Source: Sulfurospirillum sp. | GTDB lineage: Bacteria; Campylobacterota; Campylobacteria; Campylobacterales; Arcobacteraceae | DNA: 64,000 nt | Assembly (NCBI GenBank): GCA_030491005.1 | Contig: JAKZMJ010000001.1 | Location: 186,001 to 250,000 of the forward strand | Reading direction: 5' to 3' | In this document: positions 1 to 64,000 of the stretch, piece by piece | How the letters are laid out: every line of letters starts with the position of its first letter | Position numbering within the stretch: position 1 is the stretch's first letter | Notes under the pieces: generated by a model | The model's database searches: none | What the model saw: the letters and a program-made list of their open reading frames with translations, nothing else | Told to the model about the DNA's origin: nothing | Made by a program: the position numbers and the translations under genes

Positions 1-2304
1 TTAGGAGATGTGTCAAATGTTTCACATTTTAATGCACATAAAAATGTAGCAATAGGAATTAACAAAGGTTTAGAAGGTGACTCTATTGCTTTAGTTAAAA
101 AAATAAAAAAAATCACAAAAGATTTTGAAAAAAAATATAAAAATTTACAGTTTGATACATATACAGATACTTCTGTTTGGATTAAAAATAGATTAAATAC
201 AGTTGTGGCAAATATTTTATTTGGTTTAATTTTATTATTTATTGCTTTATTTTTCTTTATAAATATAAGAATTGCTATTGTTATTGCTATTGGAATTCCA
301 ACTTCTTTTATGATAGGACTTATTGCTGCTGATTTTTTAGGATATAGTTTAAATATGCTTTCATTATTAGGAGCGTTAATTGCCTTAGGAATGCTAGTTG
401 ATGAAGCTATTGTTGTAGGGGAGAATATTTACCGTCATATGGAAATGGGCAAAAGTAAATATGATGCAGCTGTTGATGGTGCTATGGAGATGTTTCCTGC
501 TGTTTTAACAGCAACTGCTACAACGATATTTGCATTTTTACCAATACTGCTAATGACAGGAGATACGGGACGATTTATGCAAATACTTCCTATTATGATT
601 AGTATTTTGCTTTTATCTTCTTTGTTTGAAGCATTTTTCTTTCTACCTTTACATGCAAAAGAGATTTTAAAAGTTAATAAAAATGATAAAAAATCTCACA
701 AAGTTTGGGATTTTAATTATAGAATTTATACTAGAATATTAAGTTTTTTATTAAGAGGGAAATATCTTAGTATTTTTCTTATGTTATTTATTATATTTAT
801 ATCTACTTATTATATATTTAAATCACAAAAATTTAAATTTATGCCAGCATTTGATTCAACACAGATTTATATTTCAGGTTCGGTTGGAGTTGGTAAAAAA
901 ATTAAACAAACAGAAGAAGAAGTGTTTAAATTAGAAAAGAAAATATTAAAAAATGCAAACTTTGAAACTTCTATTTCATCATTGACTTCAATTACAGGAT
1001 TAAAACTTGATGGGAAAAATCAAGCTCAATATGAAGAATTTTATTTTCAATTATTTTTAAATCTTTATGAAAGAAAAGCTAGTAATTTTTTTGAAGTTTA
1101 TATTAATCCTTATTTATCTCCAAAATATGATGATACGAATATGATTAGAATCATAGATGCAAAAGATATTGAAAAAAAATTAAAAATAATTTTACAAAAA
1201 GATATCCAATCAAAGAAATTTGATGAATTAAAAATATTTGTATTACAATCAGGAATTGTAAAAAATGATATTGAAATAGCAATATCTGGAAATAAAAATG
1301 AAGTATCTTTAGCTATTAAACAACTAAAAAATAAATTAGGACAAATAAAAGGAGTATCAAATATATTTGATGATGCACTAGTAGGAAACTATGAATTAAA
1401 ATTCAAAGTTAATTCTTATGGTCATAATTTAGGAATTAGTGAACAAAGTATCTTAAATGAATTAAGACCTGTTTATTTTAAAGCCACATATGCAAAAATG
1501 TTTGATGATAATGGTATTGTCAATATAGTTTTTAAGAGTTTATCAAAAGATATTTTAGATAGTTTGGATACTTTTGAGATTAATACTTCTTCAAATCGAA
1601 AAGTATTATTATCGCAAGTTGTAGATTTTATAAAGCTTCCTGCATATACACAGATATTTAAAGAAAATAATAAACAAATCATAAGTATAATTGCAAGTAT
1701 AAATGATATTACTTCAGCTGAAGTATATTCTATATTAGAAGATGATATAAAAGAGTTGAGACAAAAGGTAAGACTAAAAATAAAAGGTGAAGAAGAAGAA
1801 AATCAAAAAGTTCAAAAAGAAATGATGCAAGCAGGTATAATAGCTGTTATTCTTATAATGATGGCATTGGTATGGATGTTTAATTCTATTATTAAACCTT
1901 TGATTATCATTTCTACTATTCCTTTATCAGGCTTGGGTGTTTTACTTGGGCATCTTATTATGGATATAAATCTAACTATGCCTAGTATGATAGGTATGGT
2001 TGGACTAGCTGGTGTTATTGTTAATGATGGTATTATTATGATGGATTTTATTAAAAAAGCCACAACAATAGATGAATTAGAAAAACAAGCAAAAATGCGA
2101 CTAAGACCTATTTTGTTAACTTCAGTTACTACTGTTTTAGGATTAAGTAGTTTGATATTTTTTGCTTCAGGACAAGCTTTGATTTTACAGCCCATGGCTA
2201 TTTCTTTAGGTTTTGGAATTTTATGGGCAACTGTATTAAACTTATATTATGTTCCTATGATATACAGAATAATATATTTACGAAAAGAAATAAAACTAAT
2301 TTAA
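1..2304 (+). CDS. RND-family efflux transporter, inner-membrane pump (5' end outside window)
   Basis: The reading frame is open to the first base, so this is the C-terminal three quarters of a roughly 1000-residue proton-driven RND pump. Visible are a first hydrophobic block (about nt 200-660) with the TM4-like motif GMLVDEAIVVGEN, a large periplasmic domain rich in Lys and Glu, and a second membrane block (nt 1830-2270) containing GLAGVIVNDG. In AcrB the TM4 proton-relay pair is Asp-Asp; here it reads Asp-Glu (codons at 400 and 403). The substrate cannot be told from sequence. The membrane fusion protein and outer-membrane partner would be expected upstream, outside the window. Family assignment is firm, subfamily is not. 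Confidence 0.93.
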   Translation, partial: LGDVSNVSHFNAHKNVAIGINKGLEGDSIALVKKIKKITKDFEKKYKNLQFDTYTDTSVWIKNRLNTVVANILFGLILLFIALFFFINIRIAIVIAIGIPTSFMIGLIAADFLGYSLNMLSLLGALIALGMLVDEAIVVGENIYRHMEMGKSKYDAAVDGAMEMFPAVLTATATTIFAFLPILLMTGDTGRFMQILPIMISILLLSSLFEAFFFLPLHAKEILKVNKNDKKSHKVWDFNYRIYTRILSFLLRGKYLSIFLMLFIIFISTYYIFKSQKFKFMPAFDSTQIYISGSVGVGKKIKQTEEEVFKLEKKILKNANFETSISSLTSITGLKLDGKNQAQYEEFYFQLFLNLYERKASNFFEVYINPYLSPKYDDTNMIRIIDAKDIEKKLKIILQKDIQSKKFDELKIFVLQSGIVKNDIEIAISGNKNEVSLAIKQLKNKLGQIKGVSNIFDDALVGNYELKFKVNSYGHNLGISEQSILNELRPVYFKATYAKMFDDNGIVNIVFKSLSKDILDSLDTFEINTSSNRKVLLSQVVDFIKLPAYTQIFKENNKQIISIIASINDITSAEVYSILEDDIKELRQKVRLKIKGEEEENQKVQKEMMQAGIIAVILIMMALVWMFNSIIKPLIIISTIPLSGLGVLLGHLIMDINLTMPSMIGMVGLAGVIVNDGIIMMDFIKKATTIDELEKQAKMRLRPILLTSVTTVLGLSSLIFFASGQALILQPMAISLGFGILWATVLNLYYVPMIYRIIYLRKEIKLI

Positions 2305-2399
2305 CTATGATTTAATTGTATGTTGAGATAAATCCAATAAAATATAATGTATCTTAAAGTGCGATAATTTTATACTAAAAATAAATTAAAAGGTTTATT

Positions 2400-3587
2400 A
2401 TGAACTTAGAAGAGTTAGATAAAAAATATGTTTTAAATACATATGCAAAAAAATATGTTAATTTTACAAAAGGAAATAATGCTACATTATTTGACGATAA
2501 AAACAATGACTTTATTGACTTTACATCTGGTATTGGCGTGGTTAGTGTCGGACATGGAAATGAAATATTAAGCCAAAGTATTTATGAACAAACTAATAAA
2601 TTAATACATACTTCAAATTTATATAGCATAGAACCACAAATTAAACTAGCACAAAAAATATCTACTTTAGCTAAGATGGATATGGCTATGTTCTTTGCAA
2701 ACTCAGGTGCAGAAGCAAATGAAGGTGCTATTAAGATAGCTAGAAAATATGGTCAAATAAATTTTGAAAATAAAAGATACAAAATCATTACATTAAAAAA
2801 TTCTTTTCACGGAAGAACTATTACCACAGTTAAAGCAACAGGTCAAGAAAAATTTCATACGAAGAATTTTTCACCTTATCCTGATGGTTTTTCATATGAT
2901 AATACTATTGATGATATATACACTTCTATTGACAATGAAACAGTGGCAGTTATGATTGAACTTGTTCAAGGGGAGGGTGGAGTAATACCTTTTGCAAAAA
3001 AAGATATACAAGAATTAGAAATATTTTTAAAAAAGAATAAAATATTATTTATAATTGATGAAGTACAAACAGGTATTTACCGTACTGGTGAGTTCTTGGC
3101 ATCTAATTTATATGATATACAACCTGATATTATAACTATTGCAAAAGGTTTAGCAGGAGGTGTACCTATTGGAGCAGTTTTATGTAAGCATAAGAATATC
3201 TTTGAAGCAGGAGATCATGGTTCAACTTTTGGTGGAAACTATTTAAGTACCCAAGCGTCTAGTACTGTATTAGATATATTATTTAAATGTAAAAAAGATG
3301 GTACATTAGATGAAACTATTAAATATTTTACAAAAACATTAAATGCTATATATAAAAAATATCAAGATTTATTCCTAGATGAAGTTGGACTTGGTCTTAT
3401 GTTAGGACTTAGACTAAAAGATAGTAATATTTTATCAAAAATCGTAGAATTGTGCTTTGAAAAAAGACTTCTAGTTTTAAGAGCAGGAGAAAATACTTTA
3501 CGATTTCTTCCACCACTTACTATTACTAATGATGAGATTGATGAAGGTTTTAAAAGATTAGATGATGTATTATCTAAAATTAAATAA
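2400..3587 (+). CDS. argD: Acetylornithine aminotransferase
   Basis: Class III PLP-dependent aminotransferase of 395 residues, the normal ArgD length. It transfers an amino group between N-acetylornithine and N-acetylglutamate semialdehyde in cytoplasmic arginine synthesis; many ArgDs also serve lysine synthesis as succinyl-DAP aminotransferase. Seen in the protein: NSGAEANEGAIK (PLP phosphate region), SFHGRT, DEVQTGIYRTG (Asp binding the pyridine nitrogen) and the Schiff-base Lys in TIAKGLAGGVPIGA. AAGG lies 8-9 bases before the ATG. It stands alone between the RND pump and a convergent lipoprotein gene. Ornithine or 4-aminobutyrate aminotransferase activity is the main alternative within this family. 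Confidence 0.9.
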   Translation: MNLEELDKKYVLNTYAKKYVNFTKGNNATLFDDKNNDFIDFTSGIGVVSVGHGNEILSQSIYEQTNKLIHTSNLYSIEPQIKLAQKISTLAKMDMAMFFANSGAEANEGAIKIARKYGQINFENKRYKIITLKNSFHGRTITTVKATGQEKFHTKNFSPYPDGFSYDNTIDDIYTSIDNETVAVMIELVQGEGGVIPFAKKDIQELEIFLKKNKILFIIDEVQTGIYRTGEFLASNLYDIQPDIITIAKGLAGGVPIGAVLCKHKNIFEAGDHGSTFGGNYLSTQASSTVLDILFKCKKDGTLDETIKYFTKTLNAIYKKYQDLFLDEVGLGLMLGLRLKDSNILSKIVELCFEKRLLVLRAGENTLRFLPPLTITNDEIDEGFKRLDDVLSKIK

Positions 3588-3604
3588 AAATATTATTTTT
3601 ATTT
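3582..3604. terminator. AT-only palindrome between convergent genes, possible bidirectional terminator
   Basis: Eleven bases (3582-3592) pair perfectly with 3594-3604 around a single T. The element overlaps the argD stop codon and precedes the stop of the convergent lipoprotein gene. It is made only of A and T, so it may be chance in this AT-rich genome. Confidence 0.35.
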
Positions 3605-3629
3605 AATTTTAATTCTTTTAAGGTAATCA

Positions 3630-4646
3630 TTATTTTATAAAGTTGTATTTTTCAATTTCTTTTAGTGTCATGGTATGCATATTATCACCAAAAGCCACAT
3701 TAATTGTAAAAAAATAAAAATCATATCCTTTTTCAAATCCTAACATAGTAGTAAAATATAATATTTGGTCATGGTGGGCTTTGTCATTTTTTGCATAATC
3801 TTTAGCTTGAATTTCTTTACCTTCTTCATTACTGCTCCAACTATGAACACCTAACTTTGAGCCTTTGTCGATATTTCTTAATACACCAGCAGTAAATAAA
3901 TCAACTCCACCAGAAGCTATATCTGTATCATCTCCTTTATTAACTGTTAAAACTTTTGTATTAAGTCCATGTTTTCTTAATAATAAACCAGTTTGTGTTG
4001 TAAGTTGAGAAAGAGATCCACCTATATTTTTCAGTCTTATTTCTTTAATATTTGGATAGTTTTTTGTAATATCAACCATAGCATTAAAATCTTTTATACC
4101 TAAGTCTCCATTTTGAATAATCGCATAATCATCTGTATGATTATAAATAATGTCAACACTTCCATAAGAAAATAAATCTATTGAAAATTCAACTGACAAT
4201 TCATTTGAGTTACATTTGGCTATATTTTTTGTAATTTTAATCTTATCACATTTAAAAGTCTTCTTATTAGAATCTGTGAATGTGATTTTAACATTTTCAT
4301 CACTTTGCTCACTTAGTACAATTTTTAGTACATTATTACCTTTTTTATAGATAATTTTTTCTTCATCTAATGTTGAATAATCTTTTAAGGTATATCTTAT
4401 CTTTTGATTATTTACTTTTATAATAGTATCTGGTATGGATATTGTTGTATTCAAATCAACAAAACTATGGGGTCTATCCATTAATTTTGAAGATATGGCA
4501 TCTATATTTGCTGAACCTGAATGATTTTCAACAATTTTTTTGTAATATTCTTTAGAATAAGGTACAACTTTTTCTTCTTGTTCTTTATTACAAGCATTAA
4601 AAACTAAAAGTATAAACAAAACATAAAATATAGTAAATTTCTTCAT
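3630..4646 (-). CDS. Periplasmic lipoprotein with ClpP/crotonase-like fold
   Basis: A 338-residue protein with a type II signal peptide: lipobox VFNAC with Cys19 as the lipidated residue. Residues about 190-300 resemble the ClpP-like periplasmic proteins of COG3904. A Gly-Gly turn (IGGSLSQL) is followed by a GLLLRKHGLNTKV helix-strand pair, a DIASGGVDLFTAG segment where the nucleophile helix is expected, and LGVHSW. The canonical Cys-Ala-Ser-Ala nucleophile segment is altered, so catalysis is uncertain. The N-terminal 190 residues look like a beta-rich domain I do not recognise. It is convergent with argD and has its own upstream region. The lipoprotein call is solid; the fold is a motif-level inference. 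Confidence 0.7.
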   Translation of the reverse strand: MKKFTIFYVLFILLVFNACNKEQEEKVVPYSKEYYKKIVENHSGSANIDAISSKLMDRPHSFVDLNTTISIPDTIIKVNNQKIRYTLKDYSTLDEEKIIYKKGNNVLKIVLSEQSDENVKITFTDSNKKTFKCDKIKITKNIAKCNSNELSVEFSIDLFSYGSVDIIYNHTDDYAIIQNGDLGIKDFNAMVDITKNYPNIKEIRLKNIGGSLSQLTTQTGLLLRKHGLNTKVLTVNKGDDTDIASGGVDLFTAGVLRNIDKGSKLGVHSWSSNEEGKEIQAKDYAKNDKAHHDQILYFTTMLGFEKGYDFYFFTINVAFGDNMHTMTLKEIEKYNFIK

Positions 4647-4858
4647 TAAATATCCTTATTTAAGCTAAATTTTTTATTAAAAACCTATAATCAAGTACTA
4701 TTATGTTGTTATTTTACTTAATCACAACTTAATAAGAATTAGCAATTATTTTAAAAAATTTATATTGTAATACCTTATTAAAAAGATATAGAAGATTTAC
4801 AAATTATAAAACAACAAATAAATTTGCGTTTATTAAGTTTAAATAGACTTTTGGTTAC

Positions 4859-4886
4859 AATTCCTTTTTATTTGAAAAAAAGGAAT
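4859..4886 (+). promoter_or_regulatory. Hairpin covering the guaA ribosome-binding site
   Basis: AATTCCTTTTT pairs with AAAAAAAGGAAT across a short TTTGA-like loop. The 3' arm contains the AAGGA that serves as Shine-Dalgarno for guaA (ATG at 4894), so the folded form would hide it. No purine-riboswitch core was seen in the 247 bases upstream. Confidence 0.4.
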
Positions 4887-4893
4887 CTATTTA

Positions 4894-6429
4894 ATGAAAC
4901 ATGTACCAATAATTGTACTAGATTTTGGGAGTCAATATACTCAAATCATAGCTAGAAAACTAAGAGAATCAGGTGTTTATTCTGAAATTGTCCCTTATAA
5001 TGAAAAAATAGAAAACATTCTAAGAAAAAGTCCAAGTGGTATTATACTCTCAGGTGGACCTGCTTCTGTTTATTCAAAAGATTCATATCATCCAGATGAA
5101 CACATATTTAATTTAGGTATTCCAATTTTAGGAATATGTTATGGAATGCAATTAATGTCACAGTTTTTTGGAGGTTCAGTTGTACCAGCTAATCAACAAG
5201 AATATGGTAAGGCAAAACTTACATTTGTAAAGCAAAATGATATTTTTAAAAATACATCTGATGAACAAATCGTTTGGATGAGTCATGGAGATAAGGTAGA
5301 TGAATTACCACATGGCTTTGAGATTATTGCTACAAGTGAAAACTCTCCTTATGCTGCAATTGTAAATGAAAAAGAAAGAATGTATGCTTTTCAATTTCAT
5401 CCTGAAGTTTATCACTCAGATGAAGGAAGTAAAATACTTAAAAATTTTGCAAAATATATTTGTAATTGTGAAAGTACTTGGAATATGGGTTCTTTTGCTA
5501 AAGAGCAAATTGAAAAGATAAAACAAAGCGTTGGAGATAAAAAAGTATTATGTGGAGTTAGTGGTGGAGTTGATAGTTCTGTGGTTGCAACCTTGCTTAA
5601 TGAAGCAATTGGAGATAATGTAATTTGTGTTTTTGTAGACAATGGTTTATTAAGAGCCAATGAAGTACAAGAAGTACAAGATATGTTTAAAACCAGAGGA
5701 GTTCCTTTAATTACTATTGATGCAAGTGAAGTATTTCTTAAAAAACTTGAAGGCATTACAGACCCTGAGACAAAAAGAAAAATAATAGGTGAGACATTTA
5801 TAGAAATATTTGATATAGAAGCTAAAAAACACAATGGAATTGAATTTCTAGCCCAAGGTACACTATATACAGATGTTATTGAATCAGTTAGTGTAAAAGG
5901 TCCTTCAAAAACAATTAAATCACACCATAATGTGGGAGGACTTCCTTCTTGGATGACTTTTGAATTAATTGAACCTTTAAGAGAGATTTTTAAAGATGAA
6001 GTTAGACTATTAGGACTTGAGCTTGGACTTCCAAAAGATATGATAGGTAGACATCCATTCCCAGGACCTGGACTTGCTATTAGAATTATGGGAGATGTAA
6101 ATAAATCTGATTTAAAAATTCTAAGAAAAGCAGATGTTATTATGTTAGAAGTATTACGATCAAGTGGTTATTATGATAAAACATGGCAGGCTTTTACTGT
6201 TTTATTAAATGTAAAATCAGTTGGAGTTATGGGAGATAATAGAACTTATGATAATACGATATGTGTTAGAATTGTAAATGCAACAGATGGTATGACAGCA
6301 ACTTTTGCTTATATTCCTCATGATATATTAGAAACAATTTCACGAAGAATTATTAATGAAGTTTGGGGAATTAACAGAGTAGTTTATGATATAAGTTCAA
6401 AACCACCTGCAACTATAGAGTGGGAATAA
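4894..6429 (+). CDS. guaA: GMP synthase (glutamine-hydrolysing)
   Basis: Amidates XMP to GMP using glutamine and ATP in the cytoplasm. The 511 residues contain the class I glutamine amidotransferase domain at the N-terminus (nucleophile Cys82 in GICYGMQ, the HPEV His/Glu pair near residue 170), the PP-loop ATP pyrophosphatase domain (GVSGGVDSS near residue 223), and the C-terminal dimerization domain ending in KPPATIEWE, the hallmark GuaA C-terminus. Length and all three domains are complete. AAAGGAAT precedes the ATG. It is a single-gene unit closed by a strong hairpin at 6464-6498. Confidence 0.98.
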
Positions 6430-6463
6430 ATAGCTTAAATAAAATTTTTATTCTTCTAAAGTT

Positions 6464-6498
6464 AAAAGAGGTACAACACTTTTCATGTACCTCTTTTT
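6464..6498. terminator. Bidirectional intrinsic terminator between guaA and nifU
   Basis: AAAAGAGGTACA (6464-6475) pairs perfectly with TGTACCTCTTTT (6486-6497), leaving a 10-base loop. The A-tract on one side and T-tract on the other let it end transcription from both convergent genes. Confidence 0.88.
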
Positions 6499-6511
6499 AA
6501 ATCTATTAGTT

Positions 6512-7492
6512 TTAAATTGGTAAAACTCTAATATTCTCATCAACTTTTTGTTTTAATATAGACTCAATAGCATAAAGTGTTCCAGTATCACCAGAAGCAC
6601 AACCATTACACGCACCTAAATATCTAATATATAAATCATAATGAGGAATATTTTCTTTTATATCAATAATCTCCATATTTCCACCATCCATAACTAGCAT
6701 AGGTCTAATGTCTTCATCTAATACAGAATCAATAGTTTTAATTCTTTGAACAATGGTCATTTTATCAAAAGTACTACTTCCCTCAGCACTTAAATCTGCT
6801 GCAATTTTTAATTTTTCTTCTTCCATTTCTTCTCTTGTATCTTTTAAAATATCAACCAAATAATATTCTCTATCTTCATGACCACCTGCTTTAATACATG
6901 ATTTACAAAAAGCACCTGCTTTTGTATAATCAGTTATTTGTTCAACTGTAGTTAAGTCATTTATTTTAATAACTTCTTGAATAGTTCCTAAGCTAACTCT
7001 TGCACATTCACATACTATAACTTCAGTTTCAAAGGAGTCCATATCTACACCTTTATATTGTGCAGCTGCTTTTTTAATAACATCATAAGCCATAACTGAA
7101 CAGTGCATTTTTTGAGGTGGAACAGCAGGTGTATCAGGCTCATCTCTTAAGGCATGTTCTACATCAATATTTGTAATTTTAACAGCCTCATCAACAGTTT
7201 TACCTATACATAATTCAGCCATAACATCAGATGATGCAATAGCAGTTCCACAACCAAAAGATTTGAATTTTGATTCTTCAATTACATTTGTTTCTTCATT
7301 TACTGCCCAATATAATCGAACAGCATCTCCACATGATTCAGCACCAAAATCTGCAATAATTAATTTTGAATTTAATTCTTCTGCTCTTTGCTCACTTATT
7401 TCACCTTGATGTGTTGGGTCGTCCATTCTTCTAATTACATTTTCCGAGTATTCATCCCAAATTGAACCAGATATTAGAGTATTTTTAGCCAT
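6512..7492 (-). CDS. nifU: NifU-type Fe-S cluster scaffold protein
   Basis: Modular scaffold of 326 residues on which Fe-S clusters are assembled from NifS-supplied sulfur. Domain 1 (about 1-125) is IscU-like with cysteines in ESCGDAVRL, SFGCGTA and MHCSVMA. Domain 2 (about 155-210) is a BFD-like [2Fe-2S] domain with VCECARVS and CKSCIKAGG. Domain 3 (about 240-326) is the NifU C-terminal domain with GACNGCASG. In Campylobacterota this NIF pair is the general Fe-S assembly system, not a sign of nitrogen fixation, and no nitrogenase genes are present here. It lies 21 bases downstream of nifS in the same operon. Confidence 0.96.
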   Translation of the reverse strand: MAKNTLISGSIWDEYSENVIRRMDDPTHQGEISEQRAEELNSKLIIADFGAESCGDAVRLYWAVNEETNVIEESKFKSFGCGTAIASSDVMAELCIGKTVDEAVKITNIDVEHALRDEPDTPAVPPQKMHCSVMAYDVIKKAAAQYKGVDMDSFETEVIVCECARVSLGTIQEVIKINDLTTVEQITDYTKAGAFCKSCIKAGGHEDREYYLVDILKDTREEMEEEKLKIAADLSAEGSSTFDKMTIVQRIKTIDSVLDEDIRPMLVMDGGNMEIIDIKENIPHYDLYIRYLGACNGCASGDTGTLYAIESILKQKVDENIRVLPI

Positions 7493-7513
7493 TTTTTTTC
7501 CTTAAATTTATTA

Positions 7514-8722
<1,209 letters not shown>

Positions 8723-8752
8723 TTAAAAGTAAAAATTACTTTGTTTTATTAT

Positions 8753-8767
8753 TGATAATTACTATCA
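8753..8767. promoter_or_regulatory. Fur-box-like operator upstream of nifS
   Basis: TGATAATTACTATCA is a 7-1-7 palindrome with one mismatch to the TGATAAT-N-ATTATCA form described for Fur sites in epsilonproteobacteria. It lies 43-57 bases before the nifS start codon, where it would overlap the promoter. Confidence 0.55.
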
Positions 8768-8839
8768 AAGCCTATGAATTCAATCTTCAAAGACATTATA
8801 AGTTAAATAGGATAAAAATTGTCTTAATTTAAAAAAAAA

Positions 8840-10381
8840 CTATCTTGCATAAGATTGTGTTCTTAGTTCTCTAATAACATTTACTTTAATTTCACCTGGA
8901 TATTGGACTTTATTTTCTATTTCACTTGCTATTTCACTTGCTAAAAGTATAGCTTCGTCATCATTTATTAATTGTGCTTTTACAATTACTCTAACTTCTC
9001 TTCCTGCATTAATAGCATAAGCACTACTAACTCCTCTTTTAGATTTTGAAATATTTTCAATTTCTTCAACCCTTTTTAAATAACTTTCAAGAACATCTCT
9101 TCTTGCCCCTGGTCGTGCAGCACTAAGAGCATCGGCAGTACATACAGAGATTGATTCTATATTAATAGGCTCTTCGTGTCCATGATGTGCATAAATAGCA
9201 TTAATAACTGTTGCTGATTCATTATATCTTTTACAAACTTCTACACCTAAATCAACATGTGAGCCAGGAAATTCATGAGTTAATGCTTTTCCTATATCAT
9301 GTAATAATCCTGCTCTTCTTGCTAATATAGGATCTCCACCCATTTGAACAGCTATTAAACCTGCTAAATTAGCTACTTCTAAGGTATGCTTTAAGGCATT
9401 TTGTCCATAAGAAGCTCTATATCTAAGTCTTCCTACAAGTTTCACAAGTTCAGGATGCATAGATTTTATACCTAATTCATAAATAACTTCACTACCTTCT
9501 TTTAAAATATTACTATCAAATTCTGCTTTTATTTTTGTATGTATTTCTTCAATTCTTGCAGGTTGAATTCTACCATCTGCTAACAATTCTTGAATTGTTT
9601 TTGTAGCAATGGCTCGTCTATAAAGGTTGAAAGAAGATACTGTAATAGTATTTGGTGTATCATCAATAATAATATCAACACCTAATTGCATTTCAAGTGT
9701 TTTGATATTTCTACCTTCTTTACCTATTATTTTACCCTTCATCTCATCATTCATAATAGGTATATTATTAATCAATCTCTCAGCTGCAAATTCTCCTGCA
9801 TACCTTGTAACTGCTATTGAAAGCATATTATTTATTTCTTCTTTTAGGTTTAGTTCTGCAATTTTGTATTTTTTTCTAAATATTGAAGCTATTTTGGATC
9901 GTGACTCTTCTTTTACTTGTTCAAACATAAGTTCTTTTGCTTCTTCTTGTGTAAGTCCTGAAGCGTTTTCTAATATCTTACTAACTTTTTGAATATCATT
10001 TTCATAAATTTCTTCTTGTTTTTGCAAATTATTCTTTAGAATTTCTACTTTTTCATTGTTGGAAGTAAATTCTATTTTTTGTTTCTCAATAATTTTTAAT
10101 TGAGTTTCTAAGTGTAAATTTAAATCTTTTTCTTTTTTTTCAATTTGTGAAATTAGATTGTTGTATTCTTTATTAGCAGATTTTCTTTCATTATCGCCAT
10201 TAATTTTTGCTTTAATCTTGGCATTTTTTAAAACAAGTTCTGCTTCTTGTTCGATAAGTTTTGTCTTGATTTTAGCTTGTTCGAGATTAGAATTGAATTT
10301 ATTTTTATAAATTCTTTTTGCTCCAAAAGCACCTACACCTATACCTATAATTCCTATTAATATTTCAACTATAAACTCCAT
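8840..10381 (-). CDS. rny: Ribonuclease Y
   Basis: Membrane-anchored endoribonuclease that starts mRNA decay. The 513 residues show one N-terminal transmembrane segment (about 4-22), a long charged coiled coil (about 25-150), a KH domain with GKIIGKEGRNIK near residue 220, and an HD phosphohydrolase domain with LLHDIGKA near residue 365. Length is typical. It starts 11 bases after the 5-FCL gene in the same direction, so the two are probably cotranscribed. Confidence 0.96.
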   Translation of the reverse strand: MEFIVEILIGIIGIGVGAFGAKRIYKNKFNSNLEQAKIKTKLIEQEAELVLKNAKIKAKINGDNERKSANKEYNNLISQIEKKEKDLNLHLETQLKIIEKQKIEFTSNNEKVEILKNNLQKQEEIYENDIQKVSKILENASGLTQEEAKELMFEQVKEESRSKIASIFRKKYKIAELNLKEEINNMLSIAVTRYAGEFAAERLINNIPIMNDEMKGKIIGKEGRNIKTLEMQLGVDIIIDDTPNTITVSSFNLYRRAIATKTIQELLADGRIQPARIEEIHTKIKAEFDSNILKEGSEVIYELGIKSMHPELVKLVGRLRYRASYGQNALKHTLEVANLAGLIAVQMGGDPILARRAGLLHDIGKALTHEFPGSHVDLGVEVCKRYNESATVINAIYAHHGHEEPINIESISVCTADALSAARPGARRDVLESYLKRVEEIENISKSKRGVSSAYAINAGREVRVIVKAQLINDDEAILLASEIASEIENKVQYPGEIKVNVIRELRTQSYAR

Positions 10382-10392
10382 ATAGCAACCTT

Positions 10393-10926
10393 TTATGTGA
10401 TTATATAATCAGCTTGAATATCGTAGTTATTAGATAATGTAAGTTTACTTTTACATAAAGATAATTGAGTAAAAATTATTGTAGGTTTATAATCTAATCT
10501 AAAAAAAAATCTATCATACATACCTTTTCCAAAACCAATTCTTTTATATTGTTTATCAATGCCAATAATAGGTACAATAGCCAAATCAATTTTTTTACTT
10601 TTTAAAAAAGAATTTTTTGGCTCTTTTATTCCAAATCTCTTTTTTTCTAAGGGCAATCTATACGGTACAAGCTTAAAGCTATCACCTTTCATAAAAGGTA
10701 CAAATACATTTATTTTTCTTTTTCTTAAATCATTAATCAAAGGAAGCACATTAACTTCTTTTTTTAGTGGAATATACAGCAATATATTTTTAGCTGTAGA
10801 TTCATATATAATTTCTTTTAATTTATTTACAATATTTTTATCTCTATAAAACTTTAAAAAGCTACTTACAAATTCTAATCTTTTTATACATGAAAGTCTA
10901 AATTCATGCTTACGATTTTCTTTCAT
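10393..10926 (-). CDS. 5-formyltetrahydrofolate cyclo-ligase
   Basis: Converts 5-formyl-THF to 5,10-methenyl-THF with ATP, returning a storage folate to one-carbon metabolism. The 177 residues carry an early KENRKHEFR basic segment, which in this family contacts ATP, the PLKKEV and KINVFVPFM strands, IDLAIVPIIGID, and the family signature GFGKGMYDRFF. It is slightly shorter than the usual 185-200 residues, the reduction being at the N-terminus. Upstream member of a two-gene unit with rny; divergent from the thioredoxin-like gene at 10986. Confidence 0.88.
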   Translation of the reverse strand: MKENRKHEFRLSCIKRLEFVSSFLKFYRDKNIVNKLKEIIYESTAKNILLYIPLKKEVNVLPLINDLRKRKINVFVPFMKGDSFKLVPYRLPLEKKRFGIKEPKNSFLKSKKIDLAIVPIIGIDKQYKRIGFGKGMYDRFFFRLDYKPTIIFTQLSLCKSKLTLSNNYDIQADYIIT

Positions 10927-10985
10927 TTTTAAGCCTTAATAAGATAGAATTCTACCTTAGAAACATTCTACCATAAGGAATTAAA

Positions 10986-11549
10986 ATGCAGTTTAAAAAA
11001 ATGGTATATTTTGCAATATATTTCATTTTACTATTTGGGTGTGATTCAAAAGTTAAAACAGATGTAAAAGATAAGTTAATACAAGAGAAAAAAACTCAAT
11101 TTAGATTAATAACAACACAAGACGAAATTCTTAATCTAAAAATTAATGAAGATAATATAGAATTTAAAGAGTATAAAAATAAAGTTGTATTGTTAAATTT
11201 CTTTGCTACATGGTGTCCTCCTTGTAAGGCTGAAATACCTTATTTGAATAATTTAGTAAAAAAATTTAAAGGTAAATTTAAAGTTATAGCTATAAATTTA
11301 GGAGGAGTAAATGGAGCAACTACACCTAAAGATATCTTAGATGAATTTATCAAAACAAATAATATAAAATATCCAATTATCAATGATAAATCTAATGTAG
11401 CTTTTTCTAAAGCAGTTGGAACAATACGAGTCATTCCTACAATGTTTTTATACGATACAAAAGGTAAAAAAATACAAAAATTTGTAGGGATTGTGCCTGA
11501 AGAAATGATGGAAATAGATATATTAAATGCTTTAGATGGTCAAATATAA
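10986..11549 (+). CDS. TlpA/ResA-like thioredoxin-fold lipoprotein
   Basis: Periplasmic thiol-disulfide oxidoreductase of 187 residues. The signal peptide ends in the lipobox LLFGC (Cys19 lipidated). The thioredoxin domain (about 60-187) has the redox motif WCPPC within FFATWCPPCKAEIP, and a cis-Pro in RVIPTMFL. Proteins of this type reduce apocytochrome c or other periplasmic cysteines; the partner cannot be told from sequence. RBS AAGGAA lies just before the ATG. The stop codon shares one base with the ftsY start, so translation is likely coupled. Confidence 0.9.
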   Translation: MQFKKMVYFAIYFILLFGCDSKVKTDVKDKLIQEKKTQFRLITTQDEILNLKINEDNIEFKEYKNKVVLLNFFATWCPPCKAEIPYLNNLVKKFKGKFKVIAINLGGVNGATTPKDILDEFIKTNNIKYPIINDKSNVAFSKAVGTIRVIPTMFLYDTKGKKIQKFVGIVPEEMMEIDILNALDGQI

Positions 11550-12502
11550 TGTTTGGTTTTTTAAAAAAAGATAAAAAAGAAGCAAAAAAAGATATAAATG
11601 AAACTTTAGAAAAAGAGCAAAGTCTTAGTACGAAAAGTTTTTTATCAAAAGCATTATCAAAAACTTTTGATAATATCAAATCAGTTATTCCAGTAAAAAA
11701 ATATAAAATTCCTTTTGATCAAATTGAAGAACTACTAATTCAAGCAGATATGGAATATGAGATTATAGAAAAAGCTATGAACGGTTTAGAGCAAGAAATT
11801 CAAAGAAAACATCTAAGACATAGATTAATTATGTTGTTTGAACATTCTCCAAAAGTAGACTTCTCAAATATGACAAAACCTTTTATAAAATTAATCATTG
11901 GTGTTAATGGTGCAGGTAAGACTACAACTATTGCAAAATTAGCATATAGTTTACTGCAAGATAAACAAACAGTTATTTTAGGTGCTGGTGATACATTTAG
12001 AGCTGCTGCCATTGAACAGTTAAGTGCTTGGGCAACTAAGCTTAATGTTCCTATTATAAAAACCAAGCAAGGGCATGATGCAAGTGCCGTTGCCTACGAT
12101 ACTATTTCTTCTGCTATTGCTAAAAATATTGATAATGTTATCATTGATACAGCAGGAAGATTACAAACTCAAACAAATTTAAATAATGAATTAAAAAAAA
12201 TTGTCAAAGTTTGTAACAAAGCCAAAAAAGACTCACCTATTCAAAAAATATTAATACTTGATGGAACACAAGGCAACTCAGCCATTGCACAAGCTAGAGC
12301 ATTTCATGATATGGTGGGTATTGATGGCATTATTGTTACTAAGTTAGATGGCACAGCAAAAGGTGGTGCTTTATTTTCAATTTCTAATCAGCTTGAACTT
12401 CCTATATTATACTTAGGTATTGGCGAAACACAAGAGGCTTTAATCAAGTTCTCCCCTGATGATTTTGTAGATGCACTATTAGATGAGATTTATCAAGAAT
12501 AA
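11549..12502 (+). CDS. ftsY: Signal recognition particle receptor FtsY
   Basis: GTPase that docks SRP-ribosome complexes at the membrane. The 317-residue protein has a short, highly charged A region (about 1-40) followed by the NG domain: G1 GVNGAGKTTT, GAGDTFRAAA, G3 DTAGR, and TKLDGTAKGG near the C-terminus. The acidic A domain is short compared with E. coli, as in many bacteria. It is followed after 2 bases by the PLP enzyme at 12505. The last 84 bases are repeated at 23211-23294. Confidence 0.97.
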   Translation: MFGFLKKDKKEAKKDINETLEKEQSLSTKSFLSKALSKTFDNIKSVIPVKKYKIPFDQIEELLIQADMEYEIIEKAMNGLEQEIQRKHLRHRLIMLFEHSPKVDFSNMTKPFIKLIIGVNGAGKTTTIAKLAYSLLQDKQTVILGAGDTFRAAAIEQLSAWATKLNVPIIKTKQGHDASAVAYDTISSAIAKNIDNVIIDTAGRLQTQTNLNNELKKIVKVCNKAKKDSPIQKILILDGTQGNSAIAQARAFHDMVGIDGIIVTKLDGTAKGGALFSISNQLELPILYLGIGETQEALIKFSPDDFVDALLDEIYQE

Positions 12503-14056
12503 TTATGCGAAAAACCATATTTAAACATATTAATTTAGGAGAAACCTTACCTATTAATAATGTTCATTCTGTTTCTGTATCTATGCCAAAATTACAAGAT
12601 GTTATTGATTATGAGAAATTAGTTCCTAAGGTACTTGATAAAATAAAAAGTGCCTATCCTCGATTTATGATACACCCATATTTAAAAATACTTGCAAATT
12701 TTATTAAAGATAAATATAATATTCCAAATGATTATGAAGTAGTATTACTAAATTCAAAAGAAGATGTTCAAATATTTAGTAAAACATATTATATTAACAA
12801 TAAAATAGATATCAATGAACCTTTTGGAGTGATTTTACTTATAAAAGATACTTGTCAATTACAAAAAGTATTATCTTTTATTCAGTATATAGGATGTAAT
12901 TTATCTTCAAGATTTGCCGAAGATTATTTGTACAAAAATAAACTAATAAACACTATACAAAAAGAAATAAGTTTAGATAAAAATATAGCAAAAAACTCTT
13001 TGTTAAAATATTTATCATCAATATATGAACAAAAAATTGAAAATATTTGTTTAACTCCTTCTGGAATGAATGCAATTTATTGTGTATTAAAAGCTTTGAA
13101 GAATATTCAAAGAAGAAATTCAAGAAATATTTTTATTCAATTTGGCTGGTTATATTTAGACACCATGAATATTATAAAAGAATTTTATAATGAAAACAAA
13201 ATATTTTATGATATTGATAATCTTGATATCTTAGAAGATTATTTAAAACAAAATGGTTTTAATGTTTGTTCTATTATTACAGAAATACCTACAAATCCTT
13301 TATTACAGTGTGTTGATTTAGAAAGATTAAAACAACTTTGTATTAAATATAATATTCCTTTAATAATAGATTGTACTATTTCAACACCTTTGAATATTGA
13401 TTTTAAAAAATATGCTGATATTTATATTGAATCTTTAACAAAATTTGCCTGTGGAAATGCAGATGTACTAATGGGTTGTTTTATTCTAAATGAAAATTCA
13501 AAAATATCTCATATAAAAAATGAATTTTTCAAACATACTTCTTTGCCATATATAAGAGATATTCAACGCTTAGCTTATGAAATACAAGATTACAAAGTAA
13601 GAATATCGCAAATAAGCTCAAATACAGTAAAACTAATCAAATATCTAAAAAAATGTTCTTATGTTAAAAAAGTTTATCATTGTATGCAAGAAGAGAATAA
13701 AGACAACTATAAAAAACTTATGAGAACCAATAAATCATATTCTGGTCTTATTTCTTTAAGCTTTACAAAAGACTTTAAAAGTGTTTATGATAAATTAAAT
13801 TTTCCAAAAGGTCCTAGTTTGGGTACAAATTTTACACTTCTTATGCCTTATGTTTATCTTGCTCATTATGATTTAATCATTTGTAAAGAAGGTCAAGAAT
13901 TATTAAAAATGAATAATATTCCTATTGATTTATTAAGAGTATCTGTGGGTACTGAAAATATTGATGATATTATTGGTGAATTTAAAAGAATAGAAAATTT
14001 ATTGTAAAATAAGACAATCGTCAAATTGGTGTTTCTTTAGGGTCTAACATTTCTTT
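12419..14056 (+). repeat. Copy 1 of a 1.64 kb direct repeat (ftsY 3' end, PLP gene, hxlR 3' end)
   Basis: This stretch recurs at 23211-24847 in the same direction. In my base-by-base comparison of the coding part I saw two differences, a 1-base deletion and one substitution. On both sides of the repeat the two loci remain recognisably homologous but diverged. Confidence 0.93.
12505..14007 (+). CDS. Cys/Met-metabolism-type PLP enzyme with N-terminal extension
   Basis: A 500-residue protein whose C-terminal 350 residues look like the cystathionine gamma-synthase/lyase fold-type I family. Seen there are LTPSGMNAIYCVLKA (PLP phosphate-binding region), IITEIPTNPLLQ, IIDCTISTPLN (Asp contacting the pyridine ring) and the probable Schiff-base Lys in ESLTKFACG. 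The first 150 residues are an extension not found in MetB or MetC and I do not recognise it. Exact reaction (gamma-synthase, lyase or sulfhydrylase) is not assignable. It begins 2 bases after the ftsY stop without a clear RBS, suggesting coupled translation. A second copy at 23297 is frameshifted. Confidence 0.75.
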   Translation: MRKTIFKHINLGETLPINNVHSVSVSMPKLQDVIDYEKLVPKVLDKIKSAYPRFMIHPYLKILANFIKDKYNIPNDYEVVLLNSKEDVQIFSKTYYINNKIDINEPFGVILLIKDTCQLQKVLSFIQYIGCNLSSRFAEDYLYKNKLINTIQKEISLDKNIAKNSLLKYLSSIYEQKIENICLTPSGMNAIYCVLKALKNIQRRNSRNIFIQFGWLYLDTMNIIKEFYNENKIFYDIDNLDILEDYLKQNGFNVCSIITEIPTNPLLQCVDLERLKQLCIKYNIPLIIDCTISTPLNIDFKKYADIYIESLTKFACGNADVLMGCFILNENSKISHIKNEFFKHTSLPYIRDIQRLAYEIQDYKVRISQISSNTVKLIKYLKKCSYVKKVYHCMQEENKDNYKKLMRTNKSYSGLISLSFTKDFKSVYDKLNFPKGPSLGTNFTLLMPYVYLAHYDLIICKEGQELLKMNNIPIDLLRVSVGTENIDDIIGEFKRIENLL

Positions 14057-14353
14057 ACCCCAATCAAATAACATTTTAAAAATTGGAAAAAGTCTTTTAC
14101 CTTTATTAGTCATAGAATATTCAACTTTTGGAGGAATAGTGGGATATATTTTTCTACTAATAATACCATCATTTTCTAATTCTTTTAAAGTTAGAGAAAG
14201 CATTTTTTGTGATATTTCAGGATACTCTTTTTTTAATTCTCCATATCTTCTTTTTTCTTCAAATAAGTGCCATAAAATCAATCCTTTCCATTTTCCACTT
14301 ATGATGTCAATTGAATATTCAAAAGGACAAATATATTCTTTTTTACATCTCAT
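14021..14353 (-). CDS. HxlR-family transcriptional regulator
   Basis: Winged-helix MarR-like regulator of 110 residues. The family pattern is clear: an N-terminal Cys pair region (CKKEYICPFE), IISGKWKGLILWHLF, RYGELKKEYPEISQKMLSLTLKELE (recognition helix) and wing YPTIPPKVEYSMT. HxlR proteins often sense electrophiles or redox stress through an N-terminal Cys; Cys3 and Cys8 could do so here. It is transcribed divergently from the membrane/nucleotidyltransferase gene at 14475, the usual target arrangement. Its 3' end is repeated, decayed, at 24799-24890, and its promoter region is repeated in inverse orientation near 22835-22945. Confidence 0.93.
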   Translation of the reverse strand: MRCKKEYICPFEYSIDIISGKWKGLILWHLFEEKRRYGELKKEYPEISQKMLSLTLKELENDGIISRKIYPTIPPKVEYSMTNKGKRLFPIFKMLFDWGKEMLDPKETPI

Positions 14354-14368
14354 TTCTAACCTTTTTGT

Positions 14369-14437
14369 TACTTAATAACAAATATTTAAGTACTTGTTTT
14401 TTTTTAAAGAAAATGCTAAATTCAACTTGTTATTAAG
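14369..14437. promoter_or_regulatory. Probable HxlR operator region between divergent genes
   Basis: TACTTAA (14369-14375) and TTAAGTA (14386-14392) form an inverted repeat with 10 bases between. CTTAATAACAA (14371-14381) recurs inverted as TTGTTATTAAG (14427-14437). The symmetric sites lie between hxlR and its divergent neighbour, the position expected for autoregulation and control of the target. Confidence 0.5.
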
Positions 14438-14474
14438 AGTATATCATATATTAATTAAATAAGGAGATTCTAAA

Positions 14475-15377
14475 ATGAAATCATTTGGCTCACTATTCAG
14501 TCCTTCAATATTGCTAGGAATATCAGCAGGATTTATCATGTATATTTCTTATGCAATAGGTCATAATGTTTGGGGTAATTACTTTCTAATTTTAGTGTGT
14601 ATATTTATAGGGTACTTTATACCAATGTACTCAAAGTTAAGTAATAAAATTGATGAAAAAATTTGTTTTTATACAGGTGTTGTAACATATGGCAGAATAG
14701 GAAGGTTTATTGCTCAGTTTATTTTTAATTTATTTATTTTCTTGATGTTTATTTATGGAGATGTATTTGCATCAGAAAAAATAATGAATTTAGGAGGTGT
14801 ATTAGGAATATCTTTTTTAACAACATTGGCATCTCAAGGTATACAATATATTGCATTGGTTTTTTCAAATAGAGAAATTGGAGATAAAAATCGTAATATA
14901 CTAATTGGTTTAGTATTAAATATTGTCATAACTTCACTAGCAACATTAGGATATACGAATATTCAAACTTTTTTTATGTTAATGTCTTTTATATTTGGAA
15001 GTGTTTTATTTTTAGTAGGTATTTTATCTGATTTAAGAGCTATATACTATCCAAGAAAAGGAATTGGTATTTTTTTTGGTACTTTTAACCCTTTTCACAT
15101 TACACATATAGATTTAATAAAAAGATTAATTAATGAGAGAAAAGTAACAAAAGTATATCTTCATAGTACAGTTATCCCAAAATTGCATAGGGATGCTTTA
15201 TCAAAAAAAGAAATTTATATTCATTCTATAAAAGAAGGCAGACAAATATATAAAAAAACTACACTTGCAGATAGATATGTCAATTACTTTCCTACTGGTA
15301 ATGAGTTTTTTGAATATGAAACTAGATTAGAAATTATGAGAAAATCAATAAAAAAAATCATCAAGGAATCTTTATGA
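14475..15377 (+). CDS. Six-TM membrane protein fused to an N-terminal half of a nucleotidyltransferase domain
   Basis: A 300-residue protein. Residues 1-190 hold about six hydrophobic segments. Residue 196 onward reads GIGIFFGTFNPFHITH, the GxFNPxHxxH motif of the cytidylyltransferase/NMN adenylyltransferase superfamily, followed by a helix and a KVYLHSTVIPK segment. The C-terminal ISxTxxR-like motif needed for catalysis in that superfamily is missing, because the protein stops about 105 residues into the domain. The stop overlaps the next gene's start as ATGA, so the ending looks genuine, not a frameshift. AAGGAG is a strong RBS. Nucleotide binding is plausible, catalysis unproven. Probably controlled by the divergent HxlR regulator. 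Confidence 0.7.
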   Translation: MKSFGSLFSPSILLGISAGFIMYISYAIGHNVWGNYFLILVCIFIGYFIPMYSKLSNKIDEKICFYTGVVTYGRIGRFIAQFIFNLFIFLMFIYGDVFASEKIMNLGGVLGISFLTTLASQGIQYIALVFSNREIGDKNRNILIGLVLNIVITSLATLGYTNIQTFFMLMSFIFGSVLFLVGILSDLRAIYYPRKGIGIFFGTFNPFHITHIDLIKRLINERKVTKVYLHSTVIPKLHRDALSKKEIYIHSIKEGRQIYKKTTLADRYVNYFPTGNEFFEYETRLEIMRKSIKKIIKESL

Positions 15378-15916
15378 AAAAAACATTAATTGTAATAGAT
15401 ATTCAGAATGAATATATAATGGAAGGCAGACCTTTTTACATAGAAAATATCAATCAATCACTGAAGAATGCAAAAAAAATATTATCTTTTGCAAGAGAAC
15501 AAGCTTGGAATATTATTCATGTGAAACATGAGCAAGAAGGAGATTTATTTGAAAAAAATAATTATAAAACTGAGTTTATAAATGGATTTGAAGCATTAGA
15601 AAATGAATATGTTATTTCTAAATCCAATTATTCATGCTTTAGTTCAAAAATATTTTCTACACTAATTGAAGAGAATAAAGATAATGAATATATAATTATA
15701 GGATATAGCTCAGCTCTATGTTGTTTATCTACCATTATAGAAGGATATCATAAAGGTTTAAATATTAAATATATAACTGACGCTTCAATGGCAAAATCAA
15801 ATAAGTATAATGAAATTGAAACACATGCTCATGTGGTAGAAACACTTTCGGCATATTCTAAAAATATTAAAACGAGCGAAATATTAAACCAAGAGAGCAT
15901 AAGCACAACTATATAA
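15374..15916 (+). CDS. Isochorismatase/nicotinamidase-like cysteine hydrolase
   Basis: A 180-residue member of the isochorismatase-like superfamily. The catalytic triad is visible: Asp9 in VIDIQNEY, Lys in VISKSNYSCF, and Cys in SSALCCLSTI followed by the helix EGYHKGLNI and strand YITDAS. The cis-peptide region reads YSSALCC instead of the common TDxCV, so substrate class is open: nicotinamide, isochorismate or another amide. Four-base overlap with the preceding gene shows translational coupling to a protein with a half NMNAT-like domain, which favours nicotinamide/NAD chemistry by context only. Confidence 0.82.
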   Translation: MKKTLIVIDIQNEYIMEGRPFYIENINQSLKNAKKILSFAREQAWNIIHVKHEQEGDLFEKNNYKTEFINGFEALENEYVISKSNYSCFSSKIFSTLIEENKDNEYIIIGYSSALCCLSTIIEGYHKGLNIKYITDASMAKSNKYNEIETHAHVVETLSAYSKNIKTSEILNQESISTTI

Positions 15917-15925
15917 ATCTACCAA

Positions 15926-15983
15926 TTATCTTCTTTGTATATTTTTTATAATTTCAATGAAAACTATACAAAGACGAAGATAA
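15926..15983. terminator. Long imperfect inverted repeat after the hydrolase gene
   Basis: TTATCTTCTTTGTATA (15926-15941) pairs with TATACAAAGACGAAGATAA (15965-15983) with a small bulge and a 23-base loop. It follows the hydrolase stop and abuts the left end of the IS256 remnant. It could be a terminator or a trace of another insertion. Confidence 0.4.
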
Positions 15984-16019
15984 ATTAGAGAGTGTAAATA
16001 TAATAGGATTACACATGAA

Positions 16020-16495
16020 TTTGGTAAACCATTAAGAATTAAAAAAACAATTAGCATCTGGAGAATTAACATCTTTGGATAATATTACTGCAGAGTTTAA
16101 AAACATACTCAAAGAAGTAATACAGACTGCATCACAAAAAGAAATAATAGGTATTTGGATAGGCGAGAATGAAACTAGTAAGTACTGGCTTACTGTTTTA
16201 AATGATATTAAAAAAGAGGTGTTGAAGATGTGCTTACATTTGCAATAGATGGTTTAAATGGATTTAATGAAGAAATCAAAGCCATTTACCCAAAACTAGC
16301 AAATGCGATTTTACGAAGTAAAAAGTTTCCTTGAAAAGTAGAGATATAAAGATGTATAGTCCATCAAATAAGAAGCTCTCTATAGGTTTGTATCTTGGAA
16401 AGATAGAAAAGCAGTTGCAAAAGATTTAAAATCAGTCTATACTGCATTAAGTGAAGAAGATGGTCAAATAGCACTAACAGAGTTTAATGACTTAT
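16020..16495 (+). pseudogene. IS256 transposase, 5' half (internally deleted, frameshifted)
   Basis: Translation gives LASGELTSLDNITAEF, then an abrupt join to the IS256 core EIIGIWIGENETSKYW, which implies loss of a few hundred bases between. After a frameshift near 16215 it continues GVEDVLTFAIDGLNGF. A stop after RSKKFP (16334) is followed by remnants of the CIVHQIRxS region and the KDLKSVYTALSEEDG helix, ending in LTEFNDL. The frame resumes exactly at 21594 with LWGKKYP once the composite transposon and one copy of ACTTAT are removed. Confidence 0.85.
16490..16495 (+). repeat. 6 bp target-site duplication, left copy (ACTTAT)
   Basis: ACTTAT immediately precedes the left end of IS481 copy 1; the same hexamer follows the right end of IS481 copy 2 at 21594-21599. 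Only the outermost flanks match, which marks 16496-21593 as one transposed unit. Confidence 0.85.
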
Positions 16496-17587
16496 TGTCC
16501 AGTTTCACCACGTTATGGTTGCCTAGTTTCATAAATAAGAAAGTGATAGATTAAACAACATAAGTGTAAAATCTTTACAACACATAAGGATTTAAAATAT
16601 GTCACAAACCTATCACTCTAATGCTAGAACAAACCAGCACATAAGAGAAATAATACAGAAATCTAATTTAACAAATGTTGAATTAGCAAATAATTATAAT
16701 CTAAATATTAAAACTATCTCTAAATGGAAAGATAGGGATTTTATTGAAGATAAAAGTTCAAGACCACATAATATAAAAACAACTTTAACATCTTTAGAAA
16801 AAGAGTTAATAAAAGTAGTTAGGACAATGACTTGGATGGAGCTAGATGACTTAACAGATACAATAGTTGATATTATCCCAAATGCAAATAGAAGTAATAT
16901 CTATAGAACTCTAAAAGCCTTTGATATAAATAGAGTCCCACAAGAACAAAAAGAAAAAGCAAAGAAATTTAAAGAATACGAACCTGGATATTTGCATATA
17001 GATGTAACCTATTTACCAAAGTTTGATAAACAAAAGTTTTATCTATTTGTAGCAATAGACAGAGCTACAAGGCTACTATATTACAAAGTATATGAAAACA
17101 AATCATCTAATAATGCAGTTGAATTTCTAAAAGTTTGTAAAGAGTTTTTTCCTTTTTACTTAACTCATATTTTAACAGATAATGGATTGGAATTTACAGA
17201 TAAATGGGCAAGAGGCAAAGGAATTGTAAGTGGTAATCACAAGTTTGATGTAGAATGTAAAGAAGATAGTATAGAACATAGACTAACAGCTCCATATACA
17301 CCACAAACCAATGGAATGGTAGAAAGAGTAAACGGAACTATTAAAAATGCTACAATCAAAGCCCAAGACTATGAAAATATAGATGATGTTAAAAAAGATT
17401 TAAATAAATTTTTGATATACTACAACTTCAATAGAAGACATGGTTCTTTAAGAAAAGAATTAAAAGTGAGAACTCCATTTGATGCAGTTCAAAGTTGGTT
17501 TCAAACGAAGCCTGAAATATTTAAGATTTTACCAGATGTGTTTCAAAATATTGCTTTTGAAATGGTACAACGTGGTGAAACTTGACA
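16496..17587 (+). mobile_element. IS481-family insertion sequence, copy 1
   Basis: Terminal inverted repeats: the left end starts TGTCCAGTTTCACCACGTT; the right end, read inverted, starts TGTCAAGTTTCACCACGTT. One transposase gene fills the 1092 bp. Nearly identical to copy 2 at 20501, so both are recent. Confidence 0.93.
16599..17585 (+). CDS. IS481-family transposase (copy 1)
   Basis: A 328-residue DDE recombinase. An N-terminal helix-turn-helix (about 14-47, LTNVELANNYNLNIKTISKWK) precedes the rve integrase core with D in YLHIDVTYLP, D in ILTDNGLEFTD and E in NGMVERVNGTIK. The C-terminus after the YYNFNRRHGSL motif differs from copy 2 because of a 1-base difference close to the end. RBS AAGGA precedes the ATG. 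The full catalytic triad is present, so it is probably functional. Confidence 0.94.
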   Translation: MSQTYHSNARTNQHIREIIQKSNLTNVELANNYNLNIKTISKWKDRDFIEDKSSRPHNIKTTLTSLEKELIKVVRTMTWMELDDLTDTIVDIIPNANRSNIYRTLKAFDINRVPQEQKEKAKKFKEYEPGYLHIDVTYLPKFDKQKFYLFVAIDRATRLLYYKVYENKSSNNAVEFLKVCKEFFPFYLTHILTDNGLEFTDKWARGKGIVSGNHKFDVECKEDSIEHRLTAPYTPQTNGMVERVNGTIKNATIKAQDYENIDDVKKDLNKFLIYYNFNRRHGSLRKELKVRTPFDAVQSWFQTKPEIFKILPDVFQNIAFEMVQRGET

Positions 17588-17671
17588 ATCCTAAGAGATA
17601 ATATTGTTTATGGTAAGTCTGACCCATTTAATATGGAACAATGGAGTAAAAATAATTTTAAGGAAGAGAGA

Positions 17672-18298
17672 ATGCATAATATAATTAAGAATATTAAAAA
17701 TAAAGGAATTGATAATTTTGATTATCAATTGATATATACAGATAATGAAATTAATAATATTATTAAAATTTGTAAAGAAGTTCCTTTAGAACGAGTAATG
17801 ATAGGAGATGCTAGTGAAAAAAATGATTTATTTGTAGGAAGATTTATGAATGATATTGCTGGTCAAAAACCTTTCTTAGTAAATAACGAATTAGCTAATT
17901 CTATCATGAATATACTTTTAAATAATAAATCTAAAAAAAATTTTTCAAATTTATTTAAAGACAATTATATAATAAGAAGAGTTCAATTAAATAGCATGAG
18001 AAAAAATTCTTTTATAGGATTACATTTAGATACTGATAGTAATCCAGACTATGATTATAATGTAATTATTAACTTAAGTTGTAACTATGAATCAGGGATC
18101 TTTACTTATTATATTAACAACATCCCATATAGTATTCGTCCAAAAAAAAATAGTATAACAATATCAAGGTGTGATATTTTACATGAAGTAAAAAAAGTAG
18201 AATCTGGAGAAAGAATAACATTAGTTTTCTTTTTAAGTAAAAATACAGGTATTAATCAATCAAAGAAGCAGAAGGCTAACTATGCAAACGCAGAATAA
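17672..18298 (+). CDS. 2-oxoglutarate/Fe(II)-dependent oxygenase
   Basis: The open frame reaches back into the IS481 end, but ATG 17672 has a strong Shine-Dalgarno (AAGGAAGAGAG) and gives a complete 208-residue protein. Double-stranded beta-helix signature: His118-x-Asp120 in GLHLDTDS, distal His171 in DILHEVKK, and Arg181 in GERITLVFF to bind 2-oxoglutarate. This resembles prolyl-4-hydroxylase-type small oxygenases that act on amino acids or peptides; the substrate is unknown. It overlaps the EamA transporter gene by 17 bases, a coupled pair. It is cargo of the composite transposon. The fold call is good, the exact subfamily uncertain. Confidence 0.78.
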   Translation: MHNIIKNIKNKGIDNFDYQLIYTDNEINNIIKICKEVPLERVMIGDASEKNDLFVGRFMNDIAGQKPFLVNNELANSIMNILLNNKSKKNFSNLFKDNYIIRRVQLNSMRKNSFIGLHLDTDSNPDYDYNVIINLSCNYESGIFTYYINNIPYSIRPKKNSITISRCDILHEVKKVESGERITLVFFLSKNTGINQSKKQKANYANAE

Positions 18299-19178
18299 AA
18301 CCTTATTATTTAATCCTGAGGTTCTAGGATTCCTTGCAGTTTTTGCATTTTCATTTACACTACCTTTAACAAAGATATTAACAAGCAGTATGAATGCTTA
18401 CCAAATTGGAATTGGAAGAACATTAATTGCCAGTATAGTTGCATTAATATTAGTGATTATTTTAAAATATAATTTACCAAATAAACATCAGATTAAAAGA
18501 TTATTATTGGCTTCACTTGGAATATCTTTTGGTTTTCCTATTTTAGTAGGTATCGGAATGAACTTTGTACCCTCATCTCATGGTTCATTAATGTTGTCTA
18601 TTTTACCTATTTTAACCGCAATATTTGGGAAAATCTATGGTAAAGAAAAACCAACAATAAAATTTTGGTTTTTTTCTTTATTAGGATGTCTAGTAGTTAT
18701 AATATATTCTATATATTCAAATAATATAAAAAATTTATATTATGGAGACATTGCATTATTCTTTGCTGTACTATTTGCTGCCTTTGGTTATGGAATGGGA
18801 GGAATAGTAGCTAAAGAAATTGGTGGTCCAAAAACTATACTTTGGATTTTAGTCCTTTCTTTACCAATTACATTACCTATTAGTATTTATTTATTTTGGG
18901 AATATGATTATAGTGTATTAAATAATCTAGATTTATTTTCTCTTCTCTTTTTAAGTTTAATTAATTCATTATTTGGATTTTTTCTTTGGTATCATGCTTT
19001 AGCAAAAGGTGGTATAATTAAGATATCTCAAATACAACTTTTTCAACCATTTTTAACTTATACTATAGGGATAATAATGCTTTCCGAAACAATTGACTGG
19101 TATATACTTATTCTTAGTATATTAGTTTTGTTTTTAATCCGAGCGATAAGAAAAGAGCCTATAATTAATATTAAATAA
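18282..19178 (+). CDS. EamA/DMT-family transporter
   Basis: A 298-residue inner-membrane protein with about ten hydrophobic segments in two EamA repeats. Seen are the N-terminal repeat with FAFSFTLPLTK and GMNFVPSSHGSLMLSILPILTAIFGKIYGKE, and the C-terminal repeat with LINSLFGFFLWYHALAKGG and LFQPFLTYTIGIIMLSE. Family members export amino acids and other small metabolites. Overlap with the oxygenase gene suggests it handles that enzyme's product or substrate, an inference from coupling. RBS AGAAGG lies inside the oxygenase reading frame. Confidence 0.88.
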   Translation: MQTQNKTLLFNPEVLGFLAVFAFSFTLPLTKILTSSMNAYQIGIGRTLIASIVALILVIILKYNLPNKHQIKRLLLASLGISFGFPILVGIGMNFVPSSHGSLMLSILPILTAIFGKIYGKEKPTIKFWFFSLLGCLVVIIYSIYSNNIKNLYYGDIALFFAVLFAAFGYGMGGIVAKEIGGPKTILWILVLSLPITLPISIYLFWEYDYSVLNNLDLFSLLFLSLINSLFGFFLWYHALAKGGIIKISQIQLFQPFLTYTIGIIMLSETIDWYILILSILVLFLIRAIRKEPIINIK

Positions 19179-19267
19179 TAAATTTGAAGAAAAAAAATTA
19201 TATTACAAAAAATTTAGGTCGTGTACAATAACCTGTTTCAGAATCTAGTAATTTCTAAAATTGAATC

Positions 19268-19832
19268 ATTAATCTAAAAAAGGGTTAATTCCCCGTACCC
19301 TTGGGTCGTTAACAAGTTAGCTATAATAGAGATATGAGAGATGAACATATATATAAAAGTCATAATAAGACTTTACTACTATATCATTTGGTATTTCCAG
19401 CTAAATATAGAAAAAAAGTATTTGATAATAAAATAGATAAAAAACTTAGAGAAGTATGTATTGATATATCTCAAAGATATGAAATTGTATTTGTAGAAAT
19501 TGGTAATGATGAAGATCATGTACATTTTTTAGTTCAAAGTGTACCAACAATATCTGTAACTAAACTAGTAACTACAATAAAAAGTATAACAGCAAGAGAG
19601 ATATTTAAACAATTTCCTCAATTAAAAAAAGAAATGTGGGGTTCAAGTCTTTGGACAAGTGGATATTATGTAAATACAGTTGGACTCTACGCAAGTAAAG
19701 ATACAATTAAAAATTATATTAAAAATCAAGGCTCAAATGAAAAAGAATATGTCAAAATATATGATGGACAATTAAAGTTTGATTTATAGAAAAAGATACC
19801 CCGTACCCTTGGGTCGGTGGAGCATCATTTCA
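19268..19832 (+). mobile_element. IS200/IS605-family element, copy 1
   Basis: The stretch shared with copy 2 runs from about ATTAATCTAAAAAAGGG to GGAGCATCATTT. Both ends carry the imperfect palindrome CCCCGTACCCTTGGGTCG, the subterminal hairpins recognised by Y1 transposases. Only tnpA is present, no tnpB. The element sits inside the composite transposon. Confidence 0.88.
19334..19789 (+). CDS. tnpA: IS200-type Y1 transposase TnpA (copy 1)
   Basis: HUH-superfamily single-strand transposase of 151 residues, normal length for the family. The HUH motif is HVHFLVQ (about 62-68); the catalytic Tyr lies in the segment WTSGYYVNTVGLYAS. A -10 element TATAAT sits at 19322-19327, only seven bases before the ATG, so the mRNA may be leaderless. 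It differs from copy 2 by one residue (Thr versus Ile after SVP). Confidence 0.95.
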   Translation: MRDEHIYKSHNKTLLLYHLVFPAKYRKKVFDNKIDKKLREVCIDISQRYEIVFVEIGNDEDHVHFLVQSVPTISVTKLVTTIKSITAREIFKQFPQLKKEMWGSSLWTSGYYVNTVGLYASKDTIKNYIKNQGSNEKEYVKIYDGQLKFDL

Positions 19833-19835
19833 GGT

Positions 19836-19857
19836 AGTGTAAATTTATATTTACACT
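19836..19857. terminator. Hairpin downstream of the relaxase fragment
   Basis: AGTGTAAAT (19836-19844) pairs perfectly with ATTTACACT (19849-19857) around a 4-base loop, just past the relaxase stop on the minus strand. There is no clear T-run. The sequence also resembles the IS256 end at 15988, so it may be a terminator or an IS relic. Confidence 0.4.
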
Positions 19858-20088
19858 CTCTCTATCGACATACTTCGGCTCTTTCTCGTTGCCTATGTAT
19901 TTTAGGTTTAGCTACTATCTGATTATCTTTCTCTAGTTTAGGGATACGCTCCTCAACTATCTTACATCTACCCAATAACTTTTTATTAATAGGCTGATTC
20001 TCTAAAAACTTATCTATTTCTATCTTGGTTTCTCTCGTAATATTTGACTTAAATGATTTATCAAGAACTTTTCTAACCTTATTTATAA

Positions 20089-20376
20089 TTATTTCTCTTG
20101 TATCTCGATATAGTTCTTTAAGTCTATTTCCAATTCTTGAAAGTCTATTAATTGGTCTTGCATGGTCTGCAACTTTTGCCAAATTAACTCTTGATTGTTC
20201 GATAAGCTTTTGTTGTTCTCCTCGAATTTGTCCAGCTCGTTCTTGAAGCTCTGTGCCGTCTTTTCTAAGTGTTTGATAAACTCTGATTCTTGTTTGTCTA
20301 ATCTCTGCAAAAGTTCTATGTTTAACTTTTCGCTCGTTTGTAATTCTTGCGATAATTGATTCTCTAGTGCTGTCAT
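20089..20376 (-). CDS. MbeD/MobD-like coiled-coil protein nested in the relaxase gene
   Basis: A 95-residue, strongly heptad-like protein starting MTALENQLSQELQ, similar in style to the short MbeD/MobD mobilization accessories of ColE1-type plasmids. It starts directly after the stop codon of the preceding gene fragment, with GGGGAAATAA upstream as a Shine-Dalgarno. It is entirely within the relaxase fragment in another frame. Both frames look protein-like, as expected for real overlapping genes. Confidence 0.6.
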   Translation of the reverse strand: MTALENQLSQELQTSEKLNIELLQRLDKQESEFIKHLEKTAQSFKNELDKFEENNKSLSNNQELIWQKLQTMQDQLIDFQELEIDLKNYIEIQEK

Positions 20377-20500
20377 TTATTTCCCCTTTATTTCCCAAAA
20401 ATAAAATGTCGTGTTTGCTTCCTCTTGGTATTGAACTGTTATTGTAAAGTATGTCACTATTGCTATTACTGATATTGTTCCTATCACTCCCATTACTAAC
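20377..20500 (-). pseudogene. 3' end of an MbeB/MobB-like gene, cut by IS481
   Basis: Forty codons are open from the IS481 junction: a hydrophobic segment (VMGVIGTISVIAIVTYFTI) followed by a short polar tail ending EIKGK, with the stop directly before the nested coiled-coil gene. A C-terminal membrane segment fits MbeB-type proteins. Too short for sequence-based proof. Confidence 0.45.
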
Positions 20501-21593
20501 TGTCCAGTTTCACCACGTTATGGTTGCCTAGTTTCATAAATAAGAAAGTGATAGATTAAACAACATAAGTGTAAAATCTTTACAACACATAAGGATTTAA
20601 AATATGTCACAAACCTATCACTCTAATGCTAGAACAAACCAGCACATAAGAGAAATAATACAGAAATCTAATTTAACAAATGTTGAATTAGCAAATAATT
20701 ATAATCTAAATATTAAAACTATCTCTAAATGGAAAGATAGGGATTTTATTGAAGATAAAAGTTCAAGACCACATAATATAAAAACAACTTTAACATCTTT
20801 AGAAAAAGAGTTAATAAAAGTAGTTAGGACAATGACTTGGATGGAACTAGATGACCTAGTAGATACAATGGTTGATATTATCCCAAATGCAAATAGAAGT
20901 AATATCTATAGAACTCTAAAAGCATTTGATATAAATAGAGTCCCACAAGAACAAAAAGAAAAAGCAAAGAAATTTAAAGAATACGAACCTGGATATTTGC
21001 ATATAGATGTAACCTATTTACCAAAGTTTGATAAACAAAAGTTTTATCTATTTGTAGCAATAGACAGAGCTACAAGGCTACTATATTACAAAGTATATGA
21101 AAACAAATCATCTAATAATGCAGTTGAATTTCTAAAAGTTTGTAAAGAGTTTTTTCCTTTTTACTTAACTCATATTTTAACAGATAATGGATTGGAATTT
21201 ACAGATAAATGGGCAAGAGGCAAAGGAATTGTAAGTGGTAATCACAAGTTTGATGTAGAATGTAAAGAAGATAGTATAGAACATAGACTAACAGCTCCAT
21301 ATACACCACAAACCAATGGAATGGTAGAAAGAGTAAACGGAACTATTAAAAATGCTACAATCAAAGCCCAAGACTATGAAAATATAGATGATGTTAAAAA
21401 AGATTTAAATAAATTTTTGATATACTACAACTTCAATAGAAGACATGGTTCTTTAAGAAAAGAATTGAAAGTCAGAACTCCATTTAATGCAGTTCAGAGT
21501 TGGTTTCAAACGAAACCTGAAATATTTAAGATTTTACCAGATGTGTTTGAAAGATATTGTTTTTGGAATGGTACAACGTGGTGAAACTTGACA
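20501..21593 (+). mobile_element. IS481-family insertion sequence, copy 2
   Basis: Same terminal repeats and orientation as copy 1, with 103 bases before the transposase in both. 1093 bp because of one extra base near the right end. Right-hand member of the composite transposon; followed by the second ACTTAT at 21594. Confidence 0.93.
20604..21584 (+). CDS. IS481-family transposase (copy 2)
   Basis: A 326-residue DDE transposase identical to copy 1 except for a few substitutions (for example LVDTM versus LTDTI near residue 86) and a different last stretch after PDVF caused by a 1-base difference. The catalytic D, D, E are intact. Either copy could drive movement of the whole unit. Confidence 0.94.
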   Translation: MSQTYHSNARTNQHIREIIQKSNLTNVELANNYNLNIKTISKWKDRDFIEDKSSRPHNIKTTLTSLEKELIKVVRTMTWMELDDLVDTMVDIIPNANRSNIYRTLKAFDINRVPQEQKEKAKKFKEYEPGYLHIDVTYLPKFDKQKFYLFVAIDRATRLLYYKVYENKSSNNAVEFLKVCKEFFPFYLTHILTDNGLEFTDKWARGKGIVSGNHKFDVECKEDSIEHRLTAPYTPQTNGMVERVNGTIKNATIKAQDYENIDDVKKDLNKFLIYYNFNRRHGSLRKELKVRTPFNAVQSWFQTKPEIFKILPDVFERYCFWNGTTW

Positions 21594-21886
21594 ACTTATG
21601 GGGTAAAAAGTATCCAAATATTACTGTTTCTTGGACAAACCACTGGAATGAATTAGCTACTTTTTTTAAATATCCTCAATCCGTTAGAACTTTAATTTAT
21701 ACCATAAATCAATAGAATCACTAAATGCCACTATAAAACGAAAGACAAAATCTAAAGGTTCATTTCCTACAGTTGAATCAGCTTTTAAACTATTATATCT
21801 ATCAATTCAACAGCAACAATTAAAATGGGAGGCAAGTAGAGTTAGAGGCTGGAATGAAATTTATCCTCAACGAAGTCATATTTTTT
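21594..21886 (+). pseudogene. IS256 transposase, 3' half
   Basis: Begins with the second ACTTAT and reads LWGKKYPNITVSWTNHW, ELATFFKYPQSVRTLIYTIN, then after a frameshift IESLNATIKRKTKSKGSF and SAFKLLYLSIQQQQLKWE, ending RGWNEIYPQRSHIF. This is the IS256 C-terminal region with the catalytic Glu segment (IESLN). It completes the 5' half at 16020-16495. Confidence 0.88.
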
Positions 21887-22013
21887 AGAGAAATTGTGTC
21901 AAAATACGAGAAGTAATTAAAAGAAACTGGTGGGTTTACACAGTTTATTTTACACTCTCACAGTTTATTTTACACTCTCATAAATAAATAAGGGAGTGTT
22001 AGAATACCAAGTC

Positions 22014-22826
22014 TTACTTTGTTTTAGCTATACGAAAACCATTATTGTAGTAATGACTATCAGGTTTTACATCATAACGAACGGTATTACTAACATACCT
22101 AGCAATATTGAGCCAACTACCTCCACGAAGAACCTTGCGATTTTTATCGCAATTTTCAGTATATGTTTTTGTATAACAACTACTAGTCCACTCATATACA
22201 TTTCCATACATATCATAAAGTTTAAATTTATTTGGTTTTTTCTTCCCTACTGGATGAGTTTTATTTCCACTATTCTTAGAATACCAAGCATAATCTTTTA
22301 AATTAGATTCTATTTTACCAAAATGCCATTTTGTTTTTGAACCAGCTCTTGCACTATATTCCCATTCTTCTTCTGTTGGAAGTCTATATTTATTTGTATT
22401 TTCTTTTTTATTTAGTTTTAGTATAAACTCTTGTGCATCATAATAGCTTATATATTCAACTGGATTATTTTTACCATCATATCCTAATTTTTCTTTTGTA
22501 AAAAAAGACGGTCTTTCCTTCATTATTGAATAGTATTGCATTTGTGTTATTTTTGTTGTGGCCATATAAAAATTTCTTACTTTTACTTTATGTCTAGGTG
22601 TTTCATTTATATGTATATAATTATTTTGTTTTACACAATTACTAAGCTTATCTACTGATAAATTATTTTTTTGGCAATTTAAACTATTTATAGCTGTACC
22701 CATCATAAAACTTCCACCTTGTATTTCTACAAACCTTATGCCAATTGAGTTTGTAAAATTTTTCGAATGTAGTATGGTTGAAACCAATAATATAGTTAAT
22801 AAAATACTAGATGATGGCTGTTTCAT
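22014..22826 (-). CDS. Secreted SUMF1/FGE-sulfatase-domain protein
   Basis: A 270-residue protein with a signal peptide (SSSILLTILLVSTILHS) and a formylglycine-generating-enzyme-type domain: FVEIQGGSFMMGT, ETPRHKVKVRNFYM, NPVEYISYYDAQEF, YRLPTEEEWEYSARAG, LYDMYGNVYEWTSS, LRGGSW and a terminal NGFRIAK. The Cys pair that does catalysis in true FGE, after RGGSW, is absent (RGGSWLNIARYVSNTVRY). This is therefore one of the many non-FGE SUMF1 proteins, perhaps a binding domain or another C-H/C-S enzyme. Its promoter and RBS region (CTCCTT on this strand) is homologous to the one in front of the gene at 14475. Confidence 0.85.
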   Translation of the reverse strand: MKQPSSSILLTILLVSTILHSKNFTNSIGIRFVEIQGGSFMMGTAINSLNCQKNNLSVDKLSNCVKQNNYIHINETPRHKVKVRNFYMATTKITQMQYYSIMKERPSFFTKEKLGYDGKNNPVEYISYYDAQEFILKLNKKENTNKYRLPTEEEWEYSARAGSKTKWHFGKIESNLKDYAWYSKNSGNKTHPVGKKKPNKFKLYDMYGNVYEWTSSCYTKTYTENCDKNRKVLRGGSWLNIARYVSNTVRYDVKPDSHYYNNGFRIAKTK

Positions 22827-22834
22827 TATTTCTC

Positions 22835-22945
22835 CTTGTTTAATTAATATACGATATATCTTATTTTATAGAATAATTTAGCATTTTTTTCAAAAAAAAA
22901 CAAGTACTTAAATATTTGTTAGAGAGTAACAAAAAGGTTAGAAAC
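22835..22945. repeat. Inverted, diverged copy of the hxlR divergent promoter
   Basis: Read on the plus strand, this matches the reverse complement of about 14360-14470. Long shared blocks include TTTAATTAATATA, TTTAGCATTTT, ACAAGTACTTAAATATTTG and GTAACAAAAAGGTTAGAAA. The central block holding one TTGTTATTAAG half-site is replaced. The element thus places an HxlR-type promoter in front of the SUMF1 gene, while the hxlR coding sequence beyond it is not recognisable. Confidence 0.8.
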
Positions 22946-23039
22946 GATATATAAAACATCAACTTATTAAAAAATATACTTACATAAAAATTTAGATGAA
23001 GTTCAATAATATAGTATTAAAAAGAATTTTCTGGATTAT

Positions 23040-23294
23040 AAACAAGAAGAAAAAATGTCTATTTTGTGAAAATAAAAATGATAAAAAAAAACCAAATAAA
23101 GAATTATTAAAAACTTTTGATAATATTAAAACAATCATTCCTGTAAAAAACATAAAATTCCTTTTGAACAAATAGAGGAGCTATTAATTCAAGCAGATAT
23201 GGAATATAAAATTGGCGAAACACAAGAGGCTTTAATCAAGTTCTCCCCTGATGATTTTGTAGATGCACTATTAGATGAGATTTATCAAGAATAA
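23040..23294 (+). pseudogene. ftsY remnant (diverged 5' piece joined to an identical 3' end)
   Basis: About 23097-23210 matches codons near the start of the ftsY NG domain (IPVKK-IKFPF, EELLIQADMEYE), roughly 80 % alike and containing a frameshift. It then jumps to the last 84 bases of ftsY, identical to 12419-12502. The G1 to G4 GTPase motifs are deleted, so it is nonfunctional. It forms the left flank of repeat copy 2. Confidence 0.88.
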
Positions 23295-24847
23295 TTATGC
23301 GAAAAACCATATTTAAACATATTAATTTAGGAGAAACCTTACCTATTAATAATGTTCATTCTGTTTCTGTATCTATGCCAAAATTACAAGATGTTATTGA
23401 TTATGAGAAATTAGTTCCTAAGGTACTTGATAAAATAAAAAGTGCCTATCCTCGATTTATGATACACCCATATTTAAAAATACTTGCAAATTTTATTAAA
23501 GATAAATATAATATTCCAAATGATTATGAAGTAGTATTACTAAATTCAAAAGAAGATGTTCAAATATTTAGTAAAACATATTATATTAACAATAAAATAG
23601 ATATCAATGAACCTTTTGGAGTGATTTTACTTATAAAAGATACTTGTCAATTACAAAAAGTATTATCTTTTATTCAGTATATAGGATGTAATTTATCTTC
23701 AAGATTTGCCGAAGATTATTTGTACAAAAATAAACTAATAAACACTATACAAAAAGAAATAAGTTTAGATAAAAATATAGCAAAAAACTCTTTGTTAAAA
23801 TATTTATCATCAATATATGAACAAAAAATTGAAAATATTTGTTTAACTCCTTCTGGAATGAATGCAATTTATTGTGTATTAAAAGCTTTGAAGAATATTC
23901 AAAGAAGAAATTCAAGAAATATTTTTATTCAATTTGGCTGGTTATTTTAGACACCATGAATATTATAAAAGAATTTTATAATGAAAACAAAATATTTTAT
24001 GATATTGATAATCTTGATATCTTAGAAGATTATTTAAAACAAAATGGTTTTAATGTTTGTTCTATTATTACAGAAATACCTACAAATCCTTTATTACAGT
24101 GTGTTGATTTAGAAAGATTAAAACAACTTTGTATTAAATATAATATTCCTTTAATAATAGATTGTACTATTTCAACACCTTTGAATATTGATTTTAAAAA
24201 ATATGCTGATATTTATATTGAATCTTTAACAAAATTTGCCTGTGGAAATGCAGATGTACTAATGGGTTGTTTTATTCTAAATGAAAATTCAAAAATATCT
24301 CATATAAAAAATGAATTTTTCAAACATACTTCTTTGCCATATATAAGAGATATTCAACGCTTAGCTTATGAAATACAAGATTACAAAGTAAGAATATCGC
24401 AAATAAGCTCAAATACAGTAAAACTAATCAAATATCTAAAAAAATGTTCTTATGTTAAAAAAGTTTATCATTGTATGCAAGAAGAGAATAAAGACAACTA
24501 TAAAAAACTTATGAGAACCAATAAATCATATTCTGGTCTTATTTCTTTAATCTTTACAAAAGACTTTAAAAGTGTTTATGATAAATTAAATTTTCCAAAA
24601 GGTCCTAGTTTGGGTACAAATTTTACACTTCTTATGCCTTATGTTTATCTTGCTCATTATGATTTAATCATTTGTAAAGAAGGTCAAGAATTATTAAAAA
24701 TGAATAATATTCCTATTGATTTATTAAGAGTATCTGTGGGTACTGAAAATATTGATGATATTATTGGTGAATTTAAAAGAATAGAAAATTTATTGTAAAA
24801 TAAGACAATCGTCAAATTGGTGTTTCTTTAGGGTCTAACATTTCTTT
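23211..24847 (+). repeat. Copy 2 of the 1.64 kb direct repeat
   Basis: Matches 12419-14056 with an offset of 10792 bases, changing to 10791 after a 1-base deletion near 23946. A substitution at 24551 changes Ser to Ile in the product. Left flank: diverged ftsY. Right flank: diverged hxlR 3' end. Confidence 0.93.
23297..24798 (+). pseudogene. Frameshifted second copy of the Cys/Met-type PLP enzyme gene
   Basis: Same start and stop as the gene at 12505 but one A is missing in GGTTATTTTAG (near 23946), so the frame breaks after residue 216 (FIQFGWLF). The remainder, including the Schiff-base Lys segment ESLTKFACG, is readable in another frame from about 23950. Otherwise only one residue differs. 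The break is recent; a short PLP-domain protein could still be made from an internal start, but an active full-length enzyme could not. Confidence 0.9.
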
Positions 24848-24890
24848 TCCCAAGCAAATAACATTTTAAAATTGAAAAAAGTCTTTTAGC
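24799..24890 (-). pseudogene. Remnant of the hxlR 3' end
   Basis: Matches 14008-14100, identical to about 24847 and then diverged with several small deletions (CAAGCAAATAACATTTTAAAATTG versus the intact version). About 25 codons of the C-terminus remain. Marks the right edge of the duplicated locus. Confidence 0.8.
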
Positions 24891-24900
24891 TTAAAAACTA

Positions 24901-24940
24901 TGATATACTTCTGATATATCACTGATATTTATTGTATAAT
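24901..24940 (+). promoter_or_regulatory. Promoter of the hydroxyproline operon with three TGATAT repeats
   Basis: TGATAT occurs at 24901, 24912 and 24923, exactly 11 bases apart; the middle one is part of the perfect palindrome TGATATATCA (24912-24921). A good -10 element, TATAAT, follows at 24935-24940. The phasing on one face of the helix suggests a regulator site, possibly for the GntR protein at 36080. Confidence 0.55.
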
Positions 24941-24969
24941 ATTAATTAAAAAAATTAAAAAGGAAAAAA

Positions 24970-25872
24970 ATGACTTGTAATTTTATTGGAGTATATCCAG
25001 CAGTAACAACAAAGTTTAACTCAAATGACGAGGTAGATTATGATGCTTGTATGAAAGGCGTTCAAGCACAATTAGATGCAGGAGTTCATGGTATCATTTT
25101 AGGTGGGACATTAGGAGAAGCTAGTACTTTAAGTGCATTAGAAAAAACTACACTTTTAGAAACTACAGTTAAGTATGTAAATGGTGCAGTTGTTGTATTA
25201 AACATAGCAGAACAAACAACCAAAGATGCTATACAAGTAGCAATTAAAGCTAAAGCTTCAGGAGCTTCAGGGCTTATGCTTTTACCTCCCATGCGATATG
25301 CAAGTGATGATAAAGAAACTCTTACTTATTTTAAAGCAATAGCAGATGCAACTAATTTACCAATTATGATATATAATAATCCAGTTGATTATAAAGTTGA
25401 AGTTACACTTGATATGTTTGAAGAGTTAAAATCTTGCCCTACAATACAAGCTGTAAAAGAAACTACTAGAAAAATCTCAAATGTTACGAAGATGATAAGT
25501 AGATTTGGAGATAGATTTAAAATAATGTGTGGAGTTGATACTTTAGGTTGTGAAGCTCTTATGATGGGGGCTCATGGTTGGGTTGCTGGTCTTGTTTGTG
25601 CATTTCCAAAAGAAACAGTTGCTATTTATGAATTAATAAAACAAAATAGACACGCCGAAGCATTAGAGATTTATAGATGGTTTTTACCATTATTAGAACT
25701 TGACATTAATACAAAATTAGTGCAAAACATAAAGTTAGCAGAAAGTGCTGTTGGACTTGGAAATGAGTATGTTAGAGAACCAAGACTTCCATTATACGGA
25801 AAAGAAAGAGCTTGTGTCCAAGCTATTATAGATACAGGTATAAAAAATAGACCAACACTGCCAAAACTATAG
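24970..25872 (+). CDS. DapA/NAL-family lyase, probable 1-pyrroline-4-hydroxy-2-carboxylate deaminase
   Basis: TIM-barrel class I aldolase-type enzyme of 300 residues. Seen are the N-terminal VYPAVTTKF, GTLGEASTLS, the Tyr in PIMIYNNPVDY and the Schiff-base Lys in IQAVKETTRK. On fold alone it could be dihydrodipicolinate synthase or another lyase. The following 2-oxoglutarate semialdehyde dehydrogenase, 4-hydroxyproline epimerase and D-amino-acid dehydrogenase point to deamination of 1-pyrroline-4-hydroxy-2-carboxylate to 2-oxoglutarate semialdehyde. First gene of the island, RBS AAAAAGGA. The specific activity is inferred from context. Confidence 0.8.
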   Translation: MTCNFIGVYPAVTTKFNSNDEVDYDACMKGVQAQLDAGVHGIILGGTLGEASTLSALEKTTLLETTVKYVNGAVVVLNIAEQTTKDAIQVAIKAKASGASGLMLLPPMRYASDDKETLTYFKAIADATNLPIMIYNNPVDYKVEVTLDMFEELKSCPTIQAVKETTRKISNVTKMISRFGDRFKIMCGVDTLGCEALMMGAHGWVAGLVCAFPKETVAIYELIKQNRHAEALEIYRWFLPLLELDINTKLVQNIKLAESAVGLGNEYVREPRLPLYGKERACVQAIIDTGIKNRPTLPKL

Positions 25873-25924
25873 AACATAAATTAAAGAAGAGAAAAATATA
25901 AAAATATAGAACAAAGGATAAAAA

Positions 25925-27508
25925 TTGAGTATTCATGGTAAAAATTTTATAGGAAACAAGCTTAGTGCTACTGGTGATAAAAGTAGTAAGATTTATGATA
26001 TAAACAGTGGAAATGCACTTGATGGTGATTTTTATCATGCTACAAGTTATGAGGTAAATACTGCGTTGCAATTAGCAAACAAAGCTTTTATTGTATATAA
26101 ACAAAAAACACAAAATCAAAGAGCAGATTTTTTAGATGCAATTGCAGATGAAATTATGAACTTAGGAGATGAGCTTATTCTTAGAACTATGAGTGAATCA
26201 AATCTTCCACGACCACGAATTGAAGGAGAGAGAGGCAGAACCATGGGTCAAATAAAGATGTTTGCTACATTATTGAGAGATGGCTCTTGGGTTGAAGCTT
26301 CTATAGATACTGCATTACCAAATAGAACTCCCTTAGCAAGAAATGATTTAAGAAAAATGTTACGACCTTTAGGAATAGTTAGTGTTTTTGAAGCAAGTAA
26401 TTTTCCTTTGGCTTTTGCTTGTGCAGGTGGAGATACTGCCTCAGCACTAGCAGCAGGTTGCCCTGTAATTGTAAAAGCACATAGTTCTCATAGTGGAACT
26501 TCTGAGCTAATTGCAAGTGCAATTATAAAAGCAGTAAAAAAATGTGATATGCCAAGTGGAACATTTTGTATGGTTCATGGTAGTGGTAGAAGTGTAGGGC
26601 AACAAATAGTAATGGATGAGAGGGTTAAAGCTGTAGGATTTACAGGTTCAACACAAGGGGGAATGAACTTATTTAATATTGCAAATAAAAGAAAAACTCC
26701 TATTCCTGTGTTTGCAGAAATGGGAAGTATTAATCCTTGTGTATTTTTACCTTCTTCTTTAGAAGATACTAAAAAATTAGCTTCCATGTATGCGTTTTCT
26801 ATTACTTTAGGAGTAGGGCAGTTTTGTACAAACCCAGGACTTATACTAGCTATTAAAGGTGCTAAATTAGAAGAATTTAAAAGTGATTTAAAAAAAGAGA
26901 TTGAAGCTTCAAGTCCAGCTATTATGCTTTCAAAAAGTATTCAAGAATCATATGAAGAAAATAAAAATAAAGCTATTGAACAAGATGGAATTATCTTGTT
27001 AGCCCAAGCAACACAAGAAAATACATCTTCTCAAGGTAGAGCTGTTTTTACAAGTGTTGATGCAGAAGTATTTATACAAAATAATAAACTTCAAGAAGAA
27101 GTTTTTGGACCTTATTGTTTATTAGTAGAATGTAAAGATATAAAAGAATTAAATGAAGCCATATCTTGTTTAGATGGACAATTAACAGCCACGGTTATGG
27201 GTTCAAATAGCGAAATTGTTGAACATATTAATCTAATATCTAATTTAGAGAACAAATGTGGAAGAATATTATTTAATTCTGTTCCAACTGGTGTTGAAGT
27301 ATGCCATTCTATGCAACACGGGGGTCCATTTCCAGCTTCAACTGATTCGCGATTTACTTCTGTTGGTACGGGCGCTATTAAAAGATTTGTTCGTCCTGTT
27401 TGTTTTCAAGACTGCCCAAGTGAGATTTTACCACAAGAGCTTAAAGATGAAAATCCTCTAAATATTTTTAGAATTCTAAACGGTGAGAATACAAAGAATA
27501 GCGTATGA
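25925..27508 (+). CDS. 2-oxoglutarate semialdehyde dehydrogenase (ALDH family)
   Basis: A 527-residue NAD(P)-dependent aldehyde dehydrogenase, the length typical of the long KGSA dehydrogenase group. Motifs: FEASNFPLAFACAGGDTASALAAG (coenzyme loop), FTGSTQGG, Glu in AEMGSINP and catalytic Cys in GVGQFCTNPG. It oxidises 2-oxoglutarate semialdehyde to 2-oxoglutarate, the last step of 4-hydroxyproline breakdown. Translation begins with TTG at 25925, with AGGA upstream at normal spacing; no in-frame ATG precedes the conserved region. Its stop overlaps the next start by 4 bases (ATGA). Confidence 0.87.
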   Translation: MSIHGKNFIGNKLSATGDKSSKIYDINSGNALDGDFYHATSYEVNTALQLANKAFIVYKQKTQNQRADFLDAIADEIMNLGDELILRTMSESNLPRPRIEGERGRTMGQIKMFATLLRDGSWVEASIDTALPNRTPLARNDLRKMLRPLGIVSVFEASNFPLAFACAGGDTASALAAGCPVIVKAHSSHSGTSELIASAIIKAVKKCDMPSGTFCMVHGSGRSVGQQIVMDERVKAVGFTGSTQGGMNLFNIANKRKTPIPVFAEMGSINPCVFLPSSLEDTKKLASMYAFSITLGVGQFCTNPGLILAIKGAKLEEFKSDLKKEIEASSPAIMLSKSIQESYEENKNKAIEQDGIILLAQATQENTSSQGRAVFTSVDAEVFIQNNKLQEEVFGPYCLLVECKDIKELNEAISCLDGQLTATVMGSNSEIVEHINLISNLENKCGRILFNSVPTGVEVCHSMQHGGPFPASTDSRFTSVGTGAIKRFVRPVCFQDCPSEILPQELKDENPLNIFRILNGENTKNSV

Positions 27509-28437
27509 ACTATATAGATGCTAAAACAATAAATGAAGTTTTAGATTATCCTTCATTAATAGAAGCTTTAAGACAAGCTTTTATTAGTGATATTAAAGTA
27601 CCACCAAGGCATCATCATGATTTTAAAAATCCAAAAGAAGGTATTGACTCTACTTTATTATTAATGCCTGCATGGGAAGAAAGTGAAGCATTAGGAGTTA
27701 AAATTGTAACAGTTAGTCCTAATAATGCTAAATACGATTTACCATCAATTCAAGGATTATATCTTTTATTTGATGCACAAAAAGGTGGTATTGAAGCTTT
27801 AATGGACGGAAAAGCATTAACAGCTAAACGAACAGCAGCAGCTTCTGCCTTAGCTAGTAGTTATTTATCAAGAAAAAATTCAAGCTCTATGCTTATGGTT
27901 GGAACTGGAGCTTTAAGTATAGAGTTAATAAAAGCACACTCATGTGTACGAAATATCAAAGATGTATATATATGGGGTAGAAATAAAAATAAAGCTTTAA
28001 AAATAGTAGAGAGCTTAAAAAATGATTTTAATATAAAAGCAGTTTCTAGTATAGAAGATGTTATTTCAAAGGTAGACATAATCTCTTGTGCTACATTAAG
28101 TGCTACACCTTTACTTTTTGGAAAAGATTTAAAAGCAGGTCAACATTTTGATTTAGTAGGTGCTTATAAACCTAATATGAGAGAAGCAAATGATGACTTA
28201 ATAAAAAAAGTTGATATTTTTATAGATACGCAAATGGCTACAAAAGAAACAGGAGATATTAAAATACCTTTAGATAAAGGCATTATAAGCTTAGAAGATA
28301 TTCAAGCTGATTTATTTGATTTGTGTAGAGGTTTACATAAAGGTAGACAAAATAGTGAACAAATTACATTATTTAAATCAGTTGGACATGGCTTAGAAGA
28401 TTTAGCAGCTGCTAAGTTAGTAAAAGCAAAGATATAA
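27505..28437 (+). CDS. Ornithine cyclodeaminase/mu-crystallin family protein, probable pyrroline-2-carboxylate reductase
   Basis: A 310-residue Rossmann-fold protein with the family's PPRHHHDF, GVKIVTVSPNN, LTAKRTAAASALASSYL, nucleotide-binding LMVGTGALS and HFDLVGAYKPNMREA. In hydroxyproline clusters, members of this family reduce 1-pyrroline-2-carboxylate to L-proline, the step after trans-3-hydroxyproline dehydratase (35009). A true ornithine cyclodeaminase is the alternative. Translationally coupled to the KGSA dehydrogenase. Confidence 0.82.
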   Translation: MNYIDAKTINEVLDYPSLIEALRQAFISDIKVPPRHHHDFKNPKEGIDSTLLLMPAWEESEALGVKIVTVSPNNAKYDLPSIQGLYLLFDAQKGGIEALMDGKALTAKRTAAASALASSYLSRKNSSSMLMVGTGALSIELIKAHSCVRNIKDVYIWGRNKNKALKIVESLKNDFNIKAVSSIEDVISKVDIISCATLSATPLLFGKDLKAGQHFDLVGAYKPNMREANDDLIKKVDIFIDTQMATKETGDIKIPLDKGIISLEDIQADLFDLCRGLHKGRQNSEQITLFKSVGHGLEDLAAAKLVKAKI

Positions 28438-28500
28438 ATAAACATATAACATATAACATATATAATTAGGCGAAGATGAAGATGAAGTTTAGGAGAAAAT

Positions 28501-29505
28501 ATGTCTTGTAAAACATTTTTTTGTGTAGATGCACATACTTGTGGTAATCCAGTTAGAGTAGTCGTTGGTGGTGCTCCTTTGTTAAAAGGTTCTAATATGA
28601 GTGAAAAAAGACAGCACTTTTTAAAAGAGTTCGATTGGATTAGAACAGGGCTTATGTTTGAACCACGAGGTCATGATATGATGAGTGGAACTATAATATT
28701 CCAACCATCAAGTGATGATTTTGATGTAAGTATATTATTTATAGAAACAAGTGGTTGTTTACCTATGTGTGGACATGGAACTATTGGAACAGTTACAGTG
28801 TTAATAGAAAAAGAGATAGTTAGCCCTAAAACAGAAGGAATACTTCGTATTGAAACACCAGCAGGATTAGTTATTGCAACATATAAAAGGGATGATAAAA
28901 ATAGAGTTAAATCTGTAAAAATAGTAAATGTTCCTTCTTTTTTACACTCAAGTAATCTTGAAGTTACATCATCTATTTTAGGAAAACTTAGAGTTGATGT
29001 AGCTTATGGTGGAAACTTTTATGCCATTGTTGATTACCAAGAAAATTTTTCTGGCATTCAAGATTTTACAGCTTCTCAATTAATTACAATGAGTAATGAA
29101 TTAAGAGATAAATTAAATAAACAATATTCTTTCGTCCACCCTTTAAATAAAACAATTTGTGGTTTAAGCCATATTGAATGGTCAGGAGATACTATTTCTA
29201 AAACATCAACTGCTAGAAATGCAGTTTTTTATGGAAGTAAAGCAATAGATAGATCACCTTGTGGCACAGGCACATCAGCTCGTATGGCACAGTGGTATAC
29301 AAAAGGAAAATTAAAAAAAGGTGATACTTTTATTCATGAAAGTTATATAGGTTCTATTTTTAAAGGTCTTATTGAAGATGAGGTAAAAATAGGAACTTAT
29401 GATGGAATTATTCCATCCATTGAGGGTTGGGCAAAAATTACAGGATTAAATACCATTACTATTGATGATGATGATCCTTATGCCCACGGTTTTGTAGTTG
29501 TATAA
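28501..29505 (+). CDS. 4-hydroxyproline 2-epimerase (proline racemase family)
   Basis: Cofactor-free epimerase of 334 residues. Both catalytic cysteines are present: Cys90 in LPMCGHGTIG and Cys254 in DRSPCGTGTSA. The Cys/Cys pair separates racemases and epimerases from the Cys/Thr dehydratases of the family, one of which is at 35009. In this setting it converts trans-4-hydroxy-L-proline to cis-4-hydroxy-D-proline, the substrate of the dehydrogenase at 29732. Proline racemase is less likely given the neighbours. RBS AGGAGAA. Confidence 0.9.
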   Translation: MSCKTFFCVDAHTCGNPVRVVVGGAPLLKGSNMSEKRQHFLKEFDWIRTGLMFEPRGHDMMSGTIIFQPSSDDFDVSILFIETSGCLPMCGHGTIGTVTVLIEKEIVSPKTEGILRIETPAGLVIATYKRDDKNRVKSVKIVNVPSFLHSSNLEVTSSILGKLRVDVAYGGNFYAIVDYQENFSGIQDFTASQLITMSNELRDKLNKQYSFVHPLNKTICGLSHIEWSGDTISKTSTARNAVFYGSKAIDRSPCGTGTSARMAQWYTKGKLKKGDTFIHESYIGSIFKGLIEDEVKIGTYDGIIPSIEGWAKITGLNTITIDDDDPYAHGFVVV

Positions 29506-29646
29506 GTTAAAATATAATTTTAGACATTTTGTTAAAATTAAAATATAACTTTTATATAACTTTAATATTATTTATGGAATAGTATTAAAGAAAAATTAGT
29601 ACTACTTTTTGTAATACTAATATTTATTTATAAAGAGAGTTAGAAT

Positions 29647-29739
29647 ATGAAACATAGTATACATATAAATTTACATACTAACTTAGAGATTAATTTTAAG
29701 ATTAACTCATACATTAATTACTTGGATTTTTATGAGTAA
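29647..29739 (+). CDS. Possible 30-residue leader ORF overlapping the dehydrogenase start
   Basis: ATG at 29647, preceded by AAAGAGAG, opens a 30-codon frame (starts MKHSIHINLHTN) that ends with TAA 3 bases inside the next gene, overlapping it by 8 bases. The dehydrogenase has no strong RBS of its own, so the small ORF could couple its translation. It resembles nothing I know and may be chance. Confidence 0.3.
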   Translation: MKHSIHINLHTNLEINFKINSYINYLDFYE

Positions 29740-30979
29740 AATCGCAATTATTGGTGGTGGTATTATTGGACTTTGTAGTGCTTATTATTTACATAAAAGT
29801 GGTCATGAAGTTTGTATTTTTGATTCAAATGAATTAGGAAAGCAGTGTTCATATGGAAATGCTGGTTTACTTGTACCTAGTCATTTTGAAACTCTAGCAA
29901 ATCCAAGTATTTTAAAAAAAGGTTTAATGTGGATGTTAAATCCTAATTCGCCATTTTTTTTAAAACCACGACTTGATATGGATTTATTAAAATGGATTAT
30001 AAAATTTAGTTCATTTTGTACGAATAAACATGTACAAAACAATCAACATTTTTTAAGAGATATAAACTTATATAGTTTGGATTTATATAAAGATTTATTA
30101 AATAATAGTGACTTAGATTTTACTTTAAATCAAAATGGTCTTCTAATGTTATGTCAAAAAGAATCTACTTTACAAGATGAAGAAAGAGCTGTGCAAAATG
30201 CAAATAAATTAGGTCTAAAGGCTAAAATATTAAATGTAGAAGAAATAAAAAAACTCGAACCAAATGCTTCTTTTAATGCTATAGGTGCTTCATATTTTAA
30301 AGATGACTCTACTATACAGCCTTATGATTTTATGAATAGTATTAAAAAATATTTATTAAAGAATAATGTTAAAATTTATGAAAATTGTAAAATACAAAAC
30401 TTTATTTTAAAAAATAATCAAATAAAATCTATAATAACAAATGAAAATGAAAAATATGAAGCAGATGAATTCGTTTTAAGTTCTGGAATTTTTTCTACTA
30501 AATTGGCGAATAAATTAAATTTAAATCTTTTAATGCAAGCAGGAAAAGGTTTTTCTTTTACCGTTCCTAAAAATGATGCTTTAAATTTTAAAACTCCTAT
30601 GATTTTAGTAGAACAAAAAATCGCAATTACTCCTTATGATTCTTATATAAGATTTGGTGGGACTATGATGATTTGTGGAAACGATTTATCAATAAATCAA
30701 AGAAGAATTAATAATATAAGAAAATATTCAAATAATTATATAAATAATTTAAATATACAACAAGAAGATATGAATGACTTATGGGCAGGTTTAAGACCTT
30801 GTTCACCTGATGGGCTTCCTTATATTGGAAAAGCAAAGATATCAAATCTAGTTGTTGCAAGTGGACATGCTATGATGGGGGTTTCACTAGGACCTGCAAG
30901 TGGAAAAATTGTAAGTGATTTAATAAATGAAAAGAAAACACAAATAAATATAAAAAGAATGACTTTATATAGATTTTAA
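29732..30979 (+). CDS. FAD-dependent D-amino-acid dehydrogenase (DadA-like), probable D-hydroxyproline dehydrogenase
   Basis: A 415-residue DAO-superfamily flavoprotein with the dinucleotide-binding IIGGGIIGLCSAYYL at the N-terminus and the C-terminal WAGLRPCSPDGLPYIG and ASGHAMMGVSLGPASGK typical of DadA. It feeds electrons to the respiratory chain. Within this island it is expected to oxidise cis-4-hydroxy-D-proline to 1-pyrroline-4-hydroxy-2-carboxylate; D-alanine or D-proline are alternatives. The 226-base gap before it carries only the small leader ORF. Confidence 0.85.
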   Translation: MSKIAIIGGGIIGLCSAYYLHKSGHEVCIFDSNELGKQCSYGNAGLLVPSHFETLANPSILKKGLMWMLNPNSPFFLKPRLDMDLLKWIIKFSSFCTNKHVQNNQHFLRDINLYSLDLYKDLLNNSDLDFTLNQNGLLMLCQKESTLQDEERAVQNANKLGLKAKILNVEEIKKLEPNASFNAIGASYFKDDSTIQPYDFMNSIKKYLLKNNVKIYENCKIQNFILKNNQIKSIITNENEKYEADEFVLSSGIFSTKLANKLNLNLLMQAGKGFSFTVPKNDALNFKTPMILVEQKIAITPYDSYIRFGGTMMICGNDLSINQRRINNIRKYSNNYINNLNIQQEDMNDLWAGLRPCSPDGLPYIGKAKISNLVVASGHAMMGVSLGPASGKIVSDLINEKKTQINIKRMTLYRF

Positions 30980-31101
30980 TATTATTTATATAAACTAAAA
31001 CAATAAAAATAAATTCAAATAAGGAGGGTTCAAAATAATAATAAACACATTAAAGATAAGAAGAAAATATAAACAAAAAAAATTTAAAATTGGAGAAACA
31101 A

Positions 31102-31923
31102 ATGAAAATGATTAAAAAATTAGCGTTTATAGCTGTAGCAATATTAGCTTTAGGTACAAGTGGTGCAAGTGCAGATAAGTTAGATAAAATACTTTCAAAA
31201 GGTAAAATAAGATGTGGTGTTGTTCTTGATTTCCCACCTATGGGATACAGAGATGCTAGAAATAAACCTGCTGGTTTTGATGTTGAGTATTGTAAAGATT
31301 TAGCAAAAGCTTTAGGTGTTAAATTAGAGCTTAAGTCTATGTCATTTGCACAAAGATTACCAGCACTTAATGCAGGAAAAGTTGATGTAGTTATTGGTTC
31401 AACATCTGATACTTTACAAAGAGCAAAATCAGCTGGTTTTACTATGCCTTATTTTGTATTTAAATTACAAGCTATGGTTAAAAAAGATTCTGGAATTAAT
31501 TCTTTTTCTGATTTAAAAGGTAAAAAAGTAACAGCAGCATTAAGTACAACTCCAGAAACTGAATTTTTAAAAAATTCTAAAAAAAATGGATGGAATTCTT
31601 CTAATTACTTTTCTTCAAAATCTGAAAATGATACTCACTTAGCACTTTTACAAGGTAAAGCAGATGCTATTATTACAACTGATACAACTATTGTTGAATT
31701 ATTAAAATTAGCTAAATATAAAAATTATAGAGCTGGTCCTTTTGTTCCTGGTTTTGATGACTTTGTATCAATCATTGTTAAAAGAACTGAATATGGAATG
31801 ATTAATTATATGAATTTATTTATTCATCAACAAGTAAGAACTGGTAGATATGCAGAACTTAATAAAATGTTTTATGGAAATAGTCCTGTTAGAAAACTAA
31901 CAATTGACGGAATTTATTATTAA
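31102..31923 (+). CDS. Polar amino acid ABC transporter, periplasmic substrate-binding protein
   Basis: The open frame starts with an upstream TTG at 31090, but ATG 31102 has GGAG at correct spacing and begins a good signal peptide (MKMIKKLAFIAVAILALGTSGASA). The 273-residue product is a family 3 binding protein: GKIRCGVVLDFPPMGYRD, PAGFDVEYCKDLAKALG, LNAGKVDVVIGSTSDT, LKGKKVTAALSTT, LLQGKADAIITTDT. The ligand is probably hydroxyproline or proline by context. A stem-loop without T-run follows it, probably raising its dosage relative to the permeases. Confidence 0.9.
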   Translation: MKMIKKLAFIAVAILALGTSGASADKLDKILSKGKIRCGVVLDFPPMGYRDARNKPAGFDVEYCKDLAKALGVKLELKSMSFAQRLPALNAGKVDVVIGSTSDTLQRAKSAGFTMPYFVFKLQAMVKKDSGINSFSDLKGKKVTAALSTTPETEFLKNSKKNGWNSSNYFSSKSENDTHLALLQGKADAIITTDTTIVELLKLAKYKNYRAGPFVPGFDDFVSIIVKRTEYGMINYMNLFIHQQVRTGRYAELNKMFYGNSPVRKLTIDGIYY

Positions 31924-31926
31924 ATT

Positions 31927-31956
31927 TGTATTCAAGGCTCTTAAGCCTTGAATACA
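31927..31956 (+). promoter_or_regulatory. Intercistronic stem-loop between binding protein and permease
   Basis: TGTATTCAAGGC (31927-31938) pairs perfectly with GCCTTGAATACA (31945-31956) around a 6-base loop. No T-run follows, so this looks like an mRNA-stabilising or partially attenuating hairpin, a common device for making more binding protein than permease. Confidence 0.65.
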
Positions 31957-31978
31957 TACAATAACATAAGGATTATAT

Positions 31979-32650
31979 ATGTTTGAGTTTGATTATACAT
32001 TTCACTGGATTACTGTTTGGAATGTTTTCCCTGAAATGTTAAGCGCAGCTGTTGTAACTATAGAAGTTGCAATTATATCTATGGTAGTTGGTTTATTTAT
32101 TGCTATTTTCTTATCATTAGGTAAAGATAGTAAGGTTGAATTATTTAGAACACCTAGTATTATGTGGATTGAAATTGCAAGAAATACACCTGCATTGTTC
32201 CAAATATATATGGCTTATTTTGGTTTAGGAGCATTTGGTATTCATTTAAGTCCTTATGTAGCAGTTATGTCCGCGTTAATTTTTAATAATGCAGGATATT
32301 TAGCTGAAACGCTAAGAGGAGGATTTGCATCAATACCCCATACTCAAATGGCATCGTCGAGATCTTTAGGAATGACAGCTTTTCAAACGTATAGGCATAT
32401 TATTCTGCCTCAAGTTTTTAAAATAGTTTATCATCCTATGACTAATCAAATGATTTGGTCAATTCTAATGACCTCACTTGGTACATTAGTTGGAATGTTA
32501 GAGCTAACAGGTAAAACTGATCAATTACAATCTTTATCTTTTAGAACATTTGAGTTTTATATGGTTGCAGCATTAATGTATTTTGTAATTGCAAAAGGTA
32601 TACTTTTATTATCAAAATTACTTGCATACAAAATATTTAAAGGAGATTAG
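31979..32650 (+). CDS. Polar amino acid ABC transporter permease 1
   Basis: A 223-residue inner-membrane permease of the HisMQ type with about five membrane segments. The EAA loop reads SSRSLGMTAFQTYRHIILPQVFKI, contacting the ATPase; TLRGGFASIPH precedes it, as usual. It is paired with the second permease 2 bases downstream. Confidence 0.92.
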   Translation: MFEFDYTFHWITVWNVFPEMLSAAVVTIEVAIISMVVGLFIAIFLSLGKDSKVELFRTPSIMWIEIARNTPALFQIYMAYFGLGAFGIHLSPYVAVMSALIFNNAGYLAETLRGGFASIPHTQMASSRSLGMTAFQTYRHIILPQVFKIVYHPMTNQMIWSILMTSLGTLVGMLELTGKTDQLQSLSFRTFEFYMVAALMYFVIAKGILLLSKLLAYKIFKGD

Positions 32651-32652
32651 TT

Positions 32653-33375
32653 ATGAATAAACGTATATTAAAATATATTATATATGGCTTGATTATAGCC
32701 TTTGCAGTATATAAAACCATAATTAGTATTCAAGCTTCAACTTTAACATATTATGATTTAGAATTTTTACTTGAAGGACTAGAGCGAACTATTTATATAT
32801 CTGTAGTATCTATATTATTTGGAACTATTTTTGGTATTATATTTGGTTGGTTAAAAGTTAATGTTGGTTTAGTTGGAAATATATTTATTGGTGGATTCTT
32901 AGATATTTTACGCTCCGTGCCTTTAATTATTCAATTAATATTATTTTATGCTTTTATGGGAATCTTAGAAATTGAGATCTCAGTTTTTTGGGTAGGTGCT
33001 ATTATATTATCAGCTTATACCTCTGCTTTTGTAACAGAAGTTGTGAGAGCTGGAATAGAAGCTGTTCCACAAACAACACGAAGAGCAGCACGATCTTTAG
33101 GTATGACTTATTGGCAAGATTACATATATATTGTGTTTCCTATAGGATTAAGAGCAGTTTTTCCTGCTTGGATTTCTATTGTATTATCTGTTATAAAAGA
33201 CTCAGCATTAGTTTCTGTTATTGGTTATTTAGAATTATTAAAAACAACTCAAGAATTAATTGCTAAGACACAAGAAGCACTTCTATTATTACTTGGAATT
33301 GGATTGTTCTATTTTATTATTTCTTATCCTATTTCATTATATGCCTCATATTTAGAAAGGAAATTAAAAGTATGA
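32653..33375 (+). CDS. Polar amino acid ABC transporter permease 2
   Basis: A 240-residue HisMQ-type permease with five or six membrane segments, LDILRSVPLIIQLILF and the EAA loop AARSLGMTYWQDYIYIVFPIGLR preceded by EVVRAGIEAVPQTT. It overlaps the ATPase gene by 4 bases (ATGA), so subunits are made in step. Confidence 0.93.
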   Translation: MNKRILKYIIYGLIIAFAVYKTIISIQASTLTYYDLEFLLEGLERTIYISVVSILFGTIFGIIFGWLKVNVGLVGNIFIGGFLDILRSVPLIIQLILFYAFMGILEIEISVFWVGAIILSAYTSAFVTEVVRAGIEAVPQTTRRAARSLGMTYWQDYIYIVFPIGLRAVFPAWISIVLSVIKDSALVSVIGYLELLKTTQELIAKTQEALLLLLGIGLFYFIISYPISLYASYLERKLKV

Positions 33376-34097
33376 TTGAATTAAAAAAAGTACATAAATC
33401 ATTTGGAGATTTAGAAGTATTAAAAGGTATTGATTTAACAGTTAAAAAAGGTGAAGTTCTTTCAGTTATTGGTGGAAGTGGTTCTGGTAAATCTACTATG
33501 TTGTATTGTATTAATGCAATTGAAAAGATTCAAAAAGGTGAAGTTTTAGTTGATGGAATATCAGTTCATGCAAAAGAAACAAACATCAATACTTTAAGAC
33601 AAAAAATAGGTATGGTTTTTCAACAATGGAATTCTTTTCCTCATTTAACAGTTTTAGAAAATGCTGCTTTAAGTCCTCGCATTGTTTTAGGAAAAAGTAG
33701 AGCTGAAGCTGAGAAAATAGCAAAAGAACAATTAGACCACGTTGGACTTGGCGATAAGTTTTATGAATATCCTACAAGAATGTCAGGAGGGCAACAACAA
33801 CGCTTGGCAATTGCACGAGCATTAGCAATGGAGCCTGAGTATATGTTGTTTGATGAAATTACATCAGCATTAGATCCTGAGTTAGTTGGAGAAGTACTTG
33901 ATACTTTAAGACTTTTAAGAAAAGAAGGAATGACGATGATTTGTGTTACTCATGAAATAGCATTTGCAAGAGAAGTATCTGATAATGTAGCATTTTTTCA
34001 TCAAGGTATTATAGAAGAAATTGGACCTCCTTCACAAGTGATTTCAAATCCACAAAAAGAAAGAACTAAACAGTTTTTATCTAAAGTTTTAAATTGA
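33372..34097 (+). CDS. Polar amino acid ABC transporter ATPase
   Basis: A 241-residue GlnQ/HisP-type ATPase: Walker A GGSGSGKST, Q-loop VFQQWNSFPHL, signature MSGGQQQRLAIARAL, Walker B YMLFDEITSALDPE and switch His in VTHEIAFAREV. The Walker B follow-on is DEITS where DEPTS is common, a tolerated variant. Completes the four-gene uptake system. Confidence 0.95.
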   Translation: MIELKKVHKSFGDLEVLKGIDLTVKKGEVLSVIGGSGSGKSTMLYCINAIEKIQKGEVLVDGISVHAKETNINTLRQKIGMVFQQWNSFPHLTVLENAALSPRIVLGKSRAEAEKIAKEQLDHVGLGDKFYEYPTRMSGGQQQRLAIARALAMEPEYMLFDEITSALDPELVGEVLDTLRLLRKEGMTMICVTHEIAFAREVSDNVAFFHQGIIEEIGPPSQVISNPQKERTKQFLSKVLN

Positions 34098-34101
34098 TTT
34101 T

Positions 34102-34986
34102 ATGAATAAACTTATAAATAATAAAATTTTTATACTAAGTAGTGTTTTATTTGTAGTGCTATTATGGTCGGGAAATTTTATATTTATTAAGTTTGTTTTA
34201 GAAGAATTCAATGTATATACTGCTTTATTTTATAGATTATTACTTGTAAGTATAGTTTTAATACCTTTTGTTTCAAGACCAAATAAGCATGATTTATTAA
34301 TATTGCTTTTAATAACAATAGTATTGGTCCCTGGTCATTATGGTTTATTGTTTTTAGCTTTAAGCCAAACTTCAAGCGTGGGTGCTGTATCCGTTATCAT
34401 ACAATTATCAATTCCATTTTCTGTGATATTATCTTGGTTTGTATTTAAAGACTATATGAATAAAATGCGTTTACTTGGTCTTAGTATAGCGTTTATTGGT
34501 ATAATTATATTGTTTTATGAACCTTCTATGTTTGATAATCTAAAAGCTTTAGCTATTGCTTTAGTATCTGCTTTTTGCTTAGGTTCATATTTTATTTTAG
34601 TTAAAAAAATAAAGACTTTAAGTGCTTTTGGTATTATTGCTTATACTTCATTATGTGGTTTACCTTTTTTGTATCTTTTAATGCTTTATAATGGTGAAAA
34701 TATTTATTCATTTTTTATAGTGACATCACAAATAGCATGGAGTGGATTTTTTTATACAGTAATAGCAGGTAGTATTTTAGGTCATGGTATTTGGGCTTGG
34801 TTAGTTAAATATCAAGATATATCTTTTATATCACCTTTTTTATTATTAGTTCCTGTTTTGGCCGTTTTTTTAAGTGCTATAGTGTTTAATGAAATTATTA
34901 CATTTTATTTTTTACTTGTATCTTTTATTATAATATTTGGAATTTTTTTAGTTTTTATGTCGATGAAAACTAAAAAAATCAAATAA
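34102..34986 (+). CDS. EamA/DMT-family transporter
   Basis: A 294-residue protein with ten hydrophobic segments in two EamA repeats (WSGNFIFIKFVLEEFNVYTALFYRLLL; LALSQTSSVGAVSVIIQLSIPFSVILSWFVF; ILGHGIWAWLVKYQDISFISPFLLLVPVLAVFLSAIVFNE). It lies in the hydroxyproline operon between the ATPase and the dehydratase, so it may move a pathway intermediate or excess proline outwards. The substrate is unknown. Confidence 0.87.
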   Translation: MNKLINNKIFILSSVLFVVLLWSGNFIFIKFVLEEFNVYTALFYRLLLVSIVLIPFVSRPNKHDLLILLLITIVLVPGHYGLLFLALSQTSSVGAVSVIIQLSIPFSVILSWFVFKDYMNKMRLLGLSIAFIGIIILFYEPSMFDNLKALAIALVSAFCLGSYFILVKKIKTLSAFGIIAYTSLCGLPFLYLLMLYNGENIYSFFIVTSQIAWSGFFYTVIAGSILGHGIWAWLVKYQDISFISPFLLLVPVLAVFLSAIVFNEIITFYFLLVSFIIIFGIFLVFMSMKTKKIK

Positions 34987-35008
34987 TGTATTTTAGGAGT
35001 AAATAAAA

Positions 35009-36070
35009 ATGAATATTTTAGAAAAAATTAAAAAAAGTGAAGTTTCAAAACATAATTGCTTAGAAATAAAAACTATAGATATGCATACATGTGGTGAGCC
35101 TTTACGAATAATAATTGATGGTTATCCTACAATTAACGGAAATACTATTTTAGAAAAAAGAAATTATGTAAAAGATAATTTAGATTATTTAAGAACATCA
35201 TTGATGTTTGAACCACGTGGTCATGCTGATATGTATGGTGTTATTTTAGTACAAGCTGAACATAAAGATTCTGATTTTGGAGTTATTTTTATGCACAATG
35301 AGGGCTATAGTACTATGTGTGGTCATGCAATAATCGCACTTAGTAAACTAGCAGTTAAACTAAAATGGGTAAAAGTTACAAAACCAACAATAAGTATAAA
35401 AATAGACGCACCTTGTGGACAAATCAAATCTTATGTTAGTGTTGATGAAAACAATGAAGTTACAAATGTAATGTTTGAGTGTGTTCCTTCTTTTGTTGTG
35501 GCTTTAAATGAAAGTATAGAAGTTAAAGATATAGGACTTGTAAAGTATGATTTAGCTTATGGAGGAGCTTTTTATGCTTATGTAGATGCTAAAAGTTTAA
35601 ATCTAAGCTTAGAAATTAAAAATTATAATAAGATAATATCTTATGGAAAACAAATAAAACAAAGCATAATAAAAAATAAACAAAACAAAACTAATATAAT
35701 GCATCCTTTGCACGAAGATTTAAGTTTTTTATATGGTGTTATTTTTATAGAAGAATCAAAAATTAAAGGTATTCATAGTAAAAATGTTTGTGTTTTTGCA
35801 AATGGTGAAATAGATAGAAGTCCTACGGGTTCTGGAGTGTCAGGAAGAGCTGCTATTTTGTATGAAAAAAAACAGCTTAGAATAAACGAAGAAATTATTA
35901 TTGAGAGTATTTTAGGCTCAACTTTTAATCTTAAAATTAAAGAAGAAGTAAAATACGATAAATTTAATGCTATTATCCCCCAAGTTAGTGGAAATGCTTT
36001 TATAACAGGTGAACATACATTTTTAATAAATAAAGATGACGATTTAAAATATGGATTTATATTAAGATAA
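35009..36070 (+). CDS. trans-3-hydroxy-L-proline dehydratase (proline racemase family)
   Basis: A 353-residue proline racemase-like protein. The first catalytic Cys is present (Cys104 in YSTMCGHAII), but the second position is Thr273 in DRSPTGSGVS. The Cys/Thr pair is the known signature of trans-3-hydroxy-L-proline dehydratases, which remove water to give pyrroline-2-carboxylate. The reductase at 27505 would complete conversion to proline. It also has an N-terminal extension of about 20 residues compared with the epimerase. RBS AGGAG. Confidence 0.87.
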   Translation: MNILEKIKKSEVSKHNCLEIKTIDMHTCGEPLRIIIDGYPTINGNTILEKRNYVKDNLDYLRTSLMFEPRGHADMYGVILVQAEHKDSDFGVIFMHNEGYSTMCGHAIIALSKLAVKLKWVKVTKPTISIKIDAPCGQIKSYVSVDENNEVTNVMFECVPSFVVALNESIEVKDIGLVKYDLAYGGAFYAYVDAKSLNLSLEIKNYNKIISYGKQIKQSIIKNKQNKTNIMHPLHEDLSFLYGVIFIEESKIKGIHSKNVCVFANGEIDRSPTGSGVSGRAAILYEKKQLRINEEIIIESILGSTFNLKIKEEVKYDKFNAIIPQVSGNAFITGEHTFLINKDDDLKYGFILR

Positions 36071-36079
36071 AGGAAAAAA

Positions 36080-36718
36080 ATGCCTGAGAATAAATTATCA
36101 AATAAAGCTTATATAATCTTAGAAGAGTTTATAGTCACATTAAGGCTTGAACCAGCTAAGATATATCTTGAAAAAGAACTTATGTCTTTAACAAAAGTGT
36201 CAAGAACTCCTTTAAGAGAAGCATTGCTTAAACTATCACATCAAAGTTTGATTAATATTATTCCAAGAAGAGGAATTGAAATATCAGATATTAATATGAT
36301 AAATCAACTAGCTATTTTAGAAACTAGAAGAGTCTTAGATAGTTTATTAATATCAAGAGCTAGTAAGTATGCAACAAACTTTGAAAAAGATAAATTATTA
36401 GAATTTAAAGCTCTAATGCAAGAAGCAGTAAAAAATAAAGATATAAAAGAATTTTTGAGAATAGATAAACAGTTAGATCAAAAGATTTTTGAAACTGCAA
36501 GAAATGATTTTGCAGCACAAGCTACAAGCCCTTTACATATTCGTTCAAGAAGATTTTGGTATTATTTTAAAGGAATAGATGACTTGGAAAACTCAGCAAA
36601 TATACATATGGATTTAATAGATTCTATTGTTTCATCAAATGAAAAATTAGCTGTTAAAATATCAAATGATATGATAAATTCTTTAGTAGAAATTGTAAAA
36701 AAATATATTAATATTTAA
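36080..36718 (+). CDS. GntR-family (FCD-type) regulator
   Basis: A 212-residue regulator: N-terminal winged helix (about 5-70, KELMSLTKVSRTPLREALLKLS) and C-terminal all-helical FCD ligand-binding domain (LETRRVLDSLLISRAS, FLRIDKQLDQKIFETARNDF, NIHMDLIDSI). It begins 9 bases after the dehydratase gene, so it is the last gene of the island and its probable controller; a candidate operator is the TGATAT repeat array at 24901-24928. The ligand may be a hydroxyproline or pyrroline carboxylate. Confidence 0.88.
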   Translation: MPENKLSNKAYIILEEFIVTLRLEPAKIYLEKELMSLTKVSRTPLREALLKLSHQSLINIIPRRGIEISDINMINQLAILETRRVLDSLLISRASKYATNFEKDKLLEFKALMQEAVKNKDIKEFLRIDKQLDQKIFETARNDFAAQATSPLHIRSRRFWYYFKGIDDLENSANIHMDLIDSIVSSNEKLAVKISNDMINSLVEIVKKYINI

Positions 36719-36728
36719 ATCTCTAATA

Positions 36729-36758
36729 CACACTTAAAATACAAGAAACTAAAGTGTG
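36729..36758. terminator. Weak hairpin between convergent GntR and LysR genes
   Basis: CACACTT (36729-36735) pairs with AAGTGTG (36752-36758) around a 16-base loop, in the 42-base gap between two convergent genes. No long T-run follows, so termination strength is uncertain. Confidence 0.45.
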
Positions 36759-36760
36759 CC

Positions 36761-37657
36761 TTAATTAACATTTAATAGATAATCTACGACTTTTTTGGTA
36801 AAAGTATCATGCTTTTTGTCTTTTTTGTATGCTATATATAATTTTCTACTCATTTTTTGATTTGCTAATTTTGACTCATAAAGTGCTTTTGATTTTAATA
36901 AAGAATCAATTGCATTTCTTGAAACAACAGAAACTGTTTTTGTTTCATCTTTATTAGAATGTAGTACTGTTTGAACAATGGTTGTAGCAGATGTAACTTC
37001 ACTTGTAACATCAAATGTATCACAATCTGGATAATTTGCTTTTTCTAAAGATTCTTTAAAAATCTTCCGTGTATTTGAATCTGGATTTCTACATATCCAT
37101 TTGTATGATAGTAAATCTTGGGCATTGGCTCTTAAAGGAAGTTCTTGATTGGAAAAAATCACTATTTCATCTTCCATCCATTCTTTATATATAATTTCTT
37201 CATGTGGTATATAATGTTGAACTAAAGCCATATCAGTTTTTTTATCTAATAAATCTTTAATAGCTTCATGCGATACTGAAACATTAATAGATATATCATT
37301 ATTAATATTTTTTTTAAAATTATTCAAAAATTTAGGCAATATATAATTGCCTATTATAAAAGAAGCTCCAATTATATATTTAAGATCTTTATTTCTAATT
37401 TTATTAAATTCTTTTTCACAAGAATTTACACATCTTTCAATTTTTTGTGCAATTAAATAGATCATTTCGCCTTCTTTAGTAAGCCTAATACCATTTTTTT
37501 TTCTATCAACTAATTGGACATCAAAATATTGCTCAATAAATTTCATTTGTTGTGTAACAGCTGGTTGTGAAATATTTAGTTTTTCTGATGCTTTTGAAAA
37601 AGATTTTTCTCTAACAACTGTTAAAAATGTTTTAAGCTTTGCAAAGTCTGTAATCAT
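36761..37657 (-). CDS. LysR-family transcriptional regulator
   Basis: A 298-residue LTTR with the N-terminal HTH (LKTFLTVVREKSFSKASEKLNISQPAVTQQMKFIEQYFDVQLVDR) and a two-lobed LysR substrate-binding domain (about 90-290). The effector region is of the CysB/CbbR-like type: YIIGASFIIGNYILPKFL, MALVQHYI. The gene is convergent with the GntR gene and divergent from the ttcA-like gene at 37755, so either could be its target. The effector is unknown. Confidence 0.92.
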   Translation of the reverse strand: MITDFAKLKTFLTVVREKSFSKASEKLNISQPAVTQQMKFIEQYFDVQLVDRKKNGIRLTKEGEMIYLIAQKIERCVNSCEKEFNKIRNKDLKYIIGASFIIGNYILPKFLNNFKKNINNDISINVSVSHEAIKDLLDKKTDMALVQHYIPHEEIIYKEWMEDEIVIFSNQELPLRANAQDLLSYKWICRNPDSNTRKIFKESLEKANYPDCDTFDVTSEVTSATTIVQTVLHSNKDETKTVSVVSRNAIDSLLKSKALYESKLANQKMSRKLYIAYKKDKKHDTFTKKVVDYLLNVN

Positions 37658-37754
37658 TAATATTACCTTTTATAAAAATACTATTATATTAACATTTATA
37701 TCTTTAAAAAATAAAGAATTATGATATAATCCATAAAAAATAGGACACAAATAA

Positions 37755-38504
37755 TTGATTAAATTAAGTAAAAAAATATCAAGTGTAGTAGGTAGAACAA
37801 ATGCCCAATATGGTTTAATAAAAGAAGGTGATAAAGTTTTACTTGGTTTTTCAGGTGGAAAAGATTCTACAACTTTATTACATGCACTAAATCGTTTAAA
37901 AAAAGTAATACCTTTTAATTTTGAATTTAAAGCAGTTACTATTACTTATGGCATGGGTGAGAATGTAAAATTTTTAACAAAACACTGTGAAAAATATGAA
38001 ATTGAGCATGAAATAGTTGACACTCAAATATTTGAATTAGCAGAACAAAAGATACGAAAAAACTCATCTTTCTGCTCTTTCTTCTCAAGAATGAGAAGAG
38101 GACATTTATATACCGTAGCACAAGAGCAAGGATATAATAAATTAGCACTTGGTCATCATTTAGATGATGCTGTTGAGTCTTTTTTTATGAATTTTTTATA
38201 CAATGGAACACTTCGTTCAATGCCTCCTAAATATATAGCTAAGAATGGACTTGAAGTTATTAGACCTTTGATTTTTTGTAGAGAAAGACAATTAAAAGCT
38301 TTTGCACAAGCAAATGAACTTAGTGTTATTGGCGATGAGGCTTGTCCTGCTATGAGATTTGATATTAAAATGCCTCATGCAAGAGAGCATACAAAAAAAC
38401 TTTTAAGCGAAATGGAAAAAGAAAACCCTCAGATGTTTGTTTCTTTAAAAAAAGCATTTCAGAATATTCAAACTTCTACTTTTGCCCAAGAAGATTTGAT
38501 ATAA
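37755..38504 (+). CDS. ttcA: TtcA-like PP-loop ATPase (tRNA 2-thiocytidine synthesis), variant Cys motif
   Basis: A 249-residue protein with the PP-loop GFSGGKDSTTL and the TtcA-type sequence FCSFFSRMRRGHLY. In canonical TtcA this reads CxxC and binds, with a third Cys, a [4Fe-4S] cluster for 2-thiolation of tRNA C32. Here the second Cys of the pair is Phe, while a later Cys in DEACPAM is kept. Translation starts with TTG; AGGA lies 9 bases upstream and no earlier ATG fits. Function in tRNA thiolation is likely but the cluster ligation must differ. Confidence 0.75.
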   Translation: MIKLSKKISSVVGRTNAQYGLIKEGDKVLLGFSGGKDSTTLLHALNRLKKVIPFNFEFKAVTITYGMGENVKFLTKHCEKYEIEHEIVDTQIFELAEQKIRKNSSFCSFFSRMRRGHLYTVAQEQGYNKLALGHHLDDAVESFFMNFLYNGTLRSMPPKYIAKNGLEVIRPLIFCRERQLKAFAQANELSVIGDEACPAMRFDIKMPHAREHTKKLLSEMEKENPQMFVSLKKAFQNIQTSTFAQEDLI

Positions 38505-38527
38505 ATAAATTATATAAAAGGTAAATA

Positions 38528-39058
38528 GTGGAAGAAATTATAAAAGACTGGGGATATCTAGCGTTATTTTTGTATTCTTTTGGTGGTGGATTTGTTGGGC
38601 TTGTTGTTGCTGGTGTTTTATCTTATGCAGGTGATTTAAATATTTATATTTCAATTATGGTTGCAGGAGTTTCAAACTTTATAGGAGATCAGTTTTTATT
38701 TTATTTAGCAAGAACAAATAAAAATTATGCAAAAGACTCTATGAAAAAATATGGTAGAAAAGTAGCCCTTGCTCATCTTATGATGAGAAGATATGGTTCA
38801 AAAGTGGTATTTATACAAAAATATATTTATGGCATTAAAACATTAATTCCTCTTGCTATGGGACTAACAAAATATTCATTTAAAAAATTTACTATTTACA
38901 ATATATTTGCTACAGTTTTATGGGCTACATTAATAGGAACAGTAAGTTATATGATGGGAGAGTTAGTTTTAGAATATATTGCGCAATATAAATACTATGC
39001 TATTGCATTTATAGTTCTAATGGCTTCATCAATAGCTTATTATATAAGGAAGATATAA
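38528..39058 (+). CDS. DedA-family membrane protein
   Basis: A 176-residue SNARE-associated/DedA protein with four or five hydrophobic segments, the conserved GDQFLFYLAR, the basic helix RRYGSKVVFIQKYIYGIKTLIPLAMG and KKFTIYNIFATVLWATLIG. Members take part in membrane lipid (undecaprenyl-phosphate or phospholipid) translocation and proton homeostasis. The start is GTG with AAAGG upstream. It is 2 bases upstream of dbpA. Confidence 0.9.
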   Translation: MEEIIKDWGYLALFLYSFGGGFVGLVVAGVLSYAGDLNIYISIMVAGVSNFIGDQFLFYLARTNKNYAKDSMKKYGRKVALAHLMMRRYGSKVVFIQKYIYGIKTLIPLAMGLTKYSFKKFTIYNIFATVLWATLIGTVSYMMGELVLEYIAQYKYYAIAFIVLMASSIAYYIRKI

Positions 39059-39060
39059 AT

Positions 39061-40428
39061 ATGTTATTTGATGAACTAGCTATATCAAAAGAATTTGTAC
39101 AAAATATAAAATCTTTAAGATATACAAAACTAACACAAATACAAGAACAAGTGATACCTTTAGTTTTAGAAGGGAAAAATATAATAGCACAAGCTAAAAC
39201 AGGCTCAGGGAAAACTGCTGCTTTTTGTATACCTATAATAGAAAAACTAGAAGTTAAAAAATTTAGAATTCAGATACTTGTTTTAGCACCAACAAGAGAA
39301 TTGGCAAACCAAATTGCACAAGAAGCGAGACAATTAAGCAGGCATATTCATAATGTAAAAGTTTTAACTTTATGTGGAGGAGTAGCTTTTAAACCTCAAG
39401 TTATCTCACTACAACACGAAGCACATATCATAATAGCAACGCCTGGAAGAATATTAAAACATATAAGAGAAGATAATATTAATTTAAAACATATAAATAC
39501 TTTAGTATTAGATGAAGCAGATAGAATGTTAGATATGGGTTTTTATGAAGATATTAACGACATAATTCAATCTTTACCAGTTAAAAGACAAACACTTTTA
39601 TTATCAGCAACTTATGATGATAATATAAAAAAACTTGCAAACGATTTTATGAAAGACCCTGTACTAATAAAAAGCGAAGTACTTCATGAAAGCACTATTA
39701 TTAATCAAACATTTTATAAAATTTTTAATGAAAATAAAAGCTCTTTAATTCCTGCCCTAATATCAACAAATAAAGCAAAATCAATTTTGATTTTTTGTAA
39801 TATGAAAATAACATGTGAGCAATTAGCTGATGATTTAGACGACTTAGGTTTAGATGTTCTAAGTTTACATTCTAATTTAGAACAAAAAGACCGAGATGAA
39901 ATAATGGTCTTGTTTTCTAATAAATCTTACCCTATATTAATAGCTACTGATTTAGCCTCAAGAGGTTTGCATATTGATAATATTGATTTAGTTATAAATT
40001 ATGATTTAGGACATGATATTAATATTCATACACATAGAATAGGAAGAACAGCAAGAGCTGGTAATACAGGTATGGCTATTAGTTTGTATCAAGATGAAGA
40101 TGAAGAAAAGCTAGAAGATATTAAAAGTTGTTTTGCTGATATTAGTTTTGAAAAAACTTCAGATTTAAGTGATAATCTTTCATATAATATCGATTCAGAT
40201 TACCGTACATTATATATAAACGGTGGTAAAAAACAAAAGCTAAGAGCTGGTGATATCTTAGGAGCATTAATATTAGGTGTTGGTCTTGTAAAAGAAGATA
40301 TAGGAAAAATTGATAGTTTTCCTTTTTGCTCTTATGTAGCCATTAAAACAGCTGTTTTAAATAAGGCATATGATGGTTTAACTAATACAAAAATAAAAGG
40401 TAAATACTTTAGAATTCATAAAAAATAA
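39061..40428 (+). CDS. dbpA: DEAD-box RNA helicase, DbpA type
   Basis: A 455-residue helicase. Motifs: Q motif (YTKLTQIQEQVIP), I AKTGSGKTA, Ia PTRELANQ, II DEAD in VLDEADRMLDMGF, III SAT, V ATDLASRGLHI, VI HRIGRTARAG. The C-terminal 75 residues (TLYINGGKKQKLRAGDILGAL to YFRIHKK) form the DbpA RNA-binding domain that recognises 23S rRNA hairpin 92. Role: large-subunit ribosome assembly. Confidence 0.93.
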   Translation: MLFDELAISKEFVQNIKSLRYTKLTQIQEQVIPLVLEGKNIIAQAKTGSGKTAAFCIPIIEKLEVKKFRIQILVLAPTRELANQIAQEARQLSRHIHNVKVLTLCGGVAFKPQVISLQHEAHIIIATPGRILKHIREDNINLKHINTLVLDEADRMLDMGFYEDINDIIQSLPVKRQTLLLSATYDDNIKKLANDFMKDPVLIKSEVLHESTIINQTFYKIFNENKSSLIPALISTNKAKSILIFCNMKITCEQLADDLDDLGLDVLSLHSNLEQKDRDEIMVLFSNKSYPILIATDLASRGLHIDNIDLVINYDLGHDINIHTHRIGRTARAGNTGMAISLYQDEDEEKLEDIKSCFADISFEKTSDLSDNLSYNIDSDYRTLYINGGKKQKLRAGDILGALILGVGLVKEDIGKIDSFPFCSYVAIKTAVLNKAYDGLTNTKIKGKYFRIHKK

Positions 40429-40457
40429 GCTTCTAATTAACTATTAACTATTAATAT

Positions 40458-41183
40458 TTATATATTTGACATTTTATCATTTGATAAAATAATTTTATGT
40501 TTATACATATTTGCTTTTATTAGAATGTCAGAATATTCAACTGGATTATGATATTTATCAAAAGATAATCTATGCAAAGATAAAAGAGCAGTATTTAATT
40601 TTATATTTAATTTCTTAGATTCTTCCTTTGAAGCATTCTTAGCTTCAACTGTTTCTTGAGCATTATAAAATTCTATATTATATGTATCTTTTAAAAATGT
40701 ATATAAAGATTCTATATTAAAGTTTTCTTCTAAATTTGGGACTTTTTTTATATCTAAATAATTTAACATTAATGCAAAAGGAATACCATCTAATACTCTA
40801 AATCTTTTAATACATAATAAAGTATCACAATTTAAAAGTTTTTTAACATAATGTTCTTTTTGTATAATTTCATATTCAAGTGCTTGTGTTTGTAATGTAT
40901 AGTTTTGTTTTGCTAATCTTTGTGTTAAAGAGCCAATTGAATTTGCATCATAAAGAATTTTTTGTTCTTTAACAAAAGTTCCTTTTCCTTGTTTTTTTTC
41001 AATTATATTATCTTGCTCTAATTGCTCAATTGCTTTTCTTACTGTTATTCTACTAATTTTATATTGATTTTCTAATTTAGCTTCTGTTGGAATAATATCT
41101 CCAACTTTATAGTTTTCTTTTATGTCTTGTAAAAGTTTTTCTTTTAATTGTACATATAGAGGTATACCATTTTTACTGAACAA
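40458..41183 (-). CDS. GntR-family (HutC/UTRA-type) regulator
   Basis: A 241-residue regulator with an N-terminal winged helix (KLENQYKISRITVRKAIEQLEQDNIIEKKQGKGTFV) and a UTRA ligand-binding domain (about 85-235). It lies 3 bases downstream of the KDPG aldolase gene, last in an eda-linked operon of sugar-acid genes. The effector may be a phosphorylated keto-deoxy sugar acid. It is convergent with dbpA. Confidence 0.92.
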   Translation of the reverse strand: MFSKNGIPLYVQLKEKLLQDIKENYKVGDIIPTEAKLENQYKISRITVRKAIEQLEQDNIIEKKQGKGTFVKEQKILYDANSIGSLTQRLAKQNYTLQTQALEYEIIQKEHYVKKLLNCDTLLCIKRFRVLDGIPFALMLNYLDIKKVPNLEENFNIESLYTFLKDTYNIEFYNAQETVEAKNASKEESKKLNIKLNTALLSLHRLSFDKYHNPVEYSDILIKANMYKHKIILSNDKMSNI

Positions 41184-41186
41184 AAA

Positions 41187-41792
41187 TTAAATCCTTAATC
41201 TCCTCATTATTAATTGAGCAGCATTTTTTATCTTAGGGTAATCCATATTTGATACCATCCATGAACCACCTAAACATACTACATTATTTAAACTTAAATA
41301 GTCTGTAAAATTTACAGGGCTTATTCCTCCTGTTGGGCAAAATTGTACATCTGGAAATATATTTGCATATGTTTGAAGCATTTTATAGCCTCCTGCATTT
41401 TGTGCATGAAAAAACTTTTGAAACTTTATATCTAATTCTAAAAGTTGTATTATCTCACTTGGAGTTGAAGCGCCTGGGAGATAAAATATATTTAGGCTTT
41501 TTGCTTCATTTACCAATTTTTTAGTAAACCCAGGACTTACTGCAAAATTACATCCTATGTCTTTAACTTGTTTTAGTTGCTCAGTATGTACAATAGTACC
41601 TGCCCCTATATTAGCACTTGGAAATTTTTTTATCATTGCTTGAATACATTTTAAAGCATTAGGAGTTCTTAGCGTGATTTCAAGATTATTTAATCCTTGT
41701 TCAACTAAAACTTCTGCAATTTTTAAAGCTTGATTTATGTCATTTAATGTTAATACTGGAATTACTGGTGATTTTTTAAATATTTCAATCAT
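41187..41792 (-). CDS. eda: 2-keto-3-deoxy-6-phosphogluconate aldolase
   Basis: Class I aldolase of 201 residues, normal length. Seen are PVLTLNDINQALKIAEVLVEQGLNNLEITLRT (catalytic Glu), IGAGTI, the Schiff-base Lys region LDIKFQKFFHAQNAGG, FCPTGGISPVN and GGSWMV. Cleaves KDPG (or the galactonate epimer) to pyruvate and glyceraldehyde 3-phosphate. The FFHAQNAGG segment replaces the usual FFPAExAGG, a mild variation. One base separates it from kdgK. Confidence 0.92.
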   Translation of the reverse strand: MIEIFKKSPVIPVLTLNDINQALKIAEVLVEQGLNNLEITLRTPNALKCIQAMIKKFPSANIGAGTIVHTEQLKQVKDIGCNFAVSPGFTKKLVNEAKSLNIFYLPGASTPSEIIQLLELDIKFQKFFHAQNAGGYKMLQTYANIFPDVQFCPTGGISPVNFTDYLSLNNVVCLGGSWMVSNMDYPKIKNAAQLIMRRLRI

Positions 41793-41793
41793 A

Positions 41794-42705
41794 TTATTTT
41801 TTTTCCTTTGGTATTATCGCACCTTTATACATGATAACTTGTGTTGCTAATTTTTGTGCTTTTTTTATAGAATCTTCTATACTTTTATTTTTTAATCTAT
41901 TTGCTAGATATGCCCCATTAAAAGAATCTCCTGCTGATGTTGAATCTATTATATTTTTTAATTGTTTAGTTTTAATTGTTTTTGTATGTCCATTAAAATA
42001 ATATACTATATCTTCTTTTCCACATTTAATAACAATTTCAGTACATTTTGCTTTTTTTGCTTTTTTTATAATACTATTAGTGTCAATATCACCATCACCC
42101 CATAATTGTTTTTCATCATCAATTGAAGGTAAAAAAATATCACAATAATGAATGGCTTTATTATATATTTGTCTTGCTTCATCACTATTTTTATATAATT
42201 TTGGTCTATAGTTAGAATCAAAAGCAATTTTTACACCCTTTGCTCTTGCTTTTTTAATAATTTTAAAAAATTTATTTCTTCCAACTTCACTCATAATTGC
42301 TAAAGAAATAGCAGAAAAATAAATTATATCAAAATCTAATAATTCTTCACTTATTTTCTCTAAAGAAGAAGTTAAAAAAAGTTCTCTTGCAGCAGAGTTA
42401 CTTCTCCAATAAGAAAAACTTCTTTCCCCATTTTGAGTATTAATAATATATAAACCAGAATTTTTATTTTTTATACAGTCTATATAGGAGGTTTTTAAAT
42501 TTTGTTTATGAAAAAAATTTAACATTTTTTTAGATAATTCATCTTGCCCTAATACTGTTATATATTCTAATTCAACTTTTTTATTACTTCTTTTTAAATA
42601 TACACTGCAATTAAAAGTATCACCTCCAAAAGTTTGTTTATACATACCTTTTTTATCTTGATACAATTCCACCATGCACTCACCAATGACAGCTACTTTA
42701 TTCAT
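41794..42705 (-). CDS. kdgK: 2-keto-3-deoxygluconate kinase (PfkB family)
   Basis: Ribokinase-fold sugar kinase of 303 residues. N-terminal VIGECMVELYQ and FGGDTFNCSVYLKR, substrate-side RSNSAARELF, and the C-terminal PfkB signature DSTSAGDSFNGAYL with catalytic Asp. Position beside eda and opposite an IlvD/Edd dehydratase and TRAP system supports 2-keto-3-deoxygluconate (or -galactonate) as substrate. Confidence 0.9.
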   Translation of the reverse strand: MNKVAVIGECMVELYQDKKGMYKQTFGGDTFNCSVYLKRSNKKVELEYITVLGQDELSKKMLNFFHKQNLKTSYIDCIKNKNSGLYIINTQNGERSFSYWRSNSAARELFLTSSLEKISEELLDFDIIYFSAISLAIMSEVGRNKFFKIIKKARAKGVKIAFDSNYRPKLYKNSDEARQIYNKAIHYCDIFLPSIDDEKQLWGDGDIDTNSIIKKAKKAKCTEIVIKCGKEDIVYYFNGHTKTIKTKQLKNIIDSTSAGDSFNGAYLANRLKNKSIEDSIKKAQKLATQVIMYKGAIIPKEKK

Positions 42706-42732
42706 TTTTTAGCCTTTTGTTTTGTATATATA

Positions 42733-43710
42733 TCAATAATTGATTTTATATTCCATAATATCTCTAATAATACCTTTAGTACCAGCAAATTTATTTTTTA
42801 AAATTGTAACACTTTTTTCACCCATAAACTCAACAGGATGTTCTATATAAGATATATTAAAACTATTTATGTGAGAACTATCTAATTTATTAAAAGAGAA
42901 TAGTTTTATGTCTTTTCCTACTATTAAACCTTTTTGTGTAATAGCTTTTAGACAACCCACCGTTATTTGGTTTGTACAAGAGAATATAACATCTGGTAGT
43001 TTTTTTTGATTAAGTATTTTACTACAAATTTCTAAACCACTATCAATAGTAAAATCACCATGATAAATCATATTTGGATCAAAATTTACATTATGATTAT
43101 TGAATGCTTCTTTATATCCATCAAGTCTTTGATTTGAATTTACATTATTTTTAGATCCAGTAATAATATGGATATTTTCATATCCGTCATTAAGTAATAA
43201 ATTTATTGCATCGTATACTGCATTTGCATTAGATAAAAATACTCCAGAATTTCCACTAGTAGAAATATCTCTGTCAATTAAAACAAAAAATATATTGTTT
43301 TTTTTGATTTTTTGTATTGTTTTTAAAGATTCTTTTTCTTTATTTCTTGATCTAATAAAAATAATACCTTTGCATTGTTTTTCTATTAACTTTTCAACTG
43401 CATATAATTCATCTTCAGGGTTATCATGGGATAAATATAAGCTAATAACTAGGTCTAGCCTTTTAGCTTGTTTAATAATTCCTTCAAGAATTCTAGCAAA
43501 AAATAAATTTAGAACATCTGGAATAATTACTCCAATTTCATCTCTTTTTGTAGGTATTAAATTTGTAGTGTATTTTTTATATTCTAACTCTTTTATTATT
43601 TTTAATATTTTTTCTCTAGTATTTTTTTTAACTAACTCAGGTGTATTTAACACTCTTGAAACAGTTGCAATTGAAACATTAGCTTTATCTGCAATCTTTC
43701 TTATTCCCAT
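42733..43710 (-). CDS. LacI-family transcriptional regulator
   Basis: A 325-residue repressor with the N-terminal LacI HTH and hinge (IRKIADKANVSIATVSRVLNTPELVKKNTREKI) and a periplasmic-binding-protein-like effector domain. It is first gene of the leftward kdgK-eda-gntR unit and divergent from the TRAP operon, so it probably represses both from the shared 308-base region, which holds inverted copies of an AT-rich site at 43740-43755 and 43861-43877. Confidence 0.93.
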   Translation of the reverse strand: MGIRKIADKANVSIATVSRVLNTPELVKKNTREKILKIIKELEYKKYTTNLIPTKRDEIGVIIPDVLNLFFARILEGIIKQAKRLDLVISLYLSHDNPEDELYAVEKLIEKQCKGIIFIRSRNKEKESLKTIQKIKKNNIFFVLIDRDISTSGNSGVFLSNANAVYDAINLLLNDGYENIHIITGSKNNVNSNQRLDGYKEAFNNHNVNFDPNMIYHGDFTIDSGLEICSKILNQKKLPDVIFSCTNQITVGCLKAITQKGLIVGKDIKLFSFNKLDSSHINSFNISYIEHPVEFMGEKSVTILKNKFAGTKGIIRDIMEYKINY

Positions 43711-43739
43711 TATCTCACCCTTTATATATTTTAATTAAT

Positions 43740-43877
43740 GTAAATATTTTCATAAATAAATTGTATCTATATTAACTTTAGATACTTATTAAATAGACTA
43801 TTGTAAAGGTTTTCTTTATAAAGCTTAAGGTTAGAATAAGAACTTATATGAAATAATACTTTATGAAAATATTTTAC
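43740..43877. promoter_or_regulatory. Candidate LacI-type operators in the divergent regulator/TRAP region
   Basis: GTAAATATTTTCATAA (43740-43755) recurs inverted as TTATGAAAATATTTTAC (43861-43877), about 120 bases apart. A third half-like TTTTCATAAA follows near 43886. The rest of the 308-base gap (43711-44018) shows no gene. Two spaced sites would allow looping repression of both directions. Confidence 0.5.
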
Positions 43878-44018
43878 TGTAACACTTTTCATAAATTTAA
43901 GTTTACATTACAATATTTATATAGTGAAGTTGTTTGATTCTTTAGATTTATAAAGAACATTAAAATTATCGTTTAGAATGTATAAACTCATTCTAAATTT
44001 AAGTAAAAGGAAATATTT

Positions 44019-45056
44019 ATGTTATTCAAAAAAATTCATCCAACAAAAGTCTTATTGAACTGTCTGCTTGTACTTGGTTTAGCAAGTGCAAATATTGCCC
44101 AAGCTTCTGAAAGTTTTAAATTAAAATTTCAATCAAGTGATAATTCTGGAAGTGAAAATTTTATAGCACAACAATTATGGGCAAAAAATCTAGCAGTTTT
44201 AAGTAATAATGTATTATTAGTTGAAATGTTACCTACTGGTACAATTGTAAAACATACAGAAACATTAGATGCAATAGGTGCAGGTGTATTAGATGGTCAC
44301 ATAACAGCATTGGGATATTTTTCAGGTAAAGATCCTGCTTTTGGGCTTTTAGGAAATACAGTTGGGGCTTGGAGTGATCCAAATGAGTTATTAATGTTTA
44401 TGGAGTTTGGAGGAGGAAATAAATTAGTTTCACAATTATTAAAACCTTATGGAGTGACTTCTTTAGGAGCTTCAACAACAGGACTAGAAGCTTTTGTTTC
44501 AAAAATTCCATTAAATGGAGTTGATGATTTAAAAGGATTAAAACTAAGAGCTCCTGAAGGACTTGTCCAAGCAGTATTTGCAGCAGCTGGTGCTTCTCCT
44601 GTTAATTTACCTGGTTCTGAAGTATTTACTTCACTTGATAAAGGAGTAATACAAGCTGCTGATTATACTGTTTTTTCTACAAACGATCAACAAGGTTTAC
44701 ACAAAATCGCACCTCATCCAGTATATCCAGGTTTTCATTCTCTTCCTTTAATTAATATTGCCATGAATACAAAAAAATTTAATAAACTACCTAAGCATTT
44801 ACAGAAGTTACTTAAAAGTTCAGTGATTGTATTTTCTAGAAATATTACGGGAAGATTAAAAATAAAAGATTTAATTTCCGTTGCAAAAGCTAGAAAAAAT
44901 CCAAATATAACTATTCATAATTGGTCAGATAAAGAAAGAAAGAAATTTAGAGCAATAGCACAATCACAATGGAAGAAATATGCACAAAAATCACCAAATG
45001 CAAAAATTGCCTATAAAGTTTTAACATCATATTTTGTTGACCATGGCTTATTGTAA
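44019..45056 (+). CDS. TRAP transporter substrate-binding protein (DctP family)
   Basis: A 345-residue periplasmic protein with a signal peptide (LLNCLLVLGLASANIAQA). DctP features: KHTETLDAIGAGVLDG, DDLKGLKLRAPEGLVQAVFAAAGASPVNLPGSEVFTSLDKGVIQAADY with the conserved Arg contacting the ligand carboxylate. It is the first gene of the TRAP-dehydratase operon; the ligand is expected to be a sugar acid (aldonate or uronate). Confidence 0.92.
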   Translation: MLFKKIHPTKVLLNCLLVLGLASANIAQASESFKLKFQSSDNSGSENFIAQQLWAKNLAVLSNNVLLVEMLPTGTIVKHTETLDAIGAGVLDGHITALGYFSGKDPAFGLLGNTVGAWSDPNELLMFMEFGGGNKLVSQLLKPYGVTSLGASTTGLEAFVSKIPLNGVDDLKGLKLRAPEGLVQAVFAAAGASPVNLPGSEVFTSLDKGVIQAADYTVFSTNDQQGLHKIAPHPVYPGFHSLPLINIAMNTKKFNKLPKHLQKLLKSSVIVFSRNITGRLKIKDLISVAKARKNPNITIHNWSDKERKKFRAIAQSQWKKYAQKSPNAKIAYKVLTSYFVDHGLL

Positions 45057-45583
45057 TGGCACAAGAGCCCTTATATAAATCTTTAAGTAAACTAGATCAA
45101 TGGATTATCTCCATTGGTCATAAAATAAGTTTAGTATTTTTATTAATTTCTTTAATCATAATTGGAGAAATTATAGCACGTTATATTTTTAATTCACCTA
45201 CAATGTGGGTACATGAAACAACTATTTTTTTAAGTTCTTTATTGTTTTTATATGGAGGTATTCATTCCCTTGCAAGTAATAAACATATTAGAATAACAAT
45301 GATATATGATACTTTATCAGTAAGGCAAAAGTATTTTGCTGATATATTTATAAGCATTATGGGAATAGTATATTCAACATTAATGGTAATAGCAGCATTT
45401 GCTGTTGCAAAAAGTGCTATGTTTATGCCTTGGGGAGCATTCCATTTAGAAACAAGTGGAAGTGCTTGGGATCCACCCATTCCAGGATTAGTTAAGGCAT
45501 TTTTATTGATAATTCTTCTAATTATGCTGATTCAATATATTTTACATTTGTGTATTCTTATAAAAAGAAAAAATAATGATTGA
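45056..45583 (+). CDS. TRAP transporter small membrane subunit (DctQ family)
   Basis: A 175-residue protein with four membrane segments. The start codon shares one base with the preceding stop, and its end overlaps dctM by 8 bases. Typical DctQ features are IARYIFNSPTMWVHETTIFLSSLLFLYGGIHSL and KHIRITMIYD. Forms the membrane complex with DctM. Confidence 0.92.
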   Translation: MAQEPLYKSLSKLDQWIISIGHKISLVFLLISLIIIGEIIARYIFNSPTMWVHETTIFLSSLLFLYGGIHSLASNKHIRITMIYDTLSVRQKYFADIFISIMGIVYSTLMVIAAFAVAKSAMFMPWGAFHLETSGSAWDPPIPGLVKAFLLIILLIMLIQYILHLCILIKRKNND

Positions 45584-46904
45584 ATTACTTAATATTTCTT
45601 CAATGGGTATTCAAGCAGGTAGTTTTCTAATGTTAGGAATGATGATTGTATTATTACTTACTGGTATGCCACTTGCTTTTGCAACAGGTAGTGTTGCTAT
45701 TTTTTTTACAATTTTTTGGATTGGACCAAATGCTGCTAGTATATTGGCAAGTAGAGTATATAGTTTTACTACTTCTTATGTATTTGTTGCAGTTCCCATG
45801 TTTATTCTTATGGCATCCATTTTAGATAAATCAGGGATTGCTAAAGATTTATTTAATGCAATGAAAATAATAAGTGGTAAGATTAAAGGAGGAGTTGCTG
45901 TTCAAACCATTTTTGTGGCTGTATTTTTAGCAGCTATGTCTGGTATTATTGGTGGAGAAACCATATTGTTAGGATTATTAGCTTTACCACAAATGTTACG
46001 ACTTGGATATGATAGAAAACTAGCAATTGGTACAGTAACTGCTGGTGGTGCGTTAGGAACTATGGTTCCTCCCTCAATTGTACTTATTATTTACGGTTTA
46101 ACTGCAAATGTCTCTATTAGTGATTTATTTACAGCTTCAGCAGTTCCAGGTATTATGCTTGCATCTTTTTATGTTATATATATACTTGTTCGTTGTTATT
46201 TAAATCCATCATTAGCTCCTATGAATGATAAAGAAGATGATTTGTCATTAATTGAAAAAATAAAAATTTTTAAAAGTGTTATTTTACCTATTCTTGTAGC
46301 AATAAGTGTTCTTGGGAGTATTTATACAGGAATTGCATCTGTAACTGAAGCATCTGCTGTTGGTGTAATTGGTATTGCCTTATCTACATATTTAAGAAAA
46401 GAATTAACTTGGAACTTATTGAAAGAAGCATCCTTACAAACACTACAAACAAGTGGAATGATTATTTGGATTGGTATAGGAGCTAGTGTACTTGTTGGAG
46501 TTTATAATCTAATGGGTGGGGTTGAATTTATACGTCATATAATTTTAGGTTTTGGAGGAGGGGAAGGTATATATATTATCATTCTTATGATGGTTATTTT
46601 ATTTTTTCTTGGTATGTTTCTTGATTGGGTAGGTGTTGCATTACTAACTATGCCAATTTTTGTACCAATTGTAATACAACTAGGTTATGATCCTATTTGG
46701 TTTGGTGTTGTTTTTGCAATGAATATGCAAGTTTCATTTTTATCTCCACCCTTTGGTCCTGCTGCATTTTATTTAAAAAGTGTTGCACCACCTGATGTAA
46801 GTTTAAAAGAAATATTTTTAGCTGCATTTCCTTTTATAATGTTACAAATTCTTTGTTTAATCTTACTTATAGCCTTTCCACAAATAACTCTTTGGTGGCA
46901 ATAA
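45576..46904 (+). CDS. TRAP transporter large permease subunit (DctM family)
   Basis: A 442-residue protein with about twelve membrane segments. Family signatures are MPLAFATGSVAIFF, AVPMFILMASILDKSGIAKDLF, AAMSGIIGGETILLG, TAGGALGTMVPPSIVLIIYG and the C-terminal half GMFLDWVGVALLTMPIFVPI and SFLSPPFGPAAFYLK. It carries out Na+-driven uptake of the bound sugar acid. Confidence 0.95.
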   Translation: MIELLNISSMGIQAGSFLMLGMMIVLLLTGMPLAFATGSVAIFFTIFWIGPNAASILASRVYSFTTSYVFVAVPMFILMASILDKSGIAKDLFNAMKIISGKIKGGVAVQTIFVAVFLAAMSGIIGGETILLGLLALPQMLRLGYDRKLAIGTVTAGGALGTMVPPSIVLIIYGLTANVSISDLFTASAVPGIMLASFYVIYILVRCYLNPSLAPMNDKEDDLSLIEKIKIFKSVILPILVAISVLGSIYTGIASVTEASAVGVIGIALSTYLRKELTWNLLKEASLQTLQTSGMIIWIGIGASVLVGVYNLMGGVEFIRHIILGFGGGEGIYIIILMMVILFFLGMFLDWVGVALLTMPIFVPIVIQLGYDPIWFGVVFAMNMQVSFLSPPFGPAAFYLKSVAPPDVSLKEIFLAAFPFIMLQILCLILLIAFPQITLWWQ

Positions 46905-46947
46905 GTAAAATAATAATAGACAAATAAATAAGAGTTTCTAAGGAATT

Positions 46948-48726
46948 ATGATGAAAAATATTAAAAGAGAATTTAAATATAGAAGTCAAGCATGGTTTGA
47001 TAATAAAGAAGATCCTGGAATGACTGCTTTGTATATGGAAAAATATTTAAATTATGGACTAACTAGAGGTGAGATACAAGCTAATCGTCCTATTATTGGA
47101 ATTGCACAAACAGGAAGTGACTTGTCTCCTTGCAATAGACATCACTTAGAATTAGCCTTAAGATTAAAAGATGGAATAAGAGATGCAGGAGGAATTCCAA
47201 TGGAGTTTCCAACTCATCCTATTCAAGAAACAGGTAAGCGACCAACTGCTGCATTAGATAGAAATTTGTCTTATTTATCTATGGTTGAGTCTATTTATGG
47301 ATATCCTATTGATGGTGTTATTTTTACTATTGGCTGTGATAAAACAACTCCTGCTGCATTAATGGCAGCAGGAACATTAAATATTCCTTCTATCACTTTT
47401 TCTGTAGGACCCATGTTAAATGGTTATTACAAAGGTGAATTATGTGGTTCAGGAACAGCTATTTGGGAAGCTAGAAAATTGTATGCAAAAAAAGAAATAG
47501 AATATGAAGAATTTATGGATATAGCAGCAGCATCAGCTCCTAGTGTTGGTTATTGTAACACAATGGGAACAGCTTCAAGTATGAATTGTCTTAGTGAAGT
47601 CTTAGGAATGTCCTTAGCAAATAGTGCAAGTATCCCTGCACCTTATAGAGAAAGGGGACAAAATGCTTATGAAACAGGAAAACAAATCGTTTCTTTAGTA
47701 AATAATGATGTCAAACCTTCAGATATTATGACAAAAGATGCCTTTATAAATACTATTATAGTTTGTTCTGCTATTGGAGCTTCCACTAATGCTCCCATTC
47801 ATATAAACGCCATTGCTAAAAATATAGGTATTAGTATTACTAATGAGGATTGGCAAACATATGGATATGAAATTCCTTTGTTATTAAACTGTCAACCAGC
47901 AGGAAAATATTTAGGTGAAGACTTTCATAGAGCTGGTGGAATTGGTGCTATTATGAGTGAATTAATAAAAGAAAATAAAATTAATAAAAATACATATACG
48001 GTTAATGAACAAAAAACTTGGGAAAATTATGCTACTTCTTCTATTTTAAATAAGGATGTTATTAAAACTTATAAAAAACCATTATTAAAAAATGCTGGTT
48101 TTTTGGTTATGAGTGGAAATATTTTTGATTCAGCTATTATGAAAACCTCTGTAATTGATGAAAGTTTTATTAAAGATTTTATTGTTGATGATAAAATAAA
48201 AGGTAAAGCTGTTGTTTTTGAAGGTCCAGAAGATTATCATAATAGAATAAATGATGAAAGTTTAAATATTAATAAAAAAAGTATTTTATTTATGAGAAAT
48301 TGTGGACCTGTTGGTTTTCCAGGTTCTGGTGAAGTAGTTAATATGCTTCCACCTGATAAATTAATACAAGAAGGAATATCAGTTTTACCAACTATTGGAG
48401 ATGGAAGACAAAGTGGTACTAGTGCTAGTGCATCTATTCTAAATGCTAGTCCTGAAAGTCTTGTAGGTGGTGCATTAGCAATTTTACAAACAGGAGATGA
48501 TATTGTTATTGATTTAAATATAAGAGAAGTTCAAATGCTTGTAAACAAAGAAGAAATATTAAAAAGAAAATCAGAATTAATAATGCCAAAACTACATAAT
48601 GACACACCTTGGCAAGAAATATATAGAAATTTTGTTGAAGGTTTATCTGATGGTGCTTGTTTAAAACTCAATAAACCATATGAAAGAATTTTAGATAAAA
48701 AATGGTTTGCAAGAAATTCGCATTGA
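46948..48726 (+). CDS. IlvD/Edd-family sugar-acid dehydratase
   Basis: A 592-residue Fe-S dehydratase. Cluster ligands are in place: Cys62 (DLSPCNRHH), Cys130 (TIGCDKTTPA) and Cys203 (GYCNTMGTASSM). The length and GSGTAIWEARKLYA, LLNCQPAGKYLGEDFHRAGG, FPGSGEVVNMLPP and DGRQSGTSASASILNASPES match the pentonate/hexonate dehydratase group (arabinonate, xylonate, gluconate, galactonate) more than the amino-acid enzyme IlvD. With KdgK and Eda beside it, a C6 aldonate converted to 2-keto-3-deoxygluconate or -galactonate is most likely. The specific substrate is inference. Confidence 0.85.
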   Translation: MMKNIKREFKYRSQAWFDNKEDPGMTALYMEKYLNYGLTRGEIQANRPIIGIAQTGSDLSPCNRHHLELALRLKDGIRDAGGIPMEFPTHPIQETGKRPTAALDRNLSYLSMVESIYGYPIDGVIFTIGCDKTTPAALMAAGTLNIPSITFSVGPMLNGYYKGELCGSGTAIWEARKLYAKKEIEYEEFMDIAAASAPSVGYCNTMGTASSMNCLSEVLGMSLANSASIPAPYRERGQNAYETGKQIVSLVNNDVKPSDIMTKDAFINTIIVCSAIGASTNAPIHINAIAKNIGISITNEDWQTYGYEIPLLLNCQPAGKYLGEDFHRAGGIGAIMSELIKENKINKNTYTVNEQKTWENYATSSILNKDVIKTYKKPLLKNAGFLVMSGNIFDSAIMKTSVIDESFIKDFIVDDKIKGKAVVFEGPEDYHNRINDESLNINKKSILFMRNCGPVGFPGSGEVVNMLPPDKLIQEGISVLPTIGDGRQSGTSASASILNASPESLVGGALAILQTGDDIVIDLNIREVQMLVNKEEILKRKSELIMPKLHNDTPWQEIYRNFVEGLSDGACLKLNKPYERILDKKWFARNSH

Positions 48727-48839
48727 TTATTGTTTATCTAAGTATTTTTATAATCAAATGAGCATTTGCTTAACAAGATATGTAATAATTTTATTATACA
48801 ATAATTACGGAGATAGCTTATACTTACTATCATAATCAT

Positions 48840-48857
48840 TTGAAGTTAACACTTCAA
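48840..48857. promoter_or_regulatory. Palindrome upstream of the aminotransferase-RidA pair
   Basis: TTGAAGT (48840-48846) and ACTTCAA (48851-48857) form a perfect inverted repeat with a 4-base centre, 71 bases before the aminotransferase start. A plausible repressor or activator site; no regulator gene is adjacent. Confidence 0.45.
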
Positions 48858-48927
48858 TCTTAATCGAATATATAATTTACTTAAAAATTAGATTAGGTAT
48901 TCATAAATAAATTATAAGGAAAATAAT

Positions 48928-50142
48928 ATGATGACACTTGATGAAAGATTTAAAGCACTTAAGACAGAAAATGCACCTGGGCAGGAGTTTCGCCAAGATG
49001 TAAGTGACTTAAGTACGATTATGCGTGGAGAAAAACTAGAAGGAGATCCTGTAGATTTTTCTCATGGTGATGTAGATGCATTTACTCCAACGCCAGGGGC
49101 TACGAAAACTTGGTTAAAAGGATATGAAGTAGGTGGTGAACAAGCATATACTCAATATCGTGGAGAGGCTAAGATTTTGGAAGGACTGGCTGATAGACTT
49201 GGAGTATTTACAGGTTCTGCCATTTTAGCAGATCAAGAGTTGATTATAACTCCAGGAACTCAATGTGCATTGTTTTTAGCACTTGGTTCAACTGTTGAAG
49301 CAGGAGCAAAAGTTGCTGTAATTGAACCAGACTATTTTGCAAATCGCAAACTTGTTAAGTATTTTGGGGGAGTGGTTGTACCTATTCCTTTAAGTTATCA
49401 AGATAGTATGTCTGAAAGTGGACCTGATCTTTGTATTTTAGAAGAAGCATTTAAAGATGGTACAAAAACTCTTGTTTTTTCTACACCAAACAATCCTACA
49501 GGAGTAGTCTATACCAAAGATACAATTGATAAGATTTCAGAACTTACTGCTAAATATAATGTGACTGTTATTGTAGATCAATTATATTCAAGACTGCTTT
49601 ATAGTGGTGAAACTTATACTCATCTTCGTGCTTGTAAGATTGTACCTAAAAATATGATAACTATTATGGGACCATCTAAGACAGAATCTCTTAGTGGATT
49701 TCGTCTTGGAACAGCTTTTGGTACAGCTAGTATTATAGAAAGAATGGAACAGTTACAAGCAATAGTCTCTTTGCGTGCTGCTGGGTATAATCAAGCAGTA
49801 CTTAAAGATTGGTTAAGTGAGCCTAAAGAATGGATGCAAGAACGTATTAAAGCTCATGAAGCAATAAGAGATGAGTTACTTGATATATTTAATTCAGCAG
49901 GATTATCAACAGCAAAACCTCAAGCAGGTAGTTACCTTTTTCCACAATTACCAGATCTTGATATTGATTTAAAATCATTCGTGAAGTTGCTTAGATATCA
50001 AGCTAGTGTGACTGTTACACCAGGAGCAGAATTTGGACCAACAACAATAAATAGTATTCGTCTTAACTTTTCACAAGACCATGCCAAAGCTATTAGGGCT
50101 GCTAAGAGGATAGTAGAGATGGTTCAGAGGTATACAAAATGA
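48928..50142 (+). CDS. PLP-dependent aminotransferase, class I/II
   Basis: A 404-residue fold-type I aminotransferase: GGEQAYTQYRG, ITPGTQCALFLAL, Tyr in EPDYFANRKL, FSTPNNPTGVVY, DQLYSRLLY and the Schiff-base Lys in GPSKTESLSGFRLG, with a C-terminal Arg in SIRLNFS for the substrate carboxylate. The substrate is not recognisable. Base composition is visibly less AT-rich than the neighbours, hinting at recent acquisition. It overlaps ridA by 4 bases (ATGA); RidA proteins clear reactive enamine/imine products of PLP enzymes. Confidence 0.85.
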   Translation: MMTLDERFKALKTENAPGQEFRQDVSDLSTIMRGEKLEGDPVDFSHGDVDAFTPTPGATKTWLKGYEVGGEQAYTQYRGEAKILEGLADRLGVFTGSAILADQELIITPGTQCALFLALGSTVEAGAKVAVIEPDYFANRKLVKYFGGVVVPIPLSYQDSMSESGPDLCILEEAFKDGTKTLVFSTPNNPTGVVYTKDTIDKISELTAKYNVTVIVDQLYSRLLYSGETYTHLRACKIVPKNMITIMGPSKTESLSGFRLGTAFGTASIIERMEQLQAIVSLRAAGYNQAVLKDWLSEPKEWMQERIKAHEAIRDELLDIFNSAGLSTAKPQAGSYLFPQLPDLDIDLKSFVKLLRYQASVTVTPGAEFGPTTINSIRLNFSQDHAKAIRAAKRIVEMVQRYTK

Positions 50143-50573
50143 GCCAAACAAATACACAACCAATTCCCCAAGGTCAATATCTTCCTGCTGTTAGACATAA
50201 TGGATTAATCTATACTTCAGGAATGACACCACGCAAGGACGGAAAACTAATATATTCAGGTAAAATTAAAGCAACTAGTCCAGTTGAGATTTATAGTGAT
50301 GCTGTGCAATTAGCAACTAAAAATGCACTCTTAGCAGTTCAAGCTTGTTTAGAGAAAAATGAAAAAATCTCTATAATTCTTCAATTGACAGTTTATCTAA
50401 ATGCAGAACAAGATTTTAACAAACACCCAAAAGTAGCAGATTATGCATCGGCATTACTAGTAAAAGAGTTGGGAGCTAATAGCATAGGAAGTCGTGCTGC
50501 AATTGGAGTAGCTACATTACCCTCAAATGCCTTAGTTGAAATATCACTAGTTTGTGCAGTTGGTAAACTATAA
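50139..50573 (+). CDS. RidA-family (YjgF/YER057c/UK114) protein
   Basis: A 144-residue member with LIYTSGMTPRKDGKLIYSG, a central helix NALLAVQACLEK, and the key Arg in GSRAAIGVATLPSNALVEISLVCAV, which binds the substrate carboxylate in active RidA enamine deaminases. Its translation is coupled to the aminotransferase. A GTGAAATTAAG stem-loop at 50615-50643 follows and may end the transcript. Confidence 0.9.
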   Translation: MSQTNTQPIPQGQYLPAVRHNGLIYTSGMTPRKDGKLIYSGKIKATSPVEIYSDAVQLATKNALLAVQACLEKNEKISIILQLTVYLNAEQDFNKHPKVADYASALLVKELGANSIGSRAAIGVATLPSNALVEISLVCAVGKL

Positions 50574-50614
50574 TAAGCAAAGGATAAAAATCAACATTTG
50601 TAGATTTTTCTTTA

Positions 50615-50643
50615 GTGAAATTAAGCGAAAAACTTGATTTCAC
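50615..50643 (+). terminator. Stem-loop after ridA
   Basis: GTGAAATTAAG (50615-50625) pairs with CTTGATTTCAC (50633-50643) with one G-T pair and a 7-base loop. It is followed by a pyrimidine-rich stretch, not a pure T-run. Confidence 0.5.
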
Positions 50644-50748
50644 CTTCTTTACATTGTCCATTAAGCCCAAAAATGATTATAAGTTTAATGGATATGTTTG
50701 CAAAAAAATATTAACTATTTTCAAAAAAGTACAAATAATAATTGTAAC

Positions 50749-50818
50749 AACTCACCCTGTTTCAAGAACATAACTTCACTCTAAATTATCTTAAAAACAG
50801 ACCCACCGCTAAATATAT
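50749..50818 (+). mobile_element. Stranded left end of an IS66-type element
   Basis: About 70 bases beginning TTGTAACAACTCACCCTG match the left end and tnpC 3' end of the complete element at 51968-53568, apart from one missing A. It then breaks off into ISAs1 sequence. The flank before it (AATAATAA) matches the flank after the right end of the complete element. The rest of 50574-50860 holds only the ridA stem-loop and no gene. Confidence 0.8.
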
Positions 50819-51967
50819 AGCACAATCCAATAAAAACTCCCAATCAAATTTACACTACTTTTTAGCTATAATATCTATATAAAAAGGGGATGTTATGGCA
50901 AATAAATTTAGAGAGAAATTAGCAGAAAAAAGAAGTAAAAAAGGTTATGAAGAGTTTGCGAAGAAAAATAGATTATTGCAATTATTAAGTTAAATTCCTG
51001 ACCATAGAAAAGGGCAAGGTAAACTTCATAAATTAGAGCATATATTATTTTTATCAGTAATTGCACAATTAATGGGAGCAGTAAACTATAAAGAAATTTG
51101 GATATGGATAGTAAAGCATATCCAAAAAGATAATATTAAAAAACTTTTAGGTGTAGAATTTATAAGAACACCAAGTAGAAGTTCTATTGCTGAGATATTA
51201 GCAGAAGTAAAATATATAGAATTAGAAAAAGTTTTTAGAATATGGATAAATGAACTTGTTGATATATCTCAATTAGAACAATTAGCAGTTGATGGTAAAG
51301 TTATGAATGGAAGTAGTGTTAATGCAAATAAGTCAACAGAAGTATTAAATGCAGTATTAGCTAATAGTGGGATAATACTAGCACATAAAAAAATTGCTGA
51401 TAAATCTAATGAAGTACCAGCACTAAGAGAACTTATTGATGAATTAGATGATAGCTTTATCTATACCTTTGATGCCATGAACTCAAAAAAAAACATTAAA
51501 TAAAATTGAGAATAAGAATAATAATAAATATTATGCTAAATTAAAAGGAAATCAGAAAAAACTTTTAAAAAAAGCAATAAGTATATCAAATACAAAAGAA
51601 CTTACAGATATCTACATATCACCTTTAAATCAAGAAGGTAAAAACTTAGTTAAAAGAAAAATATCAACTTTTACAAATGATAGTTGCTTTTACCATAATA
51701 AAATGACACATATAAAAACTATTATTAGAATTGATAAAACTATTCACAAAACTGATAAAAAGACAGGAGAGACAAAAGAAATAAACACAATATCATTTGC
51801 AATTTCAAATTTTAAAGATAATGCAAAATTCTTTCATGATTTAGGACTAAAACATTGGAAAGTTGAAACTATGCACTTTCATAAAGATAAATCACTTTGT
51901 GAAGATTTACATACTGCAAATATTAACCCCATGACAATGACAATTTTAAGAAGCTTTGTTATAAATA
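50819..51967 (+). mobile_element. ISAs1-family element remnant
   Basis: Carries the promoter element TTTAGCTATAAT (50861-50872), an RBS AAGGGGA and the broken transposase gene below. Its right end is missing, cut at the left terminus of the IS66-type element. The left end is embedded in the IS66 fragment at about 50818, which implies that it inserted into an earlier IS66 copy. Confidence 0.75.
50895..51967 (+). pseudogene. ISAs1-family transposase, broken
   Basis: Starts at ATG 50895 (MANKFREKL). An in-frame TAA at 50991 interrupts it before IPDHRKGQGKLHKLEHILFL, the DDE_Tnp_1-associated N-terminal motif. It continues through LAVDGKVMNGS (first catalytic Asp) and SFIYTFDAMNSKK, where a frameshift near 51485 occurs, then LNKIENKNNNKYYAKLKGNQ, and the ISAs1 C-terminal part KHWKVETMHFHKDKSLCEDLHTANINPM. 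The last residues are lost at the IS66 junction. At least two disabling mutations plus truncation. Confidence 0.88.
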
Positions 51968-53568
51968 TTTGTAACAACTCACCCTGTTTCAAGAACATAA
52001 CTTCACTCTAAATTATCTTAAAAAACAGACCCACCGCTAAAAATATTTATAATAGTCTCAAACTCATTCATATTTCTTTTTCGTGCTGTATCTATTAGTG
52101 ATCTTAAAGTTGCATAATCTTTTACACCTTGTGGTGATTTAAATTGTTGTGATACTTTAAGTTTAACTTTCAAATTTCTTATTGCTCTTTTACTTCCATT
52201 ATTATCAGGGGGAACATTTGAATATAGTAAAAATGTAAATATTTTATCTCTAGCTTTTTTAAACGAATTTAATTGTTTTTGTGTTTCACTTTGAGGTATT
52301 GATTCAATCTTTAAAAGTTTATCAAACATTAATAAATATTGTTCTTTTAAAACCTCTCTTTGTTCTTGTAATAAATCTAATTTATGATCTAACATTGCTT
52401 CTTTTAATAATAACTTTAAATTTTTCATAACTTGTGTATTGTCACATTCAATAGCATAATTTAAATCTCTTACTTTGTGTGCTAAACACAACTGTTCACC
52501 ATTAGCAATTAATGAACTATATGATGAATAATTATCATGAACTACAATAGCATTTACAAATCCATCTTTAAATTCTTCATTAATTACTTTAGTTCCTCTT
52601 GATTCATTATGAACTATATATGTACAAGTATCATTTTGAAATACCCAATTCCAATCTCTACTGCCATTTACTTTAACACCAGTTTCATCTATACCTACCA
52701 TATCACTTACTTCTAGTTGTGATACTATTTTTGTAATTTCTGTTTGTGAAAGTTTACTAGCTTTTTTAAGTAAATTATCAACAGTACCTTCTGATATTTC
52801 AATCTTATACATTGTTTTTAAAGTTTCTACTATTCTTTTATATGAAACATAATGAACAACATTAAGATAAACTACTATTGCCATAACATTTTTACCATAA
52901 CTAATATGTGGTGCTACTATTACAGGATAACTATTATCATGATTATTATATCCACAGTTGGAACACTCTTTTGAGTAGCTTTGATATTGTGTAATCTTTT
53001 GAAGAGTATCTTGTAAATCTAAATCCAACACTTGTCTTTTTTCTTTTAACTTTTTAATAATTTTAGTTAAATCATATCCACAACTTTTACAATTATTAAT
53101 ATTGTATTCAATATCTATAATCTTGCAAAGAGTATCAGTTTGTTTTAAAGTTGTACCATTATGTCCAAACACTGCTCCACTTTTACCACCTTTTTTTCTA
53201 GTGCTTTGGTTTCTTTTTGGAGTATTTATCTCTTTTCCTGATGGTATTCCTGAATTGGTTGAATTCTTTGGTGGTTTTTCTTGGACTAAATTATCTGTTA
53301 AGTTTTTTACATAGTTAAGTAGTTCTTCATGAGTTAGATAATCTAATTCATCTTTGTTTTTAACAGAAAATCGATATTTAATTTGTTCTTTTTTCAAGAG
53401 ATAAAACCTTACTTTTGAGATTAGTAATTATAGCTAAAATAGCATAGAAATCAGCTTTAAATAGGGTTTGTTTTTAATAAATTCTAAAAGTTTTTTAGAA
53501 TATTTTGAACTAAATATTTTCACAAATTTATAAGTTTATATTATTGAAAGGGGGTGAGTTGTTACAAA
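51968..53568 (-). mobile_element. IS66-type (ISBst12-like) insertion sequence
   Basis: Ends are TTGTAACAACTCACCC (left) and its inverse GGGTGAGTTGTTACAA (right). A single large transposase gene, without the tnpA/tnpB accessories of classical IS66, fits the ISBst12 subgroup. The promoter element ATTATAGCTAAA (inverse of TTTAGCTATAAT) lies at 53427-53438. Confidence 0.88.
52018..53397 (-). CDS. IS66-family transposase
   Basis: A 459-residue transposase with an N-terminal Lys-rich region, a zinc-binding domain (CKSCGYD near 105 and CSNCGYNNHD near 145), the IS66 DDE core (GIDETGVKVNGSRDW, VVHDNYSSY, HKVRDLNYA) and the C-terminal signature SNVPPDNNGSKRAIRNLKVK with the catalytic Glu/Asp region replaced as is usual for this subgroup. 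No interruption seen, so it is probably active. Confidence 0.92.
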   Translation of the reverse strand: MKKEQIKYRFSVKNKDELDYLTHEELLNYVKNLTDNLVQEKPPKNSTNSGIPSGKEINTPKRNQSTRKKGGKSGAVFGHNGTTLKQTDTLCKIIDIEYNINNCKSCGYDLTKIIKKLKEKRQVLDLDLQDTLQKITQYQSYSKECSNCGYNNHDNSYPVIVAPHISYGKNVMAIVVYLNVVHYVSYKRIVETLKTMYKIEISEGTVDNLLKKASKLSQTEITKIVSQLEVSDMVGIDETGVKVNGSRDWNWVFQNDTCTYIVHNESRGTKVINEEFKDGFVNAIVVHDNYSSYSSLIANGEQLCLAHKVRDLNYAIECDNTQVMKNLKLLLKEAMLDHKLDLLQEQREVLKEQYLLMFDKLLKIESIPQSETQKQLNSFKKARDKIFTFLLYSNVPPDNNGSKRAIRNLKVKLKVSQQFKSPQGVKDYATLRSLIDTARKRNMNEFETIINIFSGGSVF

Positions 53569-53691
53569 TAATAAATTATAATACAAATGCTCGAACATAA
53601 AAACAGAAGAAATATTAAGCCTAAGACAGCACTTCATTTTGTAAGATATTATTAACTCTTTAAATTTAAAAGTTTACAAAATTTCATAATA

Positions 53692-53748
53692 TTATGTCAT
53701 CATAATGATTAAAGAAATATTAAGTTTATATTCATTATAATGACATAA
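53692..53748. promoter_or_regulatory. Paired palindromic sites upstream of the aldehyde dehydrogenase
   Basis: TTATGTCATCATAATGA (53692-53708) recurs inverted as TCATTATAATGACATAA (53732-53748) with one mismatch. The right arm itself contains the perfect palindrome TCATTATAATGA. The start codon is 36 bases downstream, so a bound dimer pair would cover the promoter. TetR-type repressors use sites like this. Confidence 0.55.
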
Positions 53749-53783
53749 CAATATATCAAATTATAAACATAAGGAAAGCTATT

Positions 53784-55277
53784 ATGAAAAATATAAAACA
53801 AGACGAATTATTAAATTTTAAATTTATGGAATCTCTTAAAAATGAGCCAATGAAAAATCTTATAAGTGGTCAATGGCTTAGTACAGAAGAAGTTGCTCCA
53901 AACATTAATCCATCAGATACATCTGATATTGTTTGTACTTTTTATAAAGGAACATTTAATCATATATTTGACACTATTAATTTTGCATCAAATATTCAAA
54001 AAAGCTGGGCTAAATCATCTATTTCTTTAAGACAAGAGATATTAGATGATATTGCACAAAAATTACTTTTAAATAAAGATTATTATGGTGAAATTATTGC
54101 AAGAGAAGCTGGAAAACCAATAAAAGAAGCTATAGATGAAGTTGTAAAATCTGCTGAATTTTTTACTTATTTTGCAGCAGAAGCTATTAGATCAAAAGGT
54201 GTTTTTATGGATTCACCAAGACATAGTGTAGATATTGAAATTATAAATGAACCAGTTGGTGTAATAGGAGTTATTACTCCTTGGAATTATCCTTTGGCAA
54301 TTCCTGCATGGAAAATTGCACCTGCACTTGCATTTGGTAATTCTGTGATTTTTAAACCATCAAGTAAGACACCAGCGATTGCTTATATTTTAGCAAAAAT
54401 CATTGACTCAAGTAAATTACCTAAGGGTGTATTTTCACTTATATATGGAAAAGGTACAGTTATAGGAAAAGCACTTGCACAATCAAAAAAAGTACAAGCT
54501 ATTACATTTACAGGTTCACTTGAAGTAGGAAAGGATTTAGCACAAAAAGCAATTAGCTCAATGACAAAATTACAATTAGAAATGGGAAGTAAAAACTCAC
54601 TTATTATTTTAGATGATGCCAATATTGATTTAGCAGTTGAGTCTGCGATTAAAGGTGCTTATAATGCAAATGGTCAAAAATGTACATCTTGTTCAAAACT
54701 AATTGTAACGCAAGGCATTTATGATAAATTTTTAGAAGCTTTTAAATCTAAAATGAAATCATTAGTTGTTGGAAATGCTATGAATAGCTTAAGTCAAATT
54801 GGACCTTGCATTGATAAAAAACAACTTGATTCAAATCTTGCATATATTAAATTAGGAATTAAAGAAGGTGCAACATTAGTGTGTGGTGGTGAAGCTATTA
54901 AATCTGAAACAAATGGTTATTATTTTTCACCTGCACTTTTTGTTGATGGAACATCTAATATGAGAATAAATCAAGAAGAAATGTTTGGAGCTATTGCTTG
55001 TGTTATTAAAGTAAAAGATTATGATGAAGCAATTGATATTTTAAATGACACACAGTTTGGCTTATCAGGTGGAATTATTACAAATAATCTTAAAAAAGCA
55101 ATGCAATTTAAACACGATGCACAAATTGGCAATGTTATGATAAATCTTCCAACAGCTGGAATGGATAATCATGTTCCTTTTGGTGGAAGTAAAAACTCAT
55201 CTTATGGTTCAAAAGAAAAATCTTATGCAGCAAGTAGTTTTTATACTACAAGTAAAACAGCTTATATTAAATATTAG
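53784..55277 (+). CDS. NAD(P)-dependent aldehyde dehydrogenase, betaine-aldehyde-dehydrogenase-like
   Basis: A 497-residue ALDH: coenzyme region GVITPWNYPLAIPAWKIAPALAFGN, FKPSSKTP, FTGSLEVGK, catalytic Glu in LEMGSKNSL, catalytic Cys in NGQKCTSCSK, and NQEEMFGAIACVIKV. The style is that of BetB/gamma-aminobutyraldehyde or related dehydrogenases; no choline transporter or dehydrogenase lies nearby, so the substrate is open. Inverted palindromes upstream suggest repressor control. Its 3' end overlaps the convergent phosphoesterase gene by 4 bases. Confidence 0.87.
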   Translation: MKNIKQDELLNFKFMESLKNEPMKNLISGQWLSTEEVAPNINPSDTSDIVCTFYKGTFNHIFDTINFASNIQKSWAKSSISLRQEILDDIAQKLLLNKDYYGEIIAREAGKPIKEAIDEVVKSAEFFTYFAAEAIRSKGVFMDSPRHSVDIEIINEPVGVIGVITPWNYPLAIPAWKIAPALAFGNSVIFKPSSKTPAIAYILAKIIDSSKLPKGVFSLIYGKGTVIGKALAQSKKVQAITFTGSLEVGKDLAQKAISSMTKLQLEMGSKNSLIILDDANIDLAVESAIKGAYNANGQKCTSCSKLIVTQGIYDKFLEAFKSKMKSLVVGNAMNSLSQIGPCIDKKQLDSNLAYIKLGIKEGATLVCGGEAIKSETNGYYFSPALFVDGTSNMRINQEEMFGAIACVIKVKDYDEAIDILNDTQFGLSGGIITNNLKKAMQFKHDAQIGNVMINLPTAGMDNHVPFGGSKNSSYGSKEKSYAASSFYTTSKTAYIKY

Positions 55278-56119
55278 TATTCGTCTAAATTAGAATTAAT
55301 GCTTATTTTTAGTGTGATATTAGTGATTTCTGAACTTGCACCCAATCGCATAGGTGGTCCCCAAAAACCTGTGCCTTTATTTACATATATTTGTGTATTG
55401 GAACTATGTTGATGAAGACCTCTAATATAAGGCTGAACAAGACGAACTAATAAGTTAAAAGGTGCTATTTGACCACCATGTGTATGTCCACTTAAAACTA
55501 ACTCTACATTATTTGGTACTTCTTTTATATATCTTGGTTGATGGGCTAAAAGAATATTTGGACTATTTTTTTGTATATTTTTTAAGGCTTGTTTTATATC
55601 AGGTTCGTGAGAATTTATTTTATAACCAAAGACATCATAAACTCCTAATAAATTAAAACCTTCATTTTCTTCACCTATATAAACACTTTCATTTTCTAAA
55701 ACTTTTATGCCTAATGAACTTATATATTTGATTATATTTTGAACACCATAAAAATATTCATGATTTCCTACTATGTAATATATTCCATATTTTGATTTTA
55801 AATGTATAAGCTCATTTAATATTTTTTGTGCTTTGTGTAATGGTGTGTCAATTAAATCACCAGTAATTACAATAATATCAGGATTTAAATCATTTACTTT
55901 TTTAATCATTTTTGATATAAAGTTTTTTTCAATAAGCCCTCCAATATGTATATCAGATATTTGAGCGATTTTATATTCTTTTTTTAAGTTCTTAATTTTG
56001 ATATCTACACTTTCTATATCAATATTTCTTACATTATAAATAGCTTTTGCATTTAGAGTTCCTGCTAATATTAAAGAAGAATTATCTAGAGCCACTTGCA
56101 AATTAGCAAATAAGTTCAT
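55274..56119 (-). CDS. Metallophosphoesterase, YkuE/YaeI type, probably lacking its N-terminal membrane part
   Basis: A 281-residue protein with all calcineurin-like motifs: ISDIHIGG, GDLID, GNHEYF, LAHQPRY and SGHTHGGQ, binding two metal ions. Relatives are usually longer, with N-terminal membrane segments before the RNIDIESVDIKIKNL strand. Here the N-terminus is short and begins next to an IS, with an in-frame stop just upstream of ATG 56119. The catalytic domain is intact, but membrane anchoring was probably lost. YaeI relatives act on UDP-linked lipid precursors or other phosphoesters. Confidence 0.82.
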   Translation of the reverse strand: MNLFANLQVALDNSSLILAGTLNAKAIYNVRNIDIESVDIKIKNLKKEYKIAQISDIHIGGLIEKNFISKMIKKVNDLNPDIIVITGDLIDTPLHKAQKILNELIHLKSKYGIYYIVGNHEYFYGVQNIIKYISSLGIKVLENESVYIGEENEGFNLLGVYDVFGYKINSHEPDIKQALKNIQKNSPNILLAHQPRYIKEVPNNVELVLSGHTHGGQIAPFNLLVRLVQPYIRGLHQHSSNTQIYVNKGTGFWGPPMRLGASSEITNITLKISINSNLDEY

Positions 56120-56129
56120 AATTTAGGTT

Positions 56130-57400
56130 TTTATTTGTAAAAAAAGTTGAATCAAATTTCAAATAAGTTATAATTTTATATCCTAAAATTTAACAGAAAA
56201 GAGATTCAACTTATGAAAAATATTATACCAAAATTATCTTCAAATCTTTCAAAAATGTGGCTTAGGATTATAAACCATGAAAATTGTTTATTTCCTGAGA
56301 TAAAAGAACAACTAGGAACACTAAGCACTAAAGAAGAAAAATTAATAAAAATATTAGATTTTGCCCAAATAGAAAAGCATGTTACAATTGTAACAATTAC
56401 AAACACTCCAAAAGATAGAGAAGAAATAGCAAGGGCATTTATTGCTAAATCAGTTTATAATATACAAACAACAAGAGATTTAATTCATAGACTGCATAGG
56501 GATAGAATATTGCGAGTATTATGTGGATGGAGATATAAAATAGATATTCCTAGTGAATCTAAATTTAGTAGAGTGTTTGAACAACTTAGTAATATGAAAA
56601 TAGCTGAGAAAACTCATCAAAAATTCATAGAAGAATATTTGTCAGATACTATATTTATGTATAATGCAAGTGATGCTACTAAAATACCACTTAGGGAAAA
56701 ACCTGTAAAAGTTGAGAAAAAAGAGAAAGCAAAAAATAAGGTTGGAAGACCTAAAAAAGGTGAGAAAAGAGAAGCTATAAAGCCAAAGATTCTTGAACTT
56801 CAAAAAGATATGAAAACTACTAATGATATGTTATCACTTGTATCAACATCATGTGGAGTTGGTATTAAACAAAATTCAAAAGGTAATAGAGAAGTTTGGA
56901 TAGGTGGTAAACTTCATATTAGTGTTGTTGATGGAGATATACCAGTAGTTGCATTTTATAGTGGTGCAAATGTTCATGATAGTTCTGTAGCACTTCCACT
57001 TATAAATGAAACTAGCAAAAGAGTAATGTATCTTCATGATTTACTTGATGCTGGATATGATAGTGATATTATTGCAGAGTATTCTGAAGAGTTAAATCAT
57101 AAACCAATCATAGATATAAATCCTAAAAACTCTAAAGTGCTAAAAGAAAAAATAGCTTTAGCAAAAGAGGAAAAAGAAAAATTTGAATATTTAAATTTGA
57201 CTCAAGCATCAGATAAACATCACTACAAGCAAAGAAGTATGGTAGAGCGAGTAAATAAATACTTAAAAGATGACTTTGGATGTGATAAAATATACTATCA
57301 AGGGGCAAATAAGGTAGCTTGCGTTTTAGCATTTGGAATTTTATCTATTTGTATACATCAAAGTTTAAAACTTATTACATGACCATTGATAGAAATTTAT
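56130..57400 (+). mobile_element. DDE insertion sequence of unassigned family
   Basis: A single transposase gene (56213-57382) with promoter-like AAGTTATAATTT at 56166-56177 and RBS AAAAGAGA upstream. I could not define terminal repeats, so the bounds are approximate. It sits where the phosphoesterase gene appears to have lost its 5' end. Confidence 0.6.
56213..57382 (+). CDS. DDE transposase (IS5/IS1182-like superfamily)
   Basis: A 389-residue transposase. An N-terminal helical domain includes IPSESKFSRVFEQLSNMKIAE, followed by the first Asp in MYNASDATKIPL, a basic linker KNKVGRPKKGEKREAIKPK, a beta core with HISVVDGDIPVVAFYSGANVHDSSVALPLI (IS5-like second Asp region), LDAGYDSDIIAEYSEE, and the C-terminal RSMVERVNKYLKDDFG (catalytic Glu). 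Reading frame uninterrupted. Family naming is uncertain. Confidence 0.85.
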   Translation: MKNIIPKLSSNLSKMWLRIINHENCLFPEIKEQLGTLSTKEEKLIKILDFAQIEKHVTIVTITNTPKDREEIARAFIAKSVYNIQTTRDLIHRLHRDRILRVLCGWRYKIDIPSESKFSRVFEQLSNMKIAEKTHQKFIEEYLSDTIFMYNASDATKIPLREKPVKVEKKEKAKNKVGRPKKGEKREAIKPKILELQKDMKTTNDMLSLVSTSCGVGIKQNSKGNREVWIGGKLHISVVDGDIPVVAFYSGANVHDSSVALPLINETSKRVMYLHDLLDAGYDSDIIAEYSEELNHKPIIDINPKNSKVLKEKIALAKEEKEKFEYLNLTQASDKHHYKQRSMVERVNKYLKDDFGCDKIYYQGANKVACVLAFGILSICIHQSLKLIT

Positions 57401-57544
57401 ATAAAAATACTGAATTTTACAATTTAACCATAAGGAATGGAGAAAAAATGTGATTTTTTAATAAATTTGGTAAATATATTGTAAATTATGCAAGTTAGAA
57501 ATAATAACTATTTTTTTAAAGCTTAAAATAGTTACTATTAAGAA

Positions 57545-57913
57545 TTATATATTTGATTGTGATTGAATTTGCAAGTAGCTCTCTAATGTTTTTTTAAAAA
57601 ATACTCTTCGTTTATCATCTTTAGTAATATTTAGCAAATATAGAAAAAACTTATAAACTAAAGCTAATATAAACAAAATAAAGATAATACCAATGCCAAG
57701 GGAGAAAAGATAATAAATATCATAGGATACAGTCCACACACTTTTTGCCAAGACAAAACCTAAAACACCAAAAAGATTAACTACTAAAAAAATATTTAGA
57801 GCTATCTTAACACCTACGGGATAGTTTAGTTCTTTGATAAATCTTTTAGAAATATATAAAGACATTAAAGAAAAAACTATAAAAAAAACTGAAATAAATA
57901 TTAAGAAATTCAT
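57545..57913 (-). CDS. Small membrane protein of unknown function
   Basis: A 122-residue protein with three strongly hydrophobic segments (about 2-20, 35-60, 68-95) and a basic C-terminal tail (LNITKDDKRRVFFKKTLE). I do not recognise a family. The start overlaps the end of the HTH gene upstream by 4 bases, so the two are made together, a layout seen in small regulator/membrane-effector pairs. Confidence 0.6.
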   Translation of the reverse strand: MNFLIFISVFFIVFSLMSLYISKRFIKELNYPVGVKIALNIFLVVNLFGVLGFVLAKSVWTVSYDIYYLFSLGIGIIFILFILALVYKFFLYLLNITKDDKRRVFFKKTLESYLQIQSQSNI

Positions 57914-58218
57914 AATGCTATTATACTTAAATAAATAAAATATTTACACTTTAGTATAAAAATCTTGTAATATTTACGATAAAATTTTAAAATAATTTCT
58001 CCAAAAGAAACTTTAGAGTTTATTAAGCCTATAAGCTCGATTTTAATCTCACGACTATTATTGAGATATCTATATATTGTTTGCATTGATGGTATTTCAC
58101 CAGTTTTTTTAAGTCTAGGTTCTAAAGACAATAGCTTATTTACAAATTCTTTTTTTGATATATCTTGTTCATCCATTAAATATTTTATTTTTTCATATAT
58201 TTCCATAATCATATCCAT
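57910..58218 (-). CDS. XRE-like helix-turn-helix protein
   Basis: A 102-residue protein. The first 65 residues look like an XRE-type domain: IKYLMDEQDISKKEFVNKLLSLEPRLKKTGEIPSMQTIYRYLNNSREIKIELI. A longer loop separates the two helices of the HTH, as in XRE proteins that need several segments before the recognition helix (MQTIYRYLNN). The basic and aromatic C-terminus (FYRKYYKIFILKCKYF) is unusual and may reflect a past frameshift. Coupled to the membrane-protein gene below it. Confidence 0.6.
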   Translation of the reverse strand: MDMIMEIYEKIKYLMDEQDISKKEFVNKLLSLEPRLKKTGEIPSMQTIYRYLNNSREIKIELIGLINSKVSFGEIILKFYRKYYKIFILKCKYFIYLSIIAL

Positions 58219-58299
58219 ATTGCAGCAATTCTAAGTGAAAATTTATATAGCTAAAATCTTCCAAAATAATATCAAAAATCACTACTAAGCAAATTCACT

Positions 58300-59668
58300 A
58301 AAACCCTTTATTTAAAGGCTTTATCAAGCTTTTTAATACCTAACTTTAGCTATAATATATCCTATAAAAGCCCATAAACAGGAGTGTTTAAACAAATGAG
58401 ACAGACAAATATTTTCGATTTTTTAATAGAATCATTTACAGATAATATATCAAATATAGAAGATACTAGAAAACAAAGAACAAATCTAGTTTATAGTTTA
58501 AAAGATATTATATTATCAGCATTTAGTGTATTTTATTTTCAAAATAAATCTTGCTTAAGTTTTCAAAGGGATATTGATACAAGAAAAGGTATCAGTAATG
58601 CACAAACTATGTTTGGAATATCTGATATACCAAGTGATAATCATATACGAAACATGTTGGATAAAATAACACCCAATAGTTTTAAAAAAGTATATGAAAT
58701 AATACTTGATAAGTTAAGAGATATAGGAATATTAGATAAATTTTATTTTAAAGATGATTATATGCTTGTAGCATTAGATGGTACTCATTATCATTCAAGT
58801 AAAAATATATCTTGTAAATGTTGTCAAAGTAAAACTAATAGTGATACAGGTGAAGTACATTACTATCATAGTGTTATAACTCCAACAATAGTACATCCTG
58901 ATATAAAAAAAGTTATACCATTGATGCAAGAGTTTATATCAAATAATGATGGTAAAGATAAACAAGATTGTGAAGTAAATGCTTCTAAAAGATGGCTAGA
59001 TAGTTTTAATAATCCAACTAATAAAAAACTTATTATTTTAGGTGATGATTTATATTCAAGAGAACCTATGATAAAAAAAGTATTAGATAAGAGCCATTCA
59101 TATATATTTGTAGCTAAACCAACATCACATAAATACTTATATGAACAAATAGAAATGATAAAAAATCTAAATACTATTGATACAAAAATAATATCCAAAA
59201 TGATTAATGGTAAAAAGCAAATTTTTACATATAACTATATTAATAATTTAGCAATTAAAAATCCACAAGGAGATACACAACATCCACCACAAGAAGTAAA
59301 CTGGTGTGAAGTTATAGTTACTAATGCTACGGGTAAGAAACTATATCATAATAGCTTTGTTACTGATATATCTTTGAATGTAAATAATGTTATAGATATA
59401 GCAACAGCAGGACGAAGTAGATGGAAAATCGAAAATGAAAATAACAATACTTTAAAAACTAAAGGCTATCATTTAGATCACAACTTTGGTCATGGAAAAG
59501 AAAATCTATCTAAAACACTTTGTAGCCTTAATATATTAGCTTTCTTATTTCATACAGTACAAGAACTTGATGATGATTTATATATGGAACTTCGTGATAA
59601 TATTGGTACCAGAGAAGAGTTCTTTGTAGGTACTACCAACAATTTAAAAATAACTCACTAAATACACT
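58300..59668 (+). mobile_element. IS4-like/unclassified DDE insertion sequence
   Basis: Promoter TTTAGCTATAAT at 58345-58356 precedes the single transposase gene. Terminal repeats were not identified, so the bounds are approximate. Confidence 0.6.
58396..59661 (+). CDS. DDE transposase, IS4-like
   Basis: The frame opens with GTG at 58384, but AGGAG at 58380-58384 fits ATG 58396 better. The product (421 residues) has an N-terminal region NLVYSLKDIILSAFSVFYFQNKSCLSF, the first Asp in MLVALDGTHYHSS followed by a CKCC metal-binding-like cluster, the second Asp in KLIILGDDLYSREPMI, and the YREK-like segment AGRSRWKIENENNNTLKTKGYHLDHNFGHG with catalytic Glu. Reading frame intact. Family is IS4-like or unclassified. 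Confidence 0.85.
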   Translation: MRQTNIFDFLIESFTDNISNIEDTRKQRTNLVYSLKDIILSAFSVFYFQNKSCLSFQRDIDTRKGISNAQTMFGISDIPSDNHIRNMLDKITPNSFKKVYEIILDKLRDIGILDKFYFKDDYMLVALDGTHYHSSKNISCKCCQSKTNSDTGEVHYYHSVITPTIVHPDIKKVIPLMQEFISNNDGKDKQDCEVNASKRWLDSFNNPTNKKLIILGDDLYSREPMIKKVLDKSHSYIFVAKPTSHKYLYEQIEMIKNLNTIDTKIISKMINGKKQIFTYNYINNLAIKNPQGDTQHPPQEVNWCEVIVTNATGKKLYHNSFVTDISLNVNNVIDIATAGRSRWKIENENNNTLKTKGYHLDHNFGHGKENLSKTLCSLNILAFLFHTVQELDDDLYMELRDNIGTREEFFVGTTNNLKITH

Positions 59669-59684
59669 ATCTTAACAAGTAATT

Positions 59685-60785
59685 AAAGATAATTATGCTA
59701 TAATACAGCATGAAAAATATAATAAACTTAACACCAAAAACAATAATAGAACTAGAAAATATCATTAAATATAATGATAAATTTAGAGCAAGAAAAAGAG
59801 CAGAAACAATACTGTTAAGCTATAAAGGTAAAACAGTAAATGAGATAGTTGAATTATTAGATTTAAAGCATCAAGCTATATGGAAATGGTTTAGAAACTT
59901 TAAAAAAGATGGTATACAAAGTTTATATGAAAAGTCTGGTCGTGGTAGAAAATCTCCACTTAGAGATTTAAATATTGATGATGTAAAAGCAATAGCTATA
60001 AACTGTCCATCAGTACCCATAGTTAATGCTAAAATTAGAGATAAATATAATATAAAAGTATCAAATGAAACAATGAGAAAATTTTTAAAAAATCTGCAAA
60101 TTAAGTTGGACTAGAGTAAAAAAAGTTCCTCCTAAAAAACCTGATCAAAAGTTATATAATCAAAAAGTTCAAAAGATTATACAATATGAGAAGCTAGAGT
60201 CTAAAGGAAAGATAGATATATTTAGATTTGATGAAAGTGGTTTCTCACCAACTTCTAATTGTCCTTATTTATGGTCAGAAGTAAATAACACAGCACAAGT
60301 TAAAACACTATCCATAAAAAGAATAAATGTTTTAGGTTTTCTTAGTAGAAATGGTACTTTAAAATCATATATAGCAGATGGAAGAGTTAATAGTGATAAA
60401 GTTATAGAAGTATTTGATGATTTTACTTTAATACTTACAAAGCCAACAGTAGTTATTCTTGATAATGCTAGTTATTATAAAAGTAAGAAGTTTAAAGCTA
60501 ATTTATCAAAATGGTCTAATCGTGGATTAACACTATTGTATTTACCACCATACTCACCACAATTAAATATTATTGAAATACTATGGAAGTTTATGAAGTA
60601 TTATTGGATTGAATATACTGCTTATTTGAGTTATGATAACTTACTAGAATATGTAAAAAAGATATTTGCTAATTATGGAACTGGCAAAGATGAATATTTT
60701 ATTAATTTTAATACTTTAAAAGAGCAGTTATTAGATACTGAATTACTTTGTTTGAAGAGCATATAAGTTATGTTTAATTATATGG
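59685..60785 (+). mobile_element. IS630-family insertion sequence
   Basis: Promoter TATGCTATAAT (59694-59704) lies 5 bases before the first start codon. The transposase gene is in two frames (see next entry). Terminal repeats were not securely found. Confidence 0.7.
59710..60766 (+). pseudogene. IS630-family transposase with one frameshift
   Basis: The first 134 codons (59710-60114) give the helix-turn-helix part: RKRAETILLSYKGKTVNEIVELLDLKHQAIWKWFRNF and SGRGRKSPL. The second frame continues SWTRVKKVPPKKPDQ, then first Asp in IFRFDESGFSPTSNCPYLWS, second Asp in PTVVILDNASYYKS and the catalytic Glu in YLPPYSPQLNIIEILWKFMK, ending at 60766. The join near 60105 needs a +1 shift. Some IS630 elements use programmed shifts, but those usually slip -1 on A-rich heptamers, so simple decay is as likely. 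Confidence 0.87.
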
Positions 60786-61471
60786 TAGTACTTATTACTA
60801 ATTCAAAAGAAATTGCAAAAAAAATTGAAGCTGAAGTTATGAATAATCTTGGTGATAAAATATCAAAAATGACATACACTAAAATGAATGGTTTACAAAA
60901 ATTTAGATTATTTGATGAAAAATGGGAAAATATAAAAAGTATAGGTAACGGTACAAAAGCAGAGAGATATGTAGGAAATAAGATTAAAATAATTGATAAT
61001 AAATTTAATTTAATAGCAAGTAATCATTTAAATGAAGATTCAAGAGCAGAATTAAGAGCTAGATTAAAATCACCAATTAGTGAATTTACAGCAAAAGTAA
61101 ATGGAACTTCATTACTTGGAAGGAATGGGAAAGTACAAGTAAATGCTTATATGTCAAATGGGGGAAATAATAATATCTTAACTGGTATAACAATTAGAGA
61201 TAACAAAATAAGTTATTGGGCTGAAAATGAAGATTTAGAAGCAAAAACTTCTGTTGATATTACAACTGAAAGTACAAAAAATGCAGACACAACTGAAAGC
61301 TTTGAAAATGTAAATTTATCTTGTCAGATATTAACTGATGGCAATAAATTTCAATATATTGTAAAAAATCTTGATACAGGTGAAACATATCCTACAAAAG
61401 AATTAGATATAACTTCTTATAGGGAACCTCTAAAAATAGCATTTAAAAACCACTTTCCAAATATTTATTAA
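60784..61471 (+). CDS. Hypothetical protein, possibly 5'-truncated by IS630
   Basis: The frame opens at ATG 60770, within the IS630 end region; an alternative ATG at 60784 lies just past it. The product of about 228-233 residues is hydrophilic, with Asn- and Thr-rich stretches (SNGGNNNILTGITIRDN, TTESTKNADTTES) and a repetitive beta-strand feel in the second half (KVQVNAYMS, FQYIVKNLDTGETYPTKEL). No signal peptide, membrane segment or motif I know. It may be the surviving C-terminal part of a larger protein interrupted by the IS. Confidence 0.55.
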
Positions 61472-61546
61472 AAAATATCAGAATATAAATTTTATTTGAG
61501 AAAATATGACAATTTCAACTATAAATTATCTATAATTTACTCTTGA

Positions 61547-61587
61547 AATAGTGATAATATTCACTATTTTGTTGATATATTATCAAC
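61547..61587. terminator. Two adjacent hairpins between the hypothetical gene and IS5
   Basis: AATAGTGA/TCACTATT (61547-61554 and 61561-61568) is a perfect 8 bp stem followed by TT. GTTGATA/TATCAAC (61571-61577 and 61581-61587) follows at once and ends in TTTT, overlapping the IS5 transposase stop. Together they could stop transcription from both sides. Confidence 0.6.
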
Positions 61588-62620
61588 TTTTCATAATTGG
61601 TATATTTTTTAACCTTACTAATTGTTCATATCGTATAAAGTTATAAGTAAGATTTAAAAGTCCTGTTAGGGATTTAATCCTATCAATGCCAATAGCTTTT
61701 AAAGATAGAGCTTTATTCATAGAGGTTGTGAATGTTCCAAATATATGTTCTACTCTTACTCTAGTTTTTGAATATTTATGATTGAGTTTGTGTTGAGCAT
61801 TAGTAAGTGGTTTATTTCTATATGCTCGATTGATAACTTTTGAGTTTACATTATTTTTTTGAAGATAGTCTTCTATCTCTTTTGATTTGTATGCTGAATC
61901 AGCATACAATGTAGTATCATTTTCATTGATAAGTTCTTTAATTACTTGTGAATCATGAGTTGATGAGGGTGTTACAGTATAAGTAGATATTACTTTAGTT
62001 TTTTGATCAACTGATATATGATTTTTATATCCAAATTCTCTAGTTTTATACTTGGTAACCCATCTGGCATCTATATCTTTTTGAGCTAATTTATTTTTAT
62101 TCTTTCCAAACTCTAAAGGAATAGCACCTTTTTTAATATCAGCATTATCTTGCCTTTTATTTCTTTGTTTAGGTACTTTGATGAAGCTAGCGTCTACAAG
62201 TGTTCCCTCTTTAGCAATAACACCATTAGATAAAAGTTTAGCAGTAAAAATATCAAATAGTTTTTTTGATAAATCTTTCTCTTTTAGTTCTTCTTTAAAT
62301 AGCCAAATTGTATTTCTATCAGGTACATTATCACCTATTTGGAGACCTAGAAAATTCATAAAAGATAATCTATCTTTGATTTGAAACTCTGTTTGTTCAT
62401 CCGATAAATTGTAGTATCTTTGAAGTATAATTATTTTGAACATTAAGAGTTTATCATATGGTTTCCTACCAGCATTACTTTTTTTATCTTCTTTCATTAA
62501 TGATTCTTCAATAGGTTGTCTAAATAATTCCCAATCAATAATTTCATTTAACTTTTGTAAAGGTGGTTGATGCTTTTTAATCTTTTCTAGCTGAAACTCA
62601 TAATCAAATAATCCTGCCAT
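61583..62620 (-). CDS. IS5-family transposase
   Basis: A 345-residue transposase: N-terminal DUF772-type domain (KKSNAGRKPYDKLLMFKIIILQRYYNLSDEQTEFQIKDRLSFMNFLGL), D in EGTLVDASFIKVPKQRN, FGYKNHISVD, second Asp in TLYADSAYKSKE, and C-terminal YSKTRVRVEHIFGTFTTSM with catalytic Glu. Intact frame. The promoter ATTATAGCTAAA (inverse of TTTAGCTATAAT) at 62655-62666 lies 35 bases upstream of the start. Confidence 0.93.
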   Translation of the reverse strand: MAGLFDYEFQLEKIKKHQPPLQKLNEIIDWELFRQPIEESLMKEDKKSNAGRKPYDKLLMFKIIILQRYYNLSDEQTEFQIKDRLSFMNFLGLQIGDNVPDRNTIWLFKEELKEKDLSKKLFDIFTAKLLSNGVIAKEGTLVDASFIKVPKQRNKRQDNADIKKGAIPLEFGKNKNKLAQKDIDARWVTKYKTREFGYKNHISVDQKTKVISTYTVTPSSTHDSQVIKELINENDTTLYADSAYKSKEIEDYLQKNNVNSKVINRAYRNKPLTNAQHKLNHKYSKTRVRVEHIFGTFTTSMNKALSLKAIGIDRIKSLTGLLNLTYNFIRYEQLVRLKNIPIMKS

Positions 62621-62745
62621 AATATACTCACTTTTTATAATAATTTATGTTGTAATTATAGCTAAATAGTGGTATCAAATGCTTTAAATAATAGCTTTAT
62701 AGAGAGTTATTTGTAAATTTATTTGGATTAAATAAAAGACTTATT

Positions 62746-63303
62746 TTATGATTTTTTAAGTATTTGAAAATTATGTGATTTTTTGTCTATTTTTAGAGGT
62801 GCCCTTAATTTATCTGATGTCTTTAAAAATACTATTTTTATTTTACCAGCTTTTTTATGTTCAACTACAACTGAAAAATATTTATATTTAACTTTTTTGC
62901 CATAGGTTCCAAACTTTATATCTTTTAGTTTTTTATATTTATCATAGATACCATTAAGAGTGTTTCTATCTCCTAAAAAGTTCCATATTTTATTATTATT
63001 TGCTACTCTTGTAATAACTTTTAATCCTAGTTCATTCATCTCTTTAATGAATGAAGGTTTACTATACCAACTATCAACAAGTAAATAATCAGCATATATA
63101 CCACTATTTACAGCTCTTTTAACCATATCAATTGCTATTTGTGATTTGCCTTTTAGAGTTTCTAATCGTCTTTTATGTGCATTACTTCTATAATCTACAA
63201 TATGTATAAAATTGTCTAGTGCTACTCTTGCATATTTATTTGTAGCAATTGCAAAGTCTAACATGAAGTTAGAGAAACCATCACTATAGTTTAAAGATAC
63301 AAC
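62746..63303 (-). pseudogene. DDE transposase fragment truncated by IS200
   Basis: The frame is open from the IS200 junction at about 63303 (VVSLNYSDGFSNFMLDFAI) to the stop at 62746. It shows the internal part of an IS4/IS701-like transposase: DYRSNAHKRRLETLKGKSQIAIDMVKRAV, second Asp in YLLVDSWYSKPSFIKEMNELGLKVITRV, and KYKYFSVVVEHKKAGKIKIVFLKTS. Both the N-terminal part and the catalytic-Glu C-terminal part are missing, the former cut by IS200 copy 2. Confidence 0.8.
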
Positions 63304-63370
63304 ATTAATCTAAAAAAGGGTTAATTCCCCGTACCCTTGGGTCGCTAAAAAAGTTAGCTATAATAGAGAT

Positions 63371-63439
63371 ATGAGAGATGAACATATATACAAAAGTCAT
63401 AGGGTATCTATTTTGTCAAGAGAATATATTTTATTATGA
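63371..63439 (+). pseudogene. 22-codon false start of tnpA in IS200 copy 2
   Basis: Starts with the ten tnpA codons MRDEHIYKSH, then RVSILSREYILL and a stop that overlaps the true tnpA ATG as TTATGA. It sits directly behind the -10 element TATAAT (63359-63364), so any leaderless transcript would translate this mini-ORF first and reach tnpA by termination-reinitiation. Confidence 0.6.
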
Positions 63440-63891
63440 GAGATGAACATATATATAAAAGTCATAATAAGACTTTACTACTATATCATTTGGTATTTCC
63501 AGCTAAATATAGAAAAAAAGTATTTGATAATAAAATAGATAAAAAACTTAGAGAAGTATGTATTGATATATCTCAAAGATATGAAATTGTATTTGTAGAA
63601 ATTGGTAATGATGAAGATCATGTACATTTTTTAGTTCAAAGTGTACCAATAATATCTGTAACTAAACTAGTAACTACAATAAAAAGTATAACAGCAAGAG
63701 AGATATTTAAACAATTTCCTCAATTAAAAAAAGAAATGTGGGGTTCAAGTCTTTGGACAAGTGGATATTATGTAAATACAGTTGGACTCTACGCAAGTAA
63801 AGATACAATTAAAAATTATATTAAAAATCAAGGCTCAAATGAAAAAGAATATGTCAAAATATATGATGGACAATTAAAGTTTGATTTATAG
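63436..63891 (+). CDS. tnpA: IS200-type Y1 transposase TnpA (copy 2)
   Basis: A 151-residue HUH transposase, one residue different from copy 1. HUH motif HVHFLVQ and catalytic-Tyr segment intact. Upstream it has the 65-base insertion described for the mini-ORF, which places a stop-start overlap at its ATG. The final 68 bases of the window beyond the element hold no gene I can support. Confidence 0.94.
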   Translation: MRDEHIYKSHNKTLLLYHLVFPAKYRKKVFDNKIDKKLREVCIDISQRYEIVFVEIGNDEDHVHFLVQSVPIISVTKLVTTIKSITAREIFKQFPQLKKEMWGSSLWTSGYYVNTVGLYASKDTIKNYIKNQGSNEKEYVKIYDGQLKFDL

Positions 63892-64000
63892 AAAAAGATA
63901 CCCCATACCCTTGGGTCGGTGGAGCATCATTTACACTTAAAATAATATTGTCAATAGACATGAAAATTTTGGATTAAGTAGTGATAACATGCTTGTTATT

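Follow-up and report, generated by a model that had tools for sequence, protein, structure and literature searches.

Two IS481-family elements in direct orientation enclose 2.9 kb of DNA within the remnant of an IS256 transposase gene in a Sulfurospirillum genome, and a 6-bp duplication of the IS256 sequence is present only at the outer ends of the resulting 5,098-bp unit. This arrangement is likely a composite (compound) transposon that moved as a unit into the IS256. The window, meaning the whole stretch of DNA analysed, is 64,000 nt long (C1:186001-250000), and the survey of IS481 flanks covered the whole genome of 2.69 Mb in 33 contigs. The features that define the unit and its target are as follows, in window coordinates:

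16033-16489, strand +, 5' part of the IS256 remnant, from alignment to the intact IS256 L076; internal deletion and frameshifts
16490-16495, no strand, left copy of the 6-bp target duplication ACTTAT, read from the sequence; single copy at the uninterrupted G050 site
16496-17587, strand +, left IS481-family element, 1092 bp; TGT...ACA ends, set by comparison with other copies
16599-17585, strand +, left IS481 transposase ORF, 328 aa
20501-21593, strand +, right IS481-family element, 1093 bp
20604-21584, strand +, right IS481 transposase ORF, 326 aa
21594-21599, no strand, right copy of the 6-bp target duplication ACTTAT, read from the sequence
21600-21906, strand +, 3' part of the IS256 remnant, from alignment to L076

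Two intact IS481 copies bound the unit

The left and right elements differ in 16 columns of a 1093-column alignment (98.4-98.6% identity), and in each of them TGTCCAGTTTCACCACGTT opens and AACGTGGTGAAACTTGACA closes the element. By far the top match of the transposase was the NCBIfam model transpos_IS481 (E=1.9e-60), at 204.8 bits and under that model's equivalog cutoff of 224; Pfam rve and rve_3 domains were also found. The 21-nt terminal arms of the left copy are 95% complementary, and the TGT...ACA termini recur on the other full copies in the genome. With an rve-type DDE transposase, TGT...ACA ends and a 6-bp duplication, the elements belong to the IS481 family. Both transposase frames are open and both copies have intact terminal repeats. 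The unit has at least one apparently intact transposase gene and apparently intact outer ends, as a composite transposon should.

The unit occupies a single IS256 target

As the initial annotation had proposed, ACTTAT flanks the two direct copies only at their outer ends, and on the inner side ATCCTA (starting at 17588) and ACTAAC (ending at 20500) agree neither with each other nor with ACTTAT. An uninterrupted IS256 of this sequence, which that annotation had suggested looking for in related genomes, is present in a genome of the same family (G050): the joined flanks GAGTTTAATGACTTATGGGGTAAAAAG align to its GAATTTAATGACATATGGGGTAAAAAA with no gap at 87% DNA identity, and a 67-aa stretch over the join is a 96% match to its transposase. 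The G050 element holds the hexamer once (as GACATAT). Since the uninterrupted IS256 aligns gaplessly over the joined flanks with one copy of the hexamer, ACTTAT is a true 6-bp target duplication belonging to the 5,098-bp unit as a whole, which occupies a formerly continuous single target; the duplication is confined to the outer ends, as expected of a composite transposon. The unit had originally been drawn to 21599, and although its 5.1-kb size stands, it ends at 21593, since 21594-21599 is the second target copy.

Removing the unit restores the local IS256 frame, as had been claimed, but what it restores is a remnant rather than an intact gene. Relative to the intact IS256 L076 (405-aa ORF from its ATG), the alignment, read by eye, shows about 450 bp missing, a stretch of about 40 bp without counterpart and about four single-base indels. 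The host IS256 is a broken remnant, a predicted pseudogene with no working gene, and no other copy of it was found in the genome. At the end of the IS256, CACAGTTTATTTTACACTCT is tandemly repeated (21937-21980).

Outer duplication against the genome-wide flank survey

The genome holds 29 IS481 matches, representing approximately 17 to 20 full or once-full copies. An exact 6-bp duplication (ATTATC, GTATAT, TATACT, ATATAG, ATTAGT or ACTATT) flanks six copies, two of which are broken by other elements; a 7-bp duplication, ACTTATT, flanks copy L007, and the flanks of one further copy agree at 5 of 6 positions. Six base pairs is the commonest target duplication length among IS481 members (PMC10045372). 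Ten copies, including both of those bounding the unit, have no matching flank pair of their own, which amounts to about half of the copies with both flanks readable. When the left flanks of these ten were paired with their right flanks, the adjacent pair at the unit gave the one exact 6-mer match in 100 pairings, at a chance of about 0.003 per pairing. Two further observations concern the flanks. The L007 duplication contains the hexamer targeted by the unit, and L007 is the only other full-length IS481 with the 3' variant of the right copy; the right flank begins with CTT in six of the ten copies without a duplication (L005, L009/L028, L011, L012, L018 and L019).

A frequency of about one half indicates that rearrangement at IS481 copies is common in this genome, so the mismatched inner flanks are weak evidence when taken alone. 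Neither of the two findings named at the outset as contradicting a composite, a separate duplication for each of the two IS481 copies or the cargo at this site without IS481, was encountered within the genome.

Cargo of the unit

The DNA between the two elements (17588-20500) contains the following features:

17582-18298, strand +, 2OG-Fe(II) oxygenase, 238 aa; Pfam 2OG-FeII_Oxy_3 E=4.6e-7, PDB 6n1f E=8e-33
18282-19178, strand +, EamA-family (DMT) transporter, 298 aa; Pfam EamA E=1.2e-25
19266-19829, strand +, IS200-type element nested in the cargo; Y1 transposase ORF 19334-19789, Pfam Y1_Tnp E=1.6e-38
19862-20500, strand -, ColE1/MbeA-type relaxase, C-terminal part; frame stays open as far as the IS481 end, which truncates it
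20089-20376, strand -, coiled-coil ORF overlapping the relaxase frame, 95 aa

The mobilization-type cargo reported earlier was thus borne out as a ColE1/MbeA-type relaxase tail accompanied by an oxygenase and an EamA transporter. The relaxase frame is open from 20509 and is truncated by the right IS481. A Pfam search of this piece gave no usable match, and its identity rests on family genomes, three of which contain matching open frames of 498-518 aa. Two of these three match NCBIfam MbeA with E=1.9e-60 and 3.1e-57 (the latter L103), below the curated cutoff, and the cargo piece is 36% identical to the L103 relaxase over 83 aa. An overlapping ORF arrangement like that of the coiled-coil ORF also occurs at L102 and L103. 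Truncation of the relaxase gene by the right IS481 fits capture from a mobilizable plasmid, and the cargo donor was probably a plasmid; no replication gene was recognised in the cargo.

Apart from the IS200, the cargo is single-copy in the genome. Relatives of the oxygenase were absent from 103 other family genomes and from about 396 others sampled from the class, so this gene is likely imported. Searches of plasmid records with the unit, the relaxase piece and the oxygenase returned no close match, and the matches to the EamA transporter in those records are generic. The IS200 element has about ten more near-identical full or nearly full copies in the genome, plus fragments, and is probably a later arrival within the unit. 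A near-identical IS200 copy lies at the end of the window (63303-63932), where it matches in two pieces.

A possible TTG start for the oxygenase, that of the listed frame, overlaps the stop codon of the left transposase (17582-17585); in turn, the frame of EamA begins before the oxygenase ends. The oxygenase may therefore be translationally coupled to the left transposase, although initiation at an internal ATG is equally possible.

Surroundings and searches for the unit elsewhere

The IS256 remnant and the composite unit both lie within a segment of about 9 kb that has a 1.68-kb direct repeat (12419-14103 and 23211-24892; 99.5%) on its two sides; the repeat comprises the end of ftsY and an aminotransferase-like gene. 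A diverged ftsY fragment (87%) lies just ahead of the second repeat copy, at 23098-23207. This 9-kb segment looks like an integrated island. Beyond it, at 24970-36070, a run of genes resembles, by eye, hydroxyproline/proline catabolism with an amino-acid ABC transporter.

Neither the genome nor any of the searched collections yielded the unit a second time, so that the same IS481-cargo-IS481 unit sought elsewhere on the suggestion of the initial annotation was not recovered, and movement as a unit was never observed. No relative has the locus in a form without the unit or otherwise, and the one further genome of the genus has neither an IS256 match nor the cargo nor the neighbouring membrane protein. 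Viral contigs gave no match, genome contigs gave nothing beyond Sulfurovum fragments of IS481 transposase, and a class-wide search gave partial IS481 matches only. Weak DNA matches with E of about 1e-4 to 1e-7 were judged to be AT-rich chance matches and set aside.

Discussion

Transposition as a unit offers the simplest account, since one event explains everything. Two intact IS481 elements would have come to flank a piece of an imported segment, probably derived from a mobilizable plasmid and carrying the oxygenase, the EamA transporter and the relaxase tail. The transposase, acting at the outermost TGT and ACA ends, would then have inserted the 5.1-kb unit in the IS256 and duplicated 6 bp of target, and we infer that this movement occurred in one transposition event. 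The haplotypes of the left and right IS481 are each common to other copies in the genome, so the two look like distinct pre-existing copies and not like twins of one replicative cointegrate.

The account that competes most seriously, which we regard as plausible but clearly the less probable, is stepwise homologous recombination, in which a single IS481 inserted in the IS256, making the ACTTAT duplication, and a circle of cargo with one IS481 later crossed in. It predicts the same footprint, IS-cargo-IS with an outer-only duplication; accordingly, of the composite transposon first proposed here, the anatomy, the outer duplication and the IS256 target stand, while transposition as a unit is inseparable here from integration of a circle. 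Copies of IS481 whose flanks do not match are roughly as frequent in this genome as those whose flanks do, and copies L005 and L012, on different contigs, have 860 bp in common on the right side and are unlike on the left, both of which are in keeping with recombination. (The shared 860 bp lies inside another transposase-like ORF.) Precedents exist for rearrangement at elements of this family: in Paracoccus yeei an inversion flanked by IS481-family copies has been described (PMC6209633), and in Pseudomonas fluorescens SBW25 an IS481-family element moved without a new duplication amid a large rearrangement (PMC11708052). The right copy is moreover a mosaic, L002-like in its 5' half and L007-like at its 3' end, and the 5' half of the left copy has the haplotype of L007, which is the pattern expected from a crossover. 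To tell transposition from recombination, we swapped the two copies at all breakpoints. A swap at about position 370 brought them nearer to other copies (sum 16 to 12) and gave an L007-like resident, but the gain was equal with L010, L012 or L014, as with every copy that has this 5' haplotype, and is thus unspecific. In our judgement the crossover pattern weighs about twofold at most toward recombination. Against that route, no replication gene was recognised in the cargo, which would require the circle to be an excised segment and not a plasmid.

Replicative cointegration by one IS481 in the manner of IS26, duplicating the IS while fusing the cargo into the target, would also yield directly repeated copies around a cargo, and structures of the IS26 type bounded by direct repeats are well known (cited in PMC11047700). 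Copies made in this way would start out identical, yet the two here differ at 16 positions in haplotype blocks common to other copies. Later gene conversion could blur such differences; even so, the shared blocks disfavour cointegration, and we consider it improbable. We hold it more improbable still that the unit is an artefact in which IS481 repeats joined unrelated contigs. Multicopy, near-identical repeats in a 33-contig draft do invite misassembly, and a false cargo segment between the two copies is conceivable, but the outer flanks rebuild one contiguous IS256 with one hexamer, as a chance misjoin would not, and the two copies carry distinct variants.

Composite transposons as such have long been known, and the unit, taken as a composite transposon, is ordinary in kind and well preserved in form. 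Class I composite transposons such as ISApl1-mcr-1-ISApl1 (Tn6330) likewise consist of two copies of one IS around a cargo and have an outer-only target duplication as their standard signature (PMC5821093); the present unit differs in its IS481-family IS, in its metabolic, transport and relaxase cargo and in that its mobility is presumed. That IS481 composite transposons are rarely described, as claimed in the initial annotation, is plausible, and no composite of the homotypic IS481-IS481 type that has an outer duplication came to light in the open-access papers searched. In TnRErm46 of Rhodococcus equi (ISRe46), an IS481-family transposase does move passenger genes, with multiple insertions observed, but in its description the transposon forms one element that has its own ends and a single IS481-family transposase, without an IS-cargo-IS arrangement (PMC6794481). 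Tn5564 of Corynebacterium also links a cargo to an IS481-family element, IS5564 being listed in that family; its cargo is resistance, and it is described as bounded by an IS5564 (PMC8304765, PMC9973851). The carbaryl lower-pathway transposon of Pseudomonas C5pp resembles the unit in carrying catabolic genes, in being reported as composite and in having an IS481-family element on one side, and differs in its two non-identical IS borders, similar to ISPa1635 and IS481 (PMC5141477).

Direct repeats of one IS around a cargo are also the form of IS26 pseudo-compound transposons. Those arise by cointegration, which leaves identical copies. We rejected an assignment to this type on the 16 differences and the outer duplication of a single target.

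The unit adds a well-preserved IS481-family composite whose target site can be checked in an uninterrupted relative. It would also be a case in which an IS family usually reported from single insertions or unit transposons brought plasmid genes into a larger replicon, and it illustrates that the flanks of a single IS pair need to be judged in light of how often IS copies in that genome are rearranged. Quite tentatively, and with less confidence than we attach to the composite itself, the full combination may be a homotypic IS481-IS481 composite with a clean duplication, which took up plasmid DNA bearing a relaxase and holds an oxygenase/transporter pair of foreign origin, its first cargo gene placed for possible coupling to the transposase. 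If so, IS481 would serve metabolic genes of this lineage as a vehicle and also as a platform for their expression.

Follow-up and report, generated by a model that had tools for sequence, protein, structure and literature searches.

A core of near-identical sequence occurs twice in the window (the whole 64,000-nucleotide stretch of DNA that was analyzed, from an Arcobacter-like bacterium), at 12419-14056 (locus A) and 23211-24847 (locus B), in direct orientation on a single contig of 257 kb and with a spacing of 10.8 kb. The core is bounded at both loci by sequence that is homologous but much more diverged, and locus B is decaying; this pattern requires that the core was recently transferred from one locus to the other. 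The explanation that is favored here, with moderate confidence, is a non-reciprocal copying of the core from A into an old, decayed duplicate at B, with a homologous anchor on the right and an illegitimate join on the left.

Results

The two copies of the core

In locus A, on the forward strand, the core comprises the last 84 bp of ftsY, the entire gene of a PLP enzyme and the last 36 bp of an hxlR-type regulator gene. Pairwise alignment with the copy in locus B, also on the forward strand, revealed two differences, a 1-bp deletion (13154 in A, 23945 in B) and a G-to-T substitution (13760 and 24551, respectively), with all other positions identical, and thus confirmed the near-identity that had been claimed from a first reading of the sequence (the original prediction). 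The same reading held that the copied gene was already frameshifted, which is correct: the deletion at 23945 breaks the PLP frame, such that the 500-aa open reading frame of locus A (12505-14007) is split in the open reading frame list into 23297-23950 and 23839-24798, leaving a PLP pseudogene on the forward strand (23297-24798) that carries both changes. A genome-wide search for the core returned exactly two copies, and neither a third copy nor a fragment of the core was found elsewhere in the genome.

The congener comparison was made with one genome, that of Arcobacter sp. BB30, a metagenome-assembled genome (MAG); a search for further species like it in GTDB 220 returned the same MAG alone. 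At both of the differing sites this genome has the state of locus A, and therefore both changes arose in B. The core as a whole differs from that of the congener by ∼8%, and, had A and B been separate for as long as their flanks, the probability of two or fewer differences between the two copies at this level of divergence would be near 10^-55; the core therefore cannot simply be old and slowly evolving. The contrast with the flanks is sharp, with two differences in ∼1637 positions in the core compared with 15/116 in the diverged ftsY fragment on the left (ftsY') and 6/47 in hxlR on the right (Fisher tests, p = 1e-16 and 9e-9, respectively). Taken together, the flanks appear to be old and the core very recent. 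A simple tandem duplication of locus A was considered and ruled out, since the flanks differ by ∼13% and the core by 0.1%.

Locus A and the PLP enzyme

Locus A contains intact genes for FtsY (11549-12502, forward strand; SRP54 GTPase domain, E = 2.5e-70), for the 500-aa PLP enzyme with a Cys/Met metabolism fold (12505-14007, forward strand; PF01053, E = 1.9e-35) and for the HxlR-type regulator (14021-14353, reverse strand; PF01638, E = 2.5e-35). The FtsY protein is 88% identical in the congener, in which the same PLP gene follows it, and the order tlpA-ftsY-PLP is kept there, with a divergence that is even across the left boundary of the core (90% identity for ftsY and 92% for PLP). The PLP gene of the congener is followed by rsmE (contig C222) and not by hxlR, for which no match was found in that genome; contig C222 probably joins C278, judging from ∼98 bp of common end sequence, the last three bases of which differ. 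The adjacency of ftsY and PLP is specific to the genus: the congener has it, and across the remaining genera that were examined ftsY and PLP lie at distant coordinates or on different contigs. In many other Arcobacteraceae a second PLP gene stands beside the first.

The PLP protein scored 322 bits against the BesB family (NF042918), for which the cut-off is 800, and is best described as a full-length relative of BesB that is not assigned to that family. BesB, the nearest named family, belongs to the terminal-alkyne amino-acid pathway of Streptomyces.

Flanks of locus B

The left flank consists of ftsY' (23098-23213, forward strand), which carries a 1-bp frameshift and differs from locus A at 15/116 positions and from the congener at 19/116. 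Its alignment with A, over 116-117 bp, contains 15 substitutions and one 1-bp deletion (87% identity for 23098-23207 compared with 11648-11758). Over the same 117 bp, A and the congener differ at 16/117 positions, so that the divergence between the two loci (13%) is close to that between separate congeneric species (14%). At five sites in the fragment B agrees with the congener and A differs, from which it follows that A itself has changed since its split from ftsY'; these sites rule out the idea that the flanks of B are a recently decayed copy of A.

Maximum-likelihood analysis of the 117 bp placed ftsY' within the genus (bootstrap 96) and paired it with the ftsY of its own genome (bootstrap 73), on a branch three times longer than that of A (0.124 compared with 0.040). 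Judged from this short tree, ftsY' may have separated from the ftsY of A at about the time of the congener split or somewhat later and decayed faster thereafter, or it may derive from an unsampled congener; the data fit either. Among 104 genomes of the family, ftsY' had no relative closer than A and the congener, and the remainder of the left flank had no convincing match.

The right flank is a diverged remnant of the 3' end of hxlR (24848-24892, reverse strand), which in pairwise alignment with 14057-14103 shows four substitutions and two one-base deletions in 47 bp, beyond which the homology ends. Homologous and diverged flanks on both sides had been predicted and are borne out by the alignments; the predicted ftsY identity of 80% was slightly low (86-87%), and the hxlR 3' end, although correctly recognized, is just 45 bp long.

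Junctions and rearrangement of locus B

The two ends of the core are of different kinds. On the right, identity grades into homologous, diverged hxlR sequence, as is expected for the end of a conversion tract. On the left, ftsY' stops at the equivalent of residue 72 of the protein of A and the core resumes at the final 84 bp of ftsY; ∼650 bp (the equivalent of 11767-12418) are absent, and the junction (23211-23213) is a 3-bp microhomology, ATT. This end of the tract is thus a non-homologous join that coincides with the 650-bp gap, and not the homologous end expected of conversion. It represents either an illegitimate join or a deletion that followed conversion.

Further to the left, positions 22831-22956 are an inverted copy (85% identity) of 14341-14467, the region of locus A that contains the start of hxlR and its divergent promoter/operator; the inverted copy ends in a decayed hxlR start. 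Owing to this copy, locus B (22831-24892) is rearranged debris and not a collinear paralogue. The hxlR start piece is oriented opposite to the 3' remnant at 24848-24892 and, if both pieces derive from one gene, at least one inversion would have occurred. Comparison of the intervening sequence (22957-23097) with the final part of tlpA and the beginning of ftsY gave no homology that was significant against shuffled sequences.

A gene for a formylglycine-generating-enzyme-like (FGE, sulfatase-modifying) protein (22014-22826, reverse strand; PF03781, E = 2e-39), without a match in the congener, is now placed on the inverted promoter copy. The two promoter regions are probably an inverted pair of HxlR operator/promoter sequences, and shared regulation with the FGE-like gene is conceivable.

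The segment between the cores

The cores flank, as direct repeats, a segment of 9.15 kb (14057-23210), of which the parts compared with the congener (14000-16500 and the FGE gene) had no match there. The segment contains two direct copies of an IS481-like element (16487-17588 and 20492-21594; 98.4% identical), further copies of which lie on contigs C5 and C31, and an IS200-like element (19267-19830) with a second, 99.6% identical copy at the right end of the window (63303-63932). Apart from transposases, no replication or integration gene was found among the ten proteins searched against families, the open reading frame list between the cores gave no sign of a plasmid or integrase gene, and the GC content showed no contrast that might hint at the origin of the segment.

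Outer boundaries and missing neighbors

The sequence homologous to the hydroxyproline catabolism operon of the congener begins at 24899, 6 bp past the 45-bp hxlR remnant, and this operon and the subsequent genes (24899-36718, forward strand) are collinear with contig C100 of the congener (90% identity). The operon genes (24970-30979), also present in the congener, encode DapA-like, semialdehyde dehydrogenase-like and pyrroline-2-carboxylate reductase-like proteins, a 4-hydroxyproline epimerase and a D-amino-acid dehydrogenase-like protein. Locus B is absent from the single congener; there, rplY and pth precede the operon, which adjoins rplY.

In the congener, rsmE and rplY-pth are the direct neighbors of the two sites that correspond to 14017 and 24899. 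None of rsmE, rplY and pth was detected in the present assembly, which is 97% complete, whereas the same search gave three matches in each of 12 other genomes (G001-G008, the first of these being Arcobacter sp. BB30, and four from other families), and a search for rsmE by itself gave a match in 40 of 41 genomes. The genes that usually accompany rsmE stand here without it: a 134-aa gene that usually abuts it lies next to an ABC transporter, inside a contig of 259 kb, and a cytochrome c1 gene, the other usual neighbor, is on contig C23, where rsmE does not adjoin it. The undetected genes and the position of these neighbors indicate that the A-B region is probably bordered on both outer sides by rearrangement breakpoints. 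The pth gene is normally essential, and for this reason a gap in the assembly is likelier than a real loss of pth.

Discussion

Proposed copying from A into B

The favored explanation can be set out as follows. Locus B would be what is left, in rearranged and non-functional form, of an older second ftsY-PLP-hxlR copy located directly upstream of the hydroxyproline operon, into which ∼1.64 kb of locus A was recently copied without loss from A. The right end would have been resolved by homology within hxlR, as is usual for conversion. The left end would have been joined through 3 bp, at the cost of ∼650 bp of ftsY', in the manner of break repair or of an illegitimate recombination that is anchored by homology on one side. 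Alternatively, an ordinary conversion whose left end was later spanned by a deletion would leave the same footprint and fits equally well. The new PLP copy in B would then have started to decay.

The mosaic pattern, the junctions and the decay of B are observed directly, and the direction of copying, the repair in a single event and the order of ages are inferred from them. The direction from A to B is favored because A has intact genes in the order of the congener, with even divergence across the left boundary of the core, because B is debris with frameshifted and truncated flanks, and because both differences in the core are changes in B. The opposite direction is conceivable, since a core derived from B would be as far from the congener as one derived from A. 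Two features count against conversion, namely the homologous tract end on one side alone and the direct-repeat layout, which also suits a single crossover. Furthermore, the genes expected at both sites from the congener were not found in the assembly, which counts against the preferred explanation.

Gene conversion between two old paralogous loci, one of them possibly acquired from a relative, had originally been proposed. The recently homogenized core between diverged flanks and its homologous right end agree with conversion; the non-homologous left end with its 650-bp gap does not. Similarly, the flanks are old as proposed, but B consists of rearranged remnants and not of an intact diverged copy.

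Alternative explanations

The alternative that survives best, although it is unlikely, is single-crossover (Campbell-type) integration of a circular or duplicated molecule [hxlR ... FGE - ftsY' - core] into a chromosome with the order ftsY - core - hxlR' - operon. The crossover would then have left the cores as direct repeats, and the flank pairs would differ because two molecules contributed them. One step would account for the differing flanks at both ends of both copies, and the cores do flank a 9.15-kb segment, the tested parts of which are absent from the congener; two IS481-like copies and one IS200-like copy lie within this segment. However, the incoming core would have been almost identical beside an ftsY' diverged by 13%, so that a homogenization or capture step would be needed in any case. 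In addition, the deduced order before integration, with PLP beside the operon, is not seen in the congener, and neither the open reading frame list between the cores nor the ten proteins searched against families revealed a plasmid or integrase gene.

An assembly artefact, in which the contig was misjoined at the repeated core, is less probable still. The congener neighbors rsmE, rplY and pth went undetected here and were found in the 12 other genomes searched and, as pth is normally essential, the assembly probably lacks at least some sequence. However, the cores differ at two places, both changes being in B and of the kind seen in pseudogenes, which is not expected of one consensus; the flanks of B are unique sequence and not those of A; and other contigs hold no third core or core fragment. 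Moreover, multi-copy IS copies of 1.1 kb sit inside large contigs elsewhere, so that repeats of such a size were resolved, and the absence of rsmE has a separate explanation in the 134-aa gene beside the ABC transporter.

Import of the entire locus B, including its core, as a diverged allele from an unsampled congener is slightly more doubtful than a misjoin. The distance of ftsY' from A (15/116) resembles that of A from the congener (16/117), and ftsY' falls inside the genus clade (96%). However, a core that is 99.9% identical to A next to flanks that are 13% different is not produced by import alone, and the support for ftsY' beside A is just 73%. Since the pairing in the 117-bp tree reaches just 73%, an in-genome duplicate and an import from an unsampled congener both fit the flank, and the acquisition of one locus from a relative, as originally suggested, is possible. 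That the 9-kb segment is a mobilizable island, entering and leaving by homologous recombination through the PLP gene as a recurrent port and displacing rsmE and rplY-pth, is highly improbable.

Relation to known systems and significance

Copying from A into B would belong with known kinds of events. Ectopic gene conversion between bacterial paralogues is described for the tuf genes (PMC6053082) and, in the same phylum, intragenomic gene conversion for babA/babB of Helicobacter pylori (PMC4552749). As in those cases, a tract of a paralogue would have become near-identical by non-reciprocal copying while its flanks stayed diverged; unlike them, the recipient is debris without function, and ∼650 bp are lost at a left end that is joined without homology. 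Homology-facilitated illegitimate recombination, described for Acinetobacter, Streptococcus and Pseudomonas (work cited in PMC5361080), shares one homologous anchor, one microhomology join and both gain and loss of DNA, which a later deletion on the left would mimic, but here the templates were apparently in the same genome. The layout also recalls Campbell integration in having foreign-looking DNA between direct repeats of a crossover region, and differs from it in that neither a circular element nor an integrase gene was identified and in that the identity of the core far exceeds that of the flanks.

The event is a trace of ordinary DNA recombination of a known kind in an unusually scrambled region. 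It adds no new class of mechanism; in practice it is useful for checking assemblies and gene-content calls near a breakpoint at which usually universal genes were not found. It offers a clean, datable case in which recombination patched a decayed duplicate in a genome of the Campylobacterota, and a caution that near-identical gene copies may sit within remnants far older than the copy itself.
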